A DNA stretch of 52,809 nt from a virus. Shown in pieces: positions 1 through 52,809 of the stretch. The DNA is taken from IMG/VR virus record IMGVR_UViG_3300030430_003806, positions 1 through 52,809 of that record; one strand, given 5' to 3'. The notes below the pieces were generated by a model. That model was not told the DNA's origin. It ran no database searches and saw nothing but the letters and a program-made list of their open reading frames with translations. The translations under genes and the position numbers were made by a program. The stretch's first letter is position 1. Each line of letters starts with the position of its first letter.

Positions 1-67
1 AAAAAAAAGGGCAGTAATAACAGCTACGTTTAGTTATCATTCCATGGCCACACGCTCCTGCCCTTTT
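1..67 (-). terminator. Possible leftward terminator with a large structured loop
   Basis: A perfect 10-bp inverted repeat (arms 5-14 and 58-67) is followed, in leftward reading, by a run of eight T. The 43-nt loop contains a CCATGG palindrome and a second 5-bp stem, so the transcript end may be a branched structure rather than a simple hairpin. It lies downstream of the leftward gene ending at 108. A second 10-bp inverted repeat, arms 69-78 and 100-109, sits between them and touches the stop codon. The large loop is atypical for an intrinsic terminator. Confidence 0.4.
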
Positions 68-107
68 AAATACTAAAGCTCCACTAAAACGCTACATGAC
101 TTTAGTA

Positions 108-446
108 TTATATAGACACAATAGAACCTATTGTATTCTTTTTGTGTCTTTTGTTAAACTTATTTACGACTGCAAAATATCTTTTGATATAAGCTTTTTT
201 GAAAACTTTGTAAGAAAAGTTTAGATTTGATATATACTTTTGAAATAGTTTATATTTACTTTTCTTAAATTTTTCTGTTGTGCCATCCAAAAATGTAATA
301 ACTAGATTTTTATAGTCTACACTTTTGATAATACAATCAGCATTATTTTTTCTGAATGAAGCATGAGCCATGTCATATGGTGTTGCTTGTCTTTGTTTCA
401 TTTGCTTATGTAATTGTTTGAGGTATTGAGAAGATATTTCTTGCAT
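108..446 (-). CDS. Hypothetical basic protein, 112 aa
   Basis: I do not recognise this protein. It is Lys/Tyr-rich, with a predicted compact beta core (residues about 35-60, including a DGTTEKFKKSKY stretch) and a strongly basic C-terminal half. It is the last of five leftward genes and has its own upstream copy of the leftward motif 13 nt before the ATG, just after a terminator. This suggests a short monocistronic transcript. Small basic leftward proteins at the edge of a late region are often early host-takeover factors, but nothing in the sequence shows that here. Confidence 0.6.
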   Translation of the reverse strand: MQEISSQYLKQLHKQMKQRQATPYDMAHASFRKNNADCIIKSVDYKNLVITFLDGTTEKFKKSKYKLFQKYISNLNFSYKVFKKAYIKRYFAVVNKFNKRHKKNTIGSIVSI

Positions 447-458
447 AGTAATAGTTTT

Positions 459-480
459 TATTTATTGTTAGTGGTAAAAA
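459..480 (-). promoter_or_regulatory. Leftward motif copy A, upstream of the 108-446 gene
   Basis: In leftward reading this is TTTTTACCACTAACAATAAA plus two bases. It matches copy B (1018-1039) at 21 of 22 positions and aligns with the looser copies C and D. It lies between a hairpin terminator and an ATG 13 nt away, the position of a promoter. Confidence 0.5.
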
Positions 481-498
481 GGGGGAATTGCACCCCCA
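476..498 (-). terminator. Intrinsic terminator, leftward
   Basis: A five-bp G/C stem (481-485 with 493-497) and a 7-nt loop are followed by T5 in leftward reading. It sits four bases past the stop codon of the 502-723 gene. The T tract overlaps the start of motif copy A. Confidence 0.6.
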
Positions 499-501
499 TA
501 T

Positions 502-723
502 TTATTTCTTAGGTGTAAAATATGTGAATATTGAGAATAGCACACCTGCCATAACAGCGGTGGCAACACCACTAAATGTGCCAATGAAGATAATCGGCAA
601 AAGCAGAGTGAACAATATGTCCCAGAACACCTGTGTCTTAACCATCCTGCGTCTGCCGAGAGCTTTATATACAATGATATAATAGCCCACAGCAGCGAAG
701 ATAGCAATGAAAAACAAGCTCAT
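502..723 (-). CDS. Small two-TM membrane protein, 73 aa
   Basis: There are two clear hydrophobic segments: residues about 2-20, and about 33-68, long enough for one or two further passes. They are separated by a basic loop with GRRRM, which suggests an inner-membrane location. The C-terminus ends in TPKK. The ATG overlaps the stop of the upstream leftward gene by one base (TAATG), so the two are translationally coupled. No family is recognised. Holin-like or superinfection-related roles are possible, but the position among leftward genes argues against a lysis holin, since the lysis candidates are far to the right. Confidence 0.6.
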   Translation of the reverse strand: MSLFFIAIFAAVGYYIIVYKALGRRRMVKTQVFWDILFTLLLPIIFIGTFSGVATAVMAGVLFSIFTYFTPKK

Positions 724-998
724 TAGAACGGCAAGTTAGTAGATTCTAACGCTTCTTTAGCAGCTTGTTTAGGACTGAATGTATTTAGTTTCATATACAT
801 AGGTCTTGCAGCATCAGCTTTTTGAGACTTTTGTATAGTTGTTGTAACAAAGCCTTTATCGTTGACATGTTCCTTCATAAAGTTACAGAAGTCTTTTGCG
901 TTAAAGTCAATGTTTATAACACTTGATCCATTGTCAAATGTTTTTTCTCTAATGTATACACCTTCAGCGAAAGTGATAGGGTTTTTAGTTTTAGACAT
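723..998 (-). CDS. Hypothetical protein, 91 aa
   Basis: This is a soluble, mixed alpha/beta protein. Residues about 10-35 look like paired strands (EGVYIREKTF, SSVINIDFN), followed by a helix around DFCNFMKEHV and a basic C-terminal half. I do not recognise the family. It heads a two-gene leftward operon with the membrane protein at 502-723, and copy B of the leftward motif lies 20 nt upstream. Confidence 0.6.
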   Translation of the reverse strand: MSKTKNPITFAEGVYIREKTFDNGSSVINIDFNAKDFCNFMKEHVNDKGFVTTTIQKSQKADAARPMYMKLNTFSPKQAAKEALESTNLPF

Positions 999-1017
999 AA
1001 TTAAATTTTTAAATTAA

Positions 1018-1039
1018 TATTTATTGTTAGTAGTAAAAA
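1018..1039 (-). promoter_or_regulatory. Leftward motif copy B, upstream of the 723-998 gene
   Basis: In leftward reading this is TTTTTACTACTAACAATAAA plus two bases, nearly identical to copy A. It follows directly on the T tract of the terminator at 1035-1064 and precedes the ATG at 998 by about 20 nt. Confidence 0.5.
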
Positions 1040-1064
1040 AAAGAGTGACTATGTAGCCACTCTT
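1035..1064 (-). terminator. Intrinsic terminator, leftward
   Basis: A nine-bp stem (1041-1049 with 1056-1064, one G-U type pair) has a 6-nt loop and is followed in leftward reading by a T8 tract. It lies about 30 nt past the stop of the zinc-ribbon gene. Confidence 0.7.
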
Positions 1065-1095
1065 ATATATAGTTGTTTTTCAGGTGTGTTAACCA

Positions 1096-1356
1096 TCAAC
1101 ACCATAGGTTGGTTATATTATCGTATTCAAACACTTCAGCCCAGTCAATAAGGTCTGACTGACACATATCTATTAGAGCTTGCTCTTTGGCAATCTCGTC
1201 AAGAGATTTGATAGGATAGTTGCCTTGAATATTGTACTCTTCAATAGCGTCAATATTGTTAGGCGCAGAACATTCGTAGCAGTTAGCTACATTGTATGAT
1301 ACTGGACGCAGTTTAGTGCTTGAGCACGAATCGCATTGCTGAGAAATTATTTCCAT
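1096..1356 (-). CDS. Small zinc-ribbon protein, 86 aa
   Basis: Two CxxC knuckles are spaced as a zinc ribbon: C8/C11 and C26/C29. The remaining acidic part (residues 35-86) is helical and has Trp near the end. Such minimal zinc ribbons in phages often bind nucleic acid or a transcription protein, but no partner is visible here. It is monocistronic: motif copy C lies 23 nt upstream and a terminator lies downstream. Confidence 0.65.
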   Translation of the reverse strand: MEIISQQCDSCSSTKLRPVSYNVANCYECSAPNNIDAIEEYNIQGNYPIKSLDEIAKEQALIDMCQSDLIDWAEVFEYDNITNLWC

Positions 1357-1705
1357 GATAAATTATTTTTGATTAAACTTATGTATAGTTGTAAAACTGT
1401 GAACACATAAATAATAGAAGTCAAAGATCGTTTGCATAAATCTGATAGCTGGTACTTGACTTTATCAAAAAAAAACACTAACTTCGCAAAGCAGTTGCGT
1501 AAGCATTACAATCAGTTAAATACAATAAGTATATATTATATTTACAATGTAAAGTAAAAAAAGTAGATAACTGTTTGATTATCAATACTTTATATTATTT
1601 GCAATAGTATTTGTATAAAAAAAAGGGTATAAACTAAGGGATTAGATTATATAACACAATCAGGGATAGTTATATTTTTTTCACAATACTAAAAAAAAAG
1701 AGAGA
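1357..1705. other. Noncoding gap of about 350 nt
   Basis: There is no credible gene in this gap. It is very AT-rich. It contains motif copy C at its left end, a degenerate motif-like sequence at 1544-1563 in leftward reading, a 5-bp GC hairpin (CGCAA/TTGCG at about 1484-1500), and the terminator of the next leftward gene at its right end. It could hold a small leftward RNA or simply be a control region. Confidence 0.4.
1379..1397 (-). promoter_or_regulatory. Leftward motif copy C, upstream of the zinc-ribbon gene
   Basis: Leftward reading GTTTTACAACTATACATAA. It shares TTTTAC, then ACTA, then AyATAA-like ends with copies A and B, and is closest to copy D. The ATG at 1356 is 23 nt downstream. 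Confidence 0.45.
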
Positions 1706-1723
1706 CTAGTTTGCCTCTCTCTT
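1690..1723 (-). terminator. Intrinsic terminator, leftward
   Basis: A perfect 8-bp stem (AAGAGAGA at 1698-1705 with TCTCTCTT at 1716-1723) is followed by a leftward T9 tract. The hairpin overlaps the stop codon of the 1706-1870 gene. Confidence 0.65.
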
Positions 1724-1870
1724 TGATTTTTCATATTCTTTATTAACTTTCTTCCAAGACATTATATCAGCTTGAGTAATATTTGTCATGTCTTCTTTCA
1801 TTTGTTTAGTGTTAAAGTAACCATACTTAGTAAGTAGGATAGTAACTATAATAATAATAAGTGTATTCAT
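1706..1870 (-). CDS. Small membrane-anchored peptide, 54 aa
   Basis: An N-terminal hydrophobic segment (residues 2-15, Ile/Leu/Val-rich) is followed by a charged helical tail, giving a single-pass membrane protein with a soluble tail. An open frame continues upstream to 1990, but that extension is a second hydrophobic stretch of improbable composition. Motif copy D lies inside the extension, so the start at 1870 is preferred. Function unknown. Confidence 0.5.
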   Translation of the reverse strand: MNTLIIIIVTILLTKYGYFNTKQMKEDMTNITQADIMSWKKVNKEYEKSKREAN

Positions 1871-1904
1871 AATGATAATAAGTTTAGATTGAACATATAT
1901 ATAA

Positions 1905-1925
1905 CAATGTATAGTCTGTAAAAAA
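1905..1925 (-). promoter_or_regulatory. Leftward motif copy D, upstream of the 1706-1870 gene
   Basis: In leftward reading, a T-rich tract ending in TTTTTACA is followed by GACTATACATTG. It has one extra base compared with copy C but keeps the ACTATACAT core. The ATG at 1870 is 35 nt downstream, the widest spacing of the four copies. Confidence 0.4.
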
Positions 1926-2025
1926 AACAACAGACAAAACAAAGGGTGGGTGTCAAAAAAAAGTAGAAGGGTAGGGGCGTAAAGAGACAAAGCATCCTTC
2001 TCTCACAAATACAAATAATTTTTTT

Positions 2026-2033
2026 TACTTTTG
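2026..2033 (+). promoter_or_regulatory. Bacteroidota-type -7 box (TACTTTTG)
   Basis: It matches TAnnTTTG, 16 nt before the first rightward ATG (2049), at the point where the genome switches strand. No convincing upstream TTTG element is seen at the usual spacing. Confidence 0.45.
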
Positions 2034-2048
2034 TATTAAAATCTTACA

Positions 2049-2978
2049 ATGATTGAAAACCCATACAATACACTAACAGAAAATCCAACAGGTGAAAGAC
2101 CAATTAGAATTTTTGATGATCCAGATCTACCAGGGGGGCTTAATCCAGGATCTACAGGCGGAGGGGGTATTAACCCTTATGGTGGTAGTAATCCTACAGC
2201 CGCTAGTCAGCTTAATAGAATGGTAAGACCTAGTGCTAATGTGATGATGGCCGATAGATCTACGTCTAGTAGAATGGGTGGAGGCTTTTTACCTAGTGAA
2301 AAATTTGATCCAGAACTATATTTGAATCAAGGAATGCTTGGAGATAATGTTATGCAATACGATGATGGTGGATTCTTTGGTGCTTTAGGTAGAGGTATTG
2401 TACAACTTGGTGAAGGTCTTGGTAATCTTTTTGACGATATTTATTCTGGTATTACAGGTTATGATGATCAGTATTATCAAGACAGAGGTGTTGTAGATGA
2501 AGACGGTAATAAAGTATATTCAATCAATCCAGACGGTTCCCTAAATCTTGAAACAGGTCAAGAGGGCACAGTAGATCTTTTAGGTAGAAAATTGTCTGAT
2601 GAAGGAAGTGGTCTTCAGTTACTAAAACCTGGAACTCTTCGTAAAGATCCAAGTCCACCAATTGAAAGAAGTATAGACATGAGGCAACAACAAGACATGA
2701 TGCCTACAGGACAAAGAAGAGTAGTCAATCCTTTTGGTTTCAATGCTTTTACTGGTTCAGGAGATGCAACAGCAACAGAGTCTAATCCATATGGTAAGCA
2801 AGATCTTGACAATCCATACATAAGAGAAAATGTAAATGTATTTAACAAAGGGGGTATGGTAGATAAAGAAATGACATATGAAGGTAGCGGTAGCTTTAAT
2901 GAGCTTGCTAACAGAGTCATTGCTAAAAACCAAATAAAAAAGATAAGACAAAGATTTACTAACGGAGGTATATTCTAA
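2049..2978 (+). CDS. Gly-rich hypothetical virion-region protein, 309 aa
   Basis: I do not recognise the family. The N-terminal 60 residues are Gly/Pro/Asn-rich and low in complexity. A small amphipathic, Gly-rich middle (FFGALGRGIVQLGEGLGN, about 110-130) could be membrane-active, and the C-terminal tail is basic. It carries three copies of an aromatic-x-x-Gly-Gly motif (YDDGG, FNKGG, FTNGG). The same motif recurs in the transglycosylase protein (21961) and in the Met/Lys-rich protein (45535). It is the first gene of the rightward block and couples by one base to the next gene. A minor structural or ejection component is possible. Confidence 0.6.
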   Translation: MIENPYNTLTENPTGERPIRIFDDPDLPGGLNPGSTGGGGINPYGGSNPTAASQLNRMVRPSANVMMADRSTSSRMGGGFLPSEKFDPELYLNQGMLGDNVMQYDDGGFFGALGRGIVQLGEGLGNLFDDIYSGITGYDDQYYQDRGVVDEDGNKVYSINPDGSLNLETGQEGTVDLLGRKLSDEGSGLQLLKPGTLRKDPSPPIERSIDMRQQQDMMPTGQRRVVNPFGFNAFTGSGDATATESNPYGKQDLDNPYIRENVNVFNKGGMVDKEMTYEGSGSFNELANRVIAKNQIKKIRQRFTNGGIF

Positions 2979-3208
2979 TGAGAGAAATAGAAACAGTATT
3001 CACAACAGTCAATGCAACTGAAAGTATTTATCAAATAGAAAGAACATATGTTGATATGTACGATCTAATAATGGATGAAGATAAAATCATAGCAAATATG
3101 ATTAAATCAGGTTTTGATGTAACTGAAACTGCCTGGAGTATTCAAACCCATGACTTAGACGACAATTGTTTATACAAACTATCTTTGACTGTAGAATACA
3201 ATGGCTGA
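2978..3208 (+). CDS. Hypothetical protein, 76 aa
   Basis: A small acidic protein, likely alpha/beta: a DLIMDEDKIIANMIKSG helix in the middle, then an alternating strand pattern at the C-terminus. Its ATG overlaps the previous stop (TAATG) and its own TGA overlaps the next ATG, so it sits in the packaging operon. No family is recognised. Confidence 0.55.
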   Translation: MREIETVFTTVNATESIYQIERTYVDMYDLIMDEDKIIANMIKSGFDVTETAWSIQTHDLDDNCLYKLSLTVEYNG

Positions 3209-3738
3209 TGTATTTATTAAAATTAAATCGTAAAGGTGATATATTCAAGGACGATGATGGGGTAACGGGGGTGCCTGAGTTCTTGGGTATTATCAAAAAA
3301 GAAAAATTCGGGCCTACGGCCCTCAAGTGGATTGCATTAGTCTACGACTATGAAAGTCCATACAGACATTACTCAGAACAAGAACGCAAGAAAGCAGTCA
3401 GTAAAGATCTGTACGATACATACAATTGGAAAGGACAGAATGATCCCACCTTACTTGCAGCTTGTGATAAGTATGTGAAGCTACAGTTTGATCCGCTAGA
3501 CGAGCAACTTATAGCTTTCAACAAAAAAATTAATCAGTTTACTGAGCTCATTGACGTAATGCAACTTAATGAGGAGAATGCAGAGCTGTTACAAAAACTT
3601 ATGATTGGTGTAGAAAAAATATTGAAAACCAGACAGACACTACTTGACGCTATAGAAAGAAGGGGAGAGCGACAAAAGATAGCTGGCAACAAGGGGCTTA
3701 GTTTCTTAGAAAGAAGAAAAGAGATGCAAAGTGGCTAA
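3208..3738 (+). CDS. Hypothetical packaging-region protein, 176 aa; possible small terminase
   Basis: The ATG at 3208 overlaps the previous stop (TGATG), which I prefer over an upstream in-frame ATG at 3166 buried in the preceding gene. Residues 1-75 contain a conserved-looking segment with KWIALVYDYESPYRHYSE. Residues about 95-160 form long charged helices, probably a coiled coil, and the C-terminus is basic. Two genes before TerL, this size and helical build would suit a small terminase subunit or a packaging cofactor. No DNA-binding helix-turn-helix is obvious, so the role is inferred from position only. Confidence 0.55.
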   Translation: MYLLKLNRKGDIFKDDDGVTGVPEFLGIIKKEKFGPTALKWIALVYDYESPYRHYSEQERKKAVSKDLYDTYNWKGQNDPTLLAACDKYVKLQFDPLDEQLIAFNKKINQFTELIDVMQLNEENAELLQKLMIGVEKILKTRQTLLDAIERRGERQKIAGNKGLSFLERRKEMQSG

Positions 3739-3949
3739 TGGTCCTGTATACAAATTAGATTATGTATACAAAAGATACATTAAACACTATAAGCAAGGAG
3801 ACTTGAAACGTGCACAAGAATATAATAAGATAGCACAAAAGTTTCACGGTGTAGACTTAGATATAAGATATCACAATAAGTTGGCCAACCAAGAACAAAC
3901 TAAAGGCTTGTATGGTATTGGTAAAGTGAAAAGAATAAAGTATGGGTAA
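3731..3949 (+). CDS. Small basic protein before TerL, 72 aa
   Basis: It starts at GTG (3731), overlapping the end of the preceding gene by 8 nt, and its stop overlaps the TerL ATG. It is Lys/Tyr-rich and mostly helical (KRYIKHYKQGDLKRAQEYNK), with a net charge of roughly +10. A DNA-binding role next to the terminase, for example as an alternative small-terminase candidate, is plausible but not shown by any motif. Confidence 0.5.
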   Translation: MANGPVYKLDYVYKRYIKHYKQGDLKRAQEYNKIAQKFHGVDLDIRYHNKLANQEQTKGLYGIGKVKRIKYG

Positions 3950-5762
3950 GATAAAAAAAGATCCACAAAGATATAGACCTATTGCTAATAATGGGCATCC
4001 AGATCTAAATCCAGACTCTGTACAATATCAAGAGTATTGGGCACAAGAAATGGATAGGTGCGTCAATGGTTTTAAACCAAAGGGCATGAAGAAAATATCA
4101 GGTAAATACTATTTCTACCTTAACTATTATATGATTCTAGGTAATGACGGTACAAGTGGTAATCGTAAAACTTTAATTAATCCGTGGTATAGAGCTATGG
4201 ATCACGAATACTTTGATACTATTGAAACCTGTAAAGAAGAAGGTAAGGGTATGATTGTAATCAAAGCCAGAGATAAAGGTTTTTCTTATATGAACTCTGG
4301 TGCAGTAGCACACGAGTATACATTCTTTCCATTCAATGATGTAGGAGTTGCAGCAGGATTACAAGCTACGGCAGATGCATTCTTTGATAAAGTAAAAAAA
4401 GGATTAAATGGTATACATCCTAACTTTAAACACTCAGTTCTTAAAGACACAACAGACATTATGCGTAGTGGATACAAGCAAAAGAACAAAGACGGCAAGT
4501 GGGAGATAGGTGGCTATCAATCTACTATTATCTGTCGTACTATGGACAACCCAGAAGTATTCAAAGGAGAACGTGTGAGTCTTATGGTGTTTGAAGAAGC
4601 GGGTGAATTTAAAAAACTTAAGAACGCATACATGTCATCCAAAGCATGTTTTATGGATGGGGACATACAATTTGGTGTACCCATAGTTGGAGGAACTGGT
4701 GGTGATATAACCAAAGCATCAAAAGACTTTATGGATATGTATTATAGTTATGACGCTTATAATCTCATACCTATGTTTATTCCAGCATCCAGGGCGTACT
4801 ATGGATTCTTTGATATCAATACTGGTGTAGAAAATGAGAAGGCAGCAATAGAAAAACTTACAGAAGAGCGTGACAATATACAAAAGTCTGGCGATAATGA
4901 CGCTTACAATTTACATGTACAAAACTATCCGCTTACTGTTGAAGAAGCATTTTTAAATACTAAATCATCACGATTTGATATATCATTACTTAATGCTCAA
5001 AGGTCTAGAATATTGTCTAGTATTGATTTTAGATCACAAATACAAAGAGGATATTTAGATTGGGAGTTGGGCAACGAAGAGTTTGCCGTAAAGTGGAGAC
5101 CACACCCAGATGGGCCATACAGAATACTAGCACACCCTATGACAGAGTTTCGTTTTTTAGATATAGGTGGGGTAGACTCTTATGATCAAGACACTGCTGG
5201 TGCATCAGATTCTTTGGGTAGTGCGATAATTTATCGTAGATTTGCAAATACAGATGTACCAAGCGATTATGTAATCGCAGAGTATACTGATAGACCACCT
5301 AAAAAAGAAGATTTTTGGGATGGTGTGTTGAAGCTAGCAGTTTACTATAATGCAAAAATGCTAGTTGAATACACAAAGATAGGTATATTAGATTATTTCA
5401 AACGTATGAATGCATTGAAATATTTAAAAGAAAAGCCAGAGTCTGCACACAACCCTGGCACAAAAACTAGAAACAGATATGGTGTGCATATGAATAAGCA
5501 AGTCAAGTCTTTACTTGAAGATTTGATTGATGATTATATAAGAGAAAATGTTGAAGACATATGGTTTATGGATTTGATAGATGAGTTAGCAGTTTATGGT
5601 AGACAGAATACTGACCGTGCCATGGCTTTTGGATTATGTTTGATACACAACATAGATAATTACAGATTACAAGTAAGTGATCAGCAAGAAGAAAAGGATT
5701 TAGGTTTTAGGTATTACAAAATGGGTTGGAATGGTATACCCACACAAATGAATAAAATATGA
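3942..5762 (+). CDS. terL: Terminase large subunit (TerL), 606 aa
   Basis: This is the packaging ATPase and headful/cohesive-end nuclease that pumps DNA through the portal. The Walker A position is a deviant P-loop, KARDKGFS (108-115). Walker B with catalytic Glu is MVFEEAGEF (215-223). The coupling segment GGTGGDITK lies at 250-258. A C-terminal RNase H-like nuclease begins at FRFLDIGG (403-410), with candidate metal Asp residues D407 and D412, and includes an MLVEYTKIG strand near 473-481. The length is normal for TerL. Its stop overlaps the portal ATG (ATGA), and the two genes are a standard pair. Confidence 0.9.
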   Translation: MGKIKKDPQRYRPIANNGHPDLNPDSVQYQEYWAQEMDRCVNGFKPKGMKKISGKYYFYLNYYMILGNDGTSGNRKTLINPWYRAMDHEYFDTIETCKEEGKGMIVIKARDKGFSYMNSGAVAHEYTFFPFNDVGVAAGLQATADAFFDKVKKGLNGIHPNFKHSVLKDTTDIMRSGYKQKNKDGKWEIGGYQSTIICRTMDNPEVFKGERVSLMVFEEAGEFKKLKNAYMSSKACFMDGDIQFGVPIVGGTGGDITKASKDFMDMYYSYDAYNLIPMFIPASRAYYGFFDINTGVENEKAAIEKLTEERDNIQKSGDNDAYNLHVQNYPLTVEEAFLNTKSSRFDISLLNAQRSRILSSIDFRSQIQRGYLDWELGNEEFAVKWRPHPDGPYRILAHPMTEFRFLDIGGVDSYDQDTAGASDSLGSAIIYRRFANTDVPSDYVIAEYTDRPPKKEDFWDGVLKLAVYYNAKMLVEYTKIGILDYFKRMNALKYLKEKPESAHNPGTKTRNRYGVHMNKQVKSLLEDLIDDYIRENVEDIWFMDLIDELAVYGRQNTDRAMAFGLCLIHNIDNYRLQVSDQQEEKDLGFRYYKMGWNGIPTQMNKI

Positions 5763-8017
5763 AAAAAGATTACTCTCCAATGCCACCACTGGTATTGTCT
5801 GAAGCAGAAAAGACTCCAGAGTGGTGCGAACAAGTTTTAGATTCTATTATAAGTTATATGTCATATGATGATGGATTTTATCTGTCAGGCAGAACAAAAG
5901 ATATTAGAAACTATTTGATATATAACGGACAAGTTAATCAACAAGATTACAGCTATATCACAGAACAGTATGGATTGACATATCCTGCAAGACTTGTAAA
6001 CTATCCAATCATCACACCTAAAATTGATTTATTAGTTGGAGAAGAGATCAGGAGACCACTTGATATGAAAGTTACTACGATCAACAAAGACGCTATCATA
6101 AGAAAGCTGGATCATAAAGTAGCTATTACAATGAGAGCTTTGTTGCAAGACATACACGATGAGTTTGAACAACAACAAGGTGTAAGCATTATAGAGCAAG
6201 GAACAGGTATGCCTGTGCCAGAGGATATTGAAACATATATGAAATACAACTATCGTGAAATGGTAGAGGAAACTGCACAAGATGGTTTGGAGTATGTAAT
6301 AAATAGATACAATGTAAAAGATATATTCAAAGAAGGATTTAGAGATTTACTTGTTACAGGTAAAGAGTTTTACAAAGTTGAAATAAAAAATGGTGATCCA
6401 TTTGTTAGGCGTGTAGATCCAAGACAAATTGTATTTGATGCTTCTGCACACTCAGACTACATAGATGAAGCAAACTGGGTTGGTGAGGAAAGATATATGT
6501 CAGTTAATGAAATTAATGATGAATACAAAGACGAGCTTACAGAAGAAGATCTTTTGGAATTAGAAAACATGCGTAATGCGTATTACAATTCTGATCAGTA
6601 TAGTGAGTATAATGCGAGCTTTGATTGGATTGACGCAGGTTATGGTAAAGAAACCAGAATACGTGTGATACAGTGTGAGTGGAAATCACTAAGAGCTATC
6701 AAGTACAAAGTATCTGAAAATAAATATGATCCTAATAGACCATTTAGAAAAATAGTAAAAGATACATACAAAGCAAGAAAAGGTGAAGTAGTTGAGGTAA
6801 AATATGTAGATGATATATGGGAAGCAACTAAGATCGGAGGCAAAATTTTAATTAGAGCTAGACGTAGAAGTAATCAAGTGCGTAGCGTAGACGATCCAGG
6901 AACAACACCTTTATCATATGTGGGATGTATATATAACAATACTACAGGTAAAAGTGTATCTATGGTAGACTTACTAGACAATATACAAATGCTTTACAAC
7001 ATTGTTATCTATCAGATTGAATTAGCAATGGCCAGATCAGGTGGTAAAGCTGTAGTATATGATGTATCTCAATTACCAACTAATGCTGGTATGGATATAC
7101 AAACCGTACTATATCATCTAAAAACTGATGGTATTATACCAATCAACTCAAAAGATGAAGGTAATCAAGTTAGCTCATTTAATCAATTTCAGCAAATAGA
7201 CTTTACACTATCTCAATCTGTACAGCAGTTGATCAATCTTAAAATGATGCTGGAAGAAATGGCTGGTCAAATATCTGGAGTATCTAGACAAAGAGAGGGA
7301 GCGGTAGGTCAGTATGAGTATGTTGGTAATGTACAGAGAAGTGTAGTTCAGTCAGCAACAATTACAGAGAGCTGGTTTAAATCACACGCAGAAGTAAAAC
7401 AAAGAGTATTAGAAAGACTTTGTAATCTAATGAAAGTGTGTTGGGCTGGTGGTAAAAAAGCTGCAATGATATTAGGTGATGGAGCTTACAAGTTTTTGAA
7501 TGTAATGCCAGATATAGCTTTACAAGACTTTGGATTATATGTAGGAGACAGCGGTAAAGATGATGCAATGAAACAAGTAGTTCAGCAATTATCACAAGCA
7601 GCCTTACAATCAGGCAACATTGATTTACTTAATGTTATCAAAGTATTAAAAGCTGATACACTTACTGAAGCTGAAAAAGTTTTAGAAAAAGGTATGGATG
7701 TAATGAAGCAACAGCAAATGCAACAACAGCAAATGGCTATGCAGCAACAACAAGTCCTGCAACAAGCTCAGCAATCTGATCTGCAGAAACAAGCGCAGCT
7801 TAAAGAAATTGATAATCAAGCAAAAAGAGATGTGGCTCAGATTAGTGCACAATCAAGAGTTGATGTAGCTAAGTTACAAACAGATGCACAGCGTGATATT
7901 AATGATGCAAAAGAATCATCAGACAGAACTAAAAAAGCTCTTGATGTTTCATTAAGTCAAGAAACACCACGTACATCAACAGTAAGGCAAGTAGAAGAGG
8001 CAAAAGAAAGAATATAA
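5759..8017 (+). CDS. Portal protein, 752 aa
   Basis: The portal is the dodecameric ring at the capsid vertex through which DNA is packaged and released. The assignment rests on position (coupled to TerL by ATGA overlap, followed by a scaffold-like gene and the capsid gene), size, and a portal-like pattern. That pattern is an N-terminal alpha/beta stem region, a conserved FYKVEIKNGDPFVRRVDPRQ-type strand near 207-226, and a long helical region around 480-560. Residues about 648-690 are extremely Gln-rich, followed by a charged coiled coil to the C-terminus. This is the barrel or tail often seen in large portals. Confidence 0.85.
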   Translation: MKKDYSPMPPLVLSEAEKTPEWCEQVLDSIISYMSYDDGFYLSGRTKDIRNYLIYNGQVNQQDYSYITEQYGLTYPARLVNYPIITPKIDLLVGEEIRRPLDMKVTTINKDAIIRKLDHKVAITMRALLQDIHDEFEQQQGVSIIEQGTGMPVPEDIETYMKYNYREMVEETAQDGLEYVINRYNVKDIFKEGFRDLLVTGKEFYKVEIKNGDPFVRRVDPRQIVFDASAHSDYIDEANWVGEERYMSVNEINDEYKDELTEEDLLELENMRNAYYNSDQYSEYNASFDWIDAGYGKETRIRVIQCEWKSLRAIKYKVSENKYDPNRPFRKIVKDTYKARKGEVVEVKYVDDIWEATKIGGKILIRARRRSNQVRSVDDPGTTPLSYVGCIYNNTTGKSVSMVDLLDNIQMLYNIVIYQIELAMARSGGKAVVYDVSQLPTNAGMDIQTVLYHLKTDGIIPINSKDEGNQVSSFNQFQQIDFTLSQSVQQLINLKMMLEEMAGQISGVSRQREGAVGQYEYVGNVQRSVVQSATITESWFKSHAEVKQRVLERLCNLMKVCWAGGKKAAMILGDGAYKFLNVMPDIALQDFGLYVGDSGKDDAMKQVVQQLSQAALQSGNIDLLNVIKVLKADTLTEAEKVLEKGMDVMKQQQMQQQQMAMQQQQVLQQAQQSDLQKQAQLKEIDNQAKRDVAQISAQSRVDVAKLQTDAQRDINDAKESSDRTKKALDVSLSQETPRTSTVRQVEEAKERI

Positions 8018-8024
8018 AATTTAT

Positions 8025-8032
8025 TATATTTG
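8025..8032 (+). promoter_or_regulatory. Bacteroidota-type -7 box (TATATTTG)
   Basis: It matches TAnnTTTG, 20 nt before the ATG of the scaffold-like gene and just after the portal stop. It suggests that the capsid genes have their own promoter. Confidence 0.45.
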
Positions 8033-8051
8033 CAAATAAAAATAAAACAAA

Positions 8052-9077
8052 ATGGCAGAAGAATCAAAATTAGTTGCAGAGACTACTGAGTCTACTGAAA
8101 CACAAGAGAAATTTAATCCACTAGCATTCACAACGGATAACTATGTGGCAAAAAAAGAAACAGAAGTAACAGAAGAATCAAATGAAGAAACTGAGTCTAC
8201 TGAAGCTACTGAAACTGAAACCAAAGAAGAAAACGAAACTACAGAAGAAAAGGAACAAGAAGAACAAGAGGAAGGGTTTTCTTGGGATTCTGTTAAGGTA
8301 GAAGAAGAAAATAAAGATGAAGAAGAGGTCTATAATTGGGATCAAGAAGATGTTGATGAAACAAAAGAAAAGATTGAGACTAATGAATTAGATTGGGAAA
8401 AAGTTTCAAAAGAACTTAATCTTGAAGCTAAATCAAAAGACGAGCTCCTTGAAATAATAAATGGTTTTGCAAATCAAACACCTGTTGCAGATACATCACA
8501 GGTTGCAGAACTAAGACGATATCTATCATTTAACGATAGAGATCTAGTTGCTGAAGAACTTAAGGCGGACGGTATGGATGCTGGAGAAATAGAAGAGTCT
8601 TTAGACAAACTAGAGGATGCAGGTATGATTAAAATAAAAGCAAAAAGCATTAGAAGAGTAATCAACAATGCTATTGAAACTCAAACTGCTCAAACAAAAA
8701 AACAAGCTGAGGCTGAACAAAAACAAAGAAAAGAGGGTGCAGCAAAAGCTAAAAAAGAATTACAAAACACAATCAAAAACATGAATGAGTTCATGGGCGG
8801 GAAAGTAACTAAAAAACAGAAGGAAGAGGTATATAAATATGCCACAGGTAAGATGATGAATGACATTTACAGCAGTCATGCCAATGTAGCTGACGTTGCA
8901 ATGTTTATGCTCTACCGAAAGCAAATTGAAAAAATTCTTCGTTCTCAAGGCTTGGAAGATGGCAAAGCCGCTATCATGGATAGCATTGTATCTCCAAGTT
9001 TGAATACTGGAAAAGGCAAACCGAAATATAAAATAAAAGACGGTTCGTTTGATCCAAAAGCGTTCATGGGCAAGTAG
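8052..9077 (+). CDS. Acidic capsid scaffold-like protein, 341 aa
   Basis: Residues 1-110 are a disordered Glu/Thr repeat region with very high negative charge. Residues 110-200 hold short helices (KELNLEAKSKDELLEIING, ELRRYLSFNDRDL). Residues 200-260 are a basic coiled coil. The C-terminal 30 residues are basic and end with a KFDPKAF-type tail (exact: GSFDPKAFMGK). An acidic N-terminus, a coiled coil and a basic capsid-binding C-terminus between portal and major capsid protein are the hallmarks of an internal scaffold. No protease domain is seen. Confidence 0.7.
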   Translation: MAEESKLVAETTESTETQEKFNPLAFTTDNYVAKKETEVTEESNEETESTEATETETKEENETTEEKEQEEQEEGFSWDSVKVEEENKDEEEVYNWDQEDVDETKEKIETNELDWEKVSKELNLEAKSKDELLEIINGFANQTPVADTSQVAELRRYLSFNDRDLVAEELKADGMDAGEIEESLDKLEDAGMIKIKAKSIRRVINNAIETQTAQTKKQAEAEQKQRKEGAAKAKKELQNTIKNMNEFMGGKVTKKQKEEVYKYATGKMMNDIYSSHANVADVAMFMLYRKQIEKILRSQGLEDGKAAIMDSIVSPSLNTGKGKPKYKIKDGSFDPKAFMGK

Positions 9078-9161
9078 GCTTACATGAGATAGTCAAAGAC
9101 TGCTTAGAGTTGAAAGTTAATTGGACAAAGTAAAATGTTTAATTAATTTAAAAATAATAAA

Positions 9162-10703
9162 ATGGCTAGAGTTTATACAGGTACCTATGGTTCAGGTACT
9201 ACGGCCGAGAATGCGTTGAACACAGCTCTAATGCAATACCCAGAGATTGCTAGAACTTTAATTCAACAGTATCCTCGTTATGCTGCTACATATCTATTAG
9301 AAAGAACTGGTAGATTTGCAGCTGAAAAAGTCCTTGGGGACAATTCGTTTGAATGGAAGGTTATGGGAAGATATAACGCTCCATCATTTTCTACTGGTTT
9401 CTTTAAAGGGGTATCTGCTGATACATCATTTACAAGTTCACCAACATCTACAACTGGAATTATATTAGATGCTGCAGATGCTAATGGTGATGTATTTGAA
9501 GTTATCATTGATGGTACAGCTGGATCAAGAACTGGTAATTTCTTAAATAAATTTGATATGGTTAGATTTCAATCAGGAGCTGTTGCTGTTGTATTGGAAG
9601 ATCCAGTAGCAAATACATCAGGTTCTGCTGCTTCAACTGATTTCATCGTAAAATTTGAAATGGTTGATGCAAGCGCACAGCCTTTGTTGGAAACTGATGT
9701 TGCTGATGAGGCTATTATTGCTTCAATTGGATCTGCATTTCCAAATGGATCTAACGGTTCAGACGTAGGTGAAAACTACGTATATCCTTCAACACATAAG
9801 AACTATTTAACTACAATGAGAAAGAAAGTTTCTGTTTCAGGTAAAGACCTAACAGATGTTTCTTGGATTGAAAATAATGGTTCTAGACTTTGGTACTTTA
9901 CTAAAGAACAAATGATGATGGATGAATTTATGTACCAACAGGAATTACAAAGATGGTACGGTAGAAAATCAATCACTAATGAAACTTCTGGGGTTGCAAG
10001 ACCACAGTCTATTGCTAGTTCAATAACTGGACTATCAGGAACATTAGCAACTTCTATTGTTACTGGTGATGGTTTATTAGCACAGATTGATTCATCTAAC
10101 CAAGCATCTTATACTCTAGGATCTTTAACTGAAGACATCATTACTGAGTTTATCGCTAAGATATCTCTTAATGCAACTTCTGCTGAAGGAAATGAGTATG
10201 TTGTAATGACTGGTACAGAAGGAAGATTAGCATTTCATAGAGCTATGAAAGACCTTATTGTTGCACCTGCTGGTTCGTTTACTGGTGGTTCAATGCAAGG
10301 TGTTAGTGGTGATATTGATTTAGGTGCTAACTTTGTTTCTTACAGCGCATTGGGTAATAAAATTACTATTGCACACTGTCCTGTATTTGATGATCCAAAC
10401 TTGCACTCTGCTGCTGGTGGAACTAATTCATTTGGTGACAACAGATTAAAAGAGTCTGCAAAAATGGTATTCCTAGACTTCGGAAGAACTTCTGGTGTTT
10501 CTAACATTGAGATGGTTACTAAAGGAGCTGAAGGAGTAAATAGAAGTATGATTAAGAAGTATGTAGCTGGTATGGTAAACCCATATGACCAACAAGCAAT
10601 TTTGGCTGCTAATGCTGATGACAAATTTGAAGCACACGTGCTTTCAGAAACTGGAATCGTAGTTAGAAACCCATTGTCTTGTGGTATCTTAAGTGCATCG
10701 TAA
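9162..10703 (+). CDS. Major capsid protein, 513 aa
   Basis: Its position after portal and scaffold, its length and its composition (few Cys, Gly/Ser/Thr-rich, balanced charge) fit an HK97-fold capsid subunit. An N-arm of about 70 residues is followed by a strand-rich segment, then a helix-rich section with WIENNGSRLWYFTKEQMMMD (about 233-252). The ending VVRNPLSCGILSAS resembles the closing strand of A-domain-type capsid proteins. The preceding 84-nt gap has no TAnnTTTG box but holds an A-rich start context, consistent with high expression. I cannot align it here to any named capsid family. Confidence 0.8.
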   Translation: MARVYTGTYGSGTTAENALNTALMQYPEIARTLIQQYPRYAATYLLERTGRFAAEKVLGDNSFEWKVMGRYNAPSFSTGFFKGVSADTSFTSSPTSTTGIILDAADANGDVFEVIIDGTAGSRTGNFLNKFDMVRFQSGAVAVVLEDPVANTSGSAASTDFIVKFEMVDASAQPLLETDVADEAIIASIGSAFPNGSNGSDVGENYVYPSTHKNYLTTMRKKVSVSGKDLTDVSWIENNGSRLWYFTKEQMMMDEFMYQQELQRWYGRKSITNETSGVARPQSIASSITGLSGTLATSIVTGDGLLAQIDSSNQASYTLGSLTEDIITEFIAKISLNATSAEGNEYVVMTGTEGRLAFHRAMKDLIVAPAGSFTGGSMQGVSGDIDLGANFVSYSALGNKITIAHCPVFDDPNLHSAAGGTNSFGDNRLKESAKMVFLDFGRTSGVSNIEMVTKGAEGVNRSMIKKYVAGMVNPYDQQAILAANADDKFEAHVLSETGIVVRNPLSCGILSAS

Positions 10704-10730
10704 TTATTAACCTTTAAAAATTTAGAAACT

Positions 10731-11033
10731 ATGCCTAGAGCTTTTTTAGGATTTATTAAAGACGCAGTGGATGGTGCTTATATATCTGTTGAAAAAATAC
10801 ACCACATTGAAATATTAAGCCTAACCGCAGTTGATGTTCATTTCGCAGGAGATGACGGAGGTGCGGGTAGTATTGAACTGACATGTACTTCAGGCAAGGC
10901 TGATGACGTAGCTAAAGAAGTAGCAAGAATTGCTGCAACTGCAAGCGGTGTTGTTACTATAGCTGATGGTCTGAATAGTGCGTTTGCTCACCCAGATATT
11001 ACCGCTGTTGCGAATTATAGTAATACCGCATAA
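10731..11033 (+). CDS. Small virion-region protein, 100 aa
   Basis: A small beta-rich, Ala/Gly/Asp-rich protein with the pattern strand (YISVEKIHHIEIL), strand (AVDVHFAG), strand (GSIELTCTSG), helix (DDVAKEVARIAATA). It sits directly after the capsid gene and is closed by a terminator, so it is probably made in amounts similar to the capsid protein. A capsid decoration or auxiliary protein is likely. No named family is recognised. The upstream sequence AAATTTAGAAA (10718-10728) is repeated before the next gene. Confidence 0.6.
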   Translation: MPRAFLGFIKDAVDGAYISVEKIHHIEILSLTAVDVHFAGDDGGAGSIELTCTSGKADDVAKEVARIAATASGVVTIADGLNSAFAHPDITAVANYSNTA

Positions 11034-11049
11034 CAATAAATAACTAACG

Positions 11050-11091
11050 GAGGTCTGTAGAAGATCGTGCCTTTATGCAGGCCTCTTTTTT
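11050..11091 (+). terminator. Intrinsic terminator
   Basis: An eight-bp stem, GAGGTCTG (11050-11057) with CAGGCCTC (11078-11085), one G-U pair, is followed by T6. It ends the capsid transcript. Confidence 0.75.
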
Positions 11092-11115
11092 AATAACTAT
11101 TATAAATTTAGAAAA

Positions 11116-11676
11116 ATGGCAATAAAATTTGATTTTAATAAATTAAGAACTGCAATCAAAAAGTTTACAGCAGGAGTTGATACTTCTAACGGTGCTTTAG
11201 CTGCTGGTGATGAAGCAAAATTTGCTCCACACATGGTGCTAGCAAGACCTGTTGAAGCATTAACAAACTCTGCTGCTGTAACTAGAACACTAACAACAGC
11301 AGAATCTGGAACTTTATATACAGTAGATTTGTCTACAGAAGATAATGATATTACAATAACATTACCTACGGCGGCTACATCGGCTGGTGTATTTTATGAT
11401 TTCTGTTTTTTAGTAAACTCTGATGATGATGCAGACTTTATTTTAACAACAGGACTTGATGCTACTGATATATTTGGTGGTATTATTTCTACTGCTGCTA
11501 ATGATGATGTAGATGCATTCAACGGTGTTTCCAAAATTACTGTTGATGGATCTGTTGCACAATCAGCAGAAGGTCTTAGATTAGGTGTTTTATGTGACGG
11601 TGTAAACTGGCACTTATCTGGTCAAATACCAACTGCGATAGCAACTGTTCATTTAGTTGGATCTGCATCTGCATAA
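11116..11676 (+). CDS. Putative capsid decoration/head-fibre protein, 186 aa
   Basis: The N-terminus is basic and helical (FDFNKLRTAIKKFTAG). It is followed from about residue 60 by a strand-rich domain with SGTLYTVDLSTEDNDITITL and PTAATSAGVFYDFCFLV, a pattern seen in small beta-sandwich virion proteins of marine phages. It stands alone between two hairpin terminators behind the capsid gene, with an AAATTTAGAAA start-proximal motif (11104-11114), so strong independent expression is likely. The head-decoration role is inference. Confidence 0.55.
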   Translation: MAIKFDFNKLRTAIKKFTAGVDTSNGALAAGDEAKFAPHMVLARPVEALTNSAAVTRTLTTAESGTLYTVDLSTEDNDITITLPTAATSAGVFYDFCFLVNSDDDADFILTTGLDATDIFGGIISTAANDDVDAFNGVSKITVDGSVAQSAEGLRLGVLCDGVNWHLSGQIPTAIATVHLVGSASA

Positions 11677-11697
11677 TAAATGTAGATATTGAATTAA

Positions 11698-11730
11698 GGG
11701 GGAGCTTTATGCTCTCCCAAAATTCTTTAT
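11698..11730 (+). terminator. Probable hairpin terminator
   Basis: The arms GGGGGAGC (11698-11705) and GCTCTCCC (11711-11718) pair at six of eight positions across a TTTAT loop. The trailing T tract is weak (AAAATTCTTT). Confidence 0.5.
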
Positions 11731-11735
11731 ATTTG
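11728..11735 (+). promoter_or_regulatory. Bacteroidota-type -7 box (TATATTTG)
   Basis: It matches TAnnTTTG and ends only 5 nt before the ATG at 11740. The expected start of transcription would fall at or next to the start codon, implying a leaderless or near-leaderless mRNA. Confidence 0.4.
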
Positions 11736-11739
11736 TGAT

Positions 11740-11946
11740 ATGAATTTAGTACAATTTTTAAAAAGCATAGCTAAAGATCCAGAAGCCTGGGAAAAAAAGC
11801 AAGTTGAAAATGCAAATAAAAATAAAGTTAGATTCAACATTGGTGGGCAATCAGGTTTTAAATGGAAGACTGAATCTTCTAATAAAACTTGGATTGAAGA
11901 TGGAAAAATAGTGAGAGATAGAAAAGGTAAAACAATAACAAAATAA
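11740..11946 (+). CDS. Small basic hypothetical protein, 68 aa
   Basis: A Lys-rich protein: an N-terminal helix (LVQFLKSIAKDPEAWEKKQ), then a short beta part (KVRFNIGGQSGFKWKTE) and a basic tail. It is first in a three-gene unit (11740-13273) of unrecognised proteins just after the capsid genes. No function can be assigned. Confidence 0.55.
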   Translation: MNLVQFLKSIAKDPEAWEKKQVENANKNKVRFNIGGQSGFKWKTESSNKTWIEDGKIVRDRKGKTITK

Positions 11947-11951
11947 ATAAA

Positions 11952-12674
11952 ATGAAACACGTAGTAATAATTAAATCAAACAATCCAAGCAAGTTTAATT
12001 ACTGTAAGTTTGGAAACTATAAAGATAGAGAAGGTAGAATAAGAGAACTAGTAGACATTAATGGAATAACAGTATCAGGTTTTGAAATGTTTCAAGCTGT
12101 AGTTTCTTTAGATATTAACAAAGATCACGATAAGAGACTATATGAATTTTTAAAAGACCACCCATTAATACAGGGTAAATTTACAATTGAAGACGTATCA
12201 AGTAAAGAGCAAAAAATTGCTGAGCAGTCCATAAGATCAGCTGAAGCAGTTACAACAGCATCTGATCTTAAAGATAAAGATTTACGAGATTTAGCTCTAC
12301 TTATGGGTATAGATGCTAACATGCAAGAAATGTTACTTAGAGCAAAAGTAATTCAATTTGCTAATGAGCAGCCTGAAAACTTTATGAAATCAATTGAAGA
12401 TATAGATAAAGAACACAGAGTGTTTTTGAAAAAAGCATTAGCTCAAAATGTCTTACAAAAAGTAAATGGAGTTTGGAAACATAATACGCTTAATATTGGT
12501 CTAACAGATGATCAAGCTATTGTATGGTTAAAAGATAACGGAGACTCTTATGCTTTACTTAAGCATCAACTTAGAACTGGTAAAAAAGAAGAGCCAAAGA
12601 AAGTAGAGTTAAGCGAAGTAGAAGAGCATCCAATGAGAAAAGGATCAGTTATATCTGAAATAGAAAATAGCTAA
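11952..12674 (+). CDS. Hypothetical structural-region protein, 240 aa
   Basis: Residues 1-70 look like a small beta domain, including NYCKFGNYKDREGRIRELVD. Residues 85-160 are charged helices. Residues 160-205 contain KVNGVWKHNTLNIGLTDDQA, and the tail is acidic and Pro-containing. The arrangement resembles a binding domain joined to a helical oligomerisation region. It follows the preceding gene by 5 nt and couples to the next by one base. A virion assembly or head-completion role is possible from position alone. Confidence 0.55.
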   Translation: MKHVVIIKSNNPSKFNYCKFGNYKDREGRIRELVDINGITVSGFEMFQAVVSLDINKDHDKRLYEFLKDHPLIQGKFTIEDVSSKEQKIAEQSIRSAEAVTTASDLKDKDLRDLALLMGIDANMQEMLLRAKVIQFANEQPENFMKSIEDIDKEHRVFLKKALAQNVLQKVNGVWKHNTLNIGLTDDQAIVWLKDNGDSYALLKHQLRTGKKEEPKKVELSEVEEHPMRKGSVISEIENS

Positions 12675-13273
12675 TGACACAACAAGAAGCATTTAATTAT
12701 ATGGACTTGCTTTTAGACAAAGCAGATCAACCTTATTTTTTAGATACTGAAAAAGAAAAGTTTTTATTACTTGCTTCTTATGAATATGTTAATATGTACT
12801 ACCCAACATTTGGTGTTAATCAAAGTAGTAGAGATAAGTTAAGAAGTTTTATTAAAACAGATAAGATAGAAGATGTTTCTGATGAGGTAGGTGGAACGTC
12901 TATTTCTGATTATTATCATTTGATATCTGTGAATCATTCAGTAGATTTAAATAATTTCTATAAAGCTGAAATATTAAGCTCAGAAGAATTTATGAGTCGT
13001 ATAAATAATACAGATCCATTTAAAAAAACTGATCTTAATAATCCTGTTGCTACTATAGAGAATGATGAATTATTAGTCTCACCGCCAACGACATCAAATG
13101 GGATAGTTGAAATAAAATATATTACAGATCCAAAATCAGTTATGGGTAGTATTGAAAATTTAAATGAAGGGCAGGCACTTGAGATAATCAAGATAGCAAT
13201 TAGAATTATGGGTGCAAGTATTGAAAGCTCCAATTATGAAGTTTTTGATAACGAAGTAAAAACAAACATGTAA
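12674..13273 (+). CDS. Candidate head-tail connector protein, 199 aa
   Basis: A helical N-terminal half (residues 1-60) holds FNYMDLLLDKADQPYFLDTEKEKFLLLASYEYVN. A strand-rich middle includes YYHLISVNHSVDLNNFYKAE, with a further beta part at 120-150, and a C-terminal helix follows at 160-185. This helix-beta-helix build with a YxxLISVNH strand is typical of neck/ring adaptor proteins in short-tailed phages, and the position between capsid and tail genes fits. The gene is closed by the terminator at 13300. Confidence 0.5.
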   Translation: MTQQEAFNYMDLLLDKADQPYFLDTEKEKFLLLASYEYVNMYYPTFGVNQSSRDKLRSFIKTDKIEDVSDEVGGTSISDYYHLISVNHSVDLNNFYKAEILSSEEFMSRINNTDPFKKTDLNNPVATIENDELLVSPPTTSNGIVEIKYITDPKSVMGSIENLNEGQALEIIKIAIRIMGASIESSNYEVFDNEVKTNM

Positions 13274-13299
13274 GATTTTCTTTTGCTCCCTGCTTCAAG

Positions 13300-13337
13300 A
13301 ATAGGCGGAAACTAGAAATAGTAGATGCCTATTTTTG
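13300..13337 (+). terminator. Intrinsic terminator
   Basis: A perfect 7-bp stem, AATAGGC (13300-13306) with GCCTATT (13327-13333), is followed by a T-rich tract. It separates the 11740-13273 unit from the long tail operon. Confidence 0.7.
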
Positions 13338-13364
13338 TTTACTAGAGAAATTTAATTAATTTTG
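13334..13364 (+). promoter_or_regulatory. Bacteroidota-type promoter of the tail operon
   Basis: This is the only promoter candidate with both elements. TTTG at 13334-13337 serves as the -33 element and TAATTTTG at 13357-13364 as the -7 box, with a 19-nt spacer. The ATG is 22 nt further on. It would drive the unbroken run of overlapping genes to 38739. Confidence 0.55.
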
Positions 13365-13385
13365 CAATAAGCATAAATATACCCT

Positions 13386-14345
13386 ATGGCAACATTAAAT
13401 GAAATAGCATATAATATTAAAAATTTAGCTTACGGGGGCAGCCACTCTATAGAGGAGTCTATGGACATTAGACAAATAAAGTTTTGGATAAATTATCACA
13501 GAGCAAATATTATTACAGAAAACATAGATAGAGGTATATTAAATCATCATAATTTATATCAGGAACAAGAACTCAGCTTATACAATATATTTAATGATAG
13601 CATTATAGAGTTTGTTAATAGTTATATAGATAGTGGATACACTCAGCTTACATCAACTACAATACAATCGTATCTTGATAATATAATAATTCCAGATGGT
13701 AAATTTAGCCCACTATCACCTATTACACTTAGAACAGTAAATGAAAGCTATAATCTTGATCCATATGGCAGAAGCTATGAAACTCAACAAGCTACAGATT
13801 ATTGGAGAAACAATGGTTATGTAGATTTTAGTATACCACAAATATTATCAATAGATAATCACAAAGCTGTTAAACATATTAGATTAAATAGATCTGTTTA
13901 TGATGGCACAACCGAAGGTAATCAAACAAATGTAATTAATGTTGCAATAAACACAGGGGCAGGATCAAAGTATAATAAAGCCCCTTTAGCTGAAATAAAT
14001 AGAAAGAAAGGAACAGATTTACTTGACAGAGAACAAAGCATATTATCTGTATATAATCTACAAGTAAAGCCACTATTAGAGCAAGATGCTTATTGGCTAT
14101 ACAAAGGAACAATAAAGGCTATATTTAATGATCCAACTAAAGTTGTTCACTTAAGAAATTCTCAAATATATAATACTATACAATGGGATGATGATAAAGA
14201 TTATTATCCATTACCTGACCAGTATATTAAAGAGCTTATAGAAAGAGTGTTGAATGTTGAAGTAAGAACATCAATGGGTATGCCGTCTGATATAGTAGAT
14301 GATGCGGCTGACACAACAAAAATGATGAAGCAAAGTGGGGCTTAA
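13386..14345 (+). CDS. Candidate neck/ring protein, 319 aa
   Basis: The N-terminus has LNEIAYNIKNLAYGGSHSIEES and MDIRQIKFWINYHRANIITENI. The latter is the helix pattern of crAss-like and podoviral neck/adaptor proteins, in which an N-terminal helical bundle contacts the portal. The centre (90-200) is beta-rich, and the C-terminal part holds KVVHLRNSQIYNTIQWDDDKDYYPLPDQYI-type sequence followed by a long helix. The assignment to a portal-collar ring is inference from pattern and position. Confidence 0.55.
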   Translation: MATLNEIAYNIKNLAYGGSHSIEESMDIRQIKFWINYHRANIITENIDRGILNHHNLYQEQELSLYNIFNDSIIEFVNSYIDSGYTQLTSTTIQSYLDNIIIPDGKFSPLSPITLRTVNESYNLDPYGRSYETQQATDYWRNNGYVDFSIPQILSIDNHKAVKHIRLNRSVYDGTTEGNQTNVINVAINTGAGSKYNKAPLAEINRKKGTDLLDREQSILSVYNLQVKPLLEQDAYWLYKGTIKAIFNDPTKVVHLRNSQIYNTIQWDDDKDYYPLPDQYIKELIERVLNVEVRTSMGMPSDIVDDAADTTKMMKQSGA

Positions 14346-14727
14346 ATATAAAGATAGATATGTATCTGTAAAAGACATTTACAGTAATGTAAATCATAAT
14401 TTTAATAGAAAAATTAATTACAGTATATTTTATAAAGTGATAAAAAAATTTTTTGAAATAGTAGTTAGAGATATTGTTGAAAGAAATAGAAGAGTGTTTC
14501 TACCTAATAGTATGGGATATATTTATTTGGCTGAAAAGCCACACAAAAGAGCGTTTCATACAAGAGTAGATCATAAGGCATCTAAAGAAACTGGTAAGTT
14601 GGTAACATTCAAAGTACCAATACTAAGTGACTTTTATAAAAAAATAGTTTGGGTAAGACCAAACAAATATAATACCTGCAAAATATTACCGCTAGGGTAT
14701 TCAAAAAAAATAATTAAAAATAATTAA
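14335..14727 (+). CDS. Small basic neck-region protein, possibly IHF/HU-like fold, 130 aa
   Basis: It starts at GTG (14335), overlapping the previous gene by 11 nt; no in-frame ATG lies nearby. The layout is a helix (VKDIYSNVNHNFN), a second helix (SIFYKVIKKFFEIVVRDIVE), then a strand (RVFLPNSMGYIYLAE), a basic hairpin arm with HTRVDHKASKE, and a closing strand. Two helices followed by a strand with a Gly-Tyr turn and a basic arm are reminiscent of IHF/HU. crAss-like phages carry IHF-like proteins in their structural block. The similarity is a visual impression, not a match. Confidence 0.5.
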   Translation: MGLKYKDRYVSVKDIYSNVNHNFNRKINYSIFYKVIKKFFEIVVRDIVERNRRVFLPNSMGYIYLAEKPHKRAFHTRVDHKASKETGKLVTFKVPILSDFYKKIVWVRPNKYNTCKILPLGYSKKIIKNN

Positions 14728-14728
14728 T

Positions 14729-15190
14729 ATGGGTACAGAATTAACAGCACAAACCTTAACAGTAACAGTAACAGAAGCGTTAGCTGTAGATCATGCAAAT
14801 GGATCAACAAATGATATTGACTTTGCACAAACATACACACATACATATGGTAGTATTGCAAATGTAAATAAAAGAATTATTAAGCTAGCTAACACTAATT
14901 TAACAGAAATAGCTACACTAGGTTCTGACACGGCAGATGGTGCTTTTGTAAGAGCTGACATAAGATATATTAGAGTAACTAATTTAGATTCTTCAGATAC
15001 GCTACAAGTTGGATTAGATGATGAGGCTTCGGATGCAGCTTATGTAGAAGTAGCTGCGGATAGCAGTATTATATTTACAGGTACAAAATGTGAAGGAGAC
15101 AATGGTGGTACAACTTTAGATAATGCGACAGCAATAAAAGTTAAAGGTAGTGCAAATCAACAATTAGAATTGTTCATAGCTTCAGTTTAA
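14729..15190 (+). CDS. Small beta-rich virion protein, paralogue 1, 153 aa
   Basis: Almost entirely strands; Ala/Thr/Asp-rich. The core IRYIRVTNLDSSDTLQVGLD followed by YVEVAADSSIIFTG matches in pattern the cores of the proteins at 47070 (VIYVKNLDDTNFVKVYDG, then ILEPGQFLMTII) and 47470 (MIFTFIKNVDTDYPVAVKPDG, then LKPGECMFSPI). All three therefore look like one family of small beta-sandwich virion proteins. It lies between neck genes with 1-nt spacing. It is likely a structural or decoration subunit. Confidence 0.5.
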   Translation: MGTELTAQTLTVTVTEALAVDHANGSTNDIDFAQTYTHTYGSIANVNKRIIKLANTNLTEIATLGSDTADGAFVRADIRYIRVTNLDSSDTLQVGLDDEASDAAYVEVAADSSIIFTGTKCEGDNGGTTLDNATAIKVKGSANQQLELFIASV

Positions 15191-16263
15191 TGTATATAGA
15201 ATTAGAAAACGTATTTCAGTCGGTAAGCAGAAACTTAGGTATAAAAAACTACGATCATCATATTGATGAGTGGATTGAATGGTCTTTTGAGGCAGAAAAG
15301 TATATAGGTAGTTTAGATACTTTTAGAATGATAGAAGCTACTTATACAACAACAGGCGCACAAGCTACAGGTACACTTACGTTTGCGGCAAATCCTACCG
15401 ATGGCGACTGGATTGAATTAAACGGCACTAGATTATATTTCAAAGACACAAATAGTATAGGTGGAGCTCAGGCATCAAATGAAATACTTATAGGATCTAC
15501 ACTAGCGCTTACTCTAAGCAATGGAACTGTAGGATTAGAGCAAAATTTATCTACAACTGTAAATTCTAACGCAGCTTTATTTAATTATCCAGAAACTCTC
15601 AACGTTGCTACATACGCTGTTGATACCACAGCAGGTACTCTTACTATAACATATAAAGATATTGGACCAGAGGGTAATAATTATGCCATTTCATCTAGTT
15701 CATCTAATGTTACATTTAGTAATACTACATTGACTGGTGGTAAACATATGTTTAGAAATCAACAATTAACTTTACCTAAAAATATGATAAAGTTATTAGC
15801 GGTTAGAGCAGGTGGTAACGATCCACAAAATAAACATGCTGAATTTAGACCAACATCTACGACACATAGATCAAGAGTTGGGCAAAGTGAAGACGGTACA
15901 CAACAAAGGCATTTCAGATACTACGTTGATGGTAATAGACTAAATATTACTCATGATCAAGTAACTGAAATTACTATAACATACTATGAATATCCTACAG
16001 ACGTAAGAGGATGGCCAATGATTAAAGATAGTCATATTACAGCAGTAGCTCAGTACATAATGTGGCAACACAAACTAGTAGGCTACTATAATGCTGAAGT
16101 GCCTCAGTACATAATCAAAGATTTAGAAAAAAGGTGGTACTATTTATGTGCAAAAGCAAGGGGTGATGACAGTATGCCATCATCAGATGATATAAAACAA
16201 ATTGGTAAAATGTGGAATAATTTAGTTCCTATACGTAGTGGTAATGATTTATTAGACTTCTAA
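15190..16263 (+). CDS. Neck/adaptor protein with an inserted beta domain, 357 aa
   Basis: Two discontinuous parts, residues 1-50 (ENVFQSVSRNLGIKNYD; DEWIEWSFEAEKYIGS) and residues about 190-357 (NQQLTLPKNMIKLLAVRAGG; ITITYYEYPTDVRGWPMIKD; VAQYIMWQHKLVGYYN), form a typical podoviral head-tail adaptor. Residues about 55-185 are an insertion with ATGTLTFAANPTDGDWIELN, a repeat-like beta domain found in many phage virion proteins. The insertion interrupts the segment between the first helices and the LP strand. The role as a neck ring is inference from pattern and position. Confidence 0.6.
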   Translation: MYIELENVFQSVSRNLGIKNYDHHIDEWIEWSFEAEKYIGSLDTFRMIEATYTTTGAQATGTLTFAANPTDGDWIELNGTRLYFKDTNSIGGAQASNEILIGSTLALTLSNGTVGLEQNLSTTVNSNAALFNYPETLNVATYAVDTTAGTLTITYKDIGPEGNNYAISSSSSNVTFSNTTLTGGKHMFRNQQLTLPKNMIKLLAVRAGGNDPQNKHAEFRPTSTTHRSRVGQSEDGTQQRHFRYYVDGNRLNITHDQVTEITITYYEYPTDVRGWPMIKDSHITAVAQYIMWQHKLVGYYNAEVPQYIIKDLEKRWYYLCAKARGDDSMPSSDDIKQIGKMWNNLVPIRSGNDLLDF

Positions 16264-16264
16264 T

Positions 16265-19200
16265 ATGGCGCAGAAAAAACAAGTAAGCAAGCCACAAGGA
16301 TTTACACATGGGTTAGTATCAGATCCAGATCCAAGATTTCAAATCAAAGGTAGTTACACTGATGCTCTTAATATACGACTTACGAACGATACAGGTGATA
16401 CGTTTACTGTAGAAAACATCAAAGGGAATACTTTACTTATAGATTTATTTGGAGTCCAGTTTCAATCATATATTGATGCTGTTGGCGTTTCATCAGGAAT
16501 ACTTGAAACAAGACCTGATATTCAAAATAGCGCTAATACTCCTGGAGCAAGTACTTTAATATTTTCTGAAATATATGCTGATCCAAAAACTATTATAAAT
16601 AATCAAGAGGTTGGATCTAATTTTCCAAGTCCACAAAATCCATCGCCAGGTTCTGGCCCTGATTTAACTCTTACAAATCAAACGGGTTATCAAGGTTTGT
16701 TTCCGTTTTTTGAACCAGGAACATTACCAGAAACTATAACAAATGTGGACTCATTTGAATCTATTGCTAGAAAAAATCATTCTAACATAGTCGGATATGT
16801 TTCTGTTGGTAAAGAACTAATTTTAATTATTGTAGTAGCTACAGTAAAAGAAATAAAGCCTGACTTAACAGCTATTGATAATCCCACAACAAGAACGGTC
16901 TTTCTAAGACTTACTATAGACGATGAAAATAAAGTTGAATCTGTTGAAGATTTACTTGTAAGTTATAGTTTTTTGAACGGCAACTATCCAGATCTTAACA
17001 TGAATATTGATAACCCTGTTCGTGTTGAAGCTATAGTTGAAAATGAAAGTATAACAAGAATTTATTGGACAGATAATAAAAACCCACTTAGAACATTAAA
17101 CACAAGACAGTCTGGTAAAAATTTATTACCACCTTCTAGTTTAAATCTAACACCACTTGTAAATGCATCACAACCTGTGTTGGATCTTACACTTAACGGA
17201 TCTTTACCTGTAGGCACATATCAGTATGTATATAAATATATATCTGCAAATGGAGGAGAATCTTCATATTCACCACTTAGTAACTTTTACCATGTAAGTG
17301 AAGAGGGTTTTGCTACATCAACTGATTATGGAGGATCTCCAAAAGGTGAAATTGGATCACAAGGTTTTAGAATAGTAGTAGAAGATTTAGATACAAACTT
17401 TTCATATATAGAGCTATATGCTTTATTGTACGAAGATCTTAATATACCACCTAGGGTTGGTTTGGTAGATAGAAAACTAATAACAGATGGTGCTACAAAT
17501 GTTGTTTTTAATCATCTAGAATTTACTAATGAAATATCAAATGGATTGGAAGAAGTTCTAATTGAAACCAATACGTGGGACGTTTGTAAAGATATTGCAA
17601 TAAAAGATAATATATTATTTGCAGGTAATTTAAGACAAAAAAGAAATTTTATATCTGAAAAAGAATGGAATGTAAAAATTTTACGACATAATATAAGTTC
17701 ATCATACAGTCCGCCAGTATTAGATCAAACAGCGATGCTTACATCAACTGATCCAGAAGTACCTGTGTATTTTAAAGAGTCAAGTAATTCTCCAACTGTA
17801 AAATTAATACCAGACGATGATTATCTTTTGGGTAAGCTCAACGATGGTGATCCAGCAGAACCACAATATGCAACAAGATACTTACAAAGAAAAATGAATG
17901 GTAATGCATTTTCTTTAGCCACTAAAACACAAGATGAATATAGATTTTTAGATGATGGTATGACGCTTGGTGGTCAAAGCTATAAATTTGGTCAAAATTA
18001 TTTAGGTGGCTGTAGAGTTACTTTTGGTATAAAAGAAAAAGTTGCTGACATTACTACTAATGATGGAAATGTACCATATATAGAAAGCGTATCTAATTCA
18101 ATAGATAATTTTCAAACAGACAATATAGCAGGTGAAATAATAGAAGTTGGAGGCGTGCTGACTACACAAACATTAATAAATAATAATACTGAAGTAACAT
18201 ATAGTGCTTCAATGAATCTAGGGGGTAATAAAGATCCGCATCTTGCGGGAGATCAAAGAGGTTATCAAAGAGGCGAAATATATAGATTTGGAGTACAGGT
18301 GTATGATTTAAATGGCAGCCCTGGTAATGTACTTTGGATTGGTGATATACAAACGCCAGAAATGTATGATTTATTAAGAATGATGAATGTAGATTCAGTA
18401 GCTTATGATCCATTACAAGTTGATTCAACATATTTAAATGGGGATCATAAAATAATAAGTTTTGATAAAATAAAAGATCATAGAATATCTACAGTTTGGG
18501 GGCATTCTATACCTCCTGTGGCTTGTTCGTGGTTTAATGATAATACTAGCGTACAGGATAGTCAAGCAAAACCAGAAGCTTATATTAATGCTGATGGGAC
18601 GCGGGTAGATACAAATACAGATAATTTAAATCCTGGGCTTGGATTAAATGCAACAAGAAAAAATAAATGGTATCCTGGATATATAGCTAACACATTGCCT
18701 CAATATCCTGACAGTCTTAATAACTACGATAGCAGGCATTATCTTTTTGATTTGTTTGTAAACTTTGAGTTTTTAATACCTCAAGAAGTGTGTGAAAAAA
18801 TATCAGGATTTAGAGTAGTAAGAGCAGAAAGAAAAGAAATAGACCGTAGAGTTTTACAACAAGGTTTGTTAAATCAAACAATGAAGTATGGTAGAATTGA
18901 TCAAGGGTTGCAAAGGGGTTATTATCAAGATGCTAAATTTTCTGTAGATGATAATGAAAACTATTCGGGAACTACAGATTTTCCATTTTCAAATGCGACG
19001 AACACTGATCCACAATTTTTAGAATATGATACATTTTTAAATGGATATGTTGGCTTAGCAGAAAACTCACACATTGCAAGATACGAAGATGGAATTACAA
19101 CAGGTAAACTAACAGTTGGCGGGGTTACAGAGGGACAAGTTTATGTAATGCAAGAAAATGAAAATCAAGTAGGTTTTTACGGATCATATCCATATAGAGA

Positions 19201-21961
19201 TAATTTAGCAGGATCAAGAAGTGCTAACAGCCTTCATGTAGGTATGGGTGCTCCTGGAGAAAAAAGTATGCATAGTGCATATTTTGGATCATATGAAAAA
19301 TGTCAAAATGGACAAGTTTTAGGTGGTGGTGCTGCAAAACTTAATAGACATGCGTGGATAACTGATAATATATTTACTTTAGATTGCCCTGATAGTTCTT
19401 TTGGTACATATAGATATGCTACAAAAGAAGGTGATATGTTAAGAATAGATAGTTTGTTAAAACTTACTGATGAATTAAGATATACAGCAGATTTGAATCA
19501 ACCTAACTATCCTTCAGGCTGGTATAGAAACGGAGTAGGTGAAGCAAGTAGTGGAAATACAACAAGCTGGCAATCACCTGATAAGTCAATAGAACTGTCA
19601 CAAGCTTTAAGATTTAGTAGTAAAAGACAAACAGAGTTAAATGAAAAAAATGGAATTTTAATTGGTAAATATTATGTTTATGATCCATCCTGGGGTATTG
19701 ATTTTGAAATATCTGGAGGTAATACTTTTGTTACAAGAGATTTTAGTAACTCTGTATTTAATGTCGCAAACCCTAATAGAGATTACAGGCAAATGGGTAC
19801 TATAGTTGCGGCAAAAGAAATTATTGCAGGCGAAATATTATCAAGCACATTTTTTGAAAATGATGATTCTATGACAAGTGGACAATATTCAGGTTTTTCA
19901 AACAACACATTAGGTTTTGTCGGAGACTATGTTTGGTATGCTCAATTTTCAAGTATAACAAATGACATACAGGCAGGATATGCAACGGCTAATGCTGATG
20001 ATTTTAACTATGATACAATTTCTACAATGCAACAAGGTTTAAGGTCTATAGTCATTGAGGTTGGCAGAGATCTTAATGGTAATACACTTAGTATGTATAA
20101 CTTTCACCCAAGAAATTTAAGTATGATTTTACAAAATCAATCATTTCTTTCAAGACAAGATAATGGGACTTTTTATTCAGATGCAGATCAACAATACAAT
20201 TATGTTTTAGGTAATAGTAAAAGTGCACAAACAATAAAATCTTATATACCATTTAAATATCTATGTTCTATAGTTAGAAAGTCTGTAGCATATGGCGGAA
20301 GTTCAAAGTCGTCCATTGAATCAACTAGATTTATACCGTGTGGTAATTTTCATCCAGTTGTATTTACACCTGGACCAGAAACTATTATGCAGTTTCATAA
20401 TTCTAAAGTATTTGGTGGCGATACATTTGTAAATTTATATTCACATCAAAAAACAAACATACCCTACTCAAGAATTTCATTTGCAAGATGGCAAGTGTTT
20501 CCTGTAGAATCATTTACTAATACAGATATGCGTGGTTTATTATCATTGAACGCAGGTGATACTACACTAGGTACAGATAAAAACTTACCACCATTTAGTA
20601 ATGATTGGGTATATAATTATGTGTACTCACAAGAAAATAATATTAAGTCAGGCTTGATGATAGATGAAGAAAGAACAAATGATCCGCTTGATTTACCGTA
20701 TGAGTTAGCATATTCAAGAACAAAAATATTAGGTGAGCTAGGTGATGCATTTAGAGTGTTTCCTATTAACCAATTCCATGACATGGAAGGTAAATATGGA
20801 CAAATCAATAGAGTAATAAACTTTAAAAATGATATTTACGTATTACAGGATGAGGCATTTGCAAAAGTTTTAGTTAATCCAGTATCTATGATTACAGACG
20901 ATACAGGTTCAAGCTTATTTACTGGTACGGGTGAAACTTTAGAAAACCATCTGTACATAACAACAAAGTTTGGTACACGCCATATGCATAGTGTAACAAC
21001 TAGTGAACAGGCTATATACTATGTTGATAGCAGATATGGTAAAATATATAAATATGATACAGAAACATTAATGTCATTAGGTGATACATTAGGATTAAGA
21101 GCTGCCTTACGATCTACGATCAAAGAAGAAGGTCGTTTGGATTCATTTAATCAAACAGCAATTGGTGATCTATCTCAGGTGCCATTTCAAGTAGGTGCTA
21201 GCAGAAACTACGTGTCTGATAATTATCTAGATTTTTTAGGCATACAAAGTACGTTTGATCATATGAACAAAGAGTTAATTGTCACTTTTCATAATTCAAC
21301 ATTATTAAATAATACCAGAACAAGACCTAGAGGCGTTACTGATATTATTAGCACTACAGTAGCATACAATGAAGGTGTCAATGCTTTTACTTCATATTAC
21401 AGCGCATCACCAAGCCAATGGCTTTTACATGATCCAGCTTTGATACATGTAGGAGATCAATATCCTGTAAGCTCATACTTACATTATGAACAACTTGATA
21501 GCACTTATAGATATAACCCATTACAATTATGGTTATGGGATAGTAACCCCTTAAGAAATGTATACTATCAAGACTCATCAACAGATGAATTACCAACTGC
21601 AGATAAAACTGTATTAGAAAAGGTTATTAATGAGCAGGCACAAGATACAAAGGTTTTTGACAATTCACTAATTCCAATGACAAGTGATGGTGATGGAGGT
21701 ATGGACCAATTTTCTAATGATGTCAAACTATCTTTTCAAACTGAGAACATGAATACACCACAAGAAATAGATAATGCTCTTGTTAAATATAGAGAAAATA
21801 TATTAAGGTATCCGATTCGTGGAAGTGTAGAACATGAAAGCGGTAATCAATTTTTTGGAAGAGCAAGAGGAACATATTGTAAGCTAAGATTAGAAATAGA
21901 AACATCAGAAAAATTTAATATCTTTGCAATAATGGCGAAGTATCGCAAATCTTATAATTAA
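16265..21961 (+). CDS. Very large tail protein (tail hub or muzzle type), 1898 aa
   Basis: The N-terminus, with KPQGFTHGLVSDPDPRFQIKG then SYTDALNIRLTNDTGDTFTVEN, is the signature start of the big tail protein of crAss-like and related podoviruses: a disordered clamp followed by a beta-propeller-like repeat region. Most of the protein is strand-rich, with YVYKYISANGGESSYSPLSN-type fibronectin-like parts (about 320-345). There are no Cys clusters and no enzyme motifs. The C-terminal end is a jelly-like beta part. It follows the neck genes and precedes the internal cargo proteins, so it probably forms the tail tube/nozzle. Hub and muzzle cannot be told apart here. Confidence 0.7.
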   Translation: MAQKKQVSKPQGFTHGLVSDPDPRFQIKGSYTDALNIRLTNDTGDTFTVENIKGNTLLIDLFGVQFQSYIDAVGVSSGILETRPDIQNSANTPGASTLIFSEIYADPKTIINNQEVGSNFPSPQNPSPGSGPDLTLTNQTGYQGLFPFFEPGTLPETITNVDSFESIARKNHSNIVGYVSVGKELILIIVVATVKEIKPDLTAIDNPTTRTVFLRLTIDDENKVESVEDLLVSYSFLNGNYPDLNMNIDNPVRVEAIVENESITRIYWTDNKNPLRTLNTRQSGKNLLPPSSLNLTPLVNASQPVLDLTLNGSLPVGTYQYVYKYISANGGESSYSPLSNFYHVSEEGFATSTDYGGSPKGEIGSQGFRIVVEDLDTNFSYIELYALLYEDLNIPPRVGLVDRKLITDGATNVVFNHLEFTNEISNGLEEVLIETNTWDVCKDIAIKDNILFAGNLRQKRNFISEKEWNVKILRHNISSSYSPPVLDQTAMLTSTDPEVPVYFKESSNSPTVKLIPDDDYLLGKLNDGDPAEPQYATRYLQRKMNGNAFSLATKTQDEYRFLDDGMTLGGQSYKFGQNYLGGCRVTFGIKEKVADITTNDGNVPYIESVSNSIDNFQTDNIAGEIIEVGGVLTTQTLINNNTEVTYSASMNLGGNKDPHLAGDQRGYQRGEIYRFGVQVYDLNGSPGNVLWIGDIQTPEMYDLLRMMNVDSVAYDPLQVDSTYLNGDHKIISFDKIKDHRISTVWGHSIPPVACSWFNDNTSVQDSQAKPEAYINADGTRVDTNTDNLNPGLGLNATRKNKWYPGYIANTLPQYPDSLNNYDSRHYLFDLFVNFEFLIPQEVCEKISGFRVVRAERKEIDRRVLQQGLLNQTMKYGRIDQGLQRGYYQDAKFSVDDNENYSGTTDFPFSNATNTDPQFLEYDTFLNGYVGLAENSHIARYEDGITTGKLTVGGVTEGQVYVMQENENQVGFYGSYPYRDNLAGSRSANSLHVGMGAPGEKSMHSAYFGSYEKCQNGQVLGGGAAKLNRHAWITDNIFTLDCPDSSFGTYRYATKEGDMLRIDSLLKLTDELRYTADLNQPNYPSGWYRNGVGEASSGNTTSWQSPDKSIELSQALRFSSKRQTELNEKNGILIGKYYVYDPSWGIDFEISGGNTFVTRDFSNSVFNVANPNRDYRQMGTIVAAKEIIAGEILSSTFFENDDSMTSGQYSGFSNNTLGFVGDYVWYAQFSSITNDIQAGYATANADDFNYDTISTMQQGLRSIVIEVGRDLNGNTLSMYNFHPRNLSMILQNQSFLSRQDNGTFYSDADQQYNYVLGNSKSAQTIKSYIPFKYLCSIVRKSVAYGGSSKSSIESTRFIPCGNFHPVVFTPGPETIMQFHNSKVFGGDTFVNLYSHQKTNIPYSRISFARWQVFPVESFTNTDMRGLLSLNAGDTTLGTDKNLPPFSNDWVYNYVYSQENNIKSGLMIDEERTNDPLDLPYELAYSRTKILGELGDAFRVFPINQFHDMEGKYGQINRVINFKNDIYVLQDEAFAKVLVNPVSMITDDTGSSLFTGTGETLENHLYITTKFGTRHMHSVTTSEQAIYYVDSRYGKIYKYDTETLMSLGDTLGLRAALRSTIKEEGRLDSFNQTAIGDLSQVPFQVGASRNYVSDNYLDFLGIQSTFDHMNKELIVTFHNSTLLNNTRTRPRGVTDIISTTVAYNEGVNAFTSYYSASPSQWLLHDPALIHVGDQYPVSSYLHYEQLDSTYRYNPLQLWLWDSNPLRNVYYQDSSTDELPTADKTVLEKVINEQAQDTKVFDNSLIPMTSDGDGGMDQFSNDVKLSFQTENMNTPQEIDNALVKYRENILRYPIRGSVEHESGNQFFGRARGTYCKLRLEIETSEKFNIFAIMAKYRKSYN

Positions 21962-23529
21962 TGGCATATTCTGATATTATAAAAGCAATAAATACTTATG
22001 GTGGGTTTTACAATCAAGGTAGAGAATATCAAGCTACAAATCCATATTCAAGTTTAGCTTTTCAACCTTCATTAGAAAATATATATGCAGAAAATCCAGA
22101 ACCAATAAATCCTGTAACACAAGCTAGAGAAATGCAAGATGAAATGACAGGAGCTGACAAAACACTTATGGGTTTAAGTCAATATGGATTAGGAGCTGGT
22201 GTAGGTAAGGGGCTTGCATACGCTGAAGGTAAGGCTCCAGAGTTTCTTACAAAAATATTTAAAGAAGCAACACCCACATCATTTAACCCTGCAGCAGCGT
22301 TAGGAGTATATGCAGCAACAAGAGATCAAAACCCTTATGAATATAGTAATGTAGAGCTTGGGGGTGATATAGCTAGTGGGGCATTACTTGGTACACAAAT
22401 AGCTCCTGGAGTGGGAACAATTATAGGTGGTTTAGTTGGTTTAGGTAAGGGTTTGTTTAGTCAAAGTCAGGCCAAGAAAAAAAAGGACAAAGCAGAAACT
22501 AAATTTCAAAAACAATTAGAAAAAAGACAAGACGCTATTAATGAAGCCGTGATTGACCAAAGAGAACAAATAGCTAACATGAATACAGCTTTAGCATATA
22601 GCGATGAAGCTGGTAAATATCAAAATATATATGGTGGTAATTTATCATTTGAAAATGGTGGTATTTTACAAGCTTTTGGTATGCCTATGGATAGTATTAT
22701 GAATAGACAGATATTTGTTGAGTCTAGTTTTGATCCTTTAGCTAGAAGCAAAAAAAACGCTTTAGGACTAACACAGATCATACCTAAGACATTTGAAGAT
22801 ATGAAAAATCGTGGTTTTGTTCCAGAGGGTAAAACCTTTGAAGATTTAAAAACCGATACAGATTTGTCTATGAATTTGCAAAGTAAATATATGGACGCAT
22901 TACTAAATAGAAGTTGGAATCAGACGGGTAGTGAAGAAGTAAGAGTAGCAAAAGCATTAGCAGCATATAATCTTGGGCCAACAGGATTAGTTGATAGGCT
23001 TAATAAATTAAAAGATAAAGGTGTTGATATATATGGTGGTTTGTCATGGGTAGATAAATTACCTGAAGAAACTAAAAATTATGTAAACAAAATATTAGGA
23101 ATGACAGGTGAAGAGTTTGAGCAAGATTACAAAAAAGGGTTTAAAGAAAGGGGCTCAAAGTTCAATGACGGTGGTAGAAAAAATATTGTAGCTGAATTTA
23201 CTGGAAATGAATTGATAGTAAATGATCAAAATGAAGTAGAGGCTGGACTTAAATCTGGTGATTTTAAAAGAGCTGCTGCCCCTATTAGAAGAGCAATGCA
23301 GGGTGGTATGATTACACCAGGCAAAGAAACTCATGTAAAGAATCCTATGCCTGTAGATGCAGATGGTAATATCTTTTCAAAGAAAGGACAATTGAACTTT
23401 CGCGTGCGTGCGGGCGCGGGCGTGTACGACCATGCAACTGATCAGTTTAAGTCTAATATGGATGATAAAGAAATTGCTATGGTTGCACAAAAAAATATAA
23501 ATAAGTGGAAAAAAAATAATATGGCATAA
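21961..23529 (+). CDS. Internal virion protein with lytic transglycosylase domain, 522 aa
   Basis: Residues about 245-385 match the soluble lytic transglycosylase (SLT) pattern: catalytic Glu in IFVESSFDP (E254), the GLTQI block (269-273), and the AYNLGP motif (335-340). It would cut murein during DNA entry. Residues 130-165 form a Gly-rich hydrophobic stretch (GGDIASGALLGTQIAPGVG), followed by a coiled coil at 170-210, both common in ejection proteins. FENGG (230-234) and FNDGG motifs are shared with other proteins here. Residues 481-490 are encoded by a sharply GC-rich DNA patch. It is coupled by TAATG to its neighbours. Confidence 0.8.
   Translation: MAYSDIIKAINTYGGFYNQGREYQATNPYSSLAFQPSLENIYAENPEPINPVTQAREMQDEMTGADKTLMGLSQYGLGAGVGKGLAYAEGKAPEFLTKIFKEATPTSFNPAAALGVYAATRDQNPYEYSNVELGGDIASGALLGTQIAPGVGTIIGGLVGLGKGLFSQSQAKKKKDKAETKFQKQLEKRQDAINEAVIDQREQIANMNTALAYSDEAGKYQNIYGGNLSFENGGILQAFGMPMDSIMNRQIFVESSFDPLARSKKNALGLTQIIPKTFEDMKNRGFVPEGKTFEDLKTDTDLSMNLQSKYMDALLNRSWNQTGSEEVRVAKALAAYNLGPTGLVDRLNKLKDKGVDIYGGLSWVDKLPEETKNYVNKILGMTGEEFEQDYKKGFKERGSKFNDGGRKNIVAEFTGNELIVNDQNEVEAGLKSGDFKRAAAPIRRAMQGGMITPGKETHVKNPMPVDADGNIFSKKGQLNFRVRAGAGVYDHATDQFKSNMDDKEIAMVAQKNINKWKKNNMA
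23398..23430 (+). other. GC-rich patch inside the transglycosylase gene
   Basis: About 30 bases from 23401 are roughly 80% G+C in a genome near one third G+C. Ten consecutive codons (residues 481-490, RVRAGAGVYD) all end in G, C or T, with eight of ten ending in G or C, quite unlike the surrounding A/T-ending usage. Confidence 0.7.
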
Positions 23530-25541
23530 TGAGTAGAGAAGAATTTTTAAATCAACCAGGCGTAAAAGAAAAGTTAGAAGAAATTGCAAAAACACATAAT
23601 TTTTCAGTTGAAGATTTATTAAATGTTATAAAATTTGAAACTGCTAATACATATGATACTACTATAAAAAATCCTAATAGCCCAGCAACAGGGTTAATAC
23701 AGTTTTATCCTGATAAAGGACAAACTTATAAAACTATTAATGGAGTTAAATATGAAATGGAGGACATTAAAAACATGTCTGTTCTTGAACAGCTTGATTT
23801 AGTAAACTCATATTTTATTGAGAATCACACAAAAGGTGAACACCCCTATATTACTGTTGCATTACCTGGTAAAGCAGACTCTGGATTAGATGATATAATA
23901 GCAACTCCAAATGATTCTATTGCTAAAGCAAATCCAAGCTGGACTGATAAAGATGGTAATGTAACAAAAAGAAATATTTTAAAAAATGTTTTACCAGAAG
24001 CAGAAATAGACAACTATTATAGTAAAAAGAAAACTGATGAAATGGAATTTGTTGACGTGCCAGAAGAAGATGATCCAGATATACCTTTAGGTAAAATACC
24101 AACAAAAAAAATAGAACCAAACGCTTTTAGTGCTGGCGTTAAAACAAAGCATACAATTCAGGTAGGGCTTGGTGGATTGCGAGATGGCGTTTTTGTAGGG
24201 GGGTTAACAAAGGAACAAGAAGAAAAATTAGAAGAGCTGGGTATACAAGTTTCAAGCAGACAACAGGGTAATGTTGTTATTTATGAAATAGAAACAAAGA
24301 GTTTAAATGAAGCTAATGAATTAAGAAAAAAAATTGATGATACAAATCTTTTTCGTAGTGTTTTTACAAAACACTTTAAGGTAAACAAAGACGGAACTGA
24401 AGATAGAATTTCTGCTGATCAATTGTATAGATTTACAGGTAAAAAATCATATAAATATGATCCTGCAAAAGATGAAAAAATAAATTTACCTGGAGAAACA
24501 CCACCCTTACCAGAAAGTTATGATGATCTTGCTAAAGATTATGATTATGATGCGGAGGAAGCTCTAAAATATGGCTACAAAGCTGAAGATTGGAAAGCCT
24601 TAAATCCTGGACAAAAACAAGACATAAGAAACATGATGGATCCAATCATGCAAATGCTTCAGGAAGAAAAAGAAATGATTGATAACTATTTCAAAGAAGA
24701 AGCAAAACCAGAAGAAGAAACAAAACCAGAAGAAAAAACTATAAATTTAGAGGGTGACATGAAATCTGTAGATGTGCCAGAATCTGATGATAAAGATCCA
24801 GTTGACACAAAAGAAGTTCTTAGGCAGACAAATCCTGAAGAATTCGCAAGATTGTATCCTGAAGATACGCCTGGAAAAAAAACAATAACGGATGCAATAG
24901 GTGGGGCGGCATCATTTGCCGATTCAGCATTTACTACTGCATCAAAAGTATTAGATGGTATTGGAGGTCCAGGAGCATTAGTTTCATATGTATTAGGTAA
25001 AAGAGCATTGAAAGATGCTATGCAAGAAGTGCAGCCACAAAAAAGAGCCGATCTATCTCCATTGTTTTACGAGCAATATAGACAATCAAAAGAACTTGCT
25101 AAACAAGGATTTGCTCCTAATGAAGAAAGAGCAATTAGAGAGCGTATTGACGATGCATATCAAGTAGGATTAGAAAATGCAGTAAGAGGTACTGCAGGTA
25201 ACAGGGCTAGATTTTTAGCACAGTCTGGAGTATTAGACTCTGCTAGATCTTCGGCACTATTAAACTTTGCAGCACAAGATGATCAACTACGTAGACAGAA
25301 TCAAAAAGAGTTTACTGATCTTATGATGTTTAAAGAAAATTTTGATCAACAAAGATCGGAACAACAAAGAGCAGAAGATATGAGATTACAACTGCAAGAT
25401 AAATCAGCAGCAGGTCAATTTGCTGCACAAGCATTTAGTAATGTATTAAGTGGCTTGTCAGGCAACAATGCTTTATTAAAACGTGCATTTGGAAATTTAC
25501 AATCAGGAGGTTTTTCACCAACAAGTATATTTACAGGTTAA
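23529..25541 (+). CDS. Second internal protein with lysozyme/transglycosylase-like domain, 670 aa
   Basis: The N-terminal 130 residues look like a second peptidoglycan-cleaving domain: LLNVIKFETANTYDTTIKNP with candidate catalytic Glu E37, then SPATGLIQFYPDKG, then the SVLEQLDLVNSYF helix. This is the standard arrangement of phage-tail lysozyme-like SLT domains. Residues 170-460 are acidic and partly disordered (Glu/Pro/Lys repeats around 385-410). Residues 460-670 are a helical ejection-protein-like region with RAIRERIDDAYQVGLENA, FLAQSGVLDSARSSALL and a coiled coil. It is likely ejected with the DNA. Confidence 0.75.
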   Translation: MSREEFLNQPGVKEKLEEIAKTHNFSVEDLLNVIKFETANTYDTTIKNPNSPATGLIQFYPDKGQTYKTINGVKYEMEDIKNMSVLEQLDLVNSYFIENHTKGEHPYITVALPGKADSGLDDIIATPNDSIAKANPSWTDKDGNVTKRNILKNVLPEAEIDNYYSKKKTDEMEFVDVPEEDDPDIPLGKIPTKKIEPNAFSAGVKTKHTIQVGLGGLRDGVFVGGLTKEQEEKLEELGIQVSSRQQGNVVIYEIETKSLNEANELRKKIDDTNLFRSVFTKHFKVNKDGTEDRISADQLYRFTGKKSYKYDPAKDEKINLPGETPPLPESYDDLAKDYDYDAEEALKYGYKAEDWKALNPGQKQDIRNMMDPIMQMLQEEKEMIDNYFKEEAKPEEETKPEEKTINLEGDMKSVDVPESDDKDPVDTKEVLRQTNPEEFARLYPEDTPGKKTITDAIGGAASFADSAFTTASKVLDGIGGPGALVSYVLGKRALKDAMQEVQPQKRADLSPLFYEQYRQSKELAKQGFAPNEERAIRERIDDAYQVGLENAVRGTAGNRARFLAQSGVLDSARSSALLNFAAQDDQLRRQNQKEFTDLMMFKENFDQQRSEQQRAEDMRLQLQDKSAAGQFAAQAFSNVLSGLSGNNALLKRAFGNLQSGGFSPTSIFTG

Positions 25542-25543
25542 TT

Positions 25544-27646
25544 ATGTCAGATTTTGGATACTATAGCGCTTTACTAGGACCACTAAAAACGGCAGGTAAT
25601 TTAGGTCAACAAAGACAAAGAAATGAATTGCAAGCGTTTCAATTGCTTAATACTGTTAGAAACCAACAGATTCAAAACTTCAAAATAAATGAAGCATATC
25701 AAAAACAGTTATTGAATGCAGAGGAGGCTGCTAAAAGCACCTTATTTACTGAAGTAGGTCAAGGTCAAAATAAATTTACATATGGTAGAAAAAAAGATGT
25801 TGATGATTTTAGAGCATGGATGCAAGAGAACTCAAGTTTTGAAGATATAAAAAATGTTTTAAGAGAATATAATGGAAATGTAATGAATGCAAAATTATAT
25901 GGAAATTTAGATCACTATATGGCTCAATATAAACAACAATTACAGAATAATCCAATTCAACAAAGAACACAAAAAAATTTACAAAATCTTAAATCTTTTT
26001 ATAAACATGCACTTGATGTAAATGGTAATGCAAGATTACTTACAAAACAAACGCTTCAAAATTTTGATGCATTTACTAAAGGAGAAATAGATAATTTTAA
26101 GTTTCATGGTTTACGAGGAGATTATTTACCTGCTAACGATGATGCGTTTAAAGCAAAATACGGAGAACTAGCAGCAGGACAAAATTTAACTGCAGAAATG
26201 ATAGTAGCCTTGAATCAAGGTGCAATATTGAAAGATATGATGAATGATTATTATGGAAGCGATTTATCACCACAAGAATATCAAGAAAAAGCATCTGCGT
26301 TTACAAATGAAATGATGATTGCTTATGTTAATAAAGAATTAGGCGGTGAAATGTCAGCAACTGGTGTTCAGTATTTTAATGGTGTACCATTGTATGGTGT
26401 TAAAGAACCACAAGTTGCTATGTCTCAAAGAATATACAAAGCTTTAGAATCAATGAAAGCTATTAGCCCACAGACTGTAGAAGATTATTACACTGGTCTT
26501 GAAGAGGGATTAACAACAAGAAATAGATTTACACTTGGTCAAGATGGTGGTGTTTTTGCTGAATTTGAATCTATAGGTGGCGTTGAATCTGGCACTGGTC
26601 CAGAACGTATAGGAAAAAATGTTCCTTACTTTATTAAAAATAGACAATTAGCTGGAACAGATAAAGTATTTGCAGATCCAAACGTAGAGGCTGGTATTAC
26701 TGAATCTTGGGCACCAAAAATAAGGGTAGATGAAAATAAATATATATCTAAGTATAATAGAACCAAAAAAGAAATAGAAGACTTTGATCCTATTGGAACT
26801 TATAACGATTCTGGTACTTTAATAAAACAAGATGATCAAGGTTTGTTTGGAGAAGAAACTAATATTGATGCAAAACTGCAAGGATATTTTATTGGATATA
26901 AAGTATCTGGTAAAGTTAATGGCATGCCTGAAAGTTTCTTGCTTTTTGATAGTAAAGAAAATACAGATAAAATACTTGATAATTATAAAGATAAAGTTAT
27001 AGAGCCTGTATTATTGGCTGAACTTGTAGACAAAGAATTTGCAAATGATTATTACTATAAAGAAGTAGATATAAAAAATGATGTTATAGCATCTGCAATA
27101 GATGAAAAATTCCCTTCTGAAAATCTTAAAAATGCTGCAATAAGTAGAATATCTGCGGATAAACAAATAGAGTTTAATGCAAATCTTGCAGAAAAAACAG
27201 AAAGTCTAAAAAGAAAACTGACAAAAAGTTTAGAGTTACCAGAAGGATCTGATGTAGATCAGTTTATGAATATGTCAGATAAAAATTTATCTGTATCTTT
27301 AAGACTTAATGATGTTCCAACTAATGTTATAAATTCAGTCATGCCTTACATTATTGGTGATTTATATTCTAATGCAAAAGCAGACAGGCAGTATCCTGTT
27401 GTAATGTCAAGAGACGCTAATGGTAGTCCAGTAGATGTAGCTAATAATCAAAATGAATATTTACAGCTATCAACAAAACTATTCTACAATAGTATATCAA
27501 ATCCAAATAATAGAGATATGCTAGAATCTATTAAGCAAGGGCCAAGTGCATATGATCAATGGAGACAAAGAAATATGCCTAAAAAAGATTATAATAAATC
27601 AAAGACAATAATTAGAGATATAGCAAAGTATTATCATACTCAATGA
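25544..27646 (+). CDS. Internal virion (cargo) protein, 700 aa
   Basis: No enzyme motif is seen. The N-terminal 130 residues are helical and Gln/Asn-rich (LGQQRQRNELQAFQLLNTV). The central part is mixed, and residues about 540-600 include a charged helix (EKTESLKRKLTKSLELPEG). It lies between the two transglycosylase proteins and the giant polymerase-like protein and overlaps the latter's ATG (ATGA). In crAss-like virions, proteins in this position are carried inside the tail as ejected cargo, so the same role is inferred here. Confidence 0.6.
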   Translation: MSDFGYYSALLGPLKTAGNLGQQRQRNELQAFQLLNTVRNQQIQNFKINEAYQKQLLNAEEAAKSTLFTEVGQGQNKFTYGRKKDVDDFRAWMQENSSFEDIKNVLREYNGNVMNAKLYGNLDHYMAQYKQQLQNNPIQQRTQKNLQNLKSFYKHALDVNGNARLLTKQTLQNFDAFTKGEIDNFKFHGLRGDYLPANDDAFKAKYGELAAGQNLTAEMIVALNQGAILKDMMNDYYGSDLSPQEYQEKASAFTNEMMIAYVNKELGGEMSATGVQYFNGVPLYGVKEPQVAMSQRIYKALESMKAISPQTVEDYYTGLEEGLTTRNRFTLGQDGGVFAEFESIGGVESGTGPERIGKNVPYFIKNRQLAGTDKVFADPNVEAGITESWAPKIRVDENKYISKYNRTKKEIEDFDPIGTYNDSGTLIKQDDQGLFGEETNIDAKLQGYFIGYKVSGKVNGMPESFLLFDSKENTDKILDNYKDKVIEPVLLAELVDKEFANDYYYKEVDIKNDVIASAIDEKFPSENLKNAAISRISADKQIEFNANLAEKTESLKRKLTKSLELPEGSDVDQFMNMSDKNLSVSLRLNDVPTNVINSVMPYIIGDLYSNAKADRQYPVVMSRDANGSPVDVANNQNEYLQLSTKLFYNSISNPNNRDMLESIKQGPSAYDQWRQRNMPKKDYNKSKTIIRDIAKYYHTQ

Positions 27647-30600
27647 TAGAAAAAGATACATACAATACAGATGCAAAAAAAGCTATTTCAGAATATGACA
27701 ATTCTGAAACAAATAGAATTAATAGTTTATTTGATAATATTGTTGTAGGGGAAATACCTAATCAAGAAGCGTCTAATTATTTTAGAGGTCTTGGTGCATT
27801 GGGTTCTGCACAGGCATCACAACCACAAGAACAACCATTGCAAGAAATGCTTGATCCAAGAGCTGCAATAGGCACAGGTAGACAAAGATTTGTAAGAGGT
27901 TTTAAAGCAGGTTGGGGTGATTTGTTGTATGGATCAGGTGACACATATGACTTTATAAAATCATTTTTAACACCAGGAGAACCACAGCCAGACAGTAAAA
28001 TAGGTAATTATTTAAGAAACATAGGAGAGCAATATCAAAACGATAATGTATTAGCTTTATCAAAAGATTTTGATGATATGTCATTTTCTGATTTATTCAA
28101 AGGTGAATTTTATAGCTCTAAGTTTTCTAGACTATTACCATATGCTTTATCATTTGTAGTGCCATATGGAACAGGATCTATATTAGCAACAAGAGCTATG
28201 GGTAGGTATGGTGTGAAAGTTTTATCAAAGTTTGGTAAAGCTGGAAAATTTGCTACACCTGGTACTGGTTTAGCTGGAAAATTTGTATACGATGCAGGTA
28301 AAAAAGGATTAAAGGCAACAAAACTAGCAAAAAAGACTTCTGGTTTAGTAGGTGGTGGTTTAACAGCAAACTTAGTAGAAGGTGCGTATTTATCTGGAGA
28401 AGCATATAATACTATGATTAACGAAAAAGACGCAAACGGTAATCCATTATTTACACCAAAAGAAGCCTCTAGACAAGCTGTAGGCGTTATGGGTGACAAT
28501 ATGAAATGGGCTGGTCTTGATATTTTACAATATGGTTTGTTATTTGGTGGTCTTGGTAGAACGGCAGGTTTTAACATAGGAGCAGTAATGAAAAATGTAA
28601 GACCGCAAAAAATTAAATTTTCAACTAATATTAGAACACTATCAGCTTCATTAATGAAAAAAATATTACCCAATTTACCTGCTGCAGGATTATATGCAAG
28701 TCTTGAGGGATTAACTGAAGGGTTTCAAGAAGTATATCAAGAATGGGCTAAATATGCAAATATACAAGAAGCAAAAGGATTAGAATATGATGACTGGACA
28801 GACTGGTTAAAAACCGCACCAACTGATCAAGCACCTAAAGAGATCAAAGATATTTTTTGGTCAAGCGTAGGTTTAGGCGGTACATTAGGTGGAGTCAGAG
28901 GATATTTTGATTCTGCTGCAGAAAGAACAAAAGCATTTAATGATAAATCTGATCGTGTAAATAAACAAATAGATTTATGGGAACAAAGTTATGAAGATAG
29001 TGCTGCAGGTCAAAGAATGCAAGATGCAATTTTAGCAGAACAAGTTTGGAACTACTATGGTGATGGAACGTATTCAAAAAATCAAATACAACAACAAGTA
29101 GATAGCGGTAAAATGACACAAGAAAGTGCAGACATTTTATTTGAAGCTATAGATAATTTAGAAACTGCATATGAAAAACATACAATAAATTCAGGCCTTA
29201 CTGAAAGTGGAGCGCAGGCAGCTTTCTTCTATGAAGTTGAATTATCTAGAATAAAACAGGAAAAGAAATCTTTAGAAGAATCAAAAAATGAACAAATAGA
29301 TAAAATTTCTAAGGTTATAAAAAATAAAGAAAATCTACAAGAAAAAGTAGATGCAATAGAAAAAGAATACAATGAATTAGTTGAGAAAAAAAATCAAGAG
29401 GAAGCACAATTAAATCAAGAAATTGAGTTTTTGTATACAAGAAAAAAAGACACAGCGCCTAAAACAAAAGCAGGCGCTAGAGATAAAAGATTTAAACCTG
29501 CAGGACTCACTGACCAAGAGTTTGAAACACTTACACAGGAAGGTGAACAACAAAGACAAGAAAGAGAAGCTCAAGAAAAAAAAGATCAACCATCAAGATT
29601 ACAAAGAGTAACAGAAACAGCTAAGAAAGCTGGGGCAGCTGTTGTGACTGGCGCACAAAATGTTATTCAGGCTGGTAGAGATCGTATTAAATCTATTCAA
29701 GACAAAAGAGCAGAAAATAGAAAAATAAAAGATGCGGTAAATCAGATTGATGAAATGGAAAACATTACATCTAGCGCAAAAACAAAATTAAAAGAAGCAG
29801 TTGAAAATGGTGAAGTTACTGTAGAGGATGCTTTAAATATAAAAGGCACTGGTAGAGACGGCAACATCAACAACAAAGATGTTAATTTACTTAAAAAACG
29901 ACAAGAAAGGAAAGATACACAAGCCGAAGAAACGTCTCCTGAAACTCCAGAAGACGTAAAAAAAAAAGACCAAAATAGAGTAGTTCCTAAATCAAGGGAC
30001 TATCAAGAGGTAGAATCTAAAGGTTCTAGAACTCTTGAAAAATCAAAAATAGAAAAAGGTAGAGGTAAGTCATATTACACTATTGTTAAGGATGGTGAAA
30101 AAATATCTTACGTTGATCAAGAAGGCAGATCAGATGTGTTTGTTTTAGAAGATCAAGATGTAGATATAGAGCTAGAAGTTCGTAGTCCACAAAAAGGTCA
30201 AGAAAATGTAGTTAACATTGACGGTCAATTATTTTTTGAGTTTAATAATAAACTATATGAGTCTGAGATTATTGTAAAAGCGAATGGAGTTGAAATCGGT
30301 AAAGTAGCACAAAGAGATTTTGCAAAAGGATTTAAAAGAAAAGCTAAAAAGACTTCAAACAAATCTGTACTTGATAAAGTAAAACAAAAAATTAAAAAGA
30401 AACAAAAAGATGTCAAGGATTATGTTTCTGCAATAAAAGATACAAGGCAAGATCCAGATGAATATGTAGGACTAAAAGCATATGCGCAAAGCGGTGGTAG
30501 AACATCTTTGTATGAGTATAGCTATATTAAATCTATAGTTGATAAAAAGTTTCCTGGCTTCAAAGGTATTCTTATGGATAATCTTATTGATGACTATGGA

Positions 30601-33600
30601 CAAAAATCAGTAGCGCTTGCATTTGGTAATATAATACTTATAAATAGAGATCAAGTTACGCAAACAACGGCTGTTCACGAGGCTGGACATATATACTATA
30701 CGTTACAAAAGAACACGCCATTAATGAAGCGTATACGTAAACTATTATACAGAAGTAAGATCTATGAAGATATTAGAAGAGAGTATCCAGAACTTATACT
30801 TATTAATTATAAAGGAGATAAAATTACTTTAGGAGAACTGTATGATAGAATCAAAACAGATCAATCTCCTAATGTAGATAATGCCATGGTCAGTTTAGCT
30901 AATGAACTTCAAGAAGCAGAAATAGCAAACGATAATACTAAGATAAATGAATTGTTTAATGGCTTATTGTTATTAGCTAAAGGCGACGGAGCTAAAGAAG
31001 TTAGAAGAGATTTGCAAGACCATGTTATAGAAGAAGCATTTGTTAGAACTTTAGAAAATTATTCAAATGGTACAGCTGATTCTGTAATTGAAGGTACATT
31101 AGCTAGAGAACAATTAGAAAAAGACATTATAGAGTTTTATAAAAAAACTAAAGATATAGCTACTGATGAAGAGGCTAGAGAGTTTTTGAACATAGCGGTA
31201 GCTGACATTGAAAATTTAAATCTTGAAACTGCAATAAAGTATGTATTAACTAATTTTGAAGCTAACAATGGTAAGATACCTAAGATTAGAAATAGTGCAT
31301 ATGGGGCAAGAAAAAGAGCATCTAAAGACAAAACAAGACGTATAAGCGGACATTCAGTAATATATTCACACATTAGTAAGTATATAGGTAAAGCACAATC
31401 AACAGATCAGATTACTGCAAGTGTATTGAAAGACCTACAAAAAAACTACAATTTGAGTGAAGAGCAGGTAGCCGATATAAAAACATACATAGAGGCTACA
31501 GTTGAAAAATCAAATAATAAGATACAGTATAAGCAAGGAAACAAAAGGTTTGAAAAACTTTTAGATGATGTAAGTCAAGAGTCTGAAACTCTTAATGATA
31601 TAGAAGCTAGAGAAGAAAAAGATCTTGCAATGTCTACTACCATGTCAAATGTTATGTCAAATATTGTAAGCATATATAATGGTAGAAATCCAGATAATCC
31701 AATGTCACTTAAAAAATTAATGGCAAAGTTAATAGGATTAGCAAAAGACAATAAATATGATTCATATCTGTTTATAACTGCAGCCAGACAAGAAACAGAT
31801 GAAATAGCAAACATGTTTAGCGTATTGGATCAAGTATATCTTAATCCAAGACTAAGTAACGCAAAGCTGCTAGAAATGAAAATGTTTTTTGATAATGTAC
31901 AAATAGAAAACTTTACAAAAAATGCATTAGTTATAGAAGATAAAGGTGTTAGAAGTTGGAGGCAATTTGATGCAACTAGTAGCACACTTGAAAATAGAGT
32001 TGTTACATCTTTACTTAATAAAATAAAAAAAGATCAAAATAAAATAGGGCCCAAACTAGCAGCAGTATATAACGAGCTGTTTGATAAAGATGCTAATAGT
32101 ATATACAACAGAAGAATAGCTGCAAAAAAATATTTAGATAATTTATTTGAAGATGTTGAAAATGCAGGACTTATAGATAAAGATGCTGTATTAAATAACT
32201 TACTATATTTTGATGGCAGAAGAGATTATTTACACAATATATTATTTGATCATACAATAAATAAGTTTGGTAATCCAGATCTTAAAACCAAAGGTCTTAT
32301 GGCTTTTGCAAACAAAAAATTTGTTTTCAAAACAAAAGCATTTACTCCAGGTATATTCAATAAGCAAATAGAACTAAGACAAATACTTACACAATCTTTA
32401 ATACTGTCTAGAGCATCAAACTATTTATCTATAGTTGATAATGTAGAAAATCAAGGTGTAAGTATTCTTAACAAAGAAAATAGCTTACACAATAAGTCTA
32501 TGCGTATAGCAAATAGAGTAAATAACAATGAAGAGTTTTCTAAAAAAAATATATTACATCCTGACAACAATATATTTACAGCTATACTTGAGCAAAGAAA
32601 AAAGAATGGAGAGCTTGTAAATGACAACAAAGATATAATTACAAACCCACTAGGAATAAGTATAAATTCAGGATTGATGACTTATCTTAAAAGTGGTGTA
32701 GAAGCAGAAAGATATGTTGATAAATCATTAGCATATACAAGAATGTCATCTATAGAACTACTAGCAAGTGATTATTTTCAATTTATTTCTCAGTACAATA
32801 AAAACAAAAACAAAAAATCATTTTTCTATCAGCAACCAATAGCTGTATTTTCAGATAAAAGCAGAAGGTATTACGTTGATGCATTAGCTGCACATAATGA
32901 TACTACTACAAAAATTATATTAGATAAAATTAAAAACAATCCTGCGTATAAAGATACATATACAGATGGATCAAGAGTTTTTCCTTTTGATATAACTAAT
33001 AATCAAATTAGTAATATTAAACAACTTGAAAAAGAATTTAATAATTATATAGAAAAAAACATAGAATTATTTAAGGGTAATAAAGACTTTGTAAAAAATA
33101 ATCCTGCTAATAAATTTTTCTTAACATCATATATTGCCAATAAGTTTATGGCACAACAGTTTTTTATACATGATCATAGACAATCTAAAAATGAAATAGA
33201 TTATATAAAAAGAACTGCTGGTGCAATAGCTAGCGGTACACCATATGATAGAAATGCTCAAGTAGAAATGATTATATACAAAGATACTTTTGATAACGAA
33301 GGCAATATACAAAATGATGCTATGGGGTATATGTTACCAGAACAAATACAAGAGGTTTCAGAAAAGTTTGGTGACATTCAAAAGGTTGGTAGTGTATTGA
33401 AGTTTGTATATTATCATACAGACATAGACACAAACGAAACAGTGTATTTAAAGTTTGCTGTCCATCCTATTACCAAAACCATGGAAGATAACAGTGAAGC
33501 GTTTAAAAAAATAGCTGATGATCTAAGAGCTAGACATACAGAAATATCTGAAGTAGTTATAAAAGATTTTGATGGAGAAAATATTTTTTTACATGGAAAC

Positions 33601-36600
33601 TTAGTTCTAGCAGTATCAGAATCATCTACCAAAGTATTTAAAAAAGGTGTAGAAAATAGTGAGTATGTATATGATATTTTTGAAAATACAGAAACTATAA
33701 ATCAAAAACAAAATGAGCTTTATTTAGGAGATGACTATCAAGCATTATCTGGCGAGGGTTTACGTATTCAGTTGGAGCTAGACAAACAATCTAACGAAAG
33801 ATTTTATCCATCACAATTATTTTATCATTTACATACTAACATTGATAGAGATGGTAAACCATTTATTGATAGCATGACTAATAGTCGTACAGAAGTAATG
33901 AATGAAAATAACGAAAGTCGTAACAGAAATATAATAGAAGTTGGTGATAACAAAAATGTATATAAAGAAAGAGATGAGCTTTTGTCATCCGTTAGCTCTA
34001 ATATATATGGACCGCTTATAGAAAACTTTTTTTCATATGCAGATCCAAGATATCCATATATAAATGGTCCTTACAATGCAGCAGCATTAGGAAGGGTGGC
34101 GCATAAGGGTACAAAGATGTATACAAAAGGTAGTATTGCATATCAGTCATCTGATCTAGGATTAAATTTAGAATCATACAAAAAAGTTTCTGACTATTAT
34201 GATGATAATGGTAATTATACTGGAGAAACCAATACGACATCACAAAAAATATTCAAAAGAAAACTAGACCTATTACTAGAAACAAAACCAAATACTATTG
34301 TTTCTGAAGCGTGGATACCAAGCTATATGAAACAACAGGGTGTAGAGATCGGAGATTTGTTTATTGGTACAAGAATACCTGCTCATGGTAAAGTAAGTAG
34401 TTCTGTTTTTATTATAAAAGAGTTTCACGAGAAGGTTGCTAACACACCTAGTAGTAATATTACAATACCTGCAAAGGTAAGTGCAGCTTGGGGTGCAGAC
34501 TTAGACGGAGATAGTGTGCATATGAATTTTAAATATACAGAAGAAGAGGCTAGAAAAACAAATTGGAAAAGAGCAAGCAATTTATTTTTTGACAACTATG
34601 TGCAATTAGTAAGTAATGATAATAAAACAGGTGAAACACAGGCGGTTATAGATATTAAAGATACAGTAGAAAAAATATTAGGTACAGAAACCCCAACCAC
34701 AGATAGTCAATTATTACCAACTGGTGATGCTTTAGTGTTTGAAAACAATGTTCCAGGAAAAAAATTAGTTGGTATTATAGCAGCATTGCAAAGAACATAT
34801 AATATATTTTCACACAATAATGAACCAACTCCTGTACCTATAACAATAAATGGTAAGCGTGTAACAAACTTTAATGATCAAAACAAAGACGAGTGGTTTG
34901 GTGTAGCGCAGTTATTGAACATTGCATTAGATAATGCTAAGTTTCAATACACAGAAAGATTAGGACTTACTTATCAAAGTGTTTTTTCATTTGTAACACT
35001 TAAAAGATTAGGATTTGATCTTAATGATATTGTTCAGATATACAATAGTGATCTTGTTAAAGAATACATGGAGTTTAAAAAATCTAGAAGTAGAAACTAT
35101 TTATCTAGAAATAGTGATATTGAAAAACTTTTTGATAAAGAATCGGATATTAGCTATAATGAATTAGTTGAGTTTTTAAGAACTAGATACAAGGGTATTG
35201 TACTAGGTAAAAAATATAATGCAGTTGCCTGGAATAAAATAACAGATCGTATAAAAGATGGACTATCTATTAATACCAATCAACTTAATGAGCAAGCACA
35301 ATTAGATGCTGTGCTTTTAATCTATACATTAGAACAATTCAATAAAGATGTTGTTAGGCCGTTTGGTAAAGCATTTACTATTCATCAAAATATAGAAAAA
35401 AATCCTGTTGAGTTAAAATCTGTGTATGAACAGATTGAAAAAATTAGAACAGAGTCAATAGTAATTAATGAAAAAAAACAAGGTGGTCTTAATATAGAAT
35501 ATAAACTTGGTAATAGTGCAAACAATAACATTGTAACACATGCGCAAAGTATATTTCAAAAAGTTTTGAATAGAGCCAGTATAACTGATTTAAGATACAC
35601 ACCATATGTGCAAAGTATTATTGCTACTGAAATTGGACAAAACTATTTAAATGATGAAAAAAGAGCTTCTAATAAAACTGAAATTATAAATCAAGTTATT
35701 ACTAACAATCTTATAAATAAATTACCGCAACTTCAGATTTATGATAGGCAAACTTTAATAGCTGAACTAGAAGATATGAAAACTAGATACATAGGTAATG
35801 GTTTTCTTAATATTTTAGAAATAGTAAAAAATGCAGATGGAGTAGAATTTATTACTCTATCTAGTAAAATTAACGATCTAATCAGTAAAACAGAAATAGA
35901 AAACATACAAAGTGAATTTGCTAAATTAAGTATTGAAGATAAAAATAAAATATTTAGCATGGAGGCGGAGTTCAATAAGTTTGGTTATACAGGCTATCCA
36001 AAAGCCATTTCTTTTGCACCATTTTTTGATGTACAATATATGGAAAGCATTAATGATGATATTGATGCTATGGTTGAATCAGAAAATAAAATTGAAGAGG
36101 ATCAGATTTTAGTTAAGCTAGATGAAGCGGCTAGATTAGTTTCATTTAAAAAAGATAAATATAGTCTAAATGATAGAGTAGACAATGCTAGCAAAAAAAG
36201 CAGAGATATACCAATAACAAGAAAAAAAGCTAAAAAAGCATATGGTTCACGTACATCATTCAACAGAGATGCGCTATCTGGTGAAACAAAAAAATATTCA
36301 TTTAATCAGTGGGTAGCTGATAAGGGTATAGATAAGAAAAAAATATCTAGAGATTCAATGACATTTAAATTATTGAAAGATAGATATGCTACATATGAAC
36401 AAGACTATGATATTGTAAAAGAATTTGAAGGTAGTTTAAAGCGTAAGCCACTTTCAAGATATAGTTTTGCAGATTTAGAAAAAACAATAAGAAAGTTTTA
36501 TAAACTTGATAATGCAGCTAGTCAATTTGTATTATACAAAATGGAGCTACAATTAGGAAAACTTGTTTTTCGTAAACAAGCAGAGTTTTTAAGATCAAAA

Positions 36601-38739
36601 GCAGGTCAACAAAACTTTAAGTACAATATTCCAGGTGAAGATGGTACGCCACAAAGCGATATATCTGGCTTTAGACTATGGTTAGGATCTAATAATATGA
36701 CATCTGATAGACCAGAAATACAAGAGTTAATAAATACAGCAGAAAGAGAATATACTTCATATGTAAATAGATTTAGAGAATATAGAAAAGCAATAAATGG
36801 TGCATATAATAAATTATATAATTCAAAAGTATCAGATCTAACAATAATTGAAAGAGTAAAAAAAGAATTTTTACTACAACAAAAGTATGAATTTATATTT
36901 GGTAATATAATCAAAGTAGATAATGGTAAGATAAGATTACTTAATAGTAAAGAATACAATAGAGCAAAAGCATCACTATCTAAAGAAGAAAGAGATTATT
37001 ATGAAATGTATAGAGATGTAACGGCTAGACTATTTAGAGGTCAGCAAAGAGCTGGTAATGATGCGTTGTTTTCATATGTACATGGAGCAAGTATGAGATC
37101 TTTAGAAGCTATGGATAAGAATGGCATGTTTGGTTTGTATGATATGATTATAGATTCAACTGATTATAATCGTGTAAAAGTAAGGGGTAAGGATCTAGAT
37201 GGTAAAATAAAACTTAAAACATTCTATGAGTGGAAATATGATGTGTACAAAAACAAAAGCACATTCGGTGGATTAAGAGAACTAAATAAACTTAGAGCAA
37301 AAGCTAAAAGATTTAAAAAACAAGGCATCAATGAGGATGGATCAAAAATACTATTGTCAGATGTAGAAATAGATGCACTAATAAACAACGGTCAGCTACT
37401 ACAAAAGATGTTGGATAAAAACATTAAAGGAGCATCTGATATAGATCTTGAAATAATTAAAGAGTATGAAAGACGAAGAGGTGCAGCTTTAGAATTTGCT
37501 ACTATGGATATCAATACAGCTTTACTTGAGTTTGCCAGAGGTAGTTTATTTTCTAATGGCGATTCTGAGTTTGGAGGTATGAAACAAACTAGTATACTTA
37601 CTAATGCTGCTATAGCATATAATAAAAATCTAAACAACGAGAATGCAGTCAAGTATTTGACTGAGTGGTGGAAACAAGGCTTTTTAGGTAAACAACAACA
37701 AACAAGTATATTTGGAGAAACAGGCGACAAGGTGATAGATGGATTTGTAAGTCTTACGTCATTAAGATTATTAGGATTTAATTTATCAGTTGGTGTAGGT
37801 AACTTATTAGCTGGTAAATACCAAGAATTACGTAAGCGTGGTGGTAGACAATTTATTACAGGAGAAGATAGATATTTTAGAAATAGAGGTAAGTCATTAG
37901 AAATACTTAAAAAATATAGGGTTATACAGCATAGCTTTGATGATTTTGTTCATTTATCTGAAGGTAAGGGTTTATGGGGTAAAATAGAAAAAGCATCATT
38001 TATCTTTATGGATAAAACGGAACACTATATACAGGGTGCTGCATTTTTAGGATTTCTTACAAATCAAGAGTTCAACACTGGTGAGATCAGTGAGTTAAGG
38101 GTTAGAGAAATAAATAACAGAATAGCAACATTACATGGTGAGGGTTATACGGCCTTAGACGCATCACTATTATCTATGTATTCATATGGTAGATCTTTAC
38201 TACAATTTAAGAAATGGTGGCTAACATTATTTGCTGATCGTTTTGGATCAGAGCAGATTAATAGATTTGGCGAAGTAACTATTGGAAGTTATACTGCAGC
38301 CACACAATATACAAGAGACATCTTTCAAAAATATTTTAGAGGTGAGATTACTATGGTAGACTTTTTTGAAGAGTATAAAAAACTATCACCTGCACGTCAA
38401 GAAGAAATAAAAAGTTTTATGCGGGGTATTGGTATTACTGTAGCAATACTATCTATGATAGCTATATTGGAAGACGATGATGATCCAGATACAGAGGTTA
38501 TCAAAGCTCTTAAAAAACTAGAAAATGATATATATGCAGCTACAGATATAGATAGATTTATTGGGTATACTATTATACCTGCATCTATTGCTACTGGTGA
38601 AACAGCAGTTGATTTTATAGGTGAAGTTGCGTTAGACAAAAAAGATAGACTAGGTAGAAGTAAAGCTTTACGTACACTAAAAACAGAATTGATTCCTGGT
38701 TCTAGTTTAGTTGAAGGAATAGAAAACCTTATAGATTAA
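27643..38739 (+). CDS. Giant virion protein with DxDGD RNA polymerase motif and zincin motif, 3698 aa
   Basis: One uninterrupted frame. Residues 1-480 include hydrophobic, Gly-rich stretches (LLPYALSFVVPYGTGSILAT, about 164-183). A coiled coil covers about 525-605. A zincin motif HEAGH lies at 1012-1016 after a strand-like IILINRD. At 2244-2254 RIPAHGKVSSS is followed 30 residues later by GADLDGD (2284-2290), where D2286, D2288 and D2290 fit the Mg-binding triad of two-barrel RNA polymerases (NADFDGD in the bacterial beta-prime subunit; similar in crAss-like virion polymerases). The C-terminal part is helical with a short hydrophobic segment (about 3600). Probably ejected to transcribe early genes; other domains are unassigned. 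Confidence 0.75.
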   Translation: MIEKDTYNTDAKKAISEYDNSETNRINSLFDNIVVGEIPNQEASNYFRGLGALGSAQASQPQEQPLQEMLDPRAAIGTGRQRFVRGFKAGWGDLLYGSGDTYDFIKSFLTPGEPQPDSKIGNYLRNIGEQYQNDNVLALSKDFDDMSFSDLFKGEFYSSKFSRLLPYALSFVVPYGTGSILATRAMGRYGVKVLSKFGKAGKFATPGTGLAGKFVYDAGKKGLKATKLAKKTSGLVGGGLTANLVEGAYLSGEAYNTMINEKDANGNPLFTPKEASRQAVGVMGDNMKWAGLDILQYGLLFGGLGRTAGFNIGAVMKNVRPQKIKFSTNIRTLSASLMKKILPNLPAAGLYASLEGLTEGFQEVYQEWAKYANIQEAKGLEYDDWTDWLKTAPTDQAPKEIKDIFWSSVGLGGTLGGVRGYFDSAAERTKAFNDKSDRVNKQIDLWEQSYEDSAAGQRMQDAILAEQVWNYYGDGTYSKNQIQQQVDSGKMTQESADILFEAIDNLETAYEKHTINSGLTESGAQAAFFYEVELSRIKQEKKSLEESKNEQIDKISKVIKNKENLQEKVDAIEKEYNELVEKKNQEEAQLNQEIEFLYTRKKDTAPKTKAGARDKRFKPAGLTDQEFETLTQEGEQQRQEREAQEKKDQPSRLQRVTETAKKAGAAVVTGAQNVIQAGRDRIKSIQDKRAENRKIKDAVNQIDEMENITSSAKTKLKEAVENGEVTVEDALNIKGTGRDGNINNKDVNLLKKRQERKDTQAEETSPETPEDVKKKDQNRVVPKSRDYQEVESKGSRTLEKSKIEKGRGKSYYTIVKDGEKISYVDQEGRSDVFVLEDQDVDIELEVRSPQKGQENVVNIDGQLFFEFNNKLYESEIIVKANGVEIGKVAQRDFAKGFKRKAKKTSNKSVLDKVKQKIKKKQKDVKDYVSAIKDTRQDPDEYVGLKAYAQSGGRTSLYEYSYIKSIVDKKFPGFKGILMDNLIDDYGQKSVALAFGNIILINRDQVTQTTAVHEAGHIYYTLQKNTPLMKRIRKLLYRSKIYEDIRREYPELILINYKGDKITLGELYDRIKTDQSPNVDNAMVSLANELQEAEIANDNTKINELFNGLLLLAKGDGAKEVRRDLQDHVIEEAFVRTLENYSNGTADSVIEGTLAREQLEKDIIEFYKKTKDIATDEEAREFLNIAVADIENLNLETAIKYVLTNFEANNGKIPKIRNSAYGARKRASKDKTRRISGHSVIYSHISKYIGKAQSTDQITASVLKDLQKNYNLSEEQVADIKTYIEATVEKSNNKIQYKQGNKRFEKLLDDVSQESETLNDIEAREEKDLAMSTTMSNVMSNIVSIYNGRNPDNPMSLKKLMAKLIGLAKDNKYDSYLFITAARQETDEIANMFSVLDQVYLNPRLSNAKLLEMKMFFDNVQIENFTKNALVIEDKGVRSWRQFDATSSTLENRVVTSLLNKIKKDQNKIGPKLAAVYNELFDKDANSIYNRRIAAKKYLDNLFEDVENAGLIDKDAVLNNLLYFDGRRDYLHNILFDHTINKFGNPDLKTKGLMAFANKKFVFKTKAFTPGIFNKQIELRQILTQSLILSRASNYLSIVDNVENQGVSILNKENSLHNKSMRIANRVNNNEEFSKKNILHPDNNIFTAILEQRKKNGELVNDNKDIITNPLGISINSGLMTYLKSGVEAERYVDKSLAYTRMSSIELLASDYFQFISQYNKNKNKKSFFYQQPIAVFSDKSRRYYVDALAAHNDTTTKIILDKIKNNPAYKDTYTDGSRVFPFDITNNQISNIKQLEKEFNNYIEKNIELFKGNKDFVKNNPANKFFLTSYIANKFMAQQFFIHDHRQSKNEIDYIKRTAGAIASGTPYDRNAQVEMIIYKDTFDNEGNIQNDAMGYMLPEQIQEVSEKFGDIQKVGSVLKFVYYHTDIDTNETVYLKFAVHPITKTMEDNSEAFKKIADDLRARHTEISEVVIKDFDGENIFLHGNLVLAVSESSTKVFKKGVENSEYVYDIFENTETINQKQNELYLGDDYQALSGEGLRIQLELDKQSNERFYPSQLFYHLHTNIDRDGKPFIDSMTNSRTEVMNENNESRNRNIIEVGDNKNVYKERDELLSSVSSNIYGPLIENFFSYADPRYPYINGPYNAAALGRVAHKGTKMYTKGSIAYQSSDLGLNLESYKKVSDYYDDNGNYTGETNTTSQKIFKRKLDLLLETKPNTIVSEAWIPSYMKQQGVEIGDLFIGTRIPAHGKVSSSVFIIKEFHEKVANTPSSNITIPAKVSAAWGADLDGDSVHMNFKYTEEEARKTNWKRASNLFFDNYVQLVSNDNKTGETQAVIDIKDTVEKILGTETPTTDSQLLPTGDALVFENNVPGKKLVGIIAALQRTYNIFSHNNEPTPVPITINGKRVTNFNDQNKDEWFGVAQLLNIALDNAKFQYTERLGLTYQSVFSFVTLKRLGFDLNDIVQIYNSDLVKEYMEFKKSRSRNYLSRNSDIEKLFDKESDISYNELVEFLRTRYKGIVLGKKYNAVAWNKITDRIKDGLSINTNQLNEQAQLDAVLLIYTLEQFNKDVVRPFGKAFTIHQNIEKNPVELKSVYEQIEKIRTESIVINEKKQGGLNIEYKLGNSANNNIVTHAQSIFQKVLNRASITDLRYTPYVQSIIATEIGQNYLNDEKRASNKTEIINQVITNNLINKLPQLQIYDRQTLIAELEDMKTRYIGNGFLNILEIVKNADGVEFITLSSKINDLISKTEIENIQSEFAKLSIEDKNKIFSMEAEFNKFGYTGYPKAISFAPFFDVQYMESINDDIDAMVESENKIEEDQILVKLDEAARLVSFKKDKYSLNDRVDNASKKSRDIPITRKKAKKAYGSRTSFNRDALSGETKKYSFNQWVADKGIDKKKISRDSMTFKLLKDRYATYEQDYDIVKEFEGSLKRKPLSRYSFADLEKTIRKFYKLDNAASQFVLYKMELQLGKLVFRKQAEFLRSKAGQQNFKYNIPGEDGTPQSDISGFRLWLGSNNMTSDRPEIQELINTAEREYTSYVNRFREYRKAINGAYNKLYNSKVSDLTIIERVKKEFLLQQKYEFIFGNIIKVDNGKIRLLNSKEYNRAKASLSKEERDYYEMYRDVTARLFRGQQRAGNDALFSYVHGASMRSLEAMDKNGMFGLYDMIIDSTDYNRVKVRGKDLDGKIKLKTFYEWKYDVYKNKSTFGGLRELNKLRAKAKRFKKQGINEDGSKILLSDVEIDALINNGQLLQKMLDKNIKGASDIDLEIIKEYERRRGAALEFATMDINTALLEFARGSLFSNGDSEFGGMKQTSILTNAAIAYNKNLNNENAVKYLTEWWKQGFLGKQQQTSIFGETGDKVIDGFVSLTSLRLLGFNLSVGVGNLLAGKYQELRKRGGRQFITGEDRYFRNRGKSLEILKKYRVIQHSFDDFVHLSEGKGLWGKIEKASFIFMDKTEHYIQGAAFLGFLTNQEFNTGEISELRVREINNRIATLHGEGYTALDASLLSMYSYGRSLLQFKKWWLTLFADRFGSEQINRFGEVTIGSYTAATQYTRDIFQKYFRGEITMVDFFEEYKKLSPARQEEIKSFMRGIGITVAILSMIAILEDDDDPDTEVIKALKKLENDIYAATDIDRFIGYTIIPASIATGETAVDFIGEVALDKKDRLGRSKALRTLKTELIPGSSLVEGIENLID

Positions 38740-38759
38740 CAATATAAGAAGAAATTTAT

Positions 38760-38767
38760 TAACTTTG
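38760..38767 (+). promoter_or_regulatory. Bacteroidota-type -7 box (TAACTTTG)
   Basis: It matches TAnnTTTG in the 40-nt gap after the giant gene, 13 nt before the ATG at 38780. It would start a separate transcript for fibre, envelope and lysis genes. Confidence 0.45.
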
Positions 38768-38779
38768 TAAAAAATTCAA

Positions 38780-39187
38780 ATGGCAAATATAGACGATTTA
38801 TATAGCAAAAGTTTTGGACAATTAGGTTCAGTTTATGTATCAAGTGGTGGAGCTATAACACCACCCACAAATAAAGTATTTATAGCATTTACTGTGTTAG
38901 AAACTGGCACCACATTTGCTAATCATGGCGGTTTAATAGCCGATACAAATAAAGGTGAAATGCAATATGTTACTACTGAAGATAATTCTGGGGGTGATGT
39001 TTATTCGGGTGGAGCAAATGGTGGCTCACATTCAATTGCAATTGGTTCAGAAACACAAGTGTTTGGTGGAGGTGGACAAGAGTTGGTAGTTGGTCAAACA
39101 TTTCCAGCAGGAGTTACTATATTTGGTAGATATAAAAGAATAGAATTAGGTAGCACAGGGGCGGTCATTGCATATATTGGTGACTGA
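38780..39187 (+). CDS. Small tail/fibre-associated protein, 135 aa
   Basis: The pattern VYVSSGGAITPPTNKVFIAF, a Gly/Asn-rich middle, and a closing FPAGVTIFGRYKRIELG strand then GAVIAYIGD recurs in small structural proteins of marine phages next to fibre genes. It is all-beta with no enzyme motif. It couples to the LamG adhesin gene by TGATG. It probably makes a trimeric fibre connector or cap; the exact place in the virion is unknown. Confidence 0.55.
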   Translation: MANIDDLYSKSFGQLGSVYVSSGGAITPPTNKVFIAFTVLETGTTFANHGGLIADTNKGEMQYVTTEDNSGGDVYSGGANGGSHSIAIGSETQVFGGGGQELVVGQTFPAGVTIFGRYKRIELGSTGAVIAYIGD

Positions 39188-40323
39188 TGTTAGGTTTAGC
39201 TACAGCATTAAACTCAAGTAGTCTTAAGAAAAAATCTTCTCTTACAAATAAATTTTCAGCAGAACTTGATGGTACAGGTGATTACATAGATGTTAGCAGT
39301 CTATCAAATGAAATAGATAAAGCTGCAGGAACAATATCTATGTGGATAAGACTTCAAGCTACAAGCGGTAATGAATCTTTTTTTAATTGTAGTGATGGCA
39401 CTAGCAGTGATAATAAGCTTGTTTTAATGTATAATACGGGTAGCGCTAAAATTGAAGCTAAGTACAGATCTGGTGGCACAAGCATGGTAGCTGAGTATTC
39501 TATAGCTGGAGACGATATTACAGCGTTAGGCTGGTTTCATTTAGCTATGACATATAATACAAGCACACCTTTAATACAGTTGTTTTTAAATGGAACAAGA
39601 GTTGCGCAAAAAACATCATCATTTACTCAAATGAGTGAAGATGTAGCAATAGATAGAGTAAGATTAGGATCTAATTCTAATGCAGATAATACATATCACC
39701 ATGGTCATCTAGATGAGTTTATATATATAGGCGGTAAAGATTTAACAGAATCAGAAATGTTATTATTATATAATAGTGGTAAACCAGACGATATAGGTGA
39801 TTTACCATCAGCAATATATAGTGCTATAAGGTGTTGGTTGCGTTTTGGAGATGGACAGATTGATGGAGATGCAGATCAATTGACAGCTATTTTTGATAAC
39901 AAAAATCTTTCAGTGGATAGTGATATTATAGATAACGGTGATTTTAGTAATAATCTTACAAATTGGACAGATAATGGTGTTGATGTTTCTAATGGTGTTG
40001 TAAACTTTAATCATAATTCAGATTATATTTTTCAAAACCATGGCGCATCATTTACAGTTGGAAAGATTTATAGAGTTAAAACAGAAGGATCGGGTTCTTT
40101 AAGATTTAGATATGGTTTTGCTAACACAGCAGGCACACTTAGACCATTTACTGTTGGAACTGTGTTATATTTTACAGCAGATAGTGACAGTAATAGAATA
40201 CAGTTTTATGGTAGTGCTTCACCCTCAAACGCTACACTATCTAATGTTATAGTTCAAAAATTAAATGGAAATACTGGTTTTTGTGTAGCAGACTCAACAG
40301 TAGGAAATAATAATGTACCATAA
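39187..40323 (+). CDS. LamG-domain adhesin, probable tail spike/fibre, 378 aa
   Basis: Residues about 22-200 are a LamG/concanavalin-like jellyroll (FSAELDGTGDYIDVSSLSN; GTISMWIRLQA; WFHLAMTYNTSTPLIQLFLN; IDRVRLGSNSNAD; HLDEFIYIGGKDLTESEM), a fold that commonly binds glycans. A second beta domain follows at about 245-370 (NGDFSNNLTNWTDNG, GKIYRVKTEGSG), resembling a carbohydrate-binding module. No signal peptide is present, so it is a virion protein rather than an exported one. It probably recognises host surface polysaccharide. Confidence 0.7.
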   Translation: MLGLATALNSSSLKKKSSLTNKFSAELDGTGDYIDVSSLSNEIDKAAGTISMWIRLQATSGNESFFNCSDGTSSDNKLVLMYNTGSAKIEAKYRSGGTSMVAEYSIAGDDITALGWFHLAMTYNTSTPLIQLFLNGTRVAQKTSSFTQMSEDVAIDRVRLGSNSNADNTYHHGHLDEFIYIGGKDLTESEMLLLYNSGKPDDIGDLPSAIYSAIRCWLRFGDGQIDGDADQLTAIFDNKNLSVDSDIIDNGDFSNNLTNWTDNGVDVSNGVVNFNHNSDYIFQNHGASFTVGKIYRVKTEGSGSLRFRYGFANTAGTLRPFTVGTVLYFTADSDSNRIQFYGSASPSNATLSNVIVQKLNGNTGFCVADSTVGNNNVP

Positions 40324-40325
40324 TT

Positions 40326-40583
40326 ATGTATAATAATAAAACATATGTAATATTAGATGCATCTGATTTAGAAAAAGTAGATTCAAATGGTGATCCATTA
40401 TTTGATTTTTCTGATGTTTTAAACATTTCTAAATATTATTTAAGGTATAATTTAGCTGGAGATAAAGCTTTAGTTAAATACGAAGGTGATACACCTGAAT
40501 CATTAAAAGATAAAGTAAAATATACACATGAAGAAATATTAACTATTGTTAGTGGATCAGATTGGTTAAGCAACGATGAATAA
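40326..40583 (+). CDS. Small fibre-adjacent protein, 85 aa
   Basis: An acidic protein: a strand (KTYVILDASDLEKV), a middle with KYYLRYNLAGDKALVKYEG and a helical end (THEEILTIVSGSDWL). Proteins of this length and pattern follow fibre genes in many marine phages, but their role is not known to me. A chaperone or fibre-tip function is possible. It overlaps the next gene by 8 nt. Confidence 0.5.
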   Translation: MYNNKTYVILDASDLEKVDSNGDPLFDFSDVLNISKYYLRYNLAGDKALVKYEGDTPESLKDKVKYTHEEILTIVSGSDWLSNDE

Positions 40584-41604
40584 ACTTATATTTATATTAT
40601 TGATAATTAGCTTTTCTACTGAAGCTCAGATAAATAAATATTTAAAATTTTCTACATTCTATGTAGCTGCAAATGGAGGGACATCAATATCTGATGTTGA
40701 TGTATATTCAATTCAAGACGGGCTACAAACATCTACAATACAGACACCATATGACTATAATTTATCACTAGGAGTAAGAAAGATAGCAAGGTTTGGTTAT
40801 GAAAATAGAGCTCAAACTTTTTATGATGGCACAGAAACATCATGGTCTGATGCAGCTACACTTGGCAAGGTTAGTGGTCTAGAGTTTTTATTTGAGTTCA
40901 ATAAAAAAAGACAAGAAGGTGATGATTATCTAGATCAACACTATTTTATAAGATATGTTGACAATGATTGGCTAACAAAAGTAGAGTATCTACAAGACGG
41001 ATTTGCAGATATACAATACTATGAAGCATCACAAAGATATAGATATAAATACAACAAACACTTATCATTTAATATTGGTGCTGTTCAACGTATAGCAGAA
41101 CCCTATGGTTATGATCCGCTTTCTGAATGGTTACTTGATAACGGAGATATACATTACACATATTTAGCAATACAAGAGGGATACACAATAGATGTTCATA
41201 ATAGCGAGTATAAAGATCCAAATGGAAATATAGTGGCAACATCATCAGATGTTTGGAAAGAAATAATAATACCTGGAGTATTAAGAGATTATGTTGAAAG
41301 AAAAAGAGATGAATTACCTGCACAATGGAATCACTCTTTAGTTGTTGGATATGATTATTATTATTATACAAAAATGTTTTGGTTACATTCTTGGGCTAAC
41401 CTATTACCATGGCACTATGATGCGGGTAATGAATATAGCTATCATAAATATAATAATGGTCAGTGGTTAGATTATTCTGGTGGAGTAATATTTGGTTATA
41501 AGTATAGTAAACAATTAGGATTATTTGCTGAAGGTAAGTATAATAAATACTGGAATAGGGAATGGTATGATTTTAAATTAGGTGTTAATTATATATTATT
41601 ATGA
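40576..41604 (+). CDS. Exported protein, probable outer-membrane beta-barrel, 342 aa
   Basis: The N-terminus is a signal peptide (LIFILLIISFSTEA), with the mature start at Gln19, typical of Bacteroidota. The rest is rich in Tyr/Trp and alternating strands, including YDYYYYTKMFWLHSWANLLP. It ends with paired strands (GGVIFGYKYSKQLGLFAEGKY; YDFKLGVNYILL), the usual look of a small outer-membrane barrel. In a phage this would be inserted into the host outer membrane late in infection, for example to block receptors or alter the surface. I do not recognise a named family, and the barrel call is by pattern only. Confidence 0.55.
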   Translation: MNKLIFILLIISFSTEAQINKYLKFSTFYVAANGGTSISDVDVYSIQDGLQTSTIQTPYDYNLSLGVRKIARFGYENRAQTFYDGTETSWSDAATLGKVSGLEFLFEFNKKRQEGDDYLDQHYFIRYVDNDWLTKVEYLQDGFADIQYYEASQRYRYKYNKHLSFNIGAVQRIAEPYGYDPLSEWLLDNGDIHYTYLAIQEGYTIDVHNSEYKDPNGNIVATSSDVWKEIIIPGVLRDYVERKRDELPAQWNHSLVVGYDYYYYTKMFWLHSWANLLPWHYDAGNEYSYHKYNNGQWLDYSGGVIFGYKYSKQLGLFAEGKYNKYWNREWYDFKLGVNYILL

Positions 41605-41771
41605 AAGTAAATTGGATAAATGGCTACAAGGCCAATAATAAAAAAGAAGTATACAGAATAGAATTTAGACTTGGTACAATGACATTATTTTATGTTCATT
41701 ACTGTGCTTGTGTCGGTGGAACGTGTTCAAGATTTAGATTAATGTTGTTTAACTTTGGAATAGAATTATAA
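41601..41771 (+). CDS. Small Cys-containing protein, 56 aa
   Basis: The ATG overlaps the preceding stop (ATGA) and the stop overlaps the next ATG (TAATG), so it is a coupled member of the operon. A basic N-terminus is followed by strands with three closely spaced Cys (YCACVGGTC, residues about 34-42), which suggests a metal site or disulfide. No signal peptide is seen. Function unknown. Confidence 0.5.
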   Translation: MKVNWINGYKANNKKEVYRIEFRLGTMTLFYVHYCACVGGTCSRFRLMLFNFGIEL

Positions 41772-42052
41772 TGTCAAAAGAACTAAATGAAGATACTAGT
41801 TTTAAAGTAAGTGTAAAAACTTTAATAGCAATAGGGGCTGGTCTATCAGCTTTAATAGGCATGTGGTTTACGTTACAGGCAGATATAGCTGAAGCTAAAG
41901 AACTACCTGTATCTACACCAGAAGTTACTCGCATGGAGTTTGATATGAAAGATCAAATGATTAGACAATCAATAATCAACACTGAGGCTAATGTTAAAAA
42001 ACTTGAAGAAAGAATGATAAGAATGGAGGATAAAATAGATAAGCTGAGATGA
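41771..42052 (+). CDS. Single-TM coiled-coil protein, 93 aa
   Basis: One transmembrane segment (residues about 15-33, TLIAIGAGLSALIGMWFTL) is followed by a periplasmic or cytoplasmic charged coiled coil (50-93, VKKLEERMIRMEDKIDKL). This is the architecture of inner-membrane spanins and of some holin-associated proteins. No partner lipoprotein is recognised nearby, so the spanin role is only a possibility. It overlaps the next ATG by ATGA. Confidence 0.55.
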   Translation: MSKELNEDTSFKVSVKTLIAIGAGLSALIGMWFTLQADIAEAKELPVSTPEVTRMEFDMKDQMIRQSIINTEANVKKLEERMIRMEDKIDKLR

Positions 42053-42387
42053 AAAAATGTTTGAAATTTTTATTTGTATTATTTTTATTTACGGTATATA
42101 CAGAATGTTGTTTTTCACAGATCACAGCGATTTACTTTAATGCATCTTGGAATGCTGCGAATGAAGTTGTTTGGTTTGATAAATTAAATGATGTAGAAAA
42201 AGAAACTATGGATATTGGTAAAGGTGATTGTCAACAGAAATATAAAATAGCAGTAGTTCCTACGATCTTACTTATGAAGGACGGAGAGGAAGTTAAAAGA
42301 TTTCAGGCTGATTTAAGCTTTAAATTAATGGCTACTAAAAAAGAAATACAGAATATAATTGATGAACTATTAATGGAAGATTTCTAA
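42049..42387 (+). CDS. Exported thioredoxin-fold protein lacking the CxxC site, 112 aa
   Basis: The N-terminal signal peptide (KFLFVLFLFTVYT, then ECCFSQ) predicts a mature start near Gln25. The rest follows a thioredoxin pattern: strand ITAIYFNASW, the active-site position occupied by WNAAN instead of WCxxC, then the conserved cis-Pro turn VVPT and strand ILLMKDGEEVKRF, then a C-terminal helix. Without the catalytic cysteines it cannot act as an oxidoreductase; a binding or scaffolding role is more likely. It is coupled by TAATG to the T9SS cargo gene. Confidence 0.65.
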   Translation: MKKCLKFLFVLFLFTVYTECCFSQITAIYFNASWNAANEVVWFDKLNDVEKETMDIGKGDCQQKYKIAVVPTILLMKDGEEVKRFQADLSFKLMATKKEIQNIIDELLMEDF

Positions 42388-44720
42388 TGAAAAAATTTAT
42401 ATTTATATTATTGATATTACAAGCTTGCGTTGCACCAAAAGAATGTTGTGGTCAAAATACGTGGGTTAACTTCAGAGTAATGTTTGATTTTTATGGACCA
42501 CAAGAGTCTAATTTCTTTATGGTATCAAACACCAATGGCGATACTGCAATGTATCATCAACCAACAACACCTTATGAATATATAGATACAATAATATTTT
42601 TAACTTCAGGACAATATACAGTTACACTAAACGATTCTTATGGTGATGGGTGGGTATCAAACCAACCTTCTTGGTTTGAAATGCGTAATCCATGTCAAGG
42701 TCAGATAATAAATTGGAATCCATTAGTTGATCCATTTTTTATCAGAGATACTGTCGTAAATATTTTACCTTGTCCCCCACCTAATCCACCTGCTCCACCA
42801 GTATGTGAGCTTACAATAATTAATATAAACCTAGATCAGTTTCCAGAAGAAACATCTTGGGATATTGTAGATAGTTTAGGCAATACAATTATATCAGGAG
42901 GTACATATCCCAACGCACCAAACTATCAACCACAATTTATTCTTAACTGTTTACCAGTGGGTGAACTTACATTTACTATTTATGACACATATGGCGATGG
43001 CCTTCAAGGATCTCTTTGGGGTGGGCAAGACGGATCGTATTATGTAATACAATGCGAAGACACCCTTGTATACGGAACAGTAGCTAACTTTGGTAGTGAT
43101 ACAAGTCATGTATTTATAAGCGATACATGTATACCACCACCACCTGTATATGGGTGTACAGATGATGATTATGTAGAATACAATCCTCTTGCAACAATAG
43201 AAGACAGTAGCTGTGTTACTTTAAAAATATATGGATGTACAGACAGCACTATGTTTAACTATGATAGTTTAGCTAATACAATAGAAAATATAGATCGTTG
43301 TACATATGATCTAATATTACATGATTTAGTAGGGAATGGTTGGGTTGGAACAAGACTTGAAATTTATCAAGAAGATGATACATCATTATTTTTTATGACA
43401 AATGGTTTTAATCAATACTTTACTATTGATTTATATGCTGTAGAAGAAGTAAGTGCAAAACTATTTGTAAGTCAACAAGCGCAAAACACTGCTCTTGAAT
43501 GTGGTTTTACACTAATTAATCCATACGGGGATACTGCATTAAGCATTAGACCACCTTTTGTTGTTCCATTTAAACTATACGAAGGCGAAACATATTGCGG
43601 TAATACATGTGAAGAAAAAATTTATGGGTGTATAGATTCTCTTGCATTTAACTATGTGGATACAGCAAACGTAGGAACAGCATGTTACTATTATCCAGGA
43701 TGTATATCGCCTGCCTATCTTGAATATCATGTAGATACAACAAATGGATATTTTACGGACATAAATATACAAGATAGCTGTATAACATTAGCTGTATTTG
43801 GATGTATGGACGACACTATGTCAAACTATAATATATTAGCTAATGTAGATAATGGCGGATGTATACCTTATGTATATGGGTGTATGGATCCTTTGATGTT
43901 TAATTATAACGCTTTAGCTACAGCGCCAGATACATGTATACCATATCTTTATGGGTGTACAGATCCAACTATGTACAACTATGATCCGTTTGCAAATACA
44001 GATAATGGATCATGCGAGCCCTATGTATATGGTTGCACAGATAGTACAATGTTTAATTATAATCCCTTAGCCAATGCTGACAATAATACTTGCGTGCCTT
44101 ATATCTATGGTTGCACTGATCCTAGCATGCTCAACTACAACCCACAAGCGAATACAGAAGATTTCAGTTGCATACCTTACATTTACGGTTGTACTGATAG
44201 TACTGCCTTTAATTATGATTCAACAGCTAATACTGATAATGGTTCGTGTGAAGCTGTTGTACAAGGATGTATGGACCAATCAGCATATAACTATGACGTT
44301 ACGGCTAATGTTAGTGACAGTGCTAACTGCCTTTTTGATGCTGGTTGCATCACTGGTCCTGGTTCCCCTTATTGGTTGAACGATCCTTGTTATGCTTGGG
44401 TAATAGATGTAGATGAATATTGTTGTGAAAATGAATGGGACACTATTTGTCAAAGCACATATAATTATTGTTATAATAATTGGAGTGGTCCGATACTAAC
44501 TAGACAAATAGCAGATCTTGATATATATCCTAATCCAACAAAAGGTAAAATATATTTTAGTAAATTTGTAAATGTTGTATTATACAACATATCAGGACAA
44601 GAGCTCAAAAGAAAAAAGAAAGTACAGGAGTTAGATTTATCTAACATGGAAGAAGGACTATATTTAATTGAATTAGAATACAATGAAAATGTATTCATAA
44701 ACAAAATTATTAAACGTTGA
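42387..44720 (+). CDS. Exported Cys-rich repeat protein with type IX secretion sorting domain, 777 aa
   Basis: The signal peptide is FIFILLILQACVAPKECCG; QAC could also be read as a lipobox. Residues 30-250 hold two beta domains with YGDGW/YGDGL motifs (SYGDGWVSN; TYGDGLQGS) and a third with VGNGW near 310. From residue 255 about ten repeats of the type YGCTDxxxxNYxPxAN run to about 650, each with two Cys. Residues 711-777 are a type A T9SS sorting domain (LDIYPNPTKGK; VVLYNISGQEL; EGLYLIEL; NKIIKR), recognised by the host T9SS and normally removed with attachment to the surface. Phage copies are unusual. The substrate and role are unknown; adhesion or surface masking is possible. Confidence 0.85.
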   Translation: MKKFIFILLILQACVAPKECCGQNTWVNFRVMFDFYGPQESNFFMVSNTNGDTAMYHQPTTPYEYIDTIIFLTSGQYTVTLNDSYGDGWVSNQPSWFEMRNPCQGQIINWNPLVDPFFIRDTVVNILPCPPPNPPAPPVCELTIININLDQFPEETSWDIVDSLGNTIISGGTYPNAPNYQPQFILNCLPVGELTFTIYDTYGDGLQGSLWGGQDGSYYVIQCEDTLVYGTVANFGSDTSHVFISDTCIPPPPVYGCTDDDYVEYNPLATIEDSSCVTLKIYGCTDSTMFNYDSLANTIENIDRCTYDLILHDLVGNGWVGTRLEIYQEDDTSLFFMTNGFNQYFTIDLYAVEEVSAKLFVSQQAQNTALECGFTLINPYGDTALSIRPPFVVPFKLYEGETYCGNTCEEKIYGCIDSLAFNYVDTANVGTACYYYPGCISPAYLEYHVDTTNGYFTDINIQDSCITLAVFGCMDDTMSNYNILANVDNGGCIPYVYGCMDPLMFNYNALATAPDTCIPYLYGCTDPTMYNYDPFANTDNGSCEPYVYGCTDSTMFNYNPLANADNNTCVPYIYGCTDPSMLNYNPQANTEDFSCIPYIYGCTDSTAFNYDSTANTDNGSCEAVVQGCMDQSAYNYDVTANVSDSANCLFDAGCITGPGSPYWLNDPCYAWVIDVDEYCCENEWDTICQSTYNYCYNNWSGPILTRQIADLDIYPNPTKGKIYFSKFVNVVLYNISGQELKRKKKVQELDLSNMEEGLYLIELEYNENVFINKIIKR
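43149..44333 (+). repeat. YGCTD-type tandem repeats within the T9SS cargo gene
   Basis: About ten coding repeats run from residue 255 to near 650 of the 777-aa protein. Most are about 28-32 residues long with the frame YGCxDxxxxNYxxxANxDNGxC. The copies between 43800 and 44270 are the most regular. The paired Cys suggest one disulfide per repeat. Confidence 0.8.
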
Positions 44721-44938
44721 GTTTTCTAAACATCTTTAAAGACAATAATAATTATAATGAAAAAACTATAATTGGGTTTATAGCTTTTTTAATAATGTGT
44801 GTAATTATGATTGCTGACTTACTTACAGGTTGGTTTGGTAAAGATCTTATCATTAACGAGTTTGTATATGATTCATTTACTTTGATCGTATTAGGGTGTT
44901 TCGGAATAGCTGGACTAGAAAAATTTGCAAAAAAATAA
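44717..44938 (+). CDS. Small two-TM membrane protein, holin-like, 73 aa
   Basis: It starts at TTG (44717), overlapping the TGA of the T9SS cargo gene; no nearby in-frame ATG fits. Two hydrophobic segments (about 16-38, GFIAFLIMCVIMIADLLTGWF, and about 48-68, DSFTLIVLGCFGIAGLEKF) with a charged N-terminus give an inner-membrane hairpin, a common class II holin build. It lies upstream of the basic-protein cluster and is coupled to it by TAATG. The assignment is by topology only. Confidence 0.55.
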   Translation: MSFLNIFKDNNNYNEKTIIGFIAFLIMCVIMIADLLTGWFGKDLIINEFVYDSFTLIVLGCFGIAGLEKFAKK

Positions 44939-45099
44939 TGGCTAGAAAAACAGTAAAAGCACCTGCAGGATTTCATTGGATGAAAAAAGGTAATAATACA
45001 TATAAGTTAATGAAACATACAGGTAAATTTAAAGCACACAGAGGAGCTAGTTTAAGCGCTAGTTTTGATGTACAGAAGGTTCACAGAAAAAAAAGTTAA
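44938..45099 (+). CDS. Tiny basic protein, 53 aa
   Basis: The ATG at 44938 overlaps the preceding stop. The protein is Lys/His-rich (APAGFHWMKKGNNTYKLMKHTGKFKAHRG, residues 9-37) with a net positive charge of about +13. A strand-turn-strand pattern with Gly-Ala-Ser near the end may form a small beta unit. Proteins of this kind are common in marine phages and are usually unannotated. It could be a virion-packaged or DNA-binding peptide; function unknown. Confidence 0.5.
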   Translation: MARKTVKAPAGFHWMKKGNNTYKLMKHTGKFKAHRGASLSASFDVQKVHRKKS

Positions 45100-45100
45100 T

Positions 45101-45265
45101 ATGCCAAAAGACGCTTGTTATTATAAAGTAAAAGCTAGATATGGACCAAAGACTTCCGCATACAGGAGTGGTGCAATGGCTAAATGTAGAAAAGTTGGTG
45201 CAGCTAACTGGGGTAATAAATCCAAAAAGAAAGCATCACAAGGTATGAGATTCCAACACGATTAG
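45101..45265 (+). CDS. Small basic Cys-containing protein of a marine-virus family, 54 aa
   Basis: The sequence PKDACYYKVKARYGPKTSAY then SGAMAKCRKVGAANWGNKSK is a pattern I recognise from many marine phages and algal viruses, where it is annotated only as a domain of unknown function. Two Cys (C5, C28) could pair or bind metal. It is strongly basic. It starts one base after the previous stop. Role unknown; nucleic-acid binding is suggested by charge. Confidence 0.6.
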   Translation: MPKDACYYKVKARYGPKTSAYRSGAMAKCRKVGAANWGNKSKKKASQGMRFQHD

Positions 45266-45266
45266 T

Positions 45267-45524
45267 ATGGCTGTAAGAAAAACAAAAGCTGGACTAAGAT
45301 TAAAGCGTTGGTTTAAGGAAGACTGGAGAACACCTTCAGGTGAAAAAGATTATAGTAAAGGAGAAAATACATTTAGACCTACTAAACGTATAAGTAAAGA
45401 TACACCAAAGACTTGGAGTGAGTTAAGTCCTGGAGAAAAAAGAGCAGCTGCAAGAGAGAAAAAGAAAAAAGGTAGAGTTAGTAGATATAAAGGTGGAGGT
45501 AAATTTTTAAGACAACTAGATTAA
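45267..45524 (+). CDS. Small basic protein, RQLD tail, 85 aa
   Basis: The pattern AGLRLKRWFKEDWRTPSGEK then GENTFRPTKRISKDTPKTW, with ELSPGEKRAAAREKKKKGRV, is another widespread but uncharacterised short basic family of marine viruses, to my recollection. It ends in KFLRQLD, a C-terminal tail shared with the next two proteins. It is helical and strongly basic in the second half. Function unknown. Confidence 0.6.
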   Translation: MAVRKTKAGLRLKRWFKEDWRTPSGEKDYSKGENTFRPTKRISKDTPKTWSELSPGEKRAAAREKKKKGRVSRYKGGGKFLRQLD

Positions 45525-45534
45525 ATTTAATATT

Positions 45535-45849
45535 ATGAAACATAAAATGAAAAAAAAGAAAATGTATAAAAAAGGCGGTATGCTTAAACCAGTTGATAAA
45601 AAAAAGAATCCTGGTTTAGCAAAACTTCCTAAAGATGTTAGAAATAACATGGGCTTTATGATGTATGGAGGTAAGGTTAAGAAAGCTCCAGGCGGCATGA
45701 TGATGAAAAAAAGAATGATGAACTATGCTGGTGGTGGTAAAATGCTTAACGGAATGTCTATGCAAAAAGCCGCTAAAGGAATGAAAATGGACTATGGTCA
45801 TGGTGGTATGATGAATAAGCCAGGACAAGGTTTGAAACAGCTTGACTAA
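45535..45849 (+). CDS. Met/Lys/Gly-rich protein, KQLD tail, 104 aa
   Basis: Extremely low complexity: about 20% Met, with Lys and Gly. It repeats YKKGGML, MYGGKV, YAGGGKML and YGHGGMM, the aromatic-x-x-Gly-Gly motif also found in the 2049 and 21961 proteins. No fold is predicted. It ends in GLKQLD. The Met-rich, flexible nature suggests a disordered packing or membrane-contact peptide. It overlaps the next ATG by TAATG. Confidence 0.55.
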   Translation: MKHKMKKKKMYKKGGMLKPVDKKKNPGLAKLPKDVRNNMGFMMYGGKVKKAPGGMMMKKRMMNYAGGGKMLNGMSMQKAAKGMKMDYGHGGMMNKPGQGLKQLD

Positions 45850-46196
45850 TGCCAGAGAACCCTATTAGACGTACAATAGGTAAGGGTGGCAACTATCGTA
45901 AAACAAAGTCTGGAGCTGGCATGACTCGTAAGGGTGTTGCTGCATATAGGAGAGCAAACCCTGGTAGCAAGCTGAAGACTGCAGTAACAGGTAAGGTTAA
46001 GCCTGGTAGTAAAGCTGCTAAACGTAGAAAGTCGTATTGCGCTAGAAGTTTAGGGCAACTAAAACGTAGTAGTGCTAAAACTAGAAATAATCCAAACTCA
46101 AGAATAAGACAAGCAAGACGTAGGTGGAAATGTGAACATGGTTGTGCAATGCCTGCAAGATCAGGATCTAGAGCTATGTATAGACAATTAGACTAA
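45849..46196 (+). CDS. DUF6321-like basic protein, RQLD tail, 115 aa
   Basis: The core GAGMTRKGVAAYRRANPGSK, then LKTAVTGKVKPGSKAAKRRK and SYCARSLGQLKR, ending in QARRRWKC, matches my memory of the DUF6321 family of marine phage proteins (name from memory, not checked). Net charge is very high (Arg/Lys-rich), fitting DNA or RNA binding. Cys at SYCARS, RWKCEHGC and a Cys-Ala-Met-Pro site may bind metal. It ends in MYRQLD, the third copy of the shared tail. It may help condense or protect DNA; function unproven. Confidence 0.6.
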   Translation: MPENPIRRTIGKGGNYRKTKSGAGMTRKGVAAYRRANPGSKLKTAVTGKVKPGSKAAKRRKSYCARSLGQLKRSSAKTRNNPNSRIRQARRRWKCEHGCAMPARSGSRAMYRQLD

Positions 46197-46396
46197 TGGC
46201 AGTATTAACAACAATAAATAATATACCAGTCTTTAGTACAGTACAAGAAGCTTTGAACTGGGCAGCATCTAATAATTTATCTGGATATCATACACATATG
46301 GTGAATGGCCAGATAGGATATATGGGTGGACCAACACATGGACAGGCTGCAGGATCGTCACAAGGATTAAGAGGTAGTAATCAATCTAGTTACTAA
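46196..46396 (+). CDS. Small protein with His-rich turn, 66 aa
   Basis: The first half forms a strand (VLTTINNIPVFSTV) and a helix (QEALNWAASNNLS), followed by GYHTHMVNGQIGYMGGPTHG, whose three His could bind a metal. The tail is Ser/Gly/Gln-rich. It couples by TAATG to the previous gene and to the holin gene. No function is assigned. Confidence 0.5.
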   Translation: MAVLTTINNIPVFSTVQEALNWAASNNLSGYHTHMVNGQIGYMGGPTHGQAAGSSQGLRGSNQSSY

Positions 46397-46788
46397 TGAG
46401 TTTATTAGGTAAAATTTTTAGTTCAGGTGCTAGTGATTTGGTAAAAAATGTAGGTGGTGTAATAGATAATTTACACACATCTAAAGAAGAAAAATTAGAA
46501 GCACAGCGTAAACTTCAAGAGTTAGTTGCTAACTATGAGGTTGAAATGGAAAAAAATGTAACTGACAGATGGAAGTCAGATATGAATAGTGACTCTTGGT
46601 TAAGTAAAAATGTAAGACCATTAGTTTTAATATTTTTAGTAGTAAGTACAGTGCTTATGATATTTATAGATGCAGGAAGTATAAGTTTTTCTGTTGAAGA
46701 AAAATGGACTGATTTATTACAAATAACTTTAATTACAGTAATTGGTGCATATTTTGGTGGCAGATCATTGGAAAAGCGTAAGAGATGA
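46396..46788 (+). CDS. Holin of the 3TM superfamily, 130 aa
   Basis: The N-terminal amphipathic helix region (SSGASDLVKNVGGVIDNLHT, then SKEEKLEAQRKLQELVANYE) leads into RWKSDMNSDSWLSKNVRPLV and two to three hydrophobic segments (about 75-95 and 107-121), ending GAYFGGRSLEKRKR. This is the standard Holin_3TM layout: a long cytoplasmic helix, then two TM segments. It permeabilises the inner membrane at lysis time to release the murein enzyme, likely together with the DUF5675 protein nearby. It is coupled by ATGA to the next gene. Confidence 0.75.
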   Translation: MSLLGKIFSSGASDLVKNVGGVIDNLHTSKEEKLEAQRKLQELVANYEVEMEKNVTDRWKSDMNSDSWLSKNVRPLVLIFLVVSTVLMIFIDAGSISFSVEEKWTDLLQITLITVIGAYFGGRSLEKRKR

Positions 46789-47057
46789 AATTCAAATGGT
46801 TAGTGAAAACAGATGATGAAATATATCATGAGTCTATGCAAAATGCATATATATTACTAACACAACAAATTACATTTGATGAGCTTATAGATTACAATGG
46901 TTGCAACCTTCCATTTCATCCAAGAAAAAAAATAACAAAAAAAATATATAGTTCACTTATTAATTATTTTTGTGAGCTAGAAGAATACGAAAAATGCGCT
47001 CAACTAAAAAGCGTTATGGATTCAGATAACTATGATAAAAATTTATTAAATTTGTAA
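46785..47057 (+). CDS. Hypothetical protein after the holin, 90 aa
   Basis: A soluble, mainly helical protein containing INYFCELEEYEKCAQLKSVMD, a UvrB/C-motif-like helix pair (YEKCAxLK) also seen in other phage proteins at this place. Three Cys are spread out. It ends the holin operon, and a TAnnTTTG box follows at once. Function unknown. Confidence 0.5.
   Translation: MKFKWLVKTDDEIYHESMQNAYILLTQQITFDELIDYNGCNLPFHPRKKITKKIYSSLINYFCELEEYEKCAQLKSVMDSDNYDKNLLNL
47047..47054 (+). promoter_or_regulatory. Bacteroidota-type -7 box (TAAATTTG)
   Basis: It matches TAnnTTTG at the end of the preceding gene, 16 nt before the ATG at 47070. Confidence 0.4.
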
Positions 47058-47069
47058 AAACTTAAAAAA

Positions 47070-47459
47070 ATGGCTAAAAACTATACATTGAATTGTTCTT
47101 TAAGCATGGCAGCTAATTCAGCTACTGGATATTCACAATCACAAAGTGGTAACTATCAACTTAATATTACTGGAGTAGATCAAATAGCTTCAGGTAGAAT
47201 TGATGTTGCACATGATGGTGATGCTACAATTATGGCGGCACCAGGACATGGAAGAGTAATTTACGTAAAAAACTTAGATGATACTAACTTTGTAAAAGTA
47301 TATGATGGTGCATCAAGTGCAAACGATTTAATTGGTATACTTGAGCCAGGTCAATTTTTAATGACAATAATTAGAGGAACAGGAACTACAACAGCAAGAG
47401 CTGATACAGCAACTGTTACAGTAGAATACGCAGCAGTAGAAATAGATTCAAACGCATAA
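47070..47459 (+). CDS. Small beta-rich virion protein, paralogue 2, 129 aa
   Basis: An all-beta protein in the same family pattern as the protein at 14729: GRVIYVKNLDDTNFVKVYDG, then LEPGQFLMTIIRG, then a final strand TVEYAAVEI. Two copies, this one and the next gene, sit side by side just before the lysis enzyme and the fibre. A fibre-base or decoration role is likely; this is inference from family and place. Confidence 0.5.
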   Translation: MAKNYTLNCSLSMAANSATGYSQSQSGNYQLNITGVDQIASGRIDVAHDGDATIMAAPGHGRVIYVKNLDDTNFVKVYDGASSANDLIGILEPGQFLMTIIRGTGTTTARADTATVTVEYAAVEIDSNA

Positions 47460-47469
47460 AAAATAAAAT

Positions 47470-47898
47470 ATGGCAACTCAATCATTATCAGTAACAGTAT
47501 CAGGTACACTTACACTAACAGATTCAGATGGTAATCAAGTGTTTACTTTTTCACCATCTTTTCAAACAGCATCTACTACAGTAGATTCAGCATTAATATC
47601 AACTGGTGAAATATTAACTAACGGAACTAGTGACACTACTATTAATTTAGCAAGACACAATAAAGATATGATATTTACATTTATTAAAAATGTAGATACA
47701 GATTATCCTGTAGCAGTAAAACCAGATGGTGATGTAATTGCTGATCTTAAACCAGGTGAGTGTATGTTTTCACCAATACATGTTGATGGGGCAGGTGATG
47801 GATCGGCTAACTTAGATTTAGCTGCTACGACAGCTGCACAAAAAGTTCAATATCTTATTTGTGATGGACCTGACACTGGAATAAGTTCAGATGACTAA
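47470..47898 (+). CDS. Small beta-rich virion protein, paralogue 3, 142 aa
   Basis: A third member of the paralogue set (14729, 47070, this). The core MIFTFIKNVDTDYPVAVKPDG is followed by LKPGECMFSPIHVDG, and the N-terminus has SLSVTVSGTLTLTDSDG. Ser/Thr/Asp-rich and all-beta. Tandem copies suggest a duplicated decoration or fibre-joint subunit. Confidence 0.5.
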   Translation: MATQSLSVTVSGTLTLTDSDGNQVFTFSPSFQTASTTVDSALISTGEILTNGTSDTTINLARHNKDMIFTFIKNVDTDYPVAVKPDGDVIADLKPGECMFSPIHVDGAGDGSANLDLAATTAAQKVQYLICDGPDTGISSDD

Positions 47899-47958
47899 AA
47901 TATAGGGGGAAAGGCATACATGTAAAAGTCCTCTTAGTACCCCACAAAAATGTAAAAA
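47899..47958 (+). other. Short gap with an imperfect hairpin
   Basis: About 60 nt. A GGGG stretch (from about 47905) can pair with CCCC near 47940, with partial pairing inside, but no T tract follows. It may be a processing or weak attenuation site. Confidence 0.3.
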
Positions 47959-48435
47959 ATGAAACTTAAGGTTTTAAGATTTAGTAGCCAGGAGGATAGC
48001 ACTTCTGGCTTACTTTTTTTAGACCACAATGATGGTCTTGAATTTCTATGTTATACTCTTGAAGATGAACACAGATCAAAAAAAGTAAGAGGAGAAACAA
48101 GAGTACCTGCTGGTACATATAATTTATCACTTAGAAAAGTAGGAGGCTTCCATGAAAGATACAAAAAGAAATATGGTGCGTTTCATAAAGGGATGTTACA
48201 AGTTATGGATGTACCAAACTTTGAATATATTCTTATACATACTGGTAACACTGATGAACATACTGCTGGATGTTTACTTGTTGGTGACTCTCAAGAAAAC
48301 AACATCATTATCAAAGATGGATTTATTGGTAAATCAAATAATGCGTACAAAAGAATATATCCAGATATTGCAAAAGAGATTAAGAAAGGCAATAAGGTAA
48401 CAATTCAGTATATTGATTTAGATAACAATGATTAG
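47959..48435 (+). CDS. DUF5675 family protein, putative lysis/peptidoglycan enzyme, 158 aa
   Basis: The pattern ETRVPAGTYNLSLRKVGGFH, then KGMLQVMDVPNFEYILIHTG, then NTDEHTAGCLLVGDS fits the phage family DUF5675 as I recall it. The IHTGN...AGCLLVG block resembles the L,D-transpeptidase catalytic HxxN...SHGC arrangement, with candidate nucleophile Cys in AGCLL. That would place it in murein cleavage or cross-link editing. No signal peptide is present, so it would need the holin. The gene couples to the fibre gene by an 8-nt overlap. Confidence 0.6.
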   Translation: MKLKVLRFSSQEDSTSGLLFLDHNDGLEFLCYTLEDEHRSKKVRGETRVPAGTYNLSLRKVGGFHERYKKKYGAFHKGMLQVMDVPNFEYILIHTGNTDEHTAGCLLVGDSQENNIIIKDGFIGKSNNAYKRIYPDIAKEIKKGNKVTIQYIDLDNND

Positions 48436-51400
48436 AAAACTTGGAATCAATCAATTTGAATATGATGTAGAGTTTAAGGGAGATGTTAGGTTTCCTGAAA
48501 TTACAAGCACATCAACATCTCTTGATACAATTGTTATTGATTCTACAGGTAAACTTTTCAAGAGCACAGGATCAGAACCTGATGGTATAGGTTTTGATGG
48601 GTCTGGTGATTTGATAATACAGCAACCAACTTCTGATAAAGATATAATATTTATAGCGCCTGGAACATCTGATTTAGGAGACACCGTAACATATATTACT
48701 ATTGATTCAAGTGTTGCTAGAATATTGTTTAGTCAAGAAGCAAGATTTACAGATAATGTTAATTTAAAGTTTGGGAGTGGTGGCGATACGATGATCTATC
48801 ATGATGGTAGCGATTCATATATAGATCACACTGGAACTGGACATTTATATATCAGACAAGGTAATGATGATAGTGATATAGTATTTCAGTCAGATGACGG
48901 ATCAGGTGCTTTAACCACGTACTTTAAAGTTGATGGTGGTGAAGAAAGAGTAATATTTGATAAAGAAATAAGAGCTAAAGATAATATAAAAATAAATGTT
49001 GGTAATTCTACTGATGGTAGATTTTTACACGATGGAACTGATACTAAGTTAGTTACTATTACTGGAGATTTAAGATTAGAAAATACAAACGATGATGGCA
49101 ATATAAAATTTATTTGTGATGATGGTTCTGGCGGAACAACTATTTATATAGAAATACAAGGTAATAATACAAGAACTGTTTTTAGAAAAGATTTAAATTT
49201 ACAAGATAATGTTAATTTATATTTAGGTACAAGTAGTGATTTAAGATTAGTTCACGATGGTTCAGACTCAGCAATATCAAACGCTACAGGTGATTTAGTT
49301 ATAACAAATGAAGCTGATGATAAAGATATAATTTTTAAGTGTGATGATCAATCTGGTGGACTAACAACATATCTAACTATAGATGGTAGTAACGGTTATA
49401 TTAGATTAGAAGATGATAGAAGATTAACTATAGGTAGCGGTAATGATTTACAATTAAGACACAACTCAAATAATTCTTATATAACTAATTTTACAGGTTC
49501 GTTTAATATAGTTCAACAAGCGGCTGATCAAGATATAACTTTTCAATGTGACGATGGTTCTGGAGATGTAGCTACGTATTTTAAATTAGATGGTAGTTCA
49601 GCAAATAGTGGAACTTTGTATACTCAATTTCCAGATAATTCAAATTTAACTTTTGGCTCTGCTGATGATTTACAGATAAAGCACGACGGCACTGATAGTA
49701 AAATAACTAATAGCACTGGTGATTTAATAATAAGAAATCTTGCAGACGACAAAGATATAATATTCCAAAGTGACGATGGATCAGGTGGTGTTACTGATTA
49801 TGTAAAAATAGACGGTAATAATCAATTTATTCGTTTTGATAAAAACACATATCATCCTACAGGTAAAAGAATTACTATAGGTAGTGGTCAAGAAGGTAGA
49901 ATATTTTATGAAAGTAGTACTTTAAAAATTACACAAACAGAAGATGATGCTGATATATCATTTCAGTGTGACGACGGTTCGGGTGGTGTTACAGAGTACT
50001 TTAGATTAGACGGTGGTATTGTTGGTACAGTTTTTAGTAAAGATATATTTATTAATGATAGTGTAAAATTAAAACTAGGTACTGGTTCTGACTTTGATAT
50101 GGAACATGATGGTAGCAATACTACATTAAGAAATATAACTGGTAATTTAACTATACAAAACAATGCGGATGACGCTGATATTATATTTAATTCAGACGAT
50201 GGAAGTGGTGGTGTAACAAATTATTTTGTAGTAGACGGTAGTGCAGAACAAACAAGGTTTTATAAAGACACAAGGCACACAGACGGTATAAAAGCAAACT
50301 TTGGTAACAGTGATGATTTTTCAATACATCACGACGGCGGTAATACTTTAGTTCAAAATATTACTGGTCATTTATATTTTTATCAAAAAGCAGATGATAG
50401 CGATATATCATTTTTCTGTGATGATGGTAGCGGCGGAAATACTGAATATTTTAGAGTTGATGGTGGTGCTGAAAAAATAATTGTATCAAAACCTTTTAAT
50501 ATAGTAGATGGTATTGGTTTAAAATTAGGTACTGGTGGTAACGATTTTTCAGCTTATCATAATGGCACTGATACTTTTTTAGATAATAACACTGGTCATT
50601 TAAACATTAGAAACACAGCTGATGATAAAGAGATTAGGTTTGTTTGTGATGATAATAGCGGTGGAGTTGAAACATACTTCTTTTTAGATGGTTCAATTGA
50701 CAGTTCTTTTCCAAACACACAATTTCCAGATCAATCAACTTTAAGTTTTGGTAATAGCAATGATTTAAGAATGTTCCACAACGGTACAGATTCATATTTT
50801 TTCAATAATACCGGTGATTTATATATTATAAGTTATGCTGACGATAAAGACATAATCTTCCAAAGCGACGATGGCTCAGGAGGTGTAGAGACATACTTTT
50901 TCTTAGACGGTAGTGGTAATACAGGGAATATTCCTAGAACAGTATTTCCTGATAATTCTAATTTAGTTTTTGGTACTGGTAATGATTTATTTATAAGGCA
51001 TAACACAGCAAATTCTGAAATAAAAAACTTTACAGGTGATTTAATATTACAAAACAATGCTGATGATAGTGATATTATATTCCAAAGTGACGATGGTAGT
51101 GGTGGAGTTCAAACGTATTTTTTCTTAGATGGATCTTCTACATATACTAGGTTTCCAGATGATTCTAGATTAGTACTTGGTAATAGTAGTGATTTACAAT
51201 TAAGACATAATGGTACTAATTCATTTATTGAAGCTACAAACGGAGACTTGTATATTAAAAACTCTGCCGATGACAAAGACATTATTTTTCAGTCAGATGA
51301 TGGTAGTGGAGGAACTATGACTTATTTCTTTTTAGATGGATCATCTGGTGGTTCTCAAGCTAGAACTGTATTTCCAGATAATTCAAGATTATGTATTGGT

Positions 51401-52809
51401 ACAGGTCAAGATTTAAATATTTCTCACGAAGCTGGAGATAGTTTTATTCAAAATATAACAGGTGATTTATATATAAAACAAAGAACAGATGATGGAGATT
51501 TAATATTTCAATGTGACGATGGTTCTGGAGGTGATACTGAATACTTTAGATTAGATGGTGGTGGTGTTTTTATGGTTGGTAGTAAATCTTTATACATGCT
51601 TGATAACAATCGTTTGTATTTAGGTAGTGCTGGTGATATGGAATTAAATCACAACGGTACTAATTCTTTTATATATAACCACACTGGCAACTTAACCATA
51701 CAAAACAATACTGATGATGGTGATGTAATATTTAGATCTGATGATGGCAGTGGTGGTGTAACAAATTATTTTAAACTAAGTGGTGCTAATACAAATATAG
51801 AGGTTAGTCAAAACTTATACGCTAAAGATGATGTTAAAATTGCTGCTGGAGATGGTTTAGATTTAAGAATGTATCATGAAAGTAGTAGTAATGATAGTTT
51901 TATAAGAAACGCTACAGGTGATTTATACATAAGAAATGTAGCAGATGACAAAGATATTATCTTCCAATCAGACGATAGTAGCGGTGGCGTAGAAACTTAT
52001 TTTAGATTAGACGGTAGCGCTAACACTGCTGGTAATCCTGTAACTTTATTTCCTGATAATTCTTTGTTAGGTTTTGGTGAAGGTTTTGGTGATTTACAAT
52101 TACATCATGATGGTTCAAATTCATATATAAAAAATAGATCAACAGGTGATTTATATATCAGGCAAGATGTAGATGATAAAGATATAATATTTCAAGCTGA
52201 TGATGGTAGTGGTGGTATTCAAACTTATTTAACTATAGATGGTAGTTTAGAGTCTGTAACTGTTCCAGACACTATATATTTAGCGGCTGGTAATAGTTTA
52301 GATTTAAGTCTTAGGCATGATGGTACTAATTCACATTTTCAAAATAACACAGGTGATTTAACCATTAAAAACGCTGCTGATGATAAAAATATAGTGTTTC
52401 AAGGTGATGATGCGAGTGGCGGACTTACGACTTATTTTCAACTATATGGTAATCACTCTGGCAATCCTGTAACACAGTTTCCTGATAACTCACAAATACA
52501 TTTTGGTGATGGCTTTGATTTTAGAATTACACATGACGGTAGTCAAAGTATATTAAATAATCAAACAGGTAATTTAGAAATTGTACAAAATGCTGACGAC
52601 GCTGATATAATATTTAAATGCGATGATGGATCAGGAGGTACTACAGCTTATCTTACGTTAGACGGTGGTCTTGGCAGAACTAATATTCATAAAAGAGTTC
52701 GTGTTGATGATAATATACAGTTTCAACTTGGTAGTGATGGTGATATACAGTTTTCTCATACTGGTAGTATAGGTTATTTATATAACAACACTGGTGATTT
52801 TCGTTTCAG
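48428..52809 (+). CDS. Tail fibre with about 19 tandem repeats, partial (at least 1460 aa)
   Basis: An open frame starts at 48428 (ATG overlapping the DUF5675 stop by 8 nt) and runs off the window edge without a stop. After a 60-residue N-terminal region it is built of units of 66-76 residues, each with DLxLxHDGTxSxIxNxTGDL, then ADDKDIIFQSDDGSGGV, then TYFxLDGS. The first unit is degenerate. Such long beta-helical or triple-stranded repeat fibres are common in marine phages and usually reach out to the host surface. The receptor-binding tip lies beyond the window. Confidence 0.75.
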   Translation, partial: MIRKLGINQFEYDVEFKGDVRFPEITSTSTSLDTIVIDSTGKLFKSTGSEPDGIGFDGSGDLIIQQPTSDKDIIFIAPGTSDLGDTVTYITIDSSVARILFSQEARFTDNVNLKFGSGGDTMIYHDGSDSYIDHTGTGHLYIRQGNDDSDIVFQSDDGSGALTTYFKVDGGEERVIFDKEIRAKDNIKINVGNSTDGRFLHDGTDTKLVTITGDLRLENTNDDGNIKFICDDGSGGTTIYIEIQGNNTRTVFRKDLNLQDNVNLYLGTSSDLRLVHDGSDSAISNATGDLVITNEADDKDIIFKCDDQSGGLTTYLTIDGSNGYIRLEDDRRLTIGSGNDLQLRHNSNNSYITNFTGSFNIVQQAADQDITFQCDDGSGDVATYFKLDGSSANSGTLYTQFPDNSNLTFGSADDLQIKHDGTDSKITNSTGDLIIRNLADDKDIIFQSDDGSGGVTDYVKIDGNNQFIRFDKNTYHPTGKRITIGSGQEGRIFYESSTLKITQTEDDADISFQCDDGSGGVTEYFRLDGGIVGTVFSKDIFINDSVKLKLGTGSDFDMEHDGSNTTLRNITGNLTIQNNADDADIIFNSDDGSGGVTNYFVVDGSAEQTRFYKDTRHTDGIKANFGNSDDFSIHHDGGNTLVQNITGHLYFYQKADDSDISFFCDDGSGGNTEYFRVDGGAEKIIVSKPFNIVDGIGLKLGTGGNDFSAYHNGTDTFLDNNTGHLNIRNTADDKEIRFVCDDNSGGVETYFFLDGSIDSSFPNTQFPDQSTLSFGNSNDLRMFHNGTDSYFFNNTGDLYIISYADDKDIIFQSDDGSGGVETYFFLDGSGNTGNIPRTVFPDNSNLVFGTGNDLFIRHNTANSEIKNFTGDLILQNNADDSDIIFQSDDGSGGVQTYFFLDGSSTYTRFPDDSRLVLGNSSDLQLRHNGTNSFIEATNGDLYIKNSADDKDIIFQSDDGSGGTMTYFFLDGSSGGSQARTVFPDNSRLCIGTGQDLNISHEAGDSFIQNITGDLYIKQRTDDGDLIFQCDDGSGGDTEYFRLDGGGVFMVGSKSLYMLDNNRLYLGSAGDMELNHNGTNSFIYNHTGNLTIQNNTDDGDVIFRSDDGSGGVTNYFKLSGANTNIEVSQNLYAKDDVKIAAGDGLDLRMYHESSSNDSFIRNATGDLYIRNVADDKDIIFQSDDSSGGVETYFRLDGSANTAGNPVTLFPDNSLLGFGEGFGDLQLHHDGSNSYIKNRSTGDLYIRQDVDDKDIIFQADDGSGGIQTYLTIDGSLESVTVPDTIYLAAGNSLDLSLRHDGTNSHFQNNTGDLTIKNAADDKNIVFQGDDASGGLTTYFQLYGNHSGNPVTQFPDNSQIHFGDGFDFRITHDGSQSILNNQTGNLEIVQNADDADIIFKCDDGSGGTTAYLTLDGGLGRTNIHKRVRVDDNIQFQLGSDGDIQFSHTGSIGYLYNNTGDFRF
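48580..52809 (+). repeat. Tandem coding repeats of the tail fibre
   Basis: About 19 units with a period of roughly 197-230 bases; the core SDDGSGG recurs near 48891, 49117, 49340, 49547, 49769, 49966, 50192 and onward. Nucleotide identity is modest because codons vary, so the repeats are kept at protein level. The repeat array reaches the window edge. Confidence 0.8.

Follow-up and report, generated by a model that had tools for sequence, protein, structure and literature searches.

A giant gene of an environmental crAss-like phage is predicted to encode a single-chain virion RNA polymerase joined to zincin-like and subunit domains

Introduction

What is made from a single open reading frame of 3698 codons that lies among the virion genes of an environmental phage? 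The question is raised by the window analysed here, a 52,809-nucleotide stretch (positions 1 to 52,809 of IMG/VR record IMGVR_UViG_3300030430_003806), for which a sequence-only reading had proposed a two-barrel RNA polymerase (RNAP) of the crAss-like type. crAss phages package and inject virion RNAPs (vRNAPs), which transcribe the early genes (PMC10136315, PMC7886860); the phi14:2 enzyme shows activity in vitro and supports early transcription that is resistant to rifampicin (reviewed in PMC10136315). Our analysis indicates that the giant protein is very probably a virion-borne, DNA-dependent RNA polymerase of the crAss type, with two barrels in a single chain.

Results

The giant reading frame and its motifs

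The gene and the motifs on which the polymerase assignment turns are as follows.

27643..38739, plus strand: giant virion RNA polymerase gene (predicted), 3698 aa; complete relatives about 3800-4100 aa
34372..34404, plus strand: RIPAHGKVSSS motif, residues 2244-2254, aligned to GYRIPNQGQSS of phi14:2 at 1320
34498..34512, plus strand: predicted DLDGD catalytic triad, D2286, D2288 and D2290, aligned to DFDID 1361-1365 of phi14:2
34915..34950, plus strand: LNIALDNAKFQY, residues 2425-2436, a conserved helix past the metal-site barrel (DPBB-A), aligned to LNAFVDNAKDPY of phi14:2 at 1607

The frame begins with ATG and contains no internal stops, in agreement with the earlier description of one continuous chain, and its start codon shares a 4-base overlap with the stop of the upstream gene for a 700-aa protein (25544-27646). 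RIPAHGKVSSS had been reported about 30 residues ahead of GADLDGD, and the translation places the latter at residues 2284-2290 with 29 residues between the two motifs. By itself the DxDGD pattern proves little: it occurred in 131 of 2000 shuffles of the giant protein. R[IV]P followed 30-60 residues on by DxDxD occurred in 8 of 2000, and we take the motif pair to be more than chance because it is conserved across the aligned family members (see below). The helix at 2425-2436 we infer to be the bridge-helix region.

Conservation among relatives

When the giant was searched as a single sequence, neither hmmscan nor phmmer gave a usable match in Pfam, PHROGs or PDB, and homology therefore had to be built from relatives. 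Three scans of viral contigs were used to collect these, giving 24 aligned sequences, window included, with a core identity to the window protein of 41-58%. All 24 carry R2244, P2246, H2248, G2249 and K2250, together with an unbroken W-G-A-D-L-D-G-D (2283-2290); seven basic residues of the upstream barrel (K1920, K1937, R1962, R1964, K1997, K2048 and R2053) are likewise invariant in this alignment. Profile hmmsearch of PDB sequences gave nothing or chance matches only, a tblastn comparison of the RNAP region with named phages was negative, and no relative turned up in the bacterial genomes scanned, hence no host link.

This conservation bears on whether the giant could be a decayed RNAP that now acts only as a structural or ejection protein. 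The very long, poorly conserved linkers would suit such a history, as would the giant without RNAP signs that the Manatee Spring phage encodes at the same locus. However, although the 24 sequences differ from one another at roughly half of their residues, the triad and RxPxHGK never vary among them, and the reading frames are open throughout the relatives, which makes decay highly improbable.

The Manatee Spring giant (MW202828.1; L074:741-12320) is 3859 aa long, contains two HEFGH motifs and is annotated as a reticulocyte binding/rhoptry protein. It showed no RNAP-type DxDxD and no RNAP profile match, and is either an RNAP-less counterpart or too divergent for detection. Because it is undetectable as an RNAP, an RNAP is not obligatory at this locus, and we discarded the notion that any giant encoded there is automatically one. 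In the 3481-aa giant of Azobacteroides phage ProJPt-Bp1 (L036:709-11154), HRTPLNGLQS aligns weakly at the RxP position; a scan of this protein for DxDxD did not find the pattern, and its metal site may be altered.

Profile comparison with crAss RNA polymerases

When the family profile was compared with a profile of seven crAss RNAPs, window residues 2241-2489 matched phi14:2 residues 1319-1671 (E 1e-8 with the full profile, 2e-10 with a sub-profile), and reversed profiles used as a control gave no match. A profile search against the phi14:2-type polymerase had been suggested as a check of the sequence-only reading, and for this segment it bears the reading out. The matching segment, which spans the RxP motif, the metal triad and a later LN..(L/V)DNAK..Y helix, is the sole RNAP part to reach profile significance; hhalign scores for the sub-profiles of DPBB-B (the upstream barrel) and of the zincin region were not significant.

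The window protein and phi14:2 gp66 share eight landmark motifs in the same linear order. The pairs (window/phi14:2) include NDAMGY 1891/TDAQAW 961, YLK 1935/1025, LELDKQ 2044/LPVKTIK 1103, KMYTKG 2158/KLKTNGG 1230, GTRIP 2242/GYRIP 1320, GADLDGD 2284/GSDFDID 1359 and LNIALDNAK 2425/LNAFVDNAK 1607. The pairing before residue 2241 is our own reading, backed by the predicted fold rather than by a profile score.

The sequence-only reading had also equated DxDGD with the Mg site of multisubunit-type RNAPs. The triad is indeed aligned and invariant here, but the crAss phages examined have DFD(I/V)D or DYDID instead. DLDGD is the metal-site spelling of cellular RNAPs. Close to it is the DFDGD metal site of P23-45 gp96 (PMC10770324).

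Predicted fold of the polymerase region

A ColabFold model of residues 1560-2720 was built from 21 window and locus sequences (mean pLDDT 66, pTM 0.55), so that confidence in the model is moderate. Foldseek against the PDB placed 6VR4, the phi14:2 virion RNAP, first (E 4.4e-15, probability 1.00), with a wide margin over QDE-1 (E 1.4e-3) and others, among them P23-45 gp96 (E 0.2). VIA, which re-aligned Foldseek's own candidates, gave Z 13.5 against 6VR4 (rmsd 4.3 over 829 of 1161 residues; model 36-1120, chain 224-1852), Z 10.4 against QDE-1 and Z 9.9 against gp96; by this predicted model, the 6VR4-like fold extends beyond the barrels. In BFVD, the named matches at E < 1e-3 were crAss-like phages, phi14:2, Virus NIOZ-UU157 and one Podoviridae sp. 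Two double-psi beta-barrels (DPBBs) were assigned.

33226..33786, plus strand: DPBB-B, first (beta-like) barrel, residues ~1862-2048 (model mf3a1216dc878, VIA against 6VR4)
34111..34641, plus strand: DPBB-A, second (beta-prime-like) barrel with the metal site, residues ~2157-2333 (VIA matches to DPBB domains; crAss RNAP profile match)

DPBB-A (model 598-774) aligns by VIA with isolated DPBB domains and with multisubunit RNAP barrels. For the upstream barrel, a separate model of residues 1860-2095 (pLDDT 77, again of moderate confidence) aligned with 6VR4 899-1105 at VIA Z 10.1 (143 residues, rmsd 3.8), followed by RDR2 and QDE-1 (Z 5-6) and by p97 and designed DPBBs (Z 3.4-3.9). This match came from VIA; Foldseek with the isolated DPBB-B model gave no significant match. 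The sequence-only reading had held that its proposal would fall if no double-psi barrel were found around residue 2280, or no second barrel with conserved basic residues upstream. Since both barrels are present in the prediction, one at 2157-2333 and the other within 1860-2095 with its seven invariant K/R, the proposal stands. Residues ~1600-2680 are thus predicted to adopt the phi14:2 virion RNAP fold, with both barrels and the invariant DLDGD triad.

Although phi14:2 gp66 (6VR4, Steigviridae) shares with the giant a two-barrel single-chain fold, collinear landmarks and a metal triad, it is only 2180 aa long, has DFDID rather than DLDGD, and lacks both HExxH and a fused subunit domain. The RNA-silencing polymerases QDE-1 and RDR2 also have a single-chain two-barrel fold (VIA Z about 10), but they are eukaryotic, match more weakly and lack a virion context.

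P23-45 gp96 offers a different precedent, in which the giant would be an RNAP fused to a tail tape measure protein, with only general similarity to crAss enzymes. Besides its VIA score, gp96 likewise joins a two-barrel RNAP with DFDGD, a metallopeptidase and transmembrane segments in one giant chain (PMC10770324). Its RNAP, however, is N-terminal in the tape measure protein of a long-tailed phage, whereas here the RNAP is central; both Foldseek (E 4e-15, compared with 0.2 for gp96) and VIA (829 residues) clearly rank 6VR4 first, and the genome carries a crAss muzzle gene. With neither fold nor genome closest to P23-45, we consider a gp96-type protein extremely improbable, and retain the crAss-type polymerase as the preferred reading.

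Domains flanking the polymerase

Three further parts of the chain were delimited.

27820..29322, plus strand: N-terminal region with suggestive homology to crAss giants (hhalign)
30676..30690, plus strand: zincin-like HEAGH motif at residues 1012-1016, followed downstream by the invariant E1130/E1131 (family conservation)
37603..38703, plus strand: C-terminal domain, residues 3321-3687, with homology to the C-terminal end of the separately encoded crAss 'RNAP subunit' (hhalign)

The HEAGH motif had gone unremarked in the sequence-only reading. HExGH is present in 23 of the 23 family members that cover the site, and both E1130 and E1131 are invariant. At the sequence level, the combination of HExxH with a downstream acidic ligand matches the zincin metallopeptidase motif; the region gave no significant profile match. 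At the N-terminus, a multi-row profile aligned window residues 166-823 with cr1_1 275-1015 (E 7e-6), and matches to single chains were weaker (phi14:2 gp078, E 4e-3), so that this homology is suggestive only.

The C-terminal domain aligned with residues 1551-1988 of the second giant of cr1_1 (2007 aa; E 2e-8), with Steigviridae subunit proteins (E 2e-6 and 2e-5) and, in part, with the 1349-aa 'RNA polymerase subunit' of PhiCrAssBcn2 (E 5e-5). By size and order, the latter is presumably the counterpart of crAss001 gp49 (154.5 kDa). Mass spectrometry found the RNAP-associated proteins gp47, gp49 and gp50 in crAss001 virions (PMC10172136). For the zincin-like and terminal domains, a role in ejection, in passage through the envelope or in processing of the protein is probable.

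Split and fused architectures among crAss phages

The sequence-only reading had suggested that the chain combines regions that other phages split among several genes. We surveyed the C-terminal domain by one-by-one chain comparison, each with a reversed control. The domain lies apart from the RNAP chain in cr1_1, cr4_1, cr128_1 and PhiCrAssBcn2 (E 2e-9 to 2e-5) and behind the RNAP in the same chain in crAss002, Rudgehvirus jaberico and LMMB (E 6e-5 to 7e-4), the last of which is labelled a fusion in its own record. Comparisons of the domain with the second proteins of cr60_1, cr272_1 and cr273_1 stayed below significance, and the giants of Fpv1 and ProJPt-Bp1, which gave no significant single-chain alignment, were left out of the survey.

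The HExxH part is distributed differently. Suoliviridae giants (cr1_1, cr4_1, cr60_1, cr118_1, cr272_1 and cr273_1) resemble that of the window in carrying HEA(F/W)H upstream of a two-barrel RNAP in one chain, but they are 4491-6386 aa long, and the protein with the subunit domain is encoded apart from them (as shown for cr1_1 and cr4_1). Conversely, the Intestiviridae fusions (CrAssphage LMMB, crAss002 and Rudgehvirus jaberico; 4070-4245 aa) join RNAP and C-terminal subunit domain in the same order as the window, whereas their HExxH part lies in a separate upstream protein of ~2000 aa. No HExxH was found in a scan of the Steigviridae chains examined. The three parts are therefore spread over two or three proteins in the named crAss phages examined, and among the phages examined the HExxH part, the predicted RNAP and the C-terminal subunit domain share one chain in the window family only. 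In this respect the earlier suggestion holds.

Its further statement that crAss-like phages carry single-chain polymerases in giant proteins also holds, with the correction that large single-chain forms are already known, up to ~6000 aa according to a review (PMC10136315); the cr272_1 giant reaches 6386 aa. A giant crAss vRNAP is thus a known kind of protein, of which the one-chain make-up together with DLDGD, in an environmental lineage, is a variant. We found no description of this variant in the literature, of which our coverage was partial.

Genome neighbourhood and lineage

The genes upstream of the giant were assigned as follows.

3942..5762, plus strand: terminase large subunit (PHROG 6681, E 7e-93; tree)
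5759..8017, plus strand: portal protein (PHROG 6547, E 5e-118)
9162..10703, plus strand: crAss-like major capsid protein (MCP; PHROG 11589, E 6e-31; 28% identity to Suoliviridae-type MCPs)
16265..21961, plus strand: crAss muzzle protein, 1898 aa (Pfam PF25731, E 3e-120)
21961..23529, plus strand: SLT transglycosylase protein (Pfam PF01464, E 2e-12)
23529..25541, plus strand: 670-aa protein, possible cell-wall enzyme (PHROG matches to peptidase, baseplate-hub and uncharacterised families; no Pfam match)
25544..27646, plus strand: 700-aa protein directly upstream of the giant, in cargo position (gene order; no family match in PHROGs or Pfam)

The giant had been described as encoded directly after ejection proteins, and we find it behind a crAss muzzle, an SLT transglycosylase and two proteins in cargo position; that the 700-aa protein is cargo is suggested by gene order. 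The muzzle family PF25731 was negative in 14 control genomes. In cr1_1 (Suoliviridae) the order is a 'stabilization' protein, proteins of 682 and 597 aa and a giant of 4551 aa, matching the window's order of muzzle, cargo, cargo and giant; because of this likeness, we regard the giant's position as the known crAss vRNAP position.

Could the polymerase instead act late, or in the producing cell only, as a non-virion enzyme like P23-45 gp64 that is never injected? P23-45 does encode a non-virion enzyme besides its virion polymerase (PMC10770324), but here the gene sits within the virion block behind the muzzle and cargo-position genes, and its fused domain has homologues in the gp49-type proteins detected in crAss001 virions (PMC10172136). 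A non-virion role is accordingly improbable, and a virion-borne polymerase remains our preferred reading.

Marks of Crassvirales, identified with Pfam, PHROG and tblastn, are a muzzle, terminase, portal and MCP of the crAss type and the order of the virion genes; terminase and capsid share 22-30% identity with Crassvirales. In a terminase tree that sampled Intesti-, Steig- and Suoliviridae but no Crevaviridae, the window and six environmental relatives clustered tightly and lay outside these three families; because this tree is unrooted and long-branched, we call the phage crAss-like without assigning a family. A terminase relative is encoded by 215 stretches in IMG/VR, of which the 80 kept are 81-98% identical. 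The 215 stretches point to an extensive and well sampled group of environmental phages, and no named family was found for it.

Three of the genes behind the giant were noted in addition. A 378-aa protein just downstream (39187-40323, plus strand) has a concanavalin A-like lectin domain (PF13385, E 1e-13) and may bind host glycans. A 777-aa protein (42387-44720, plus strand) begins like a signal peptide, contains many YGCTDPTMFNYNPLANTDNGSC-type repeats and carries a C-terminal sorting domain for type IX secretion (T9SS; Pfam PF18962, E 3e-9; also at locus L001, E 9e-7). A Bacteroidota host is suggested because a phage gene product is marked for T9SS export, and such a protein is an unusual phage cargo. 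Finally, a 1460-aa frame (48428-52807, plus strand) runs off the window end in a possible tail fibre/adhesin position, with no clear family in Pfam.

Discussion

Homology and gene order suggest that the giant would be packaged in the virion and would act in early transcription. In such a scheme, the chain would be packed near the portal and threaded, partly unfolded, through the barrel and muzzle alongside the transglycosylase and channel-forming cargo. The polymerase would refold inside a Bacteroidota host and transcribe early genes ahead of any phage protein synthesis, and late genes would be served by the host RNAP.

Consolidation of the crAss transcription module in one chain is supported by the comparisons above. 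We consider it unlikely, though worth stating, that the built-in zincin of such a consolidated, injected chain cuts it during or after ejection and thereby frees the active polymerase from the terminal domains; were this so, one gene would do the job of three packaged proteins elsewhere.

In a diverse group of environmental crAss-like phages, the injected transcription machinery is apparently a single chain, which at 3.7-4.1 thousand residues falls short of the split versions added together, and DLDGD places a cellular metal-site spelling inside the crAss polymerase clade. Comparison of split, partly fused and fully fused forms may reveal which vRNAP parts are core and which are dispensable, and the window family would provide a compact one-gene system for testing how a large polymerase passes through a narrow tail.
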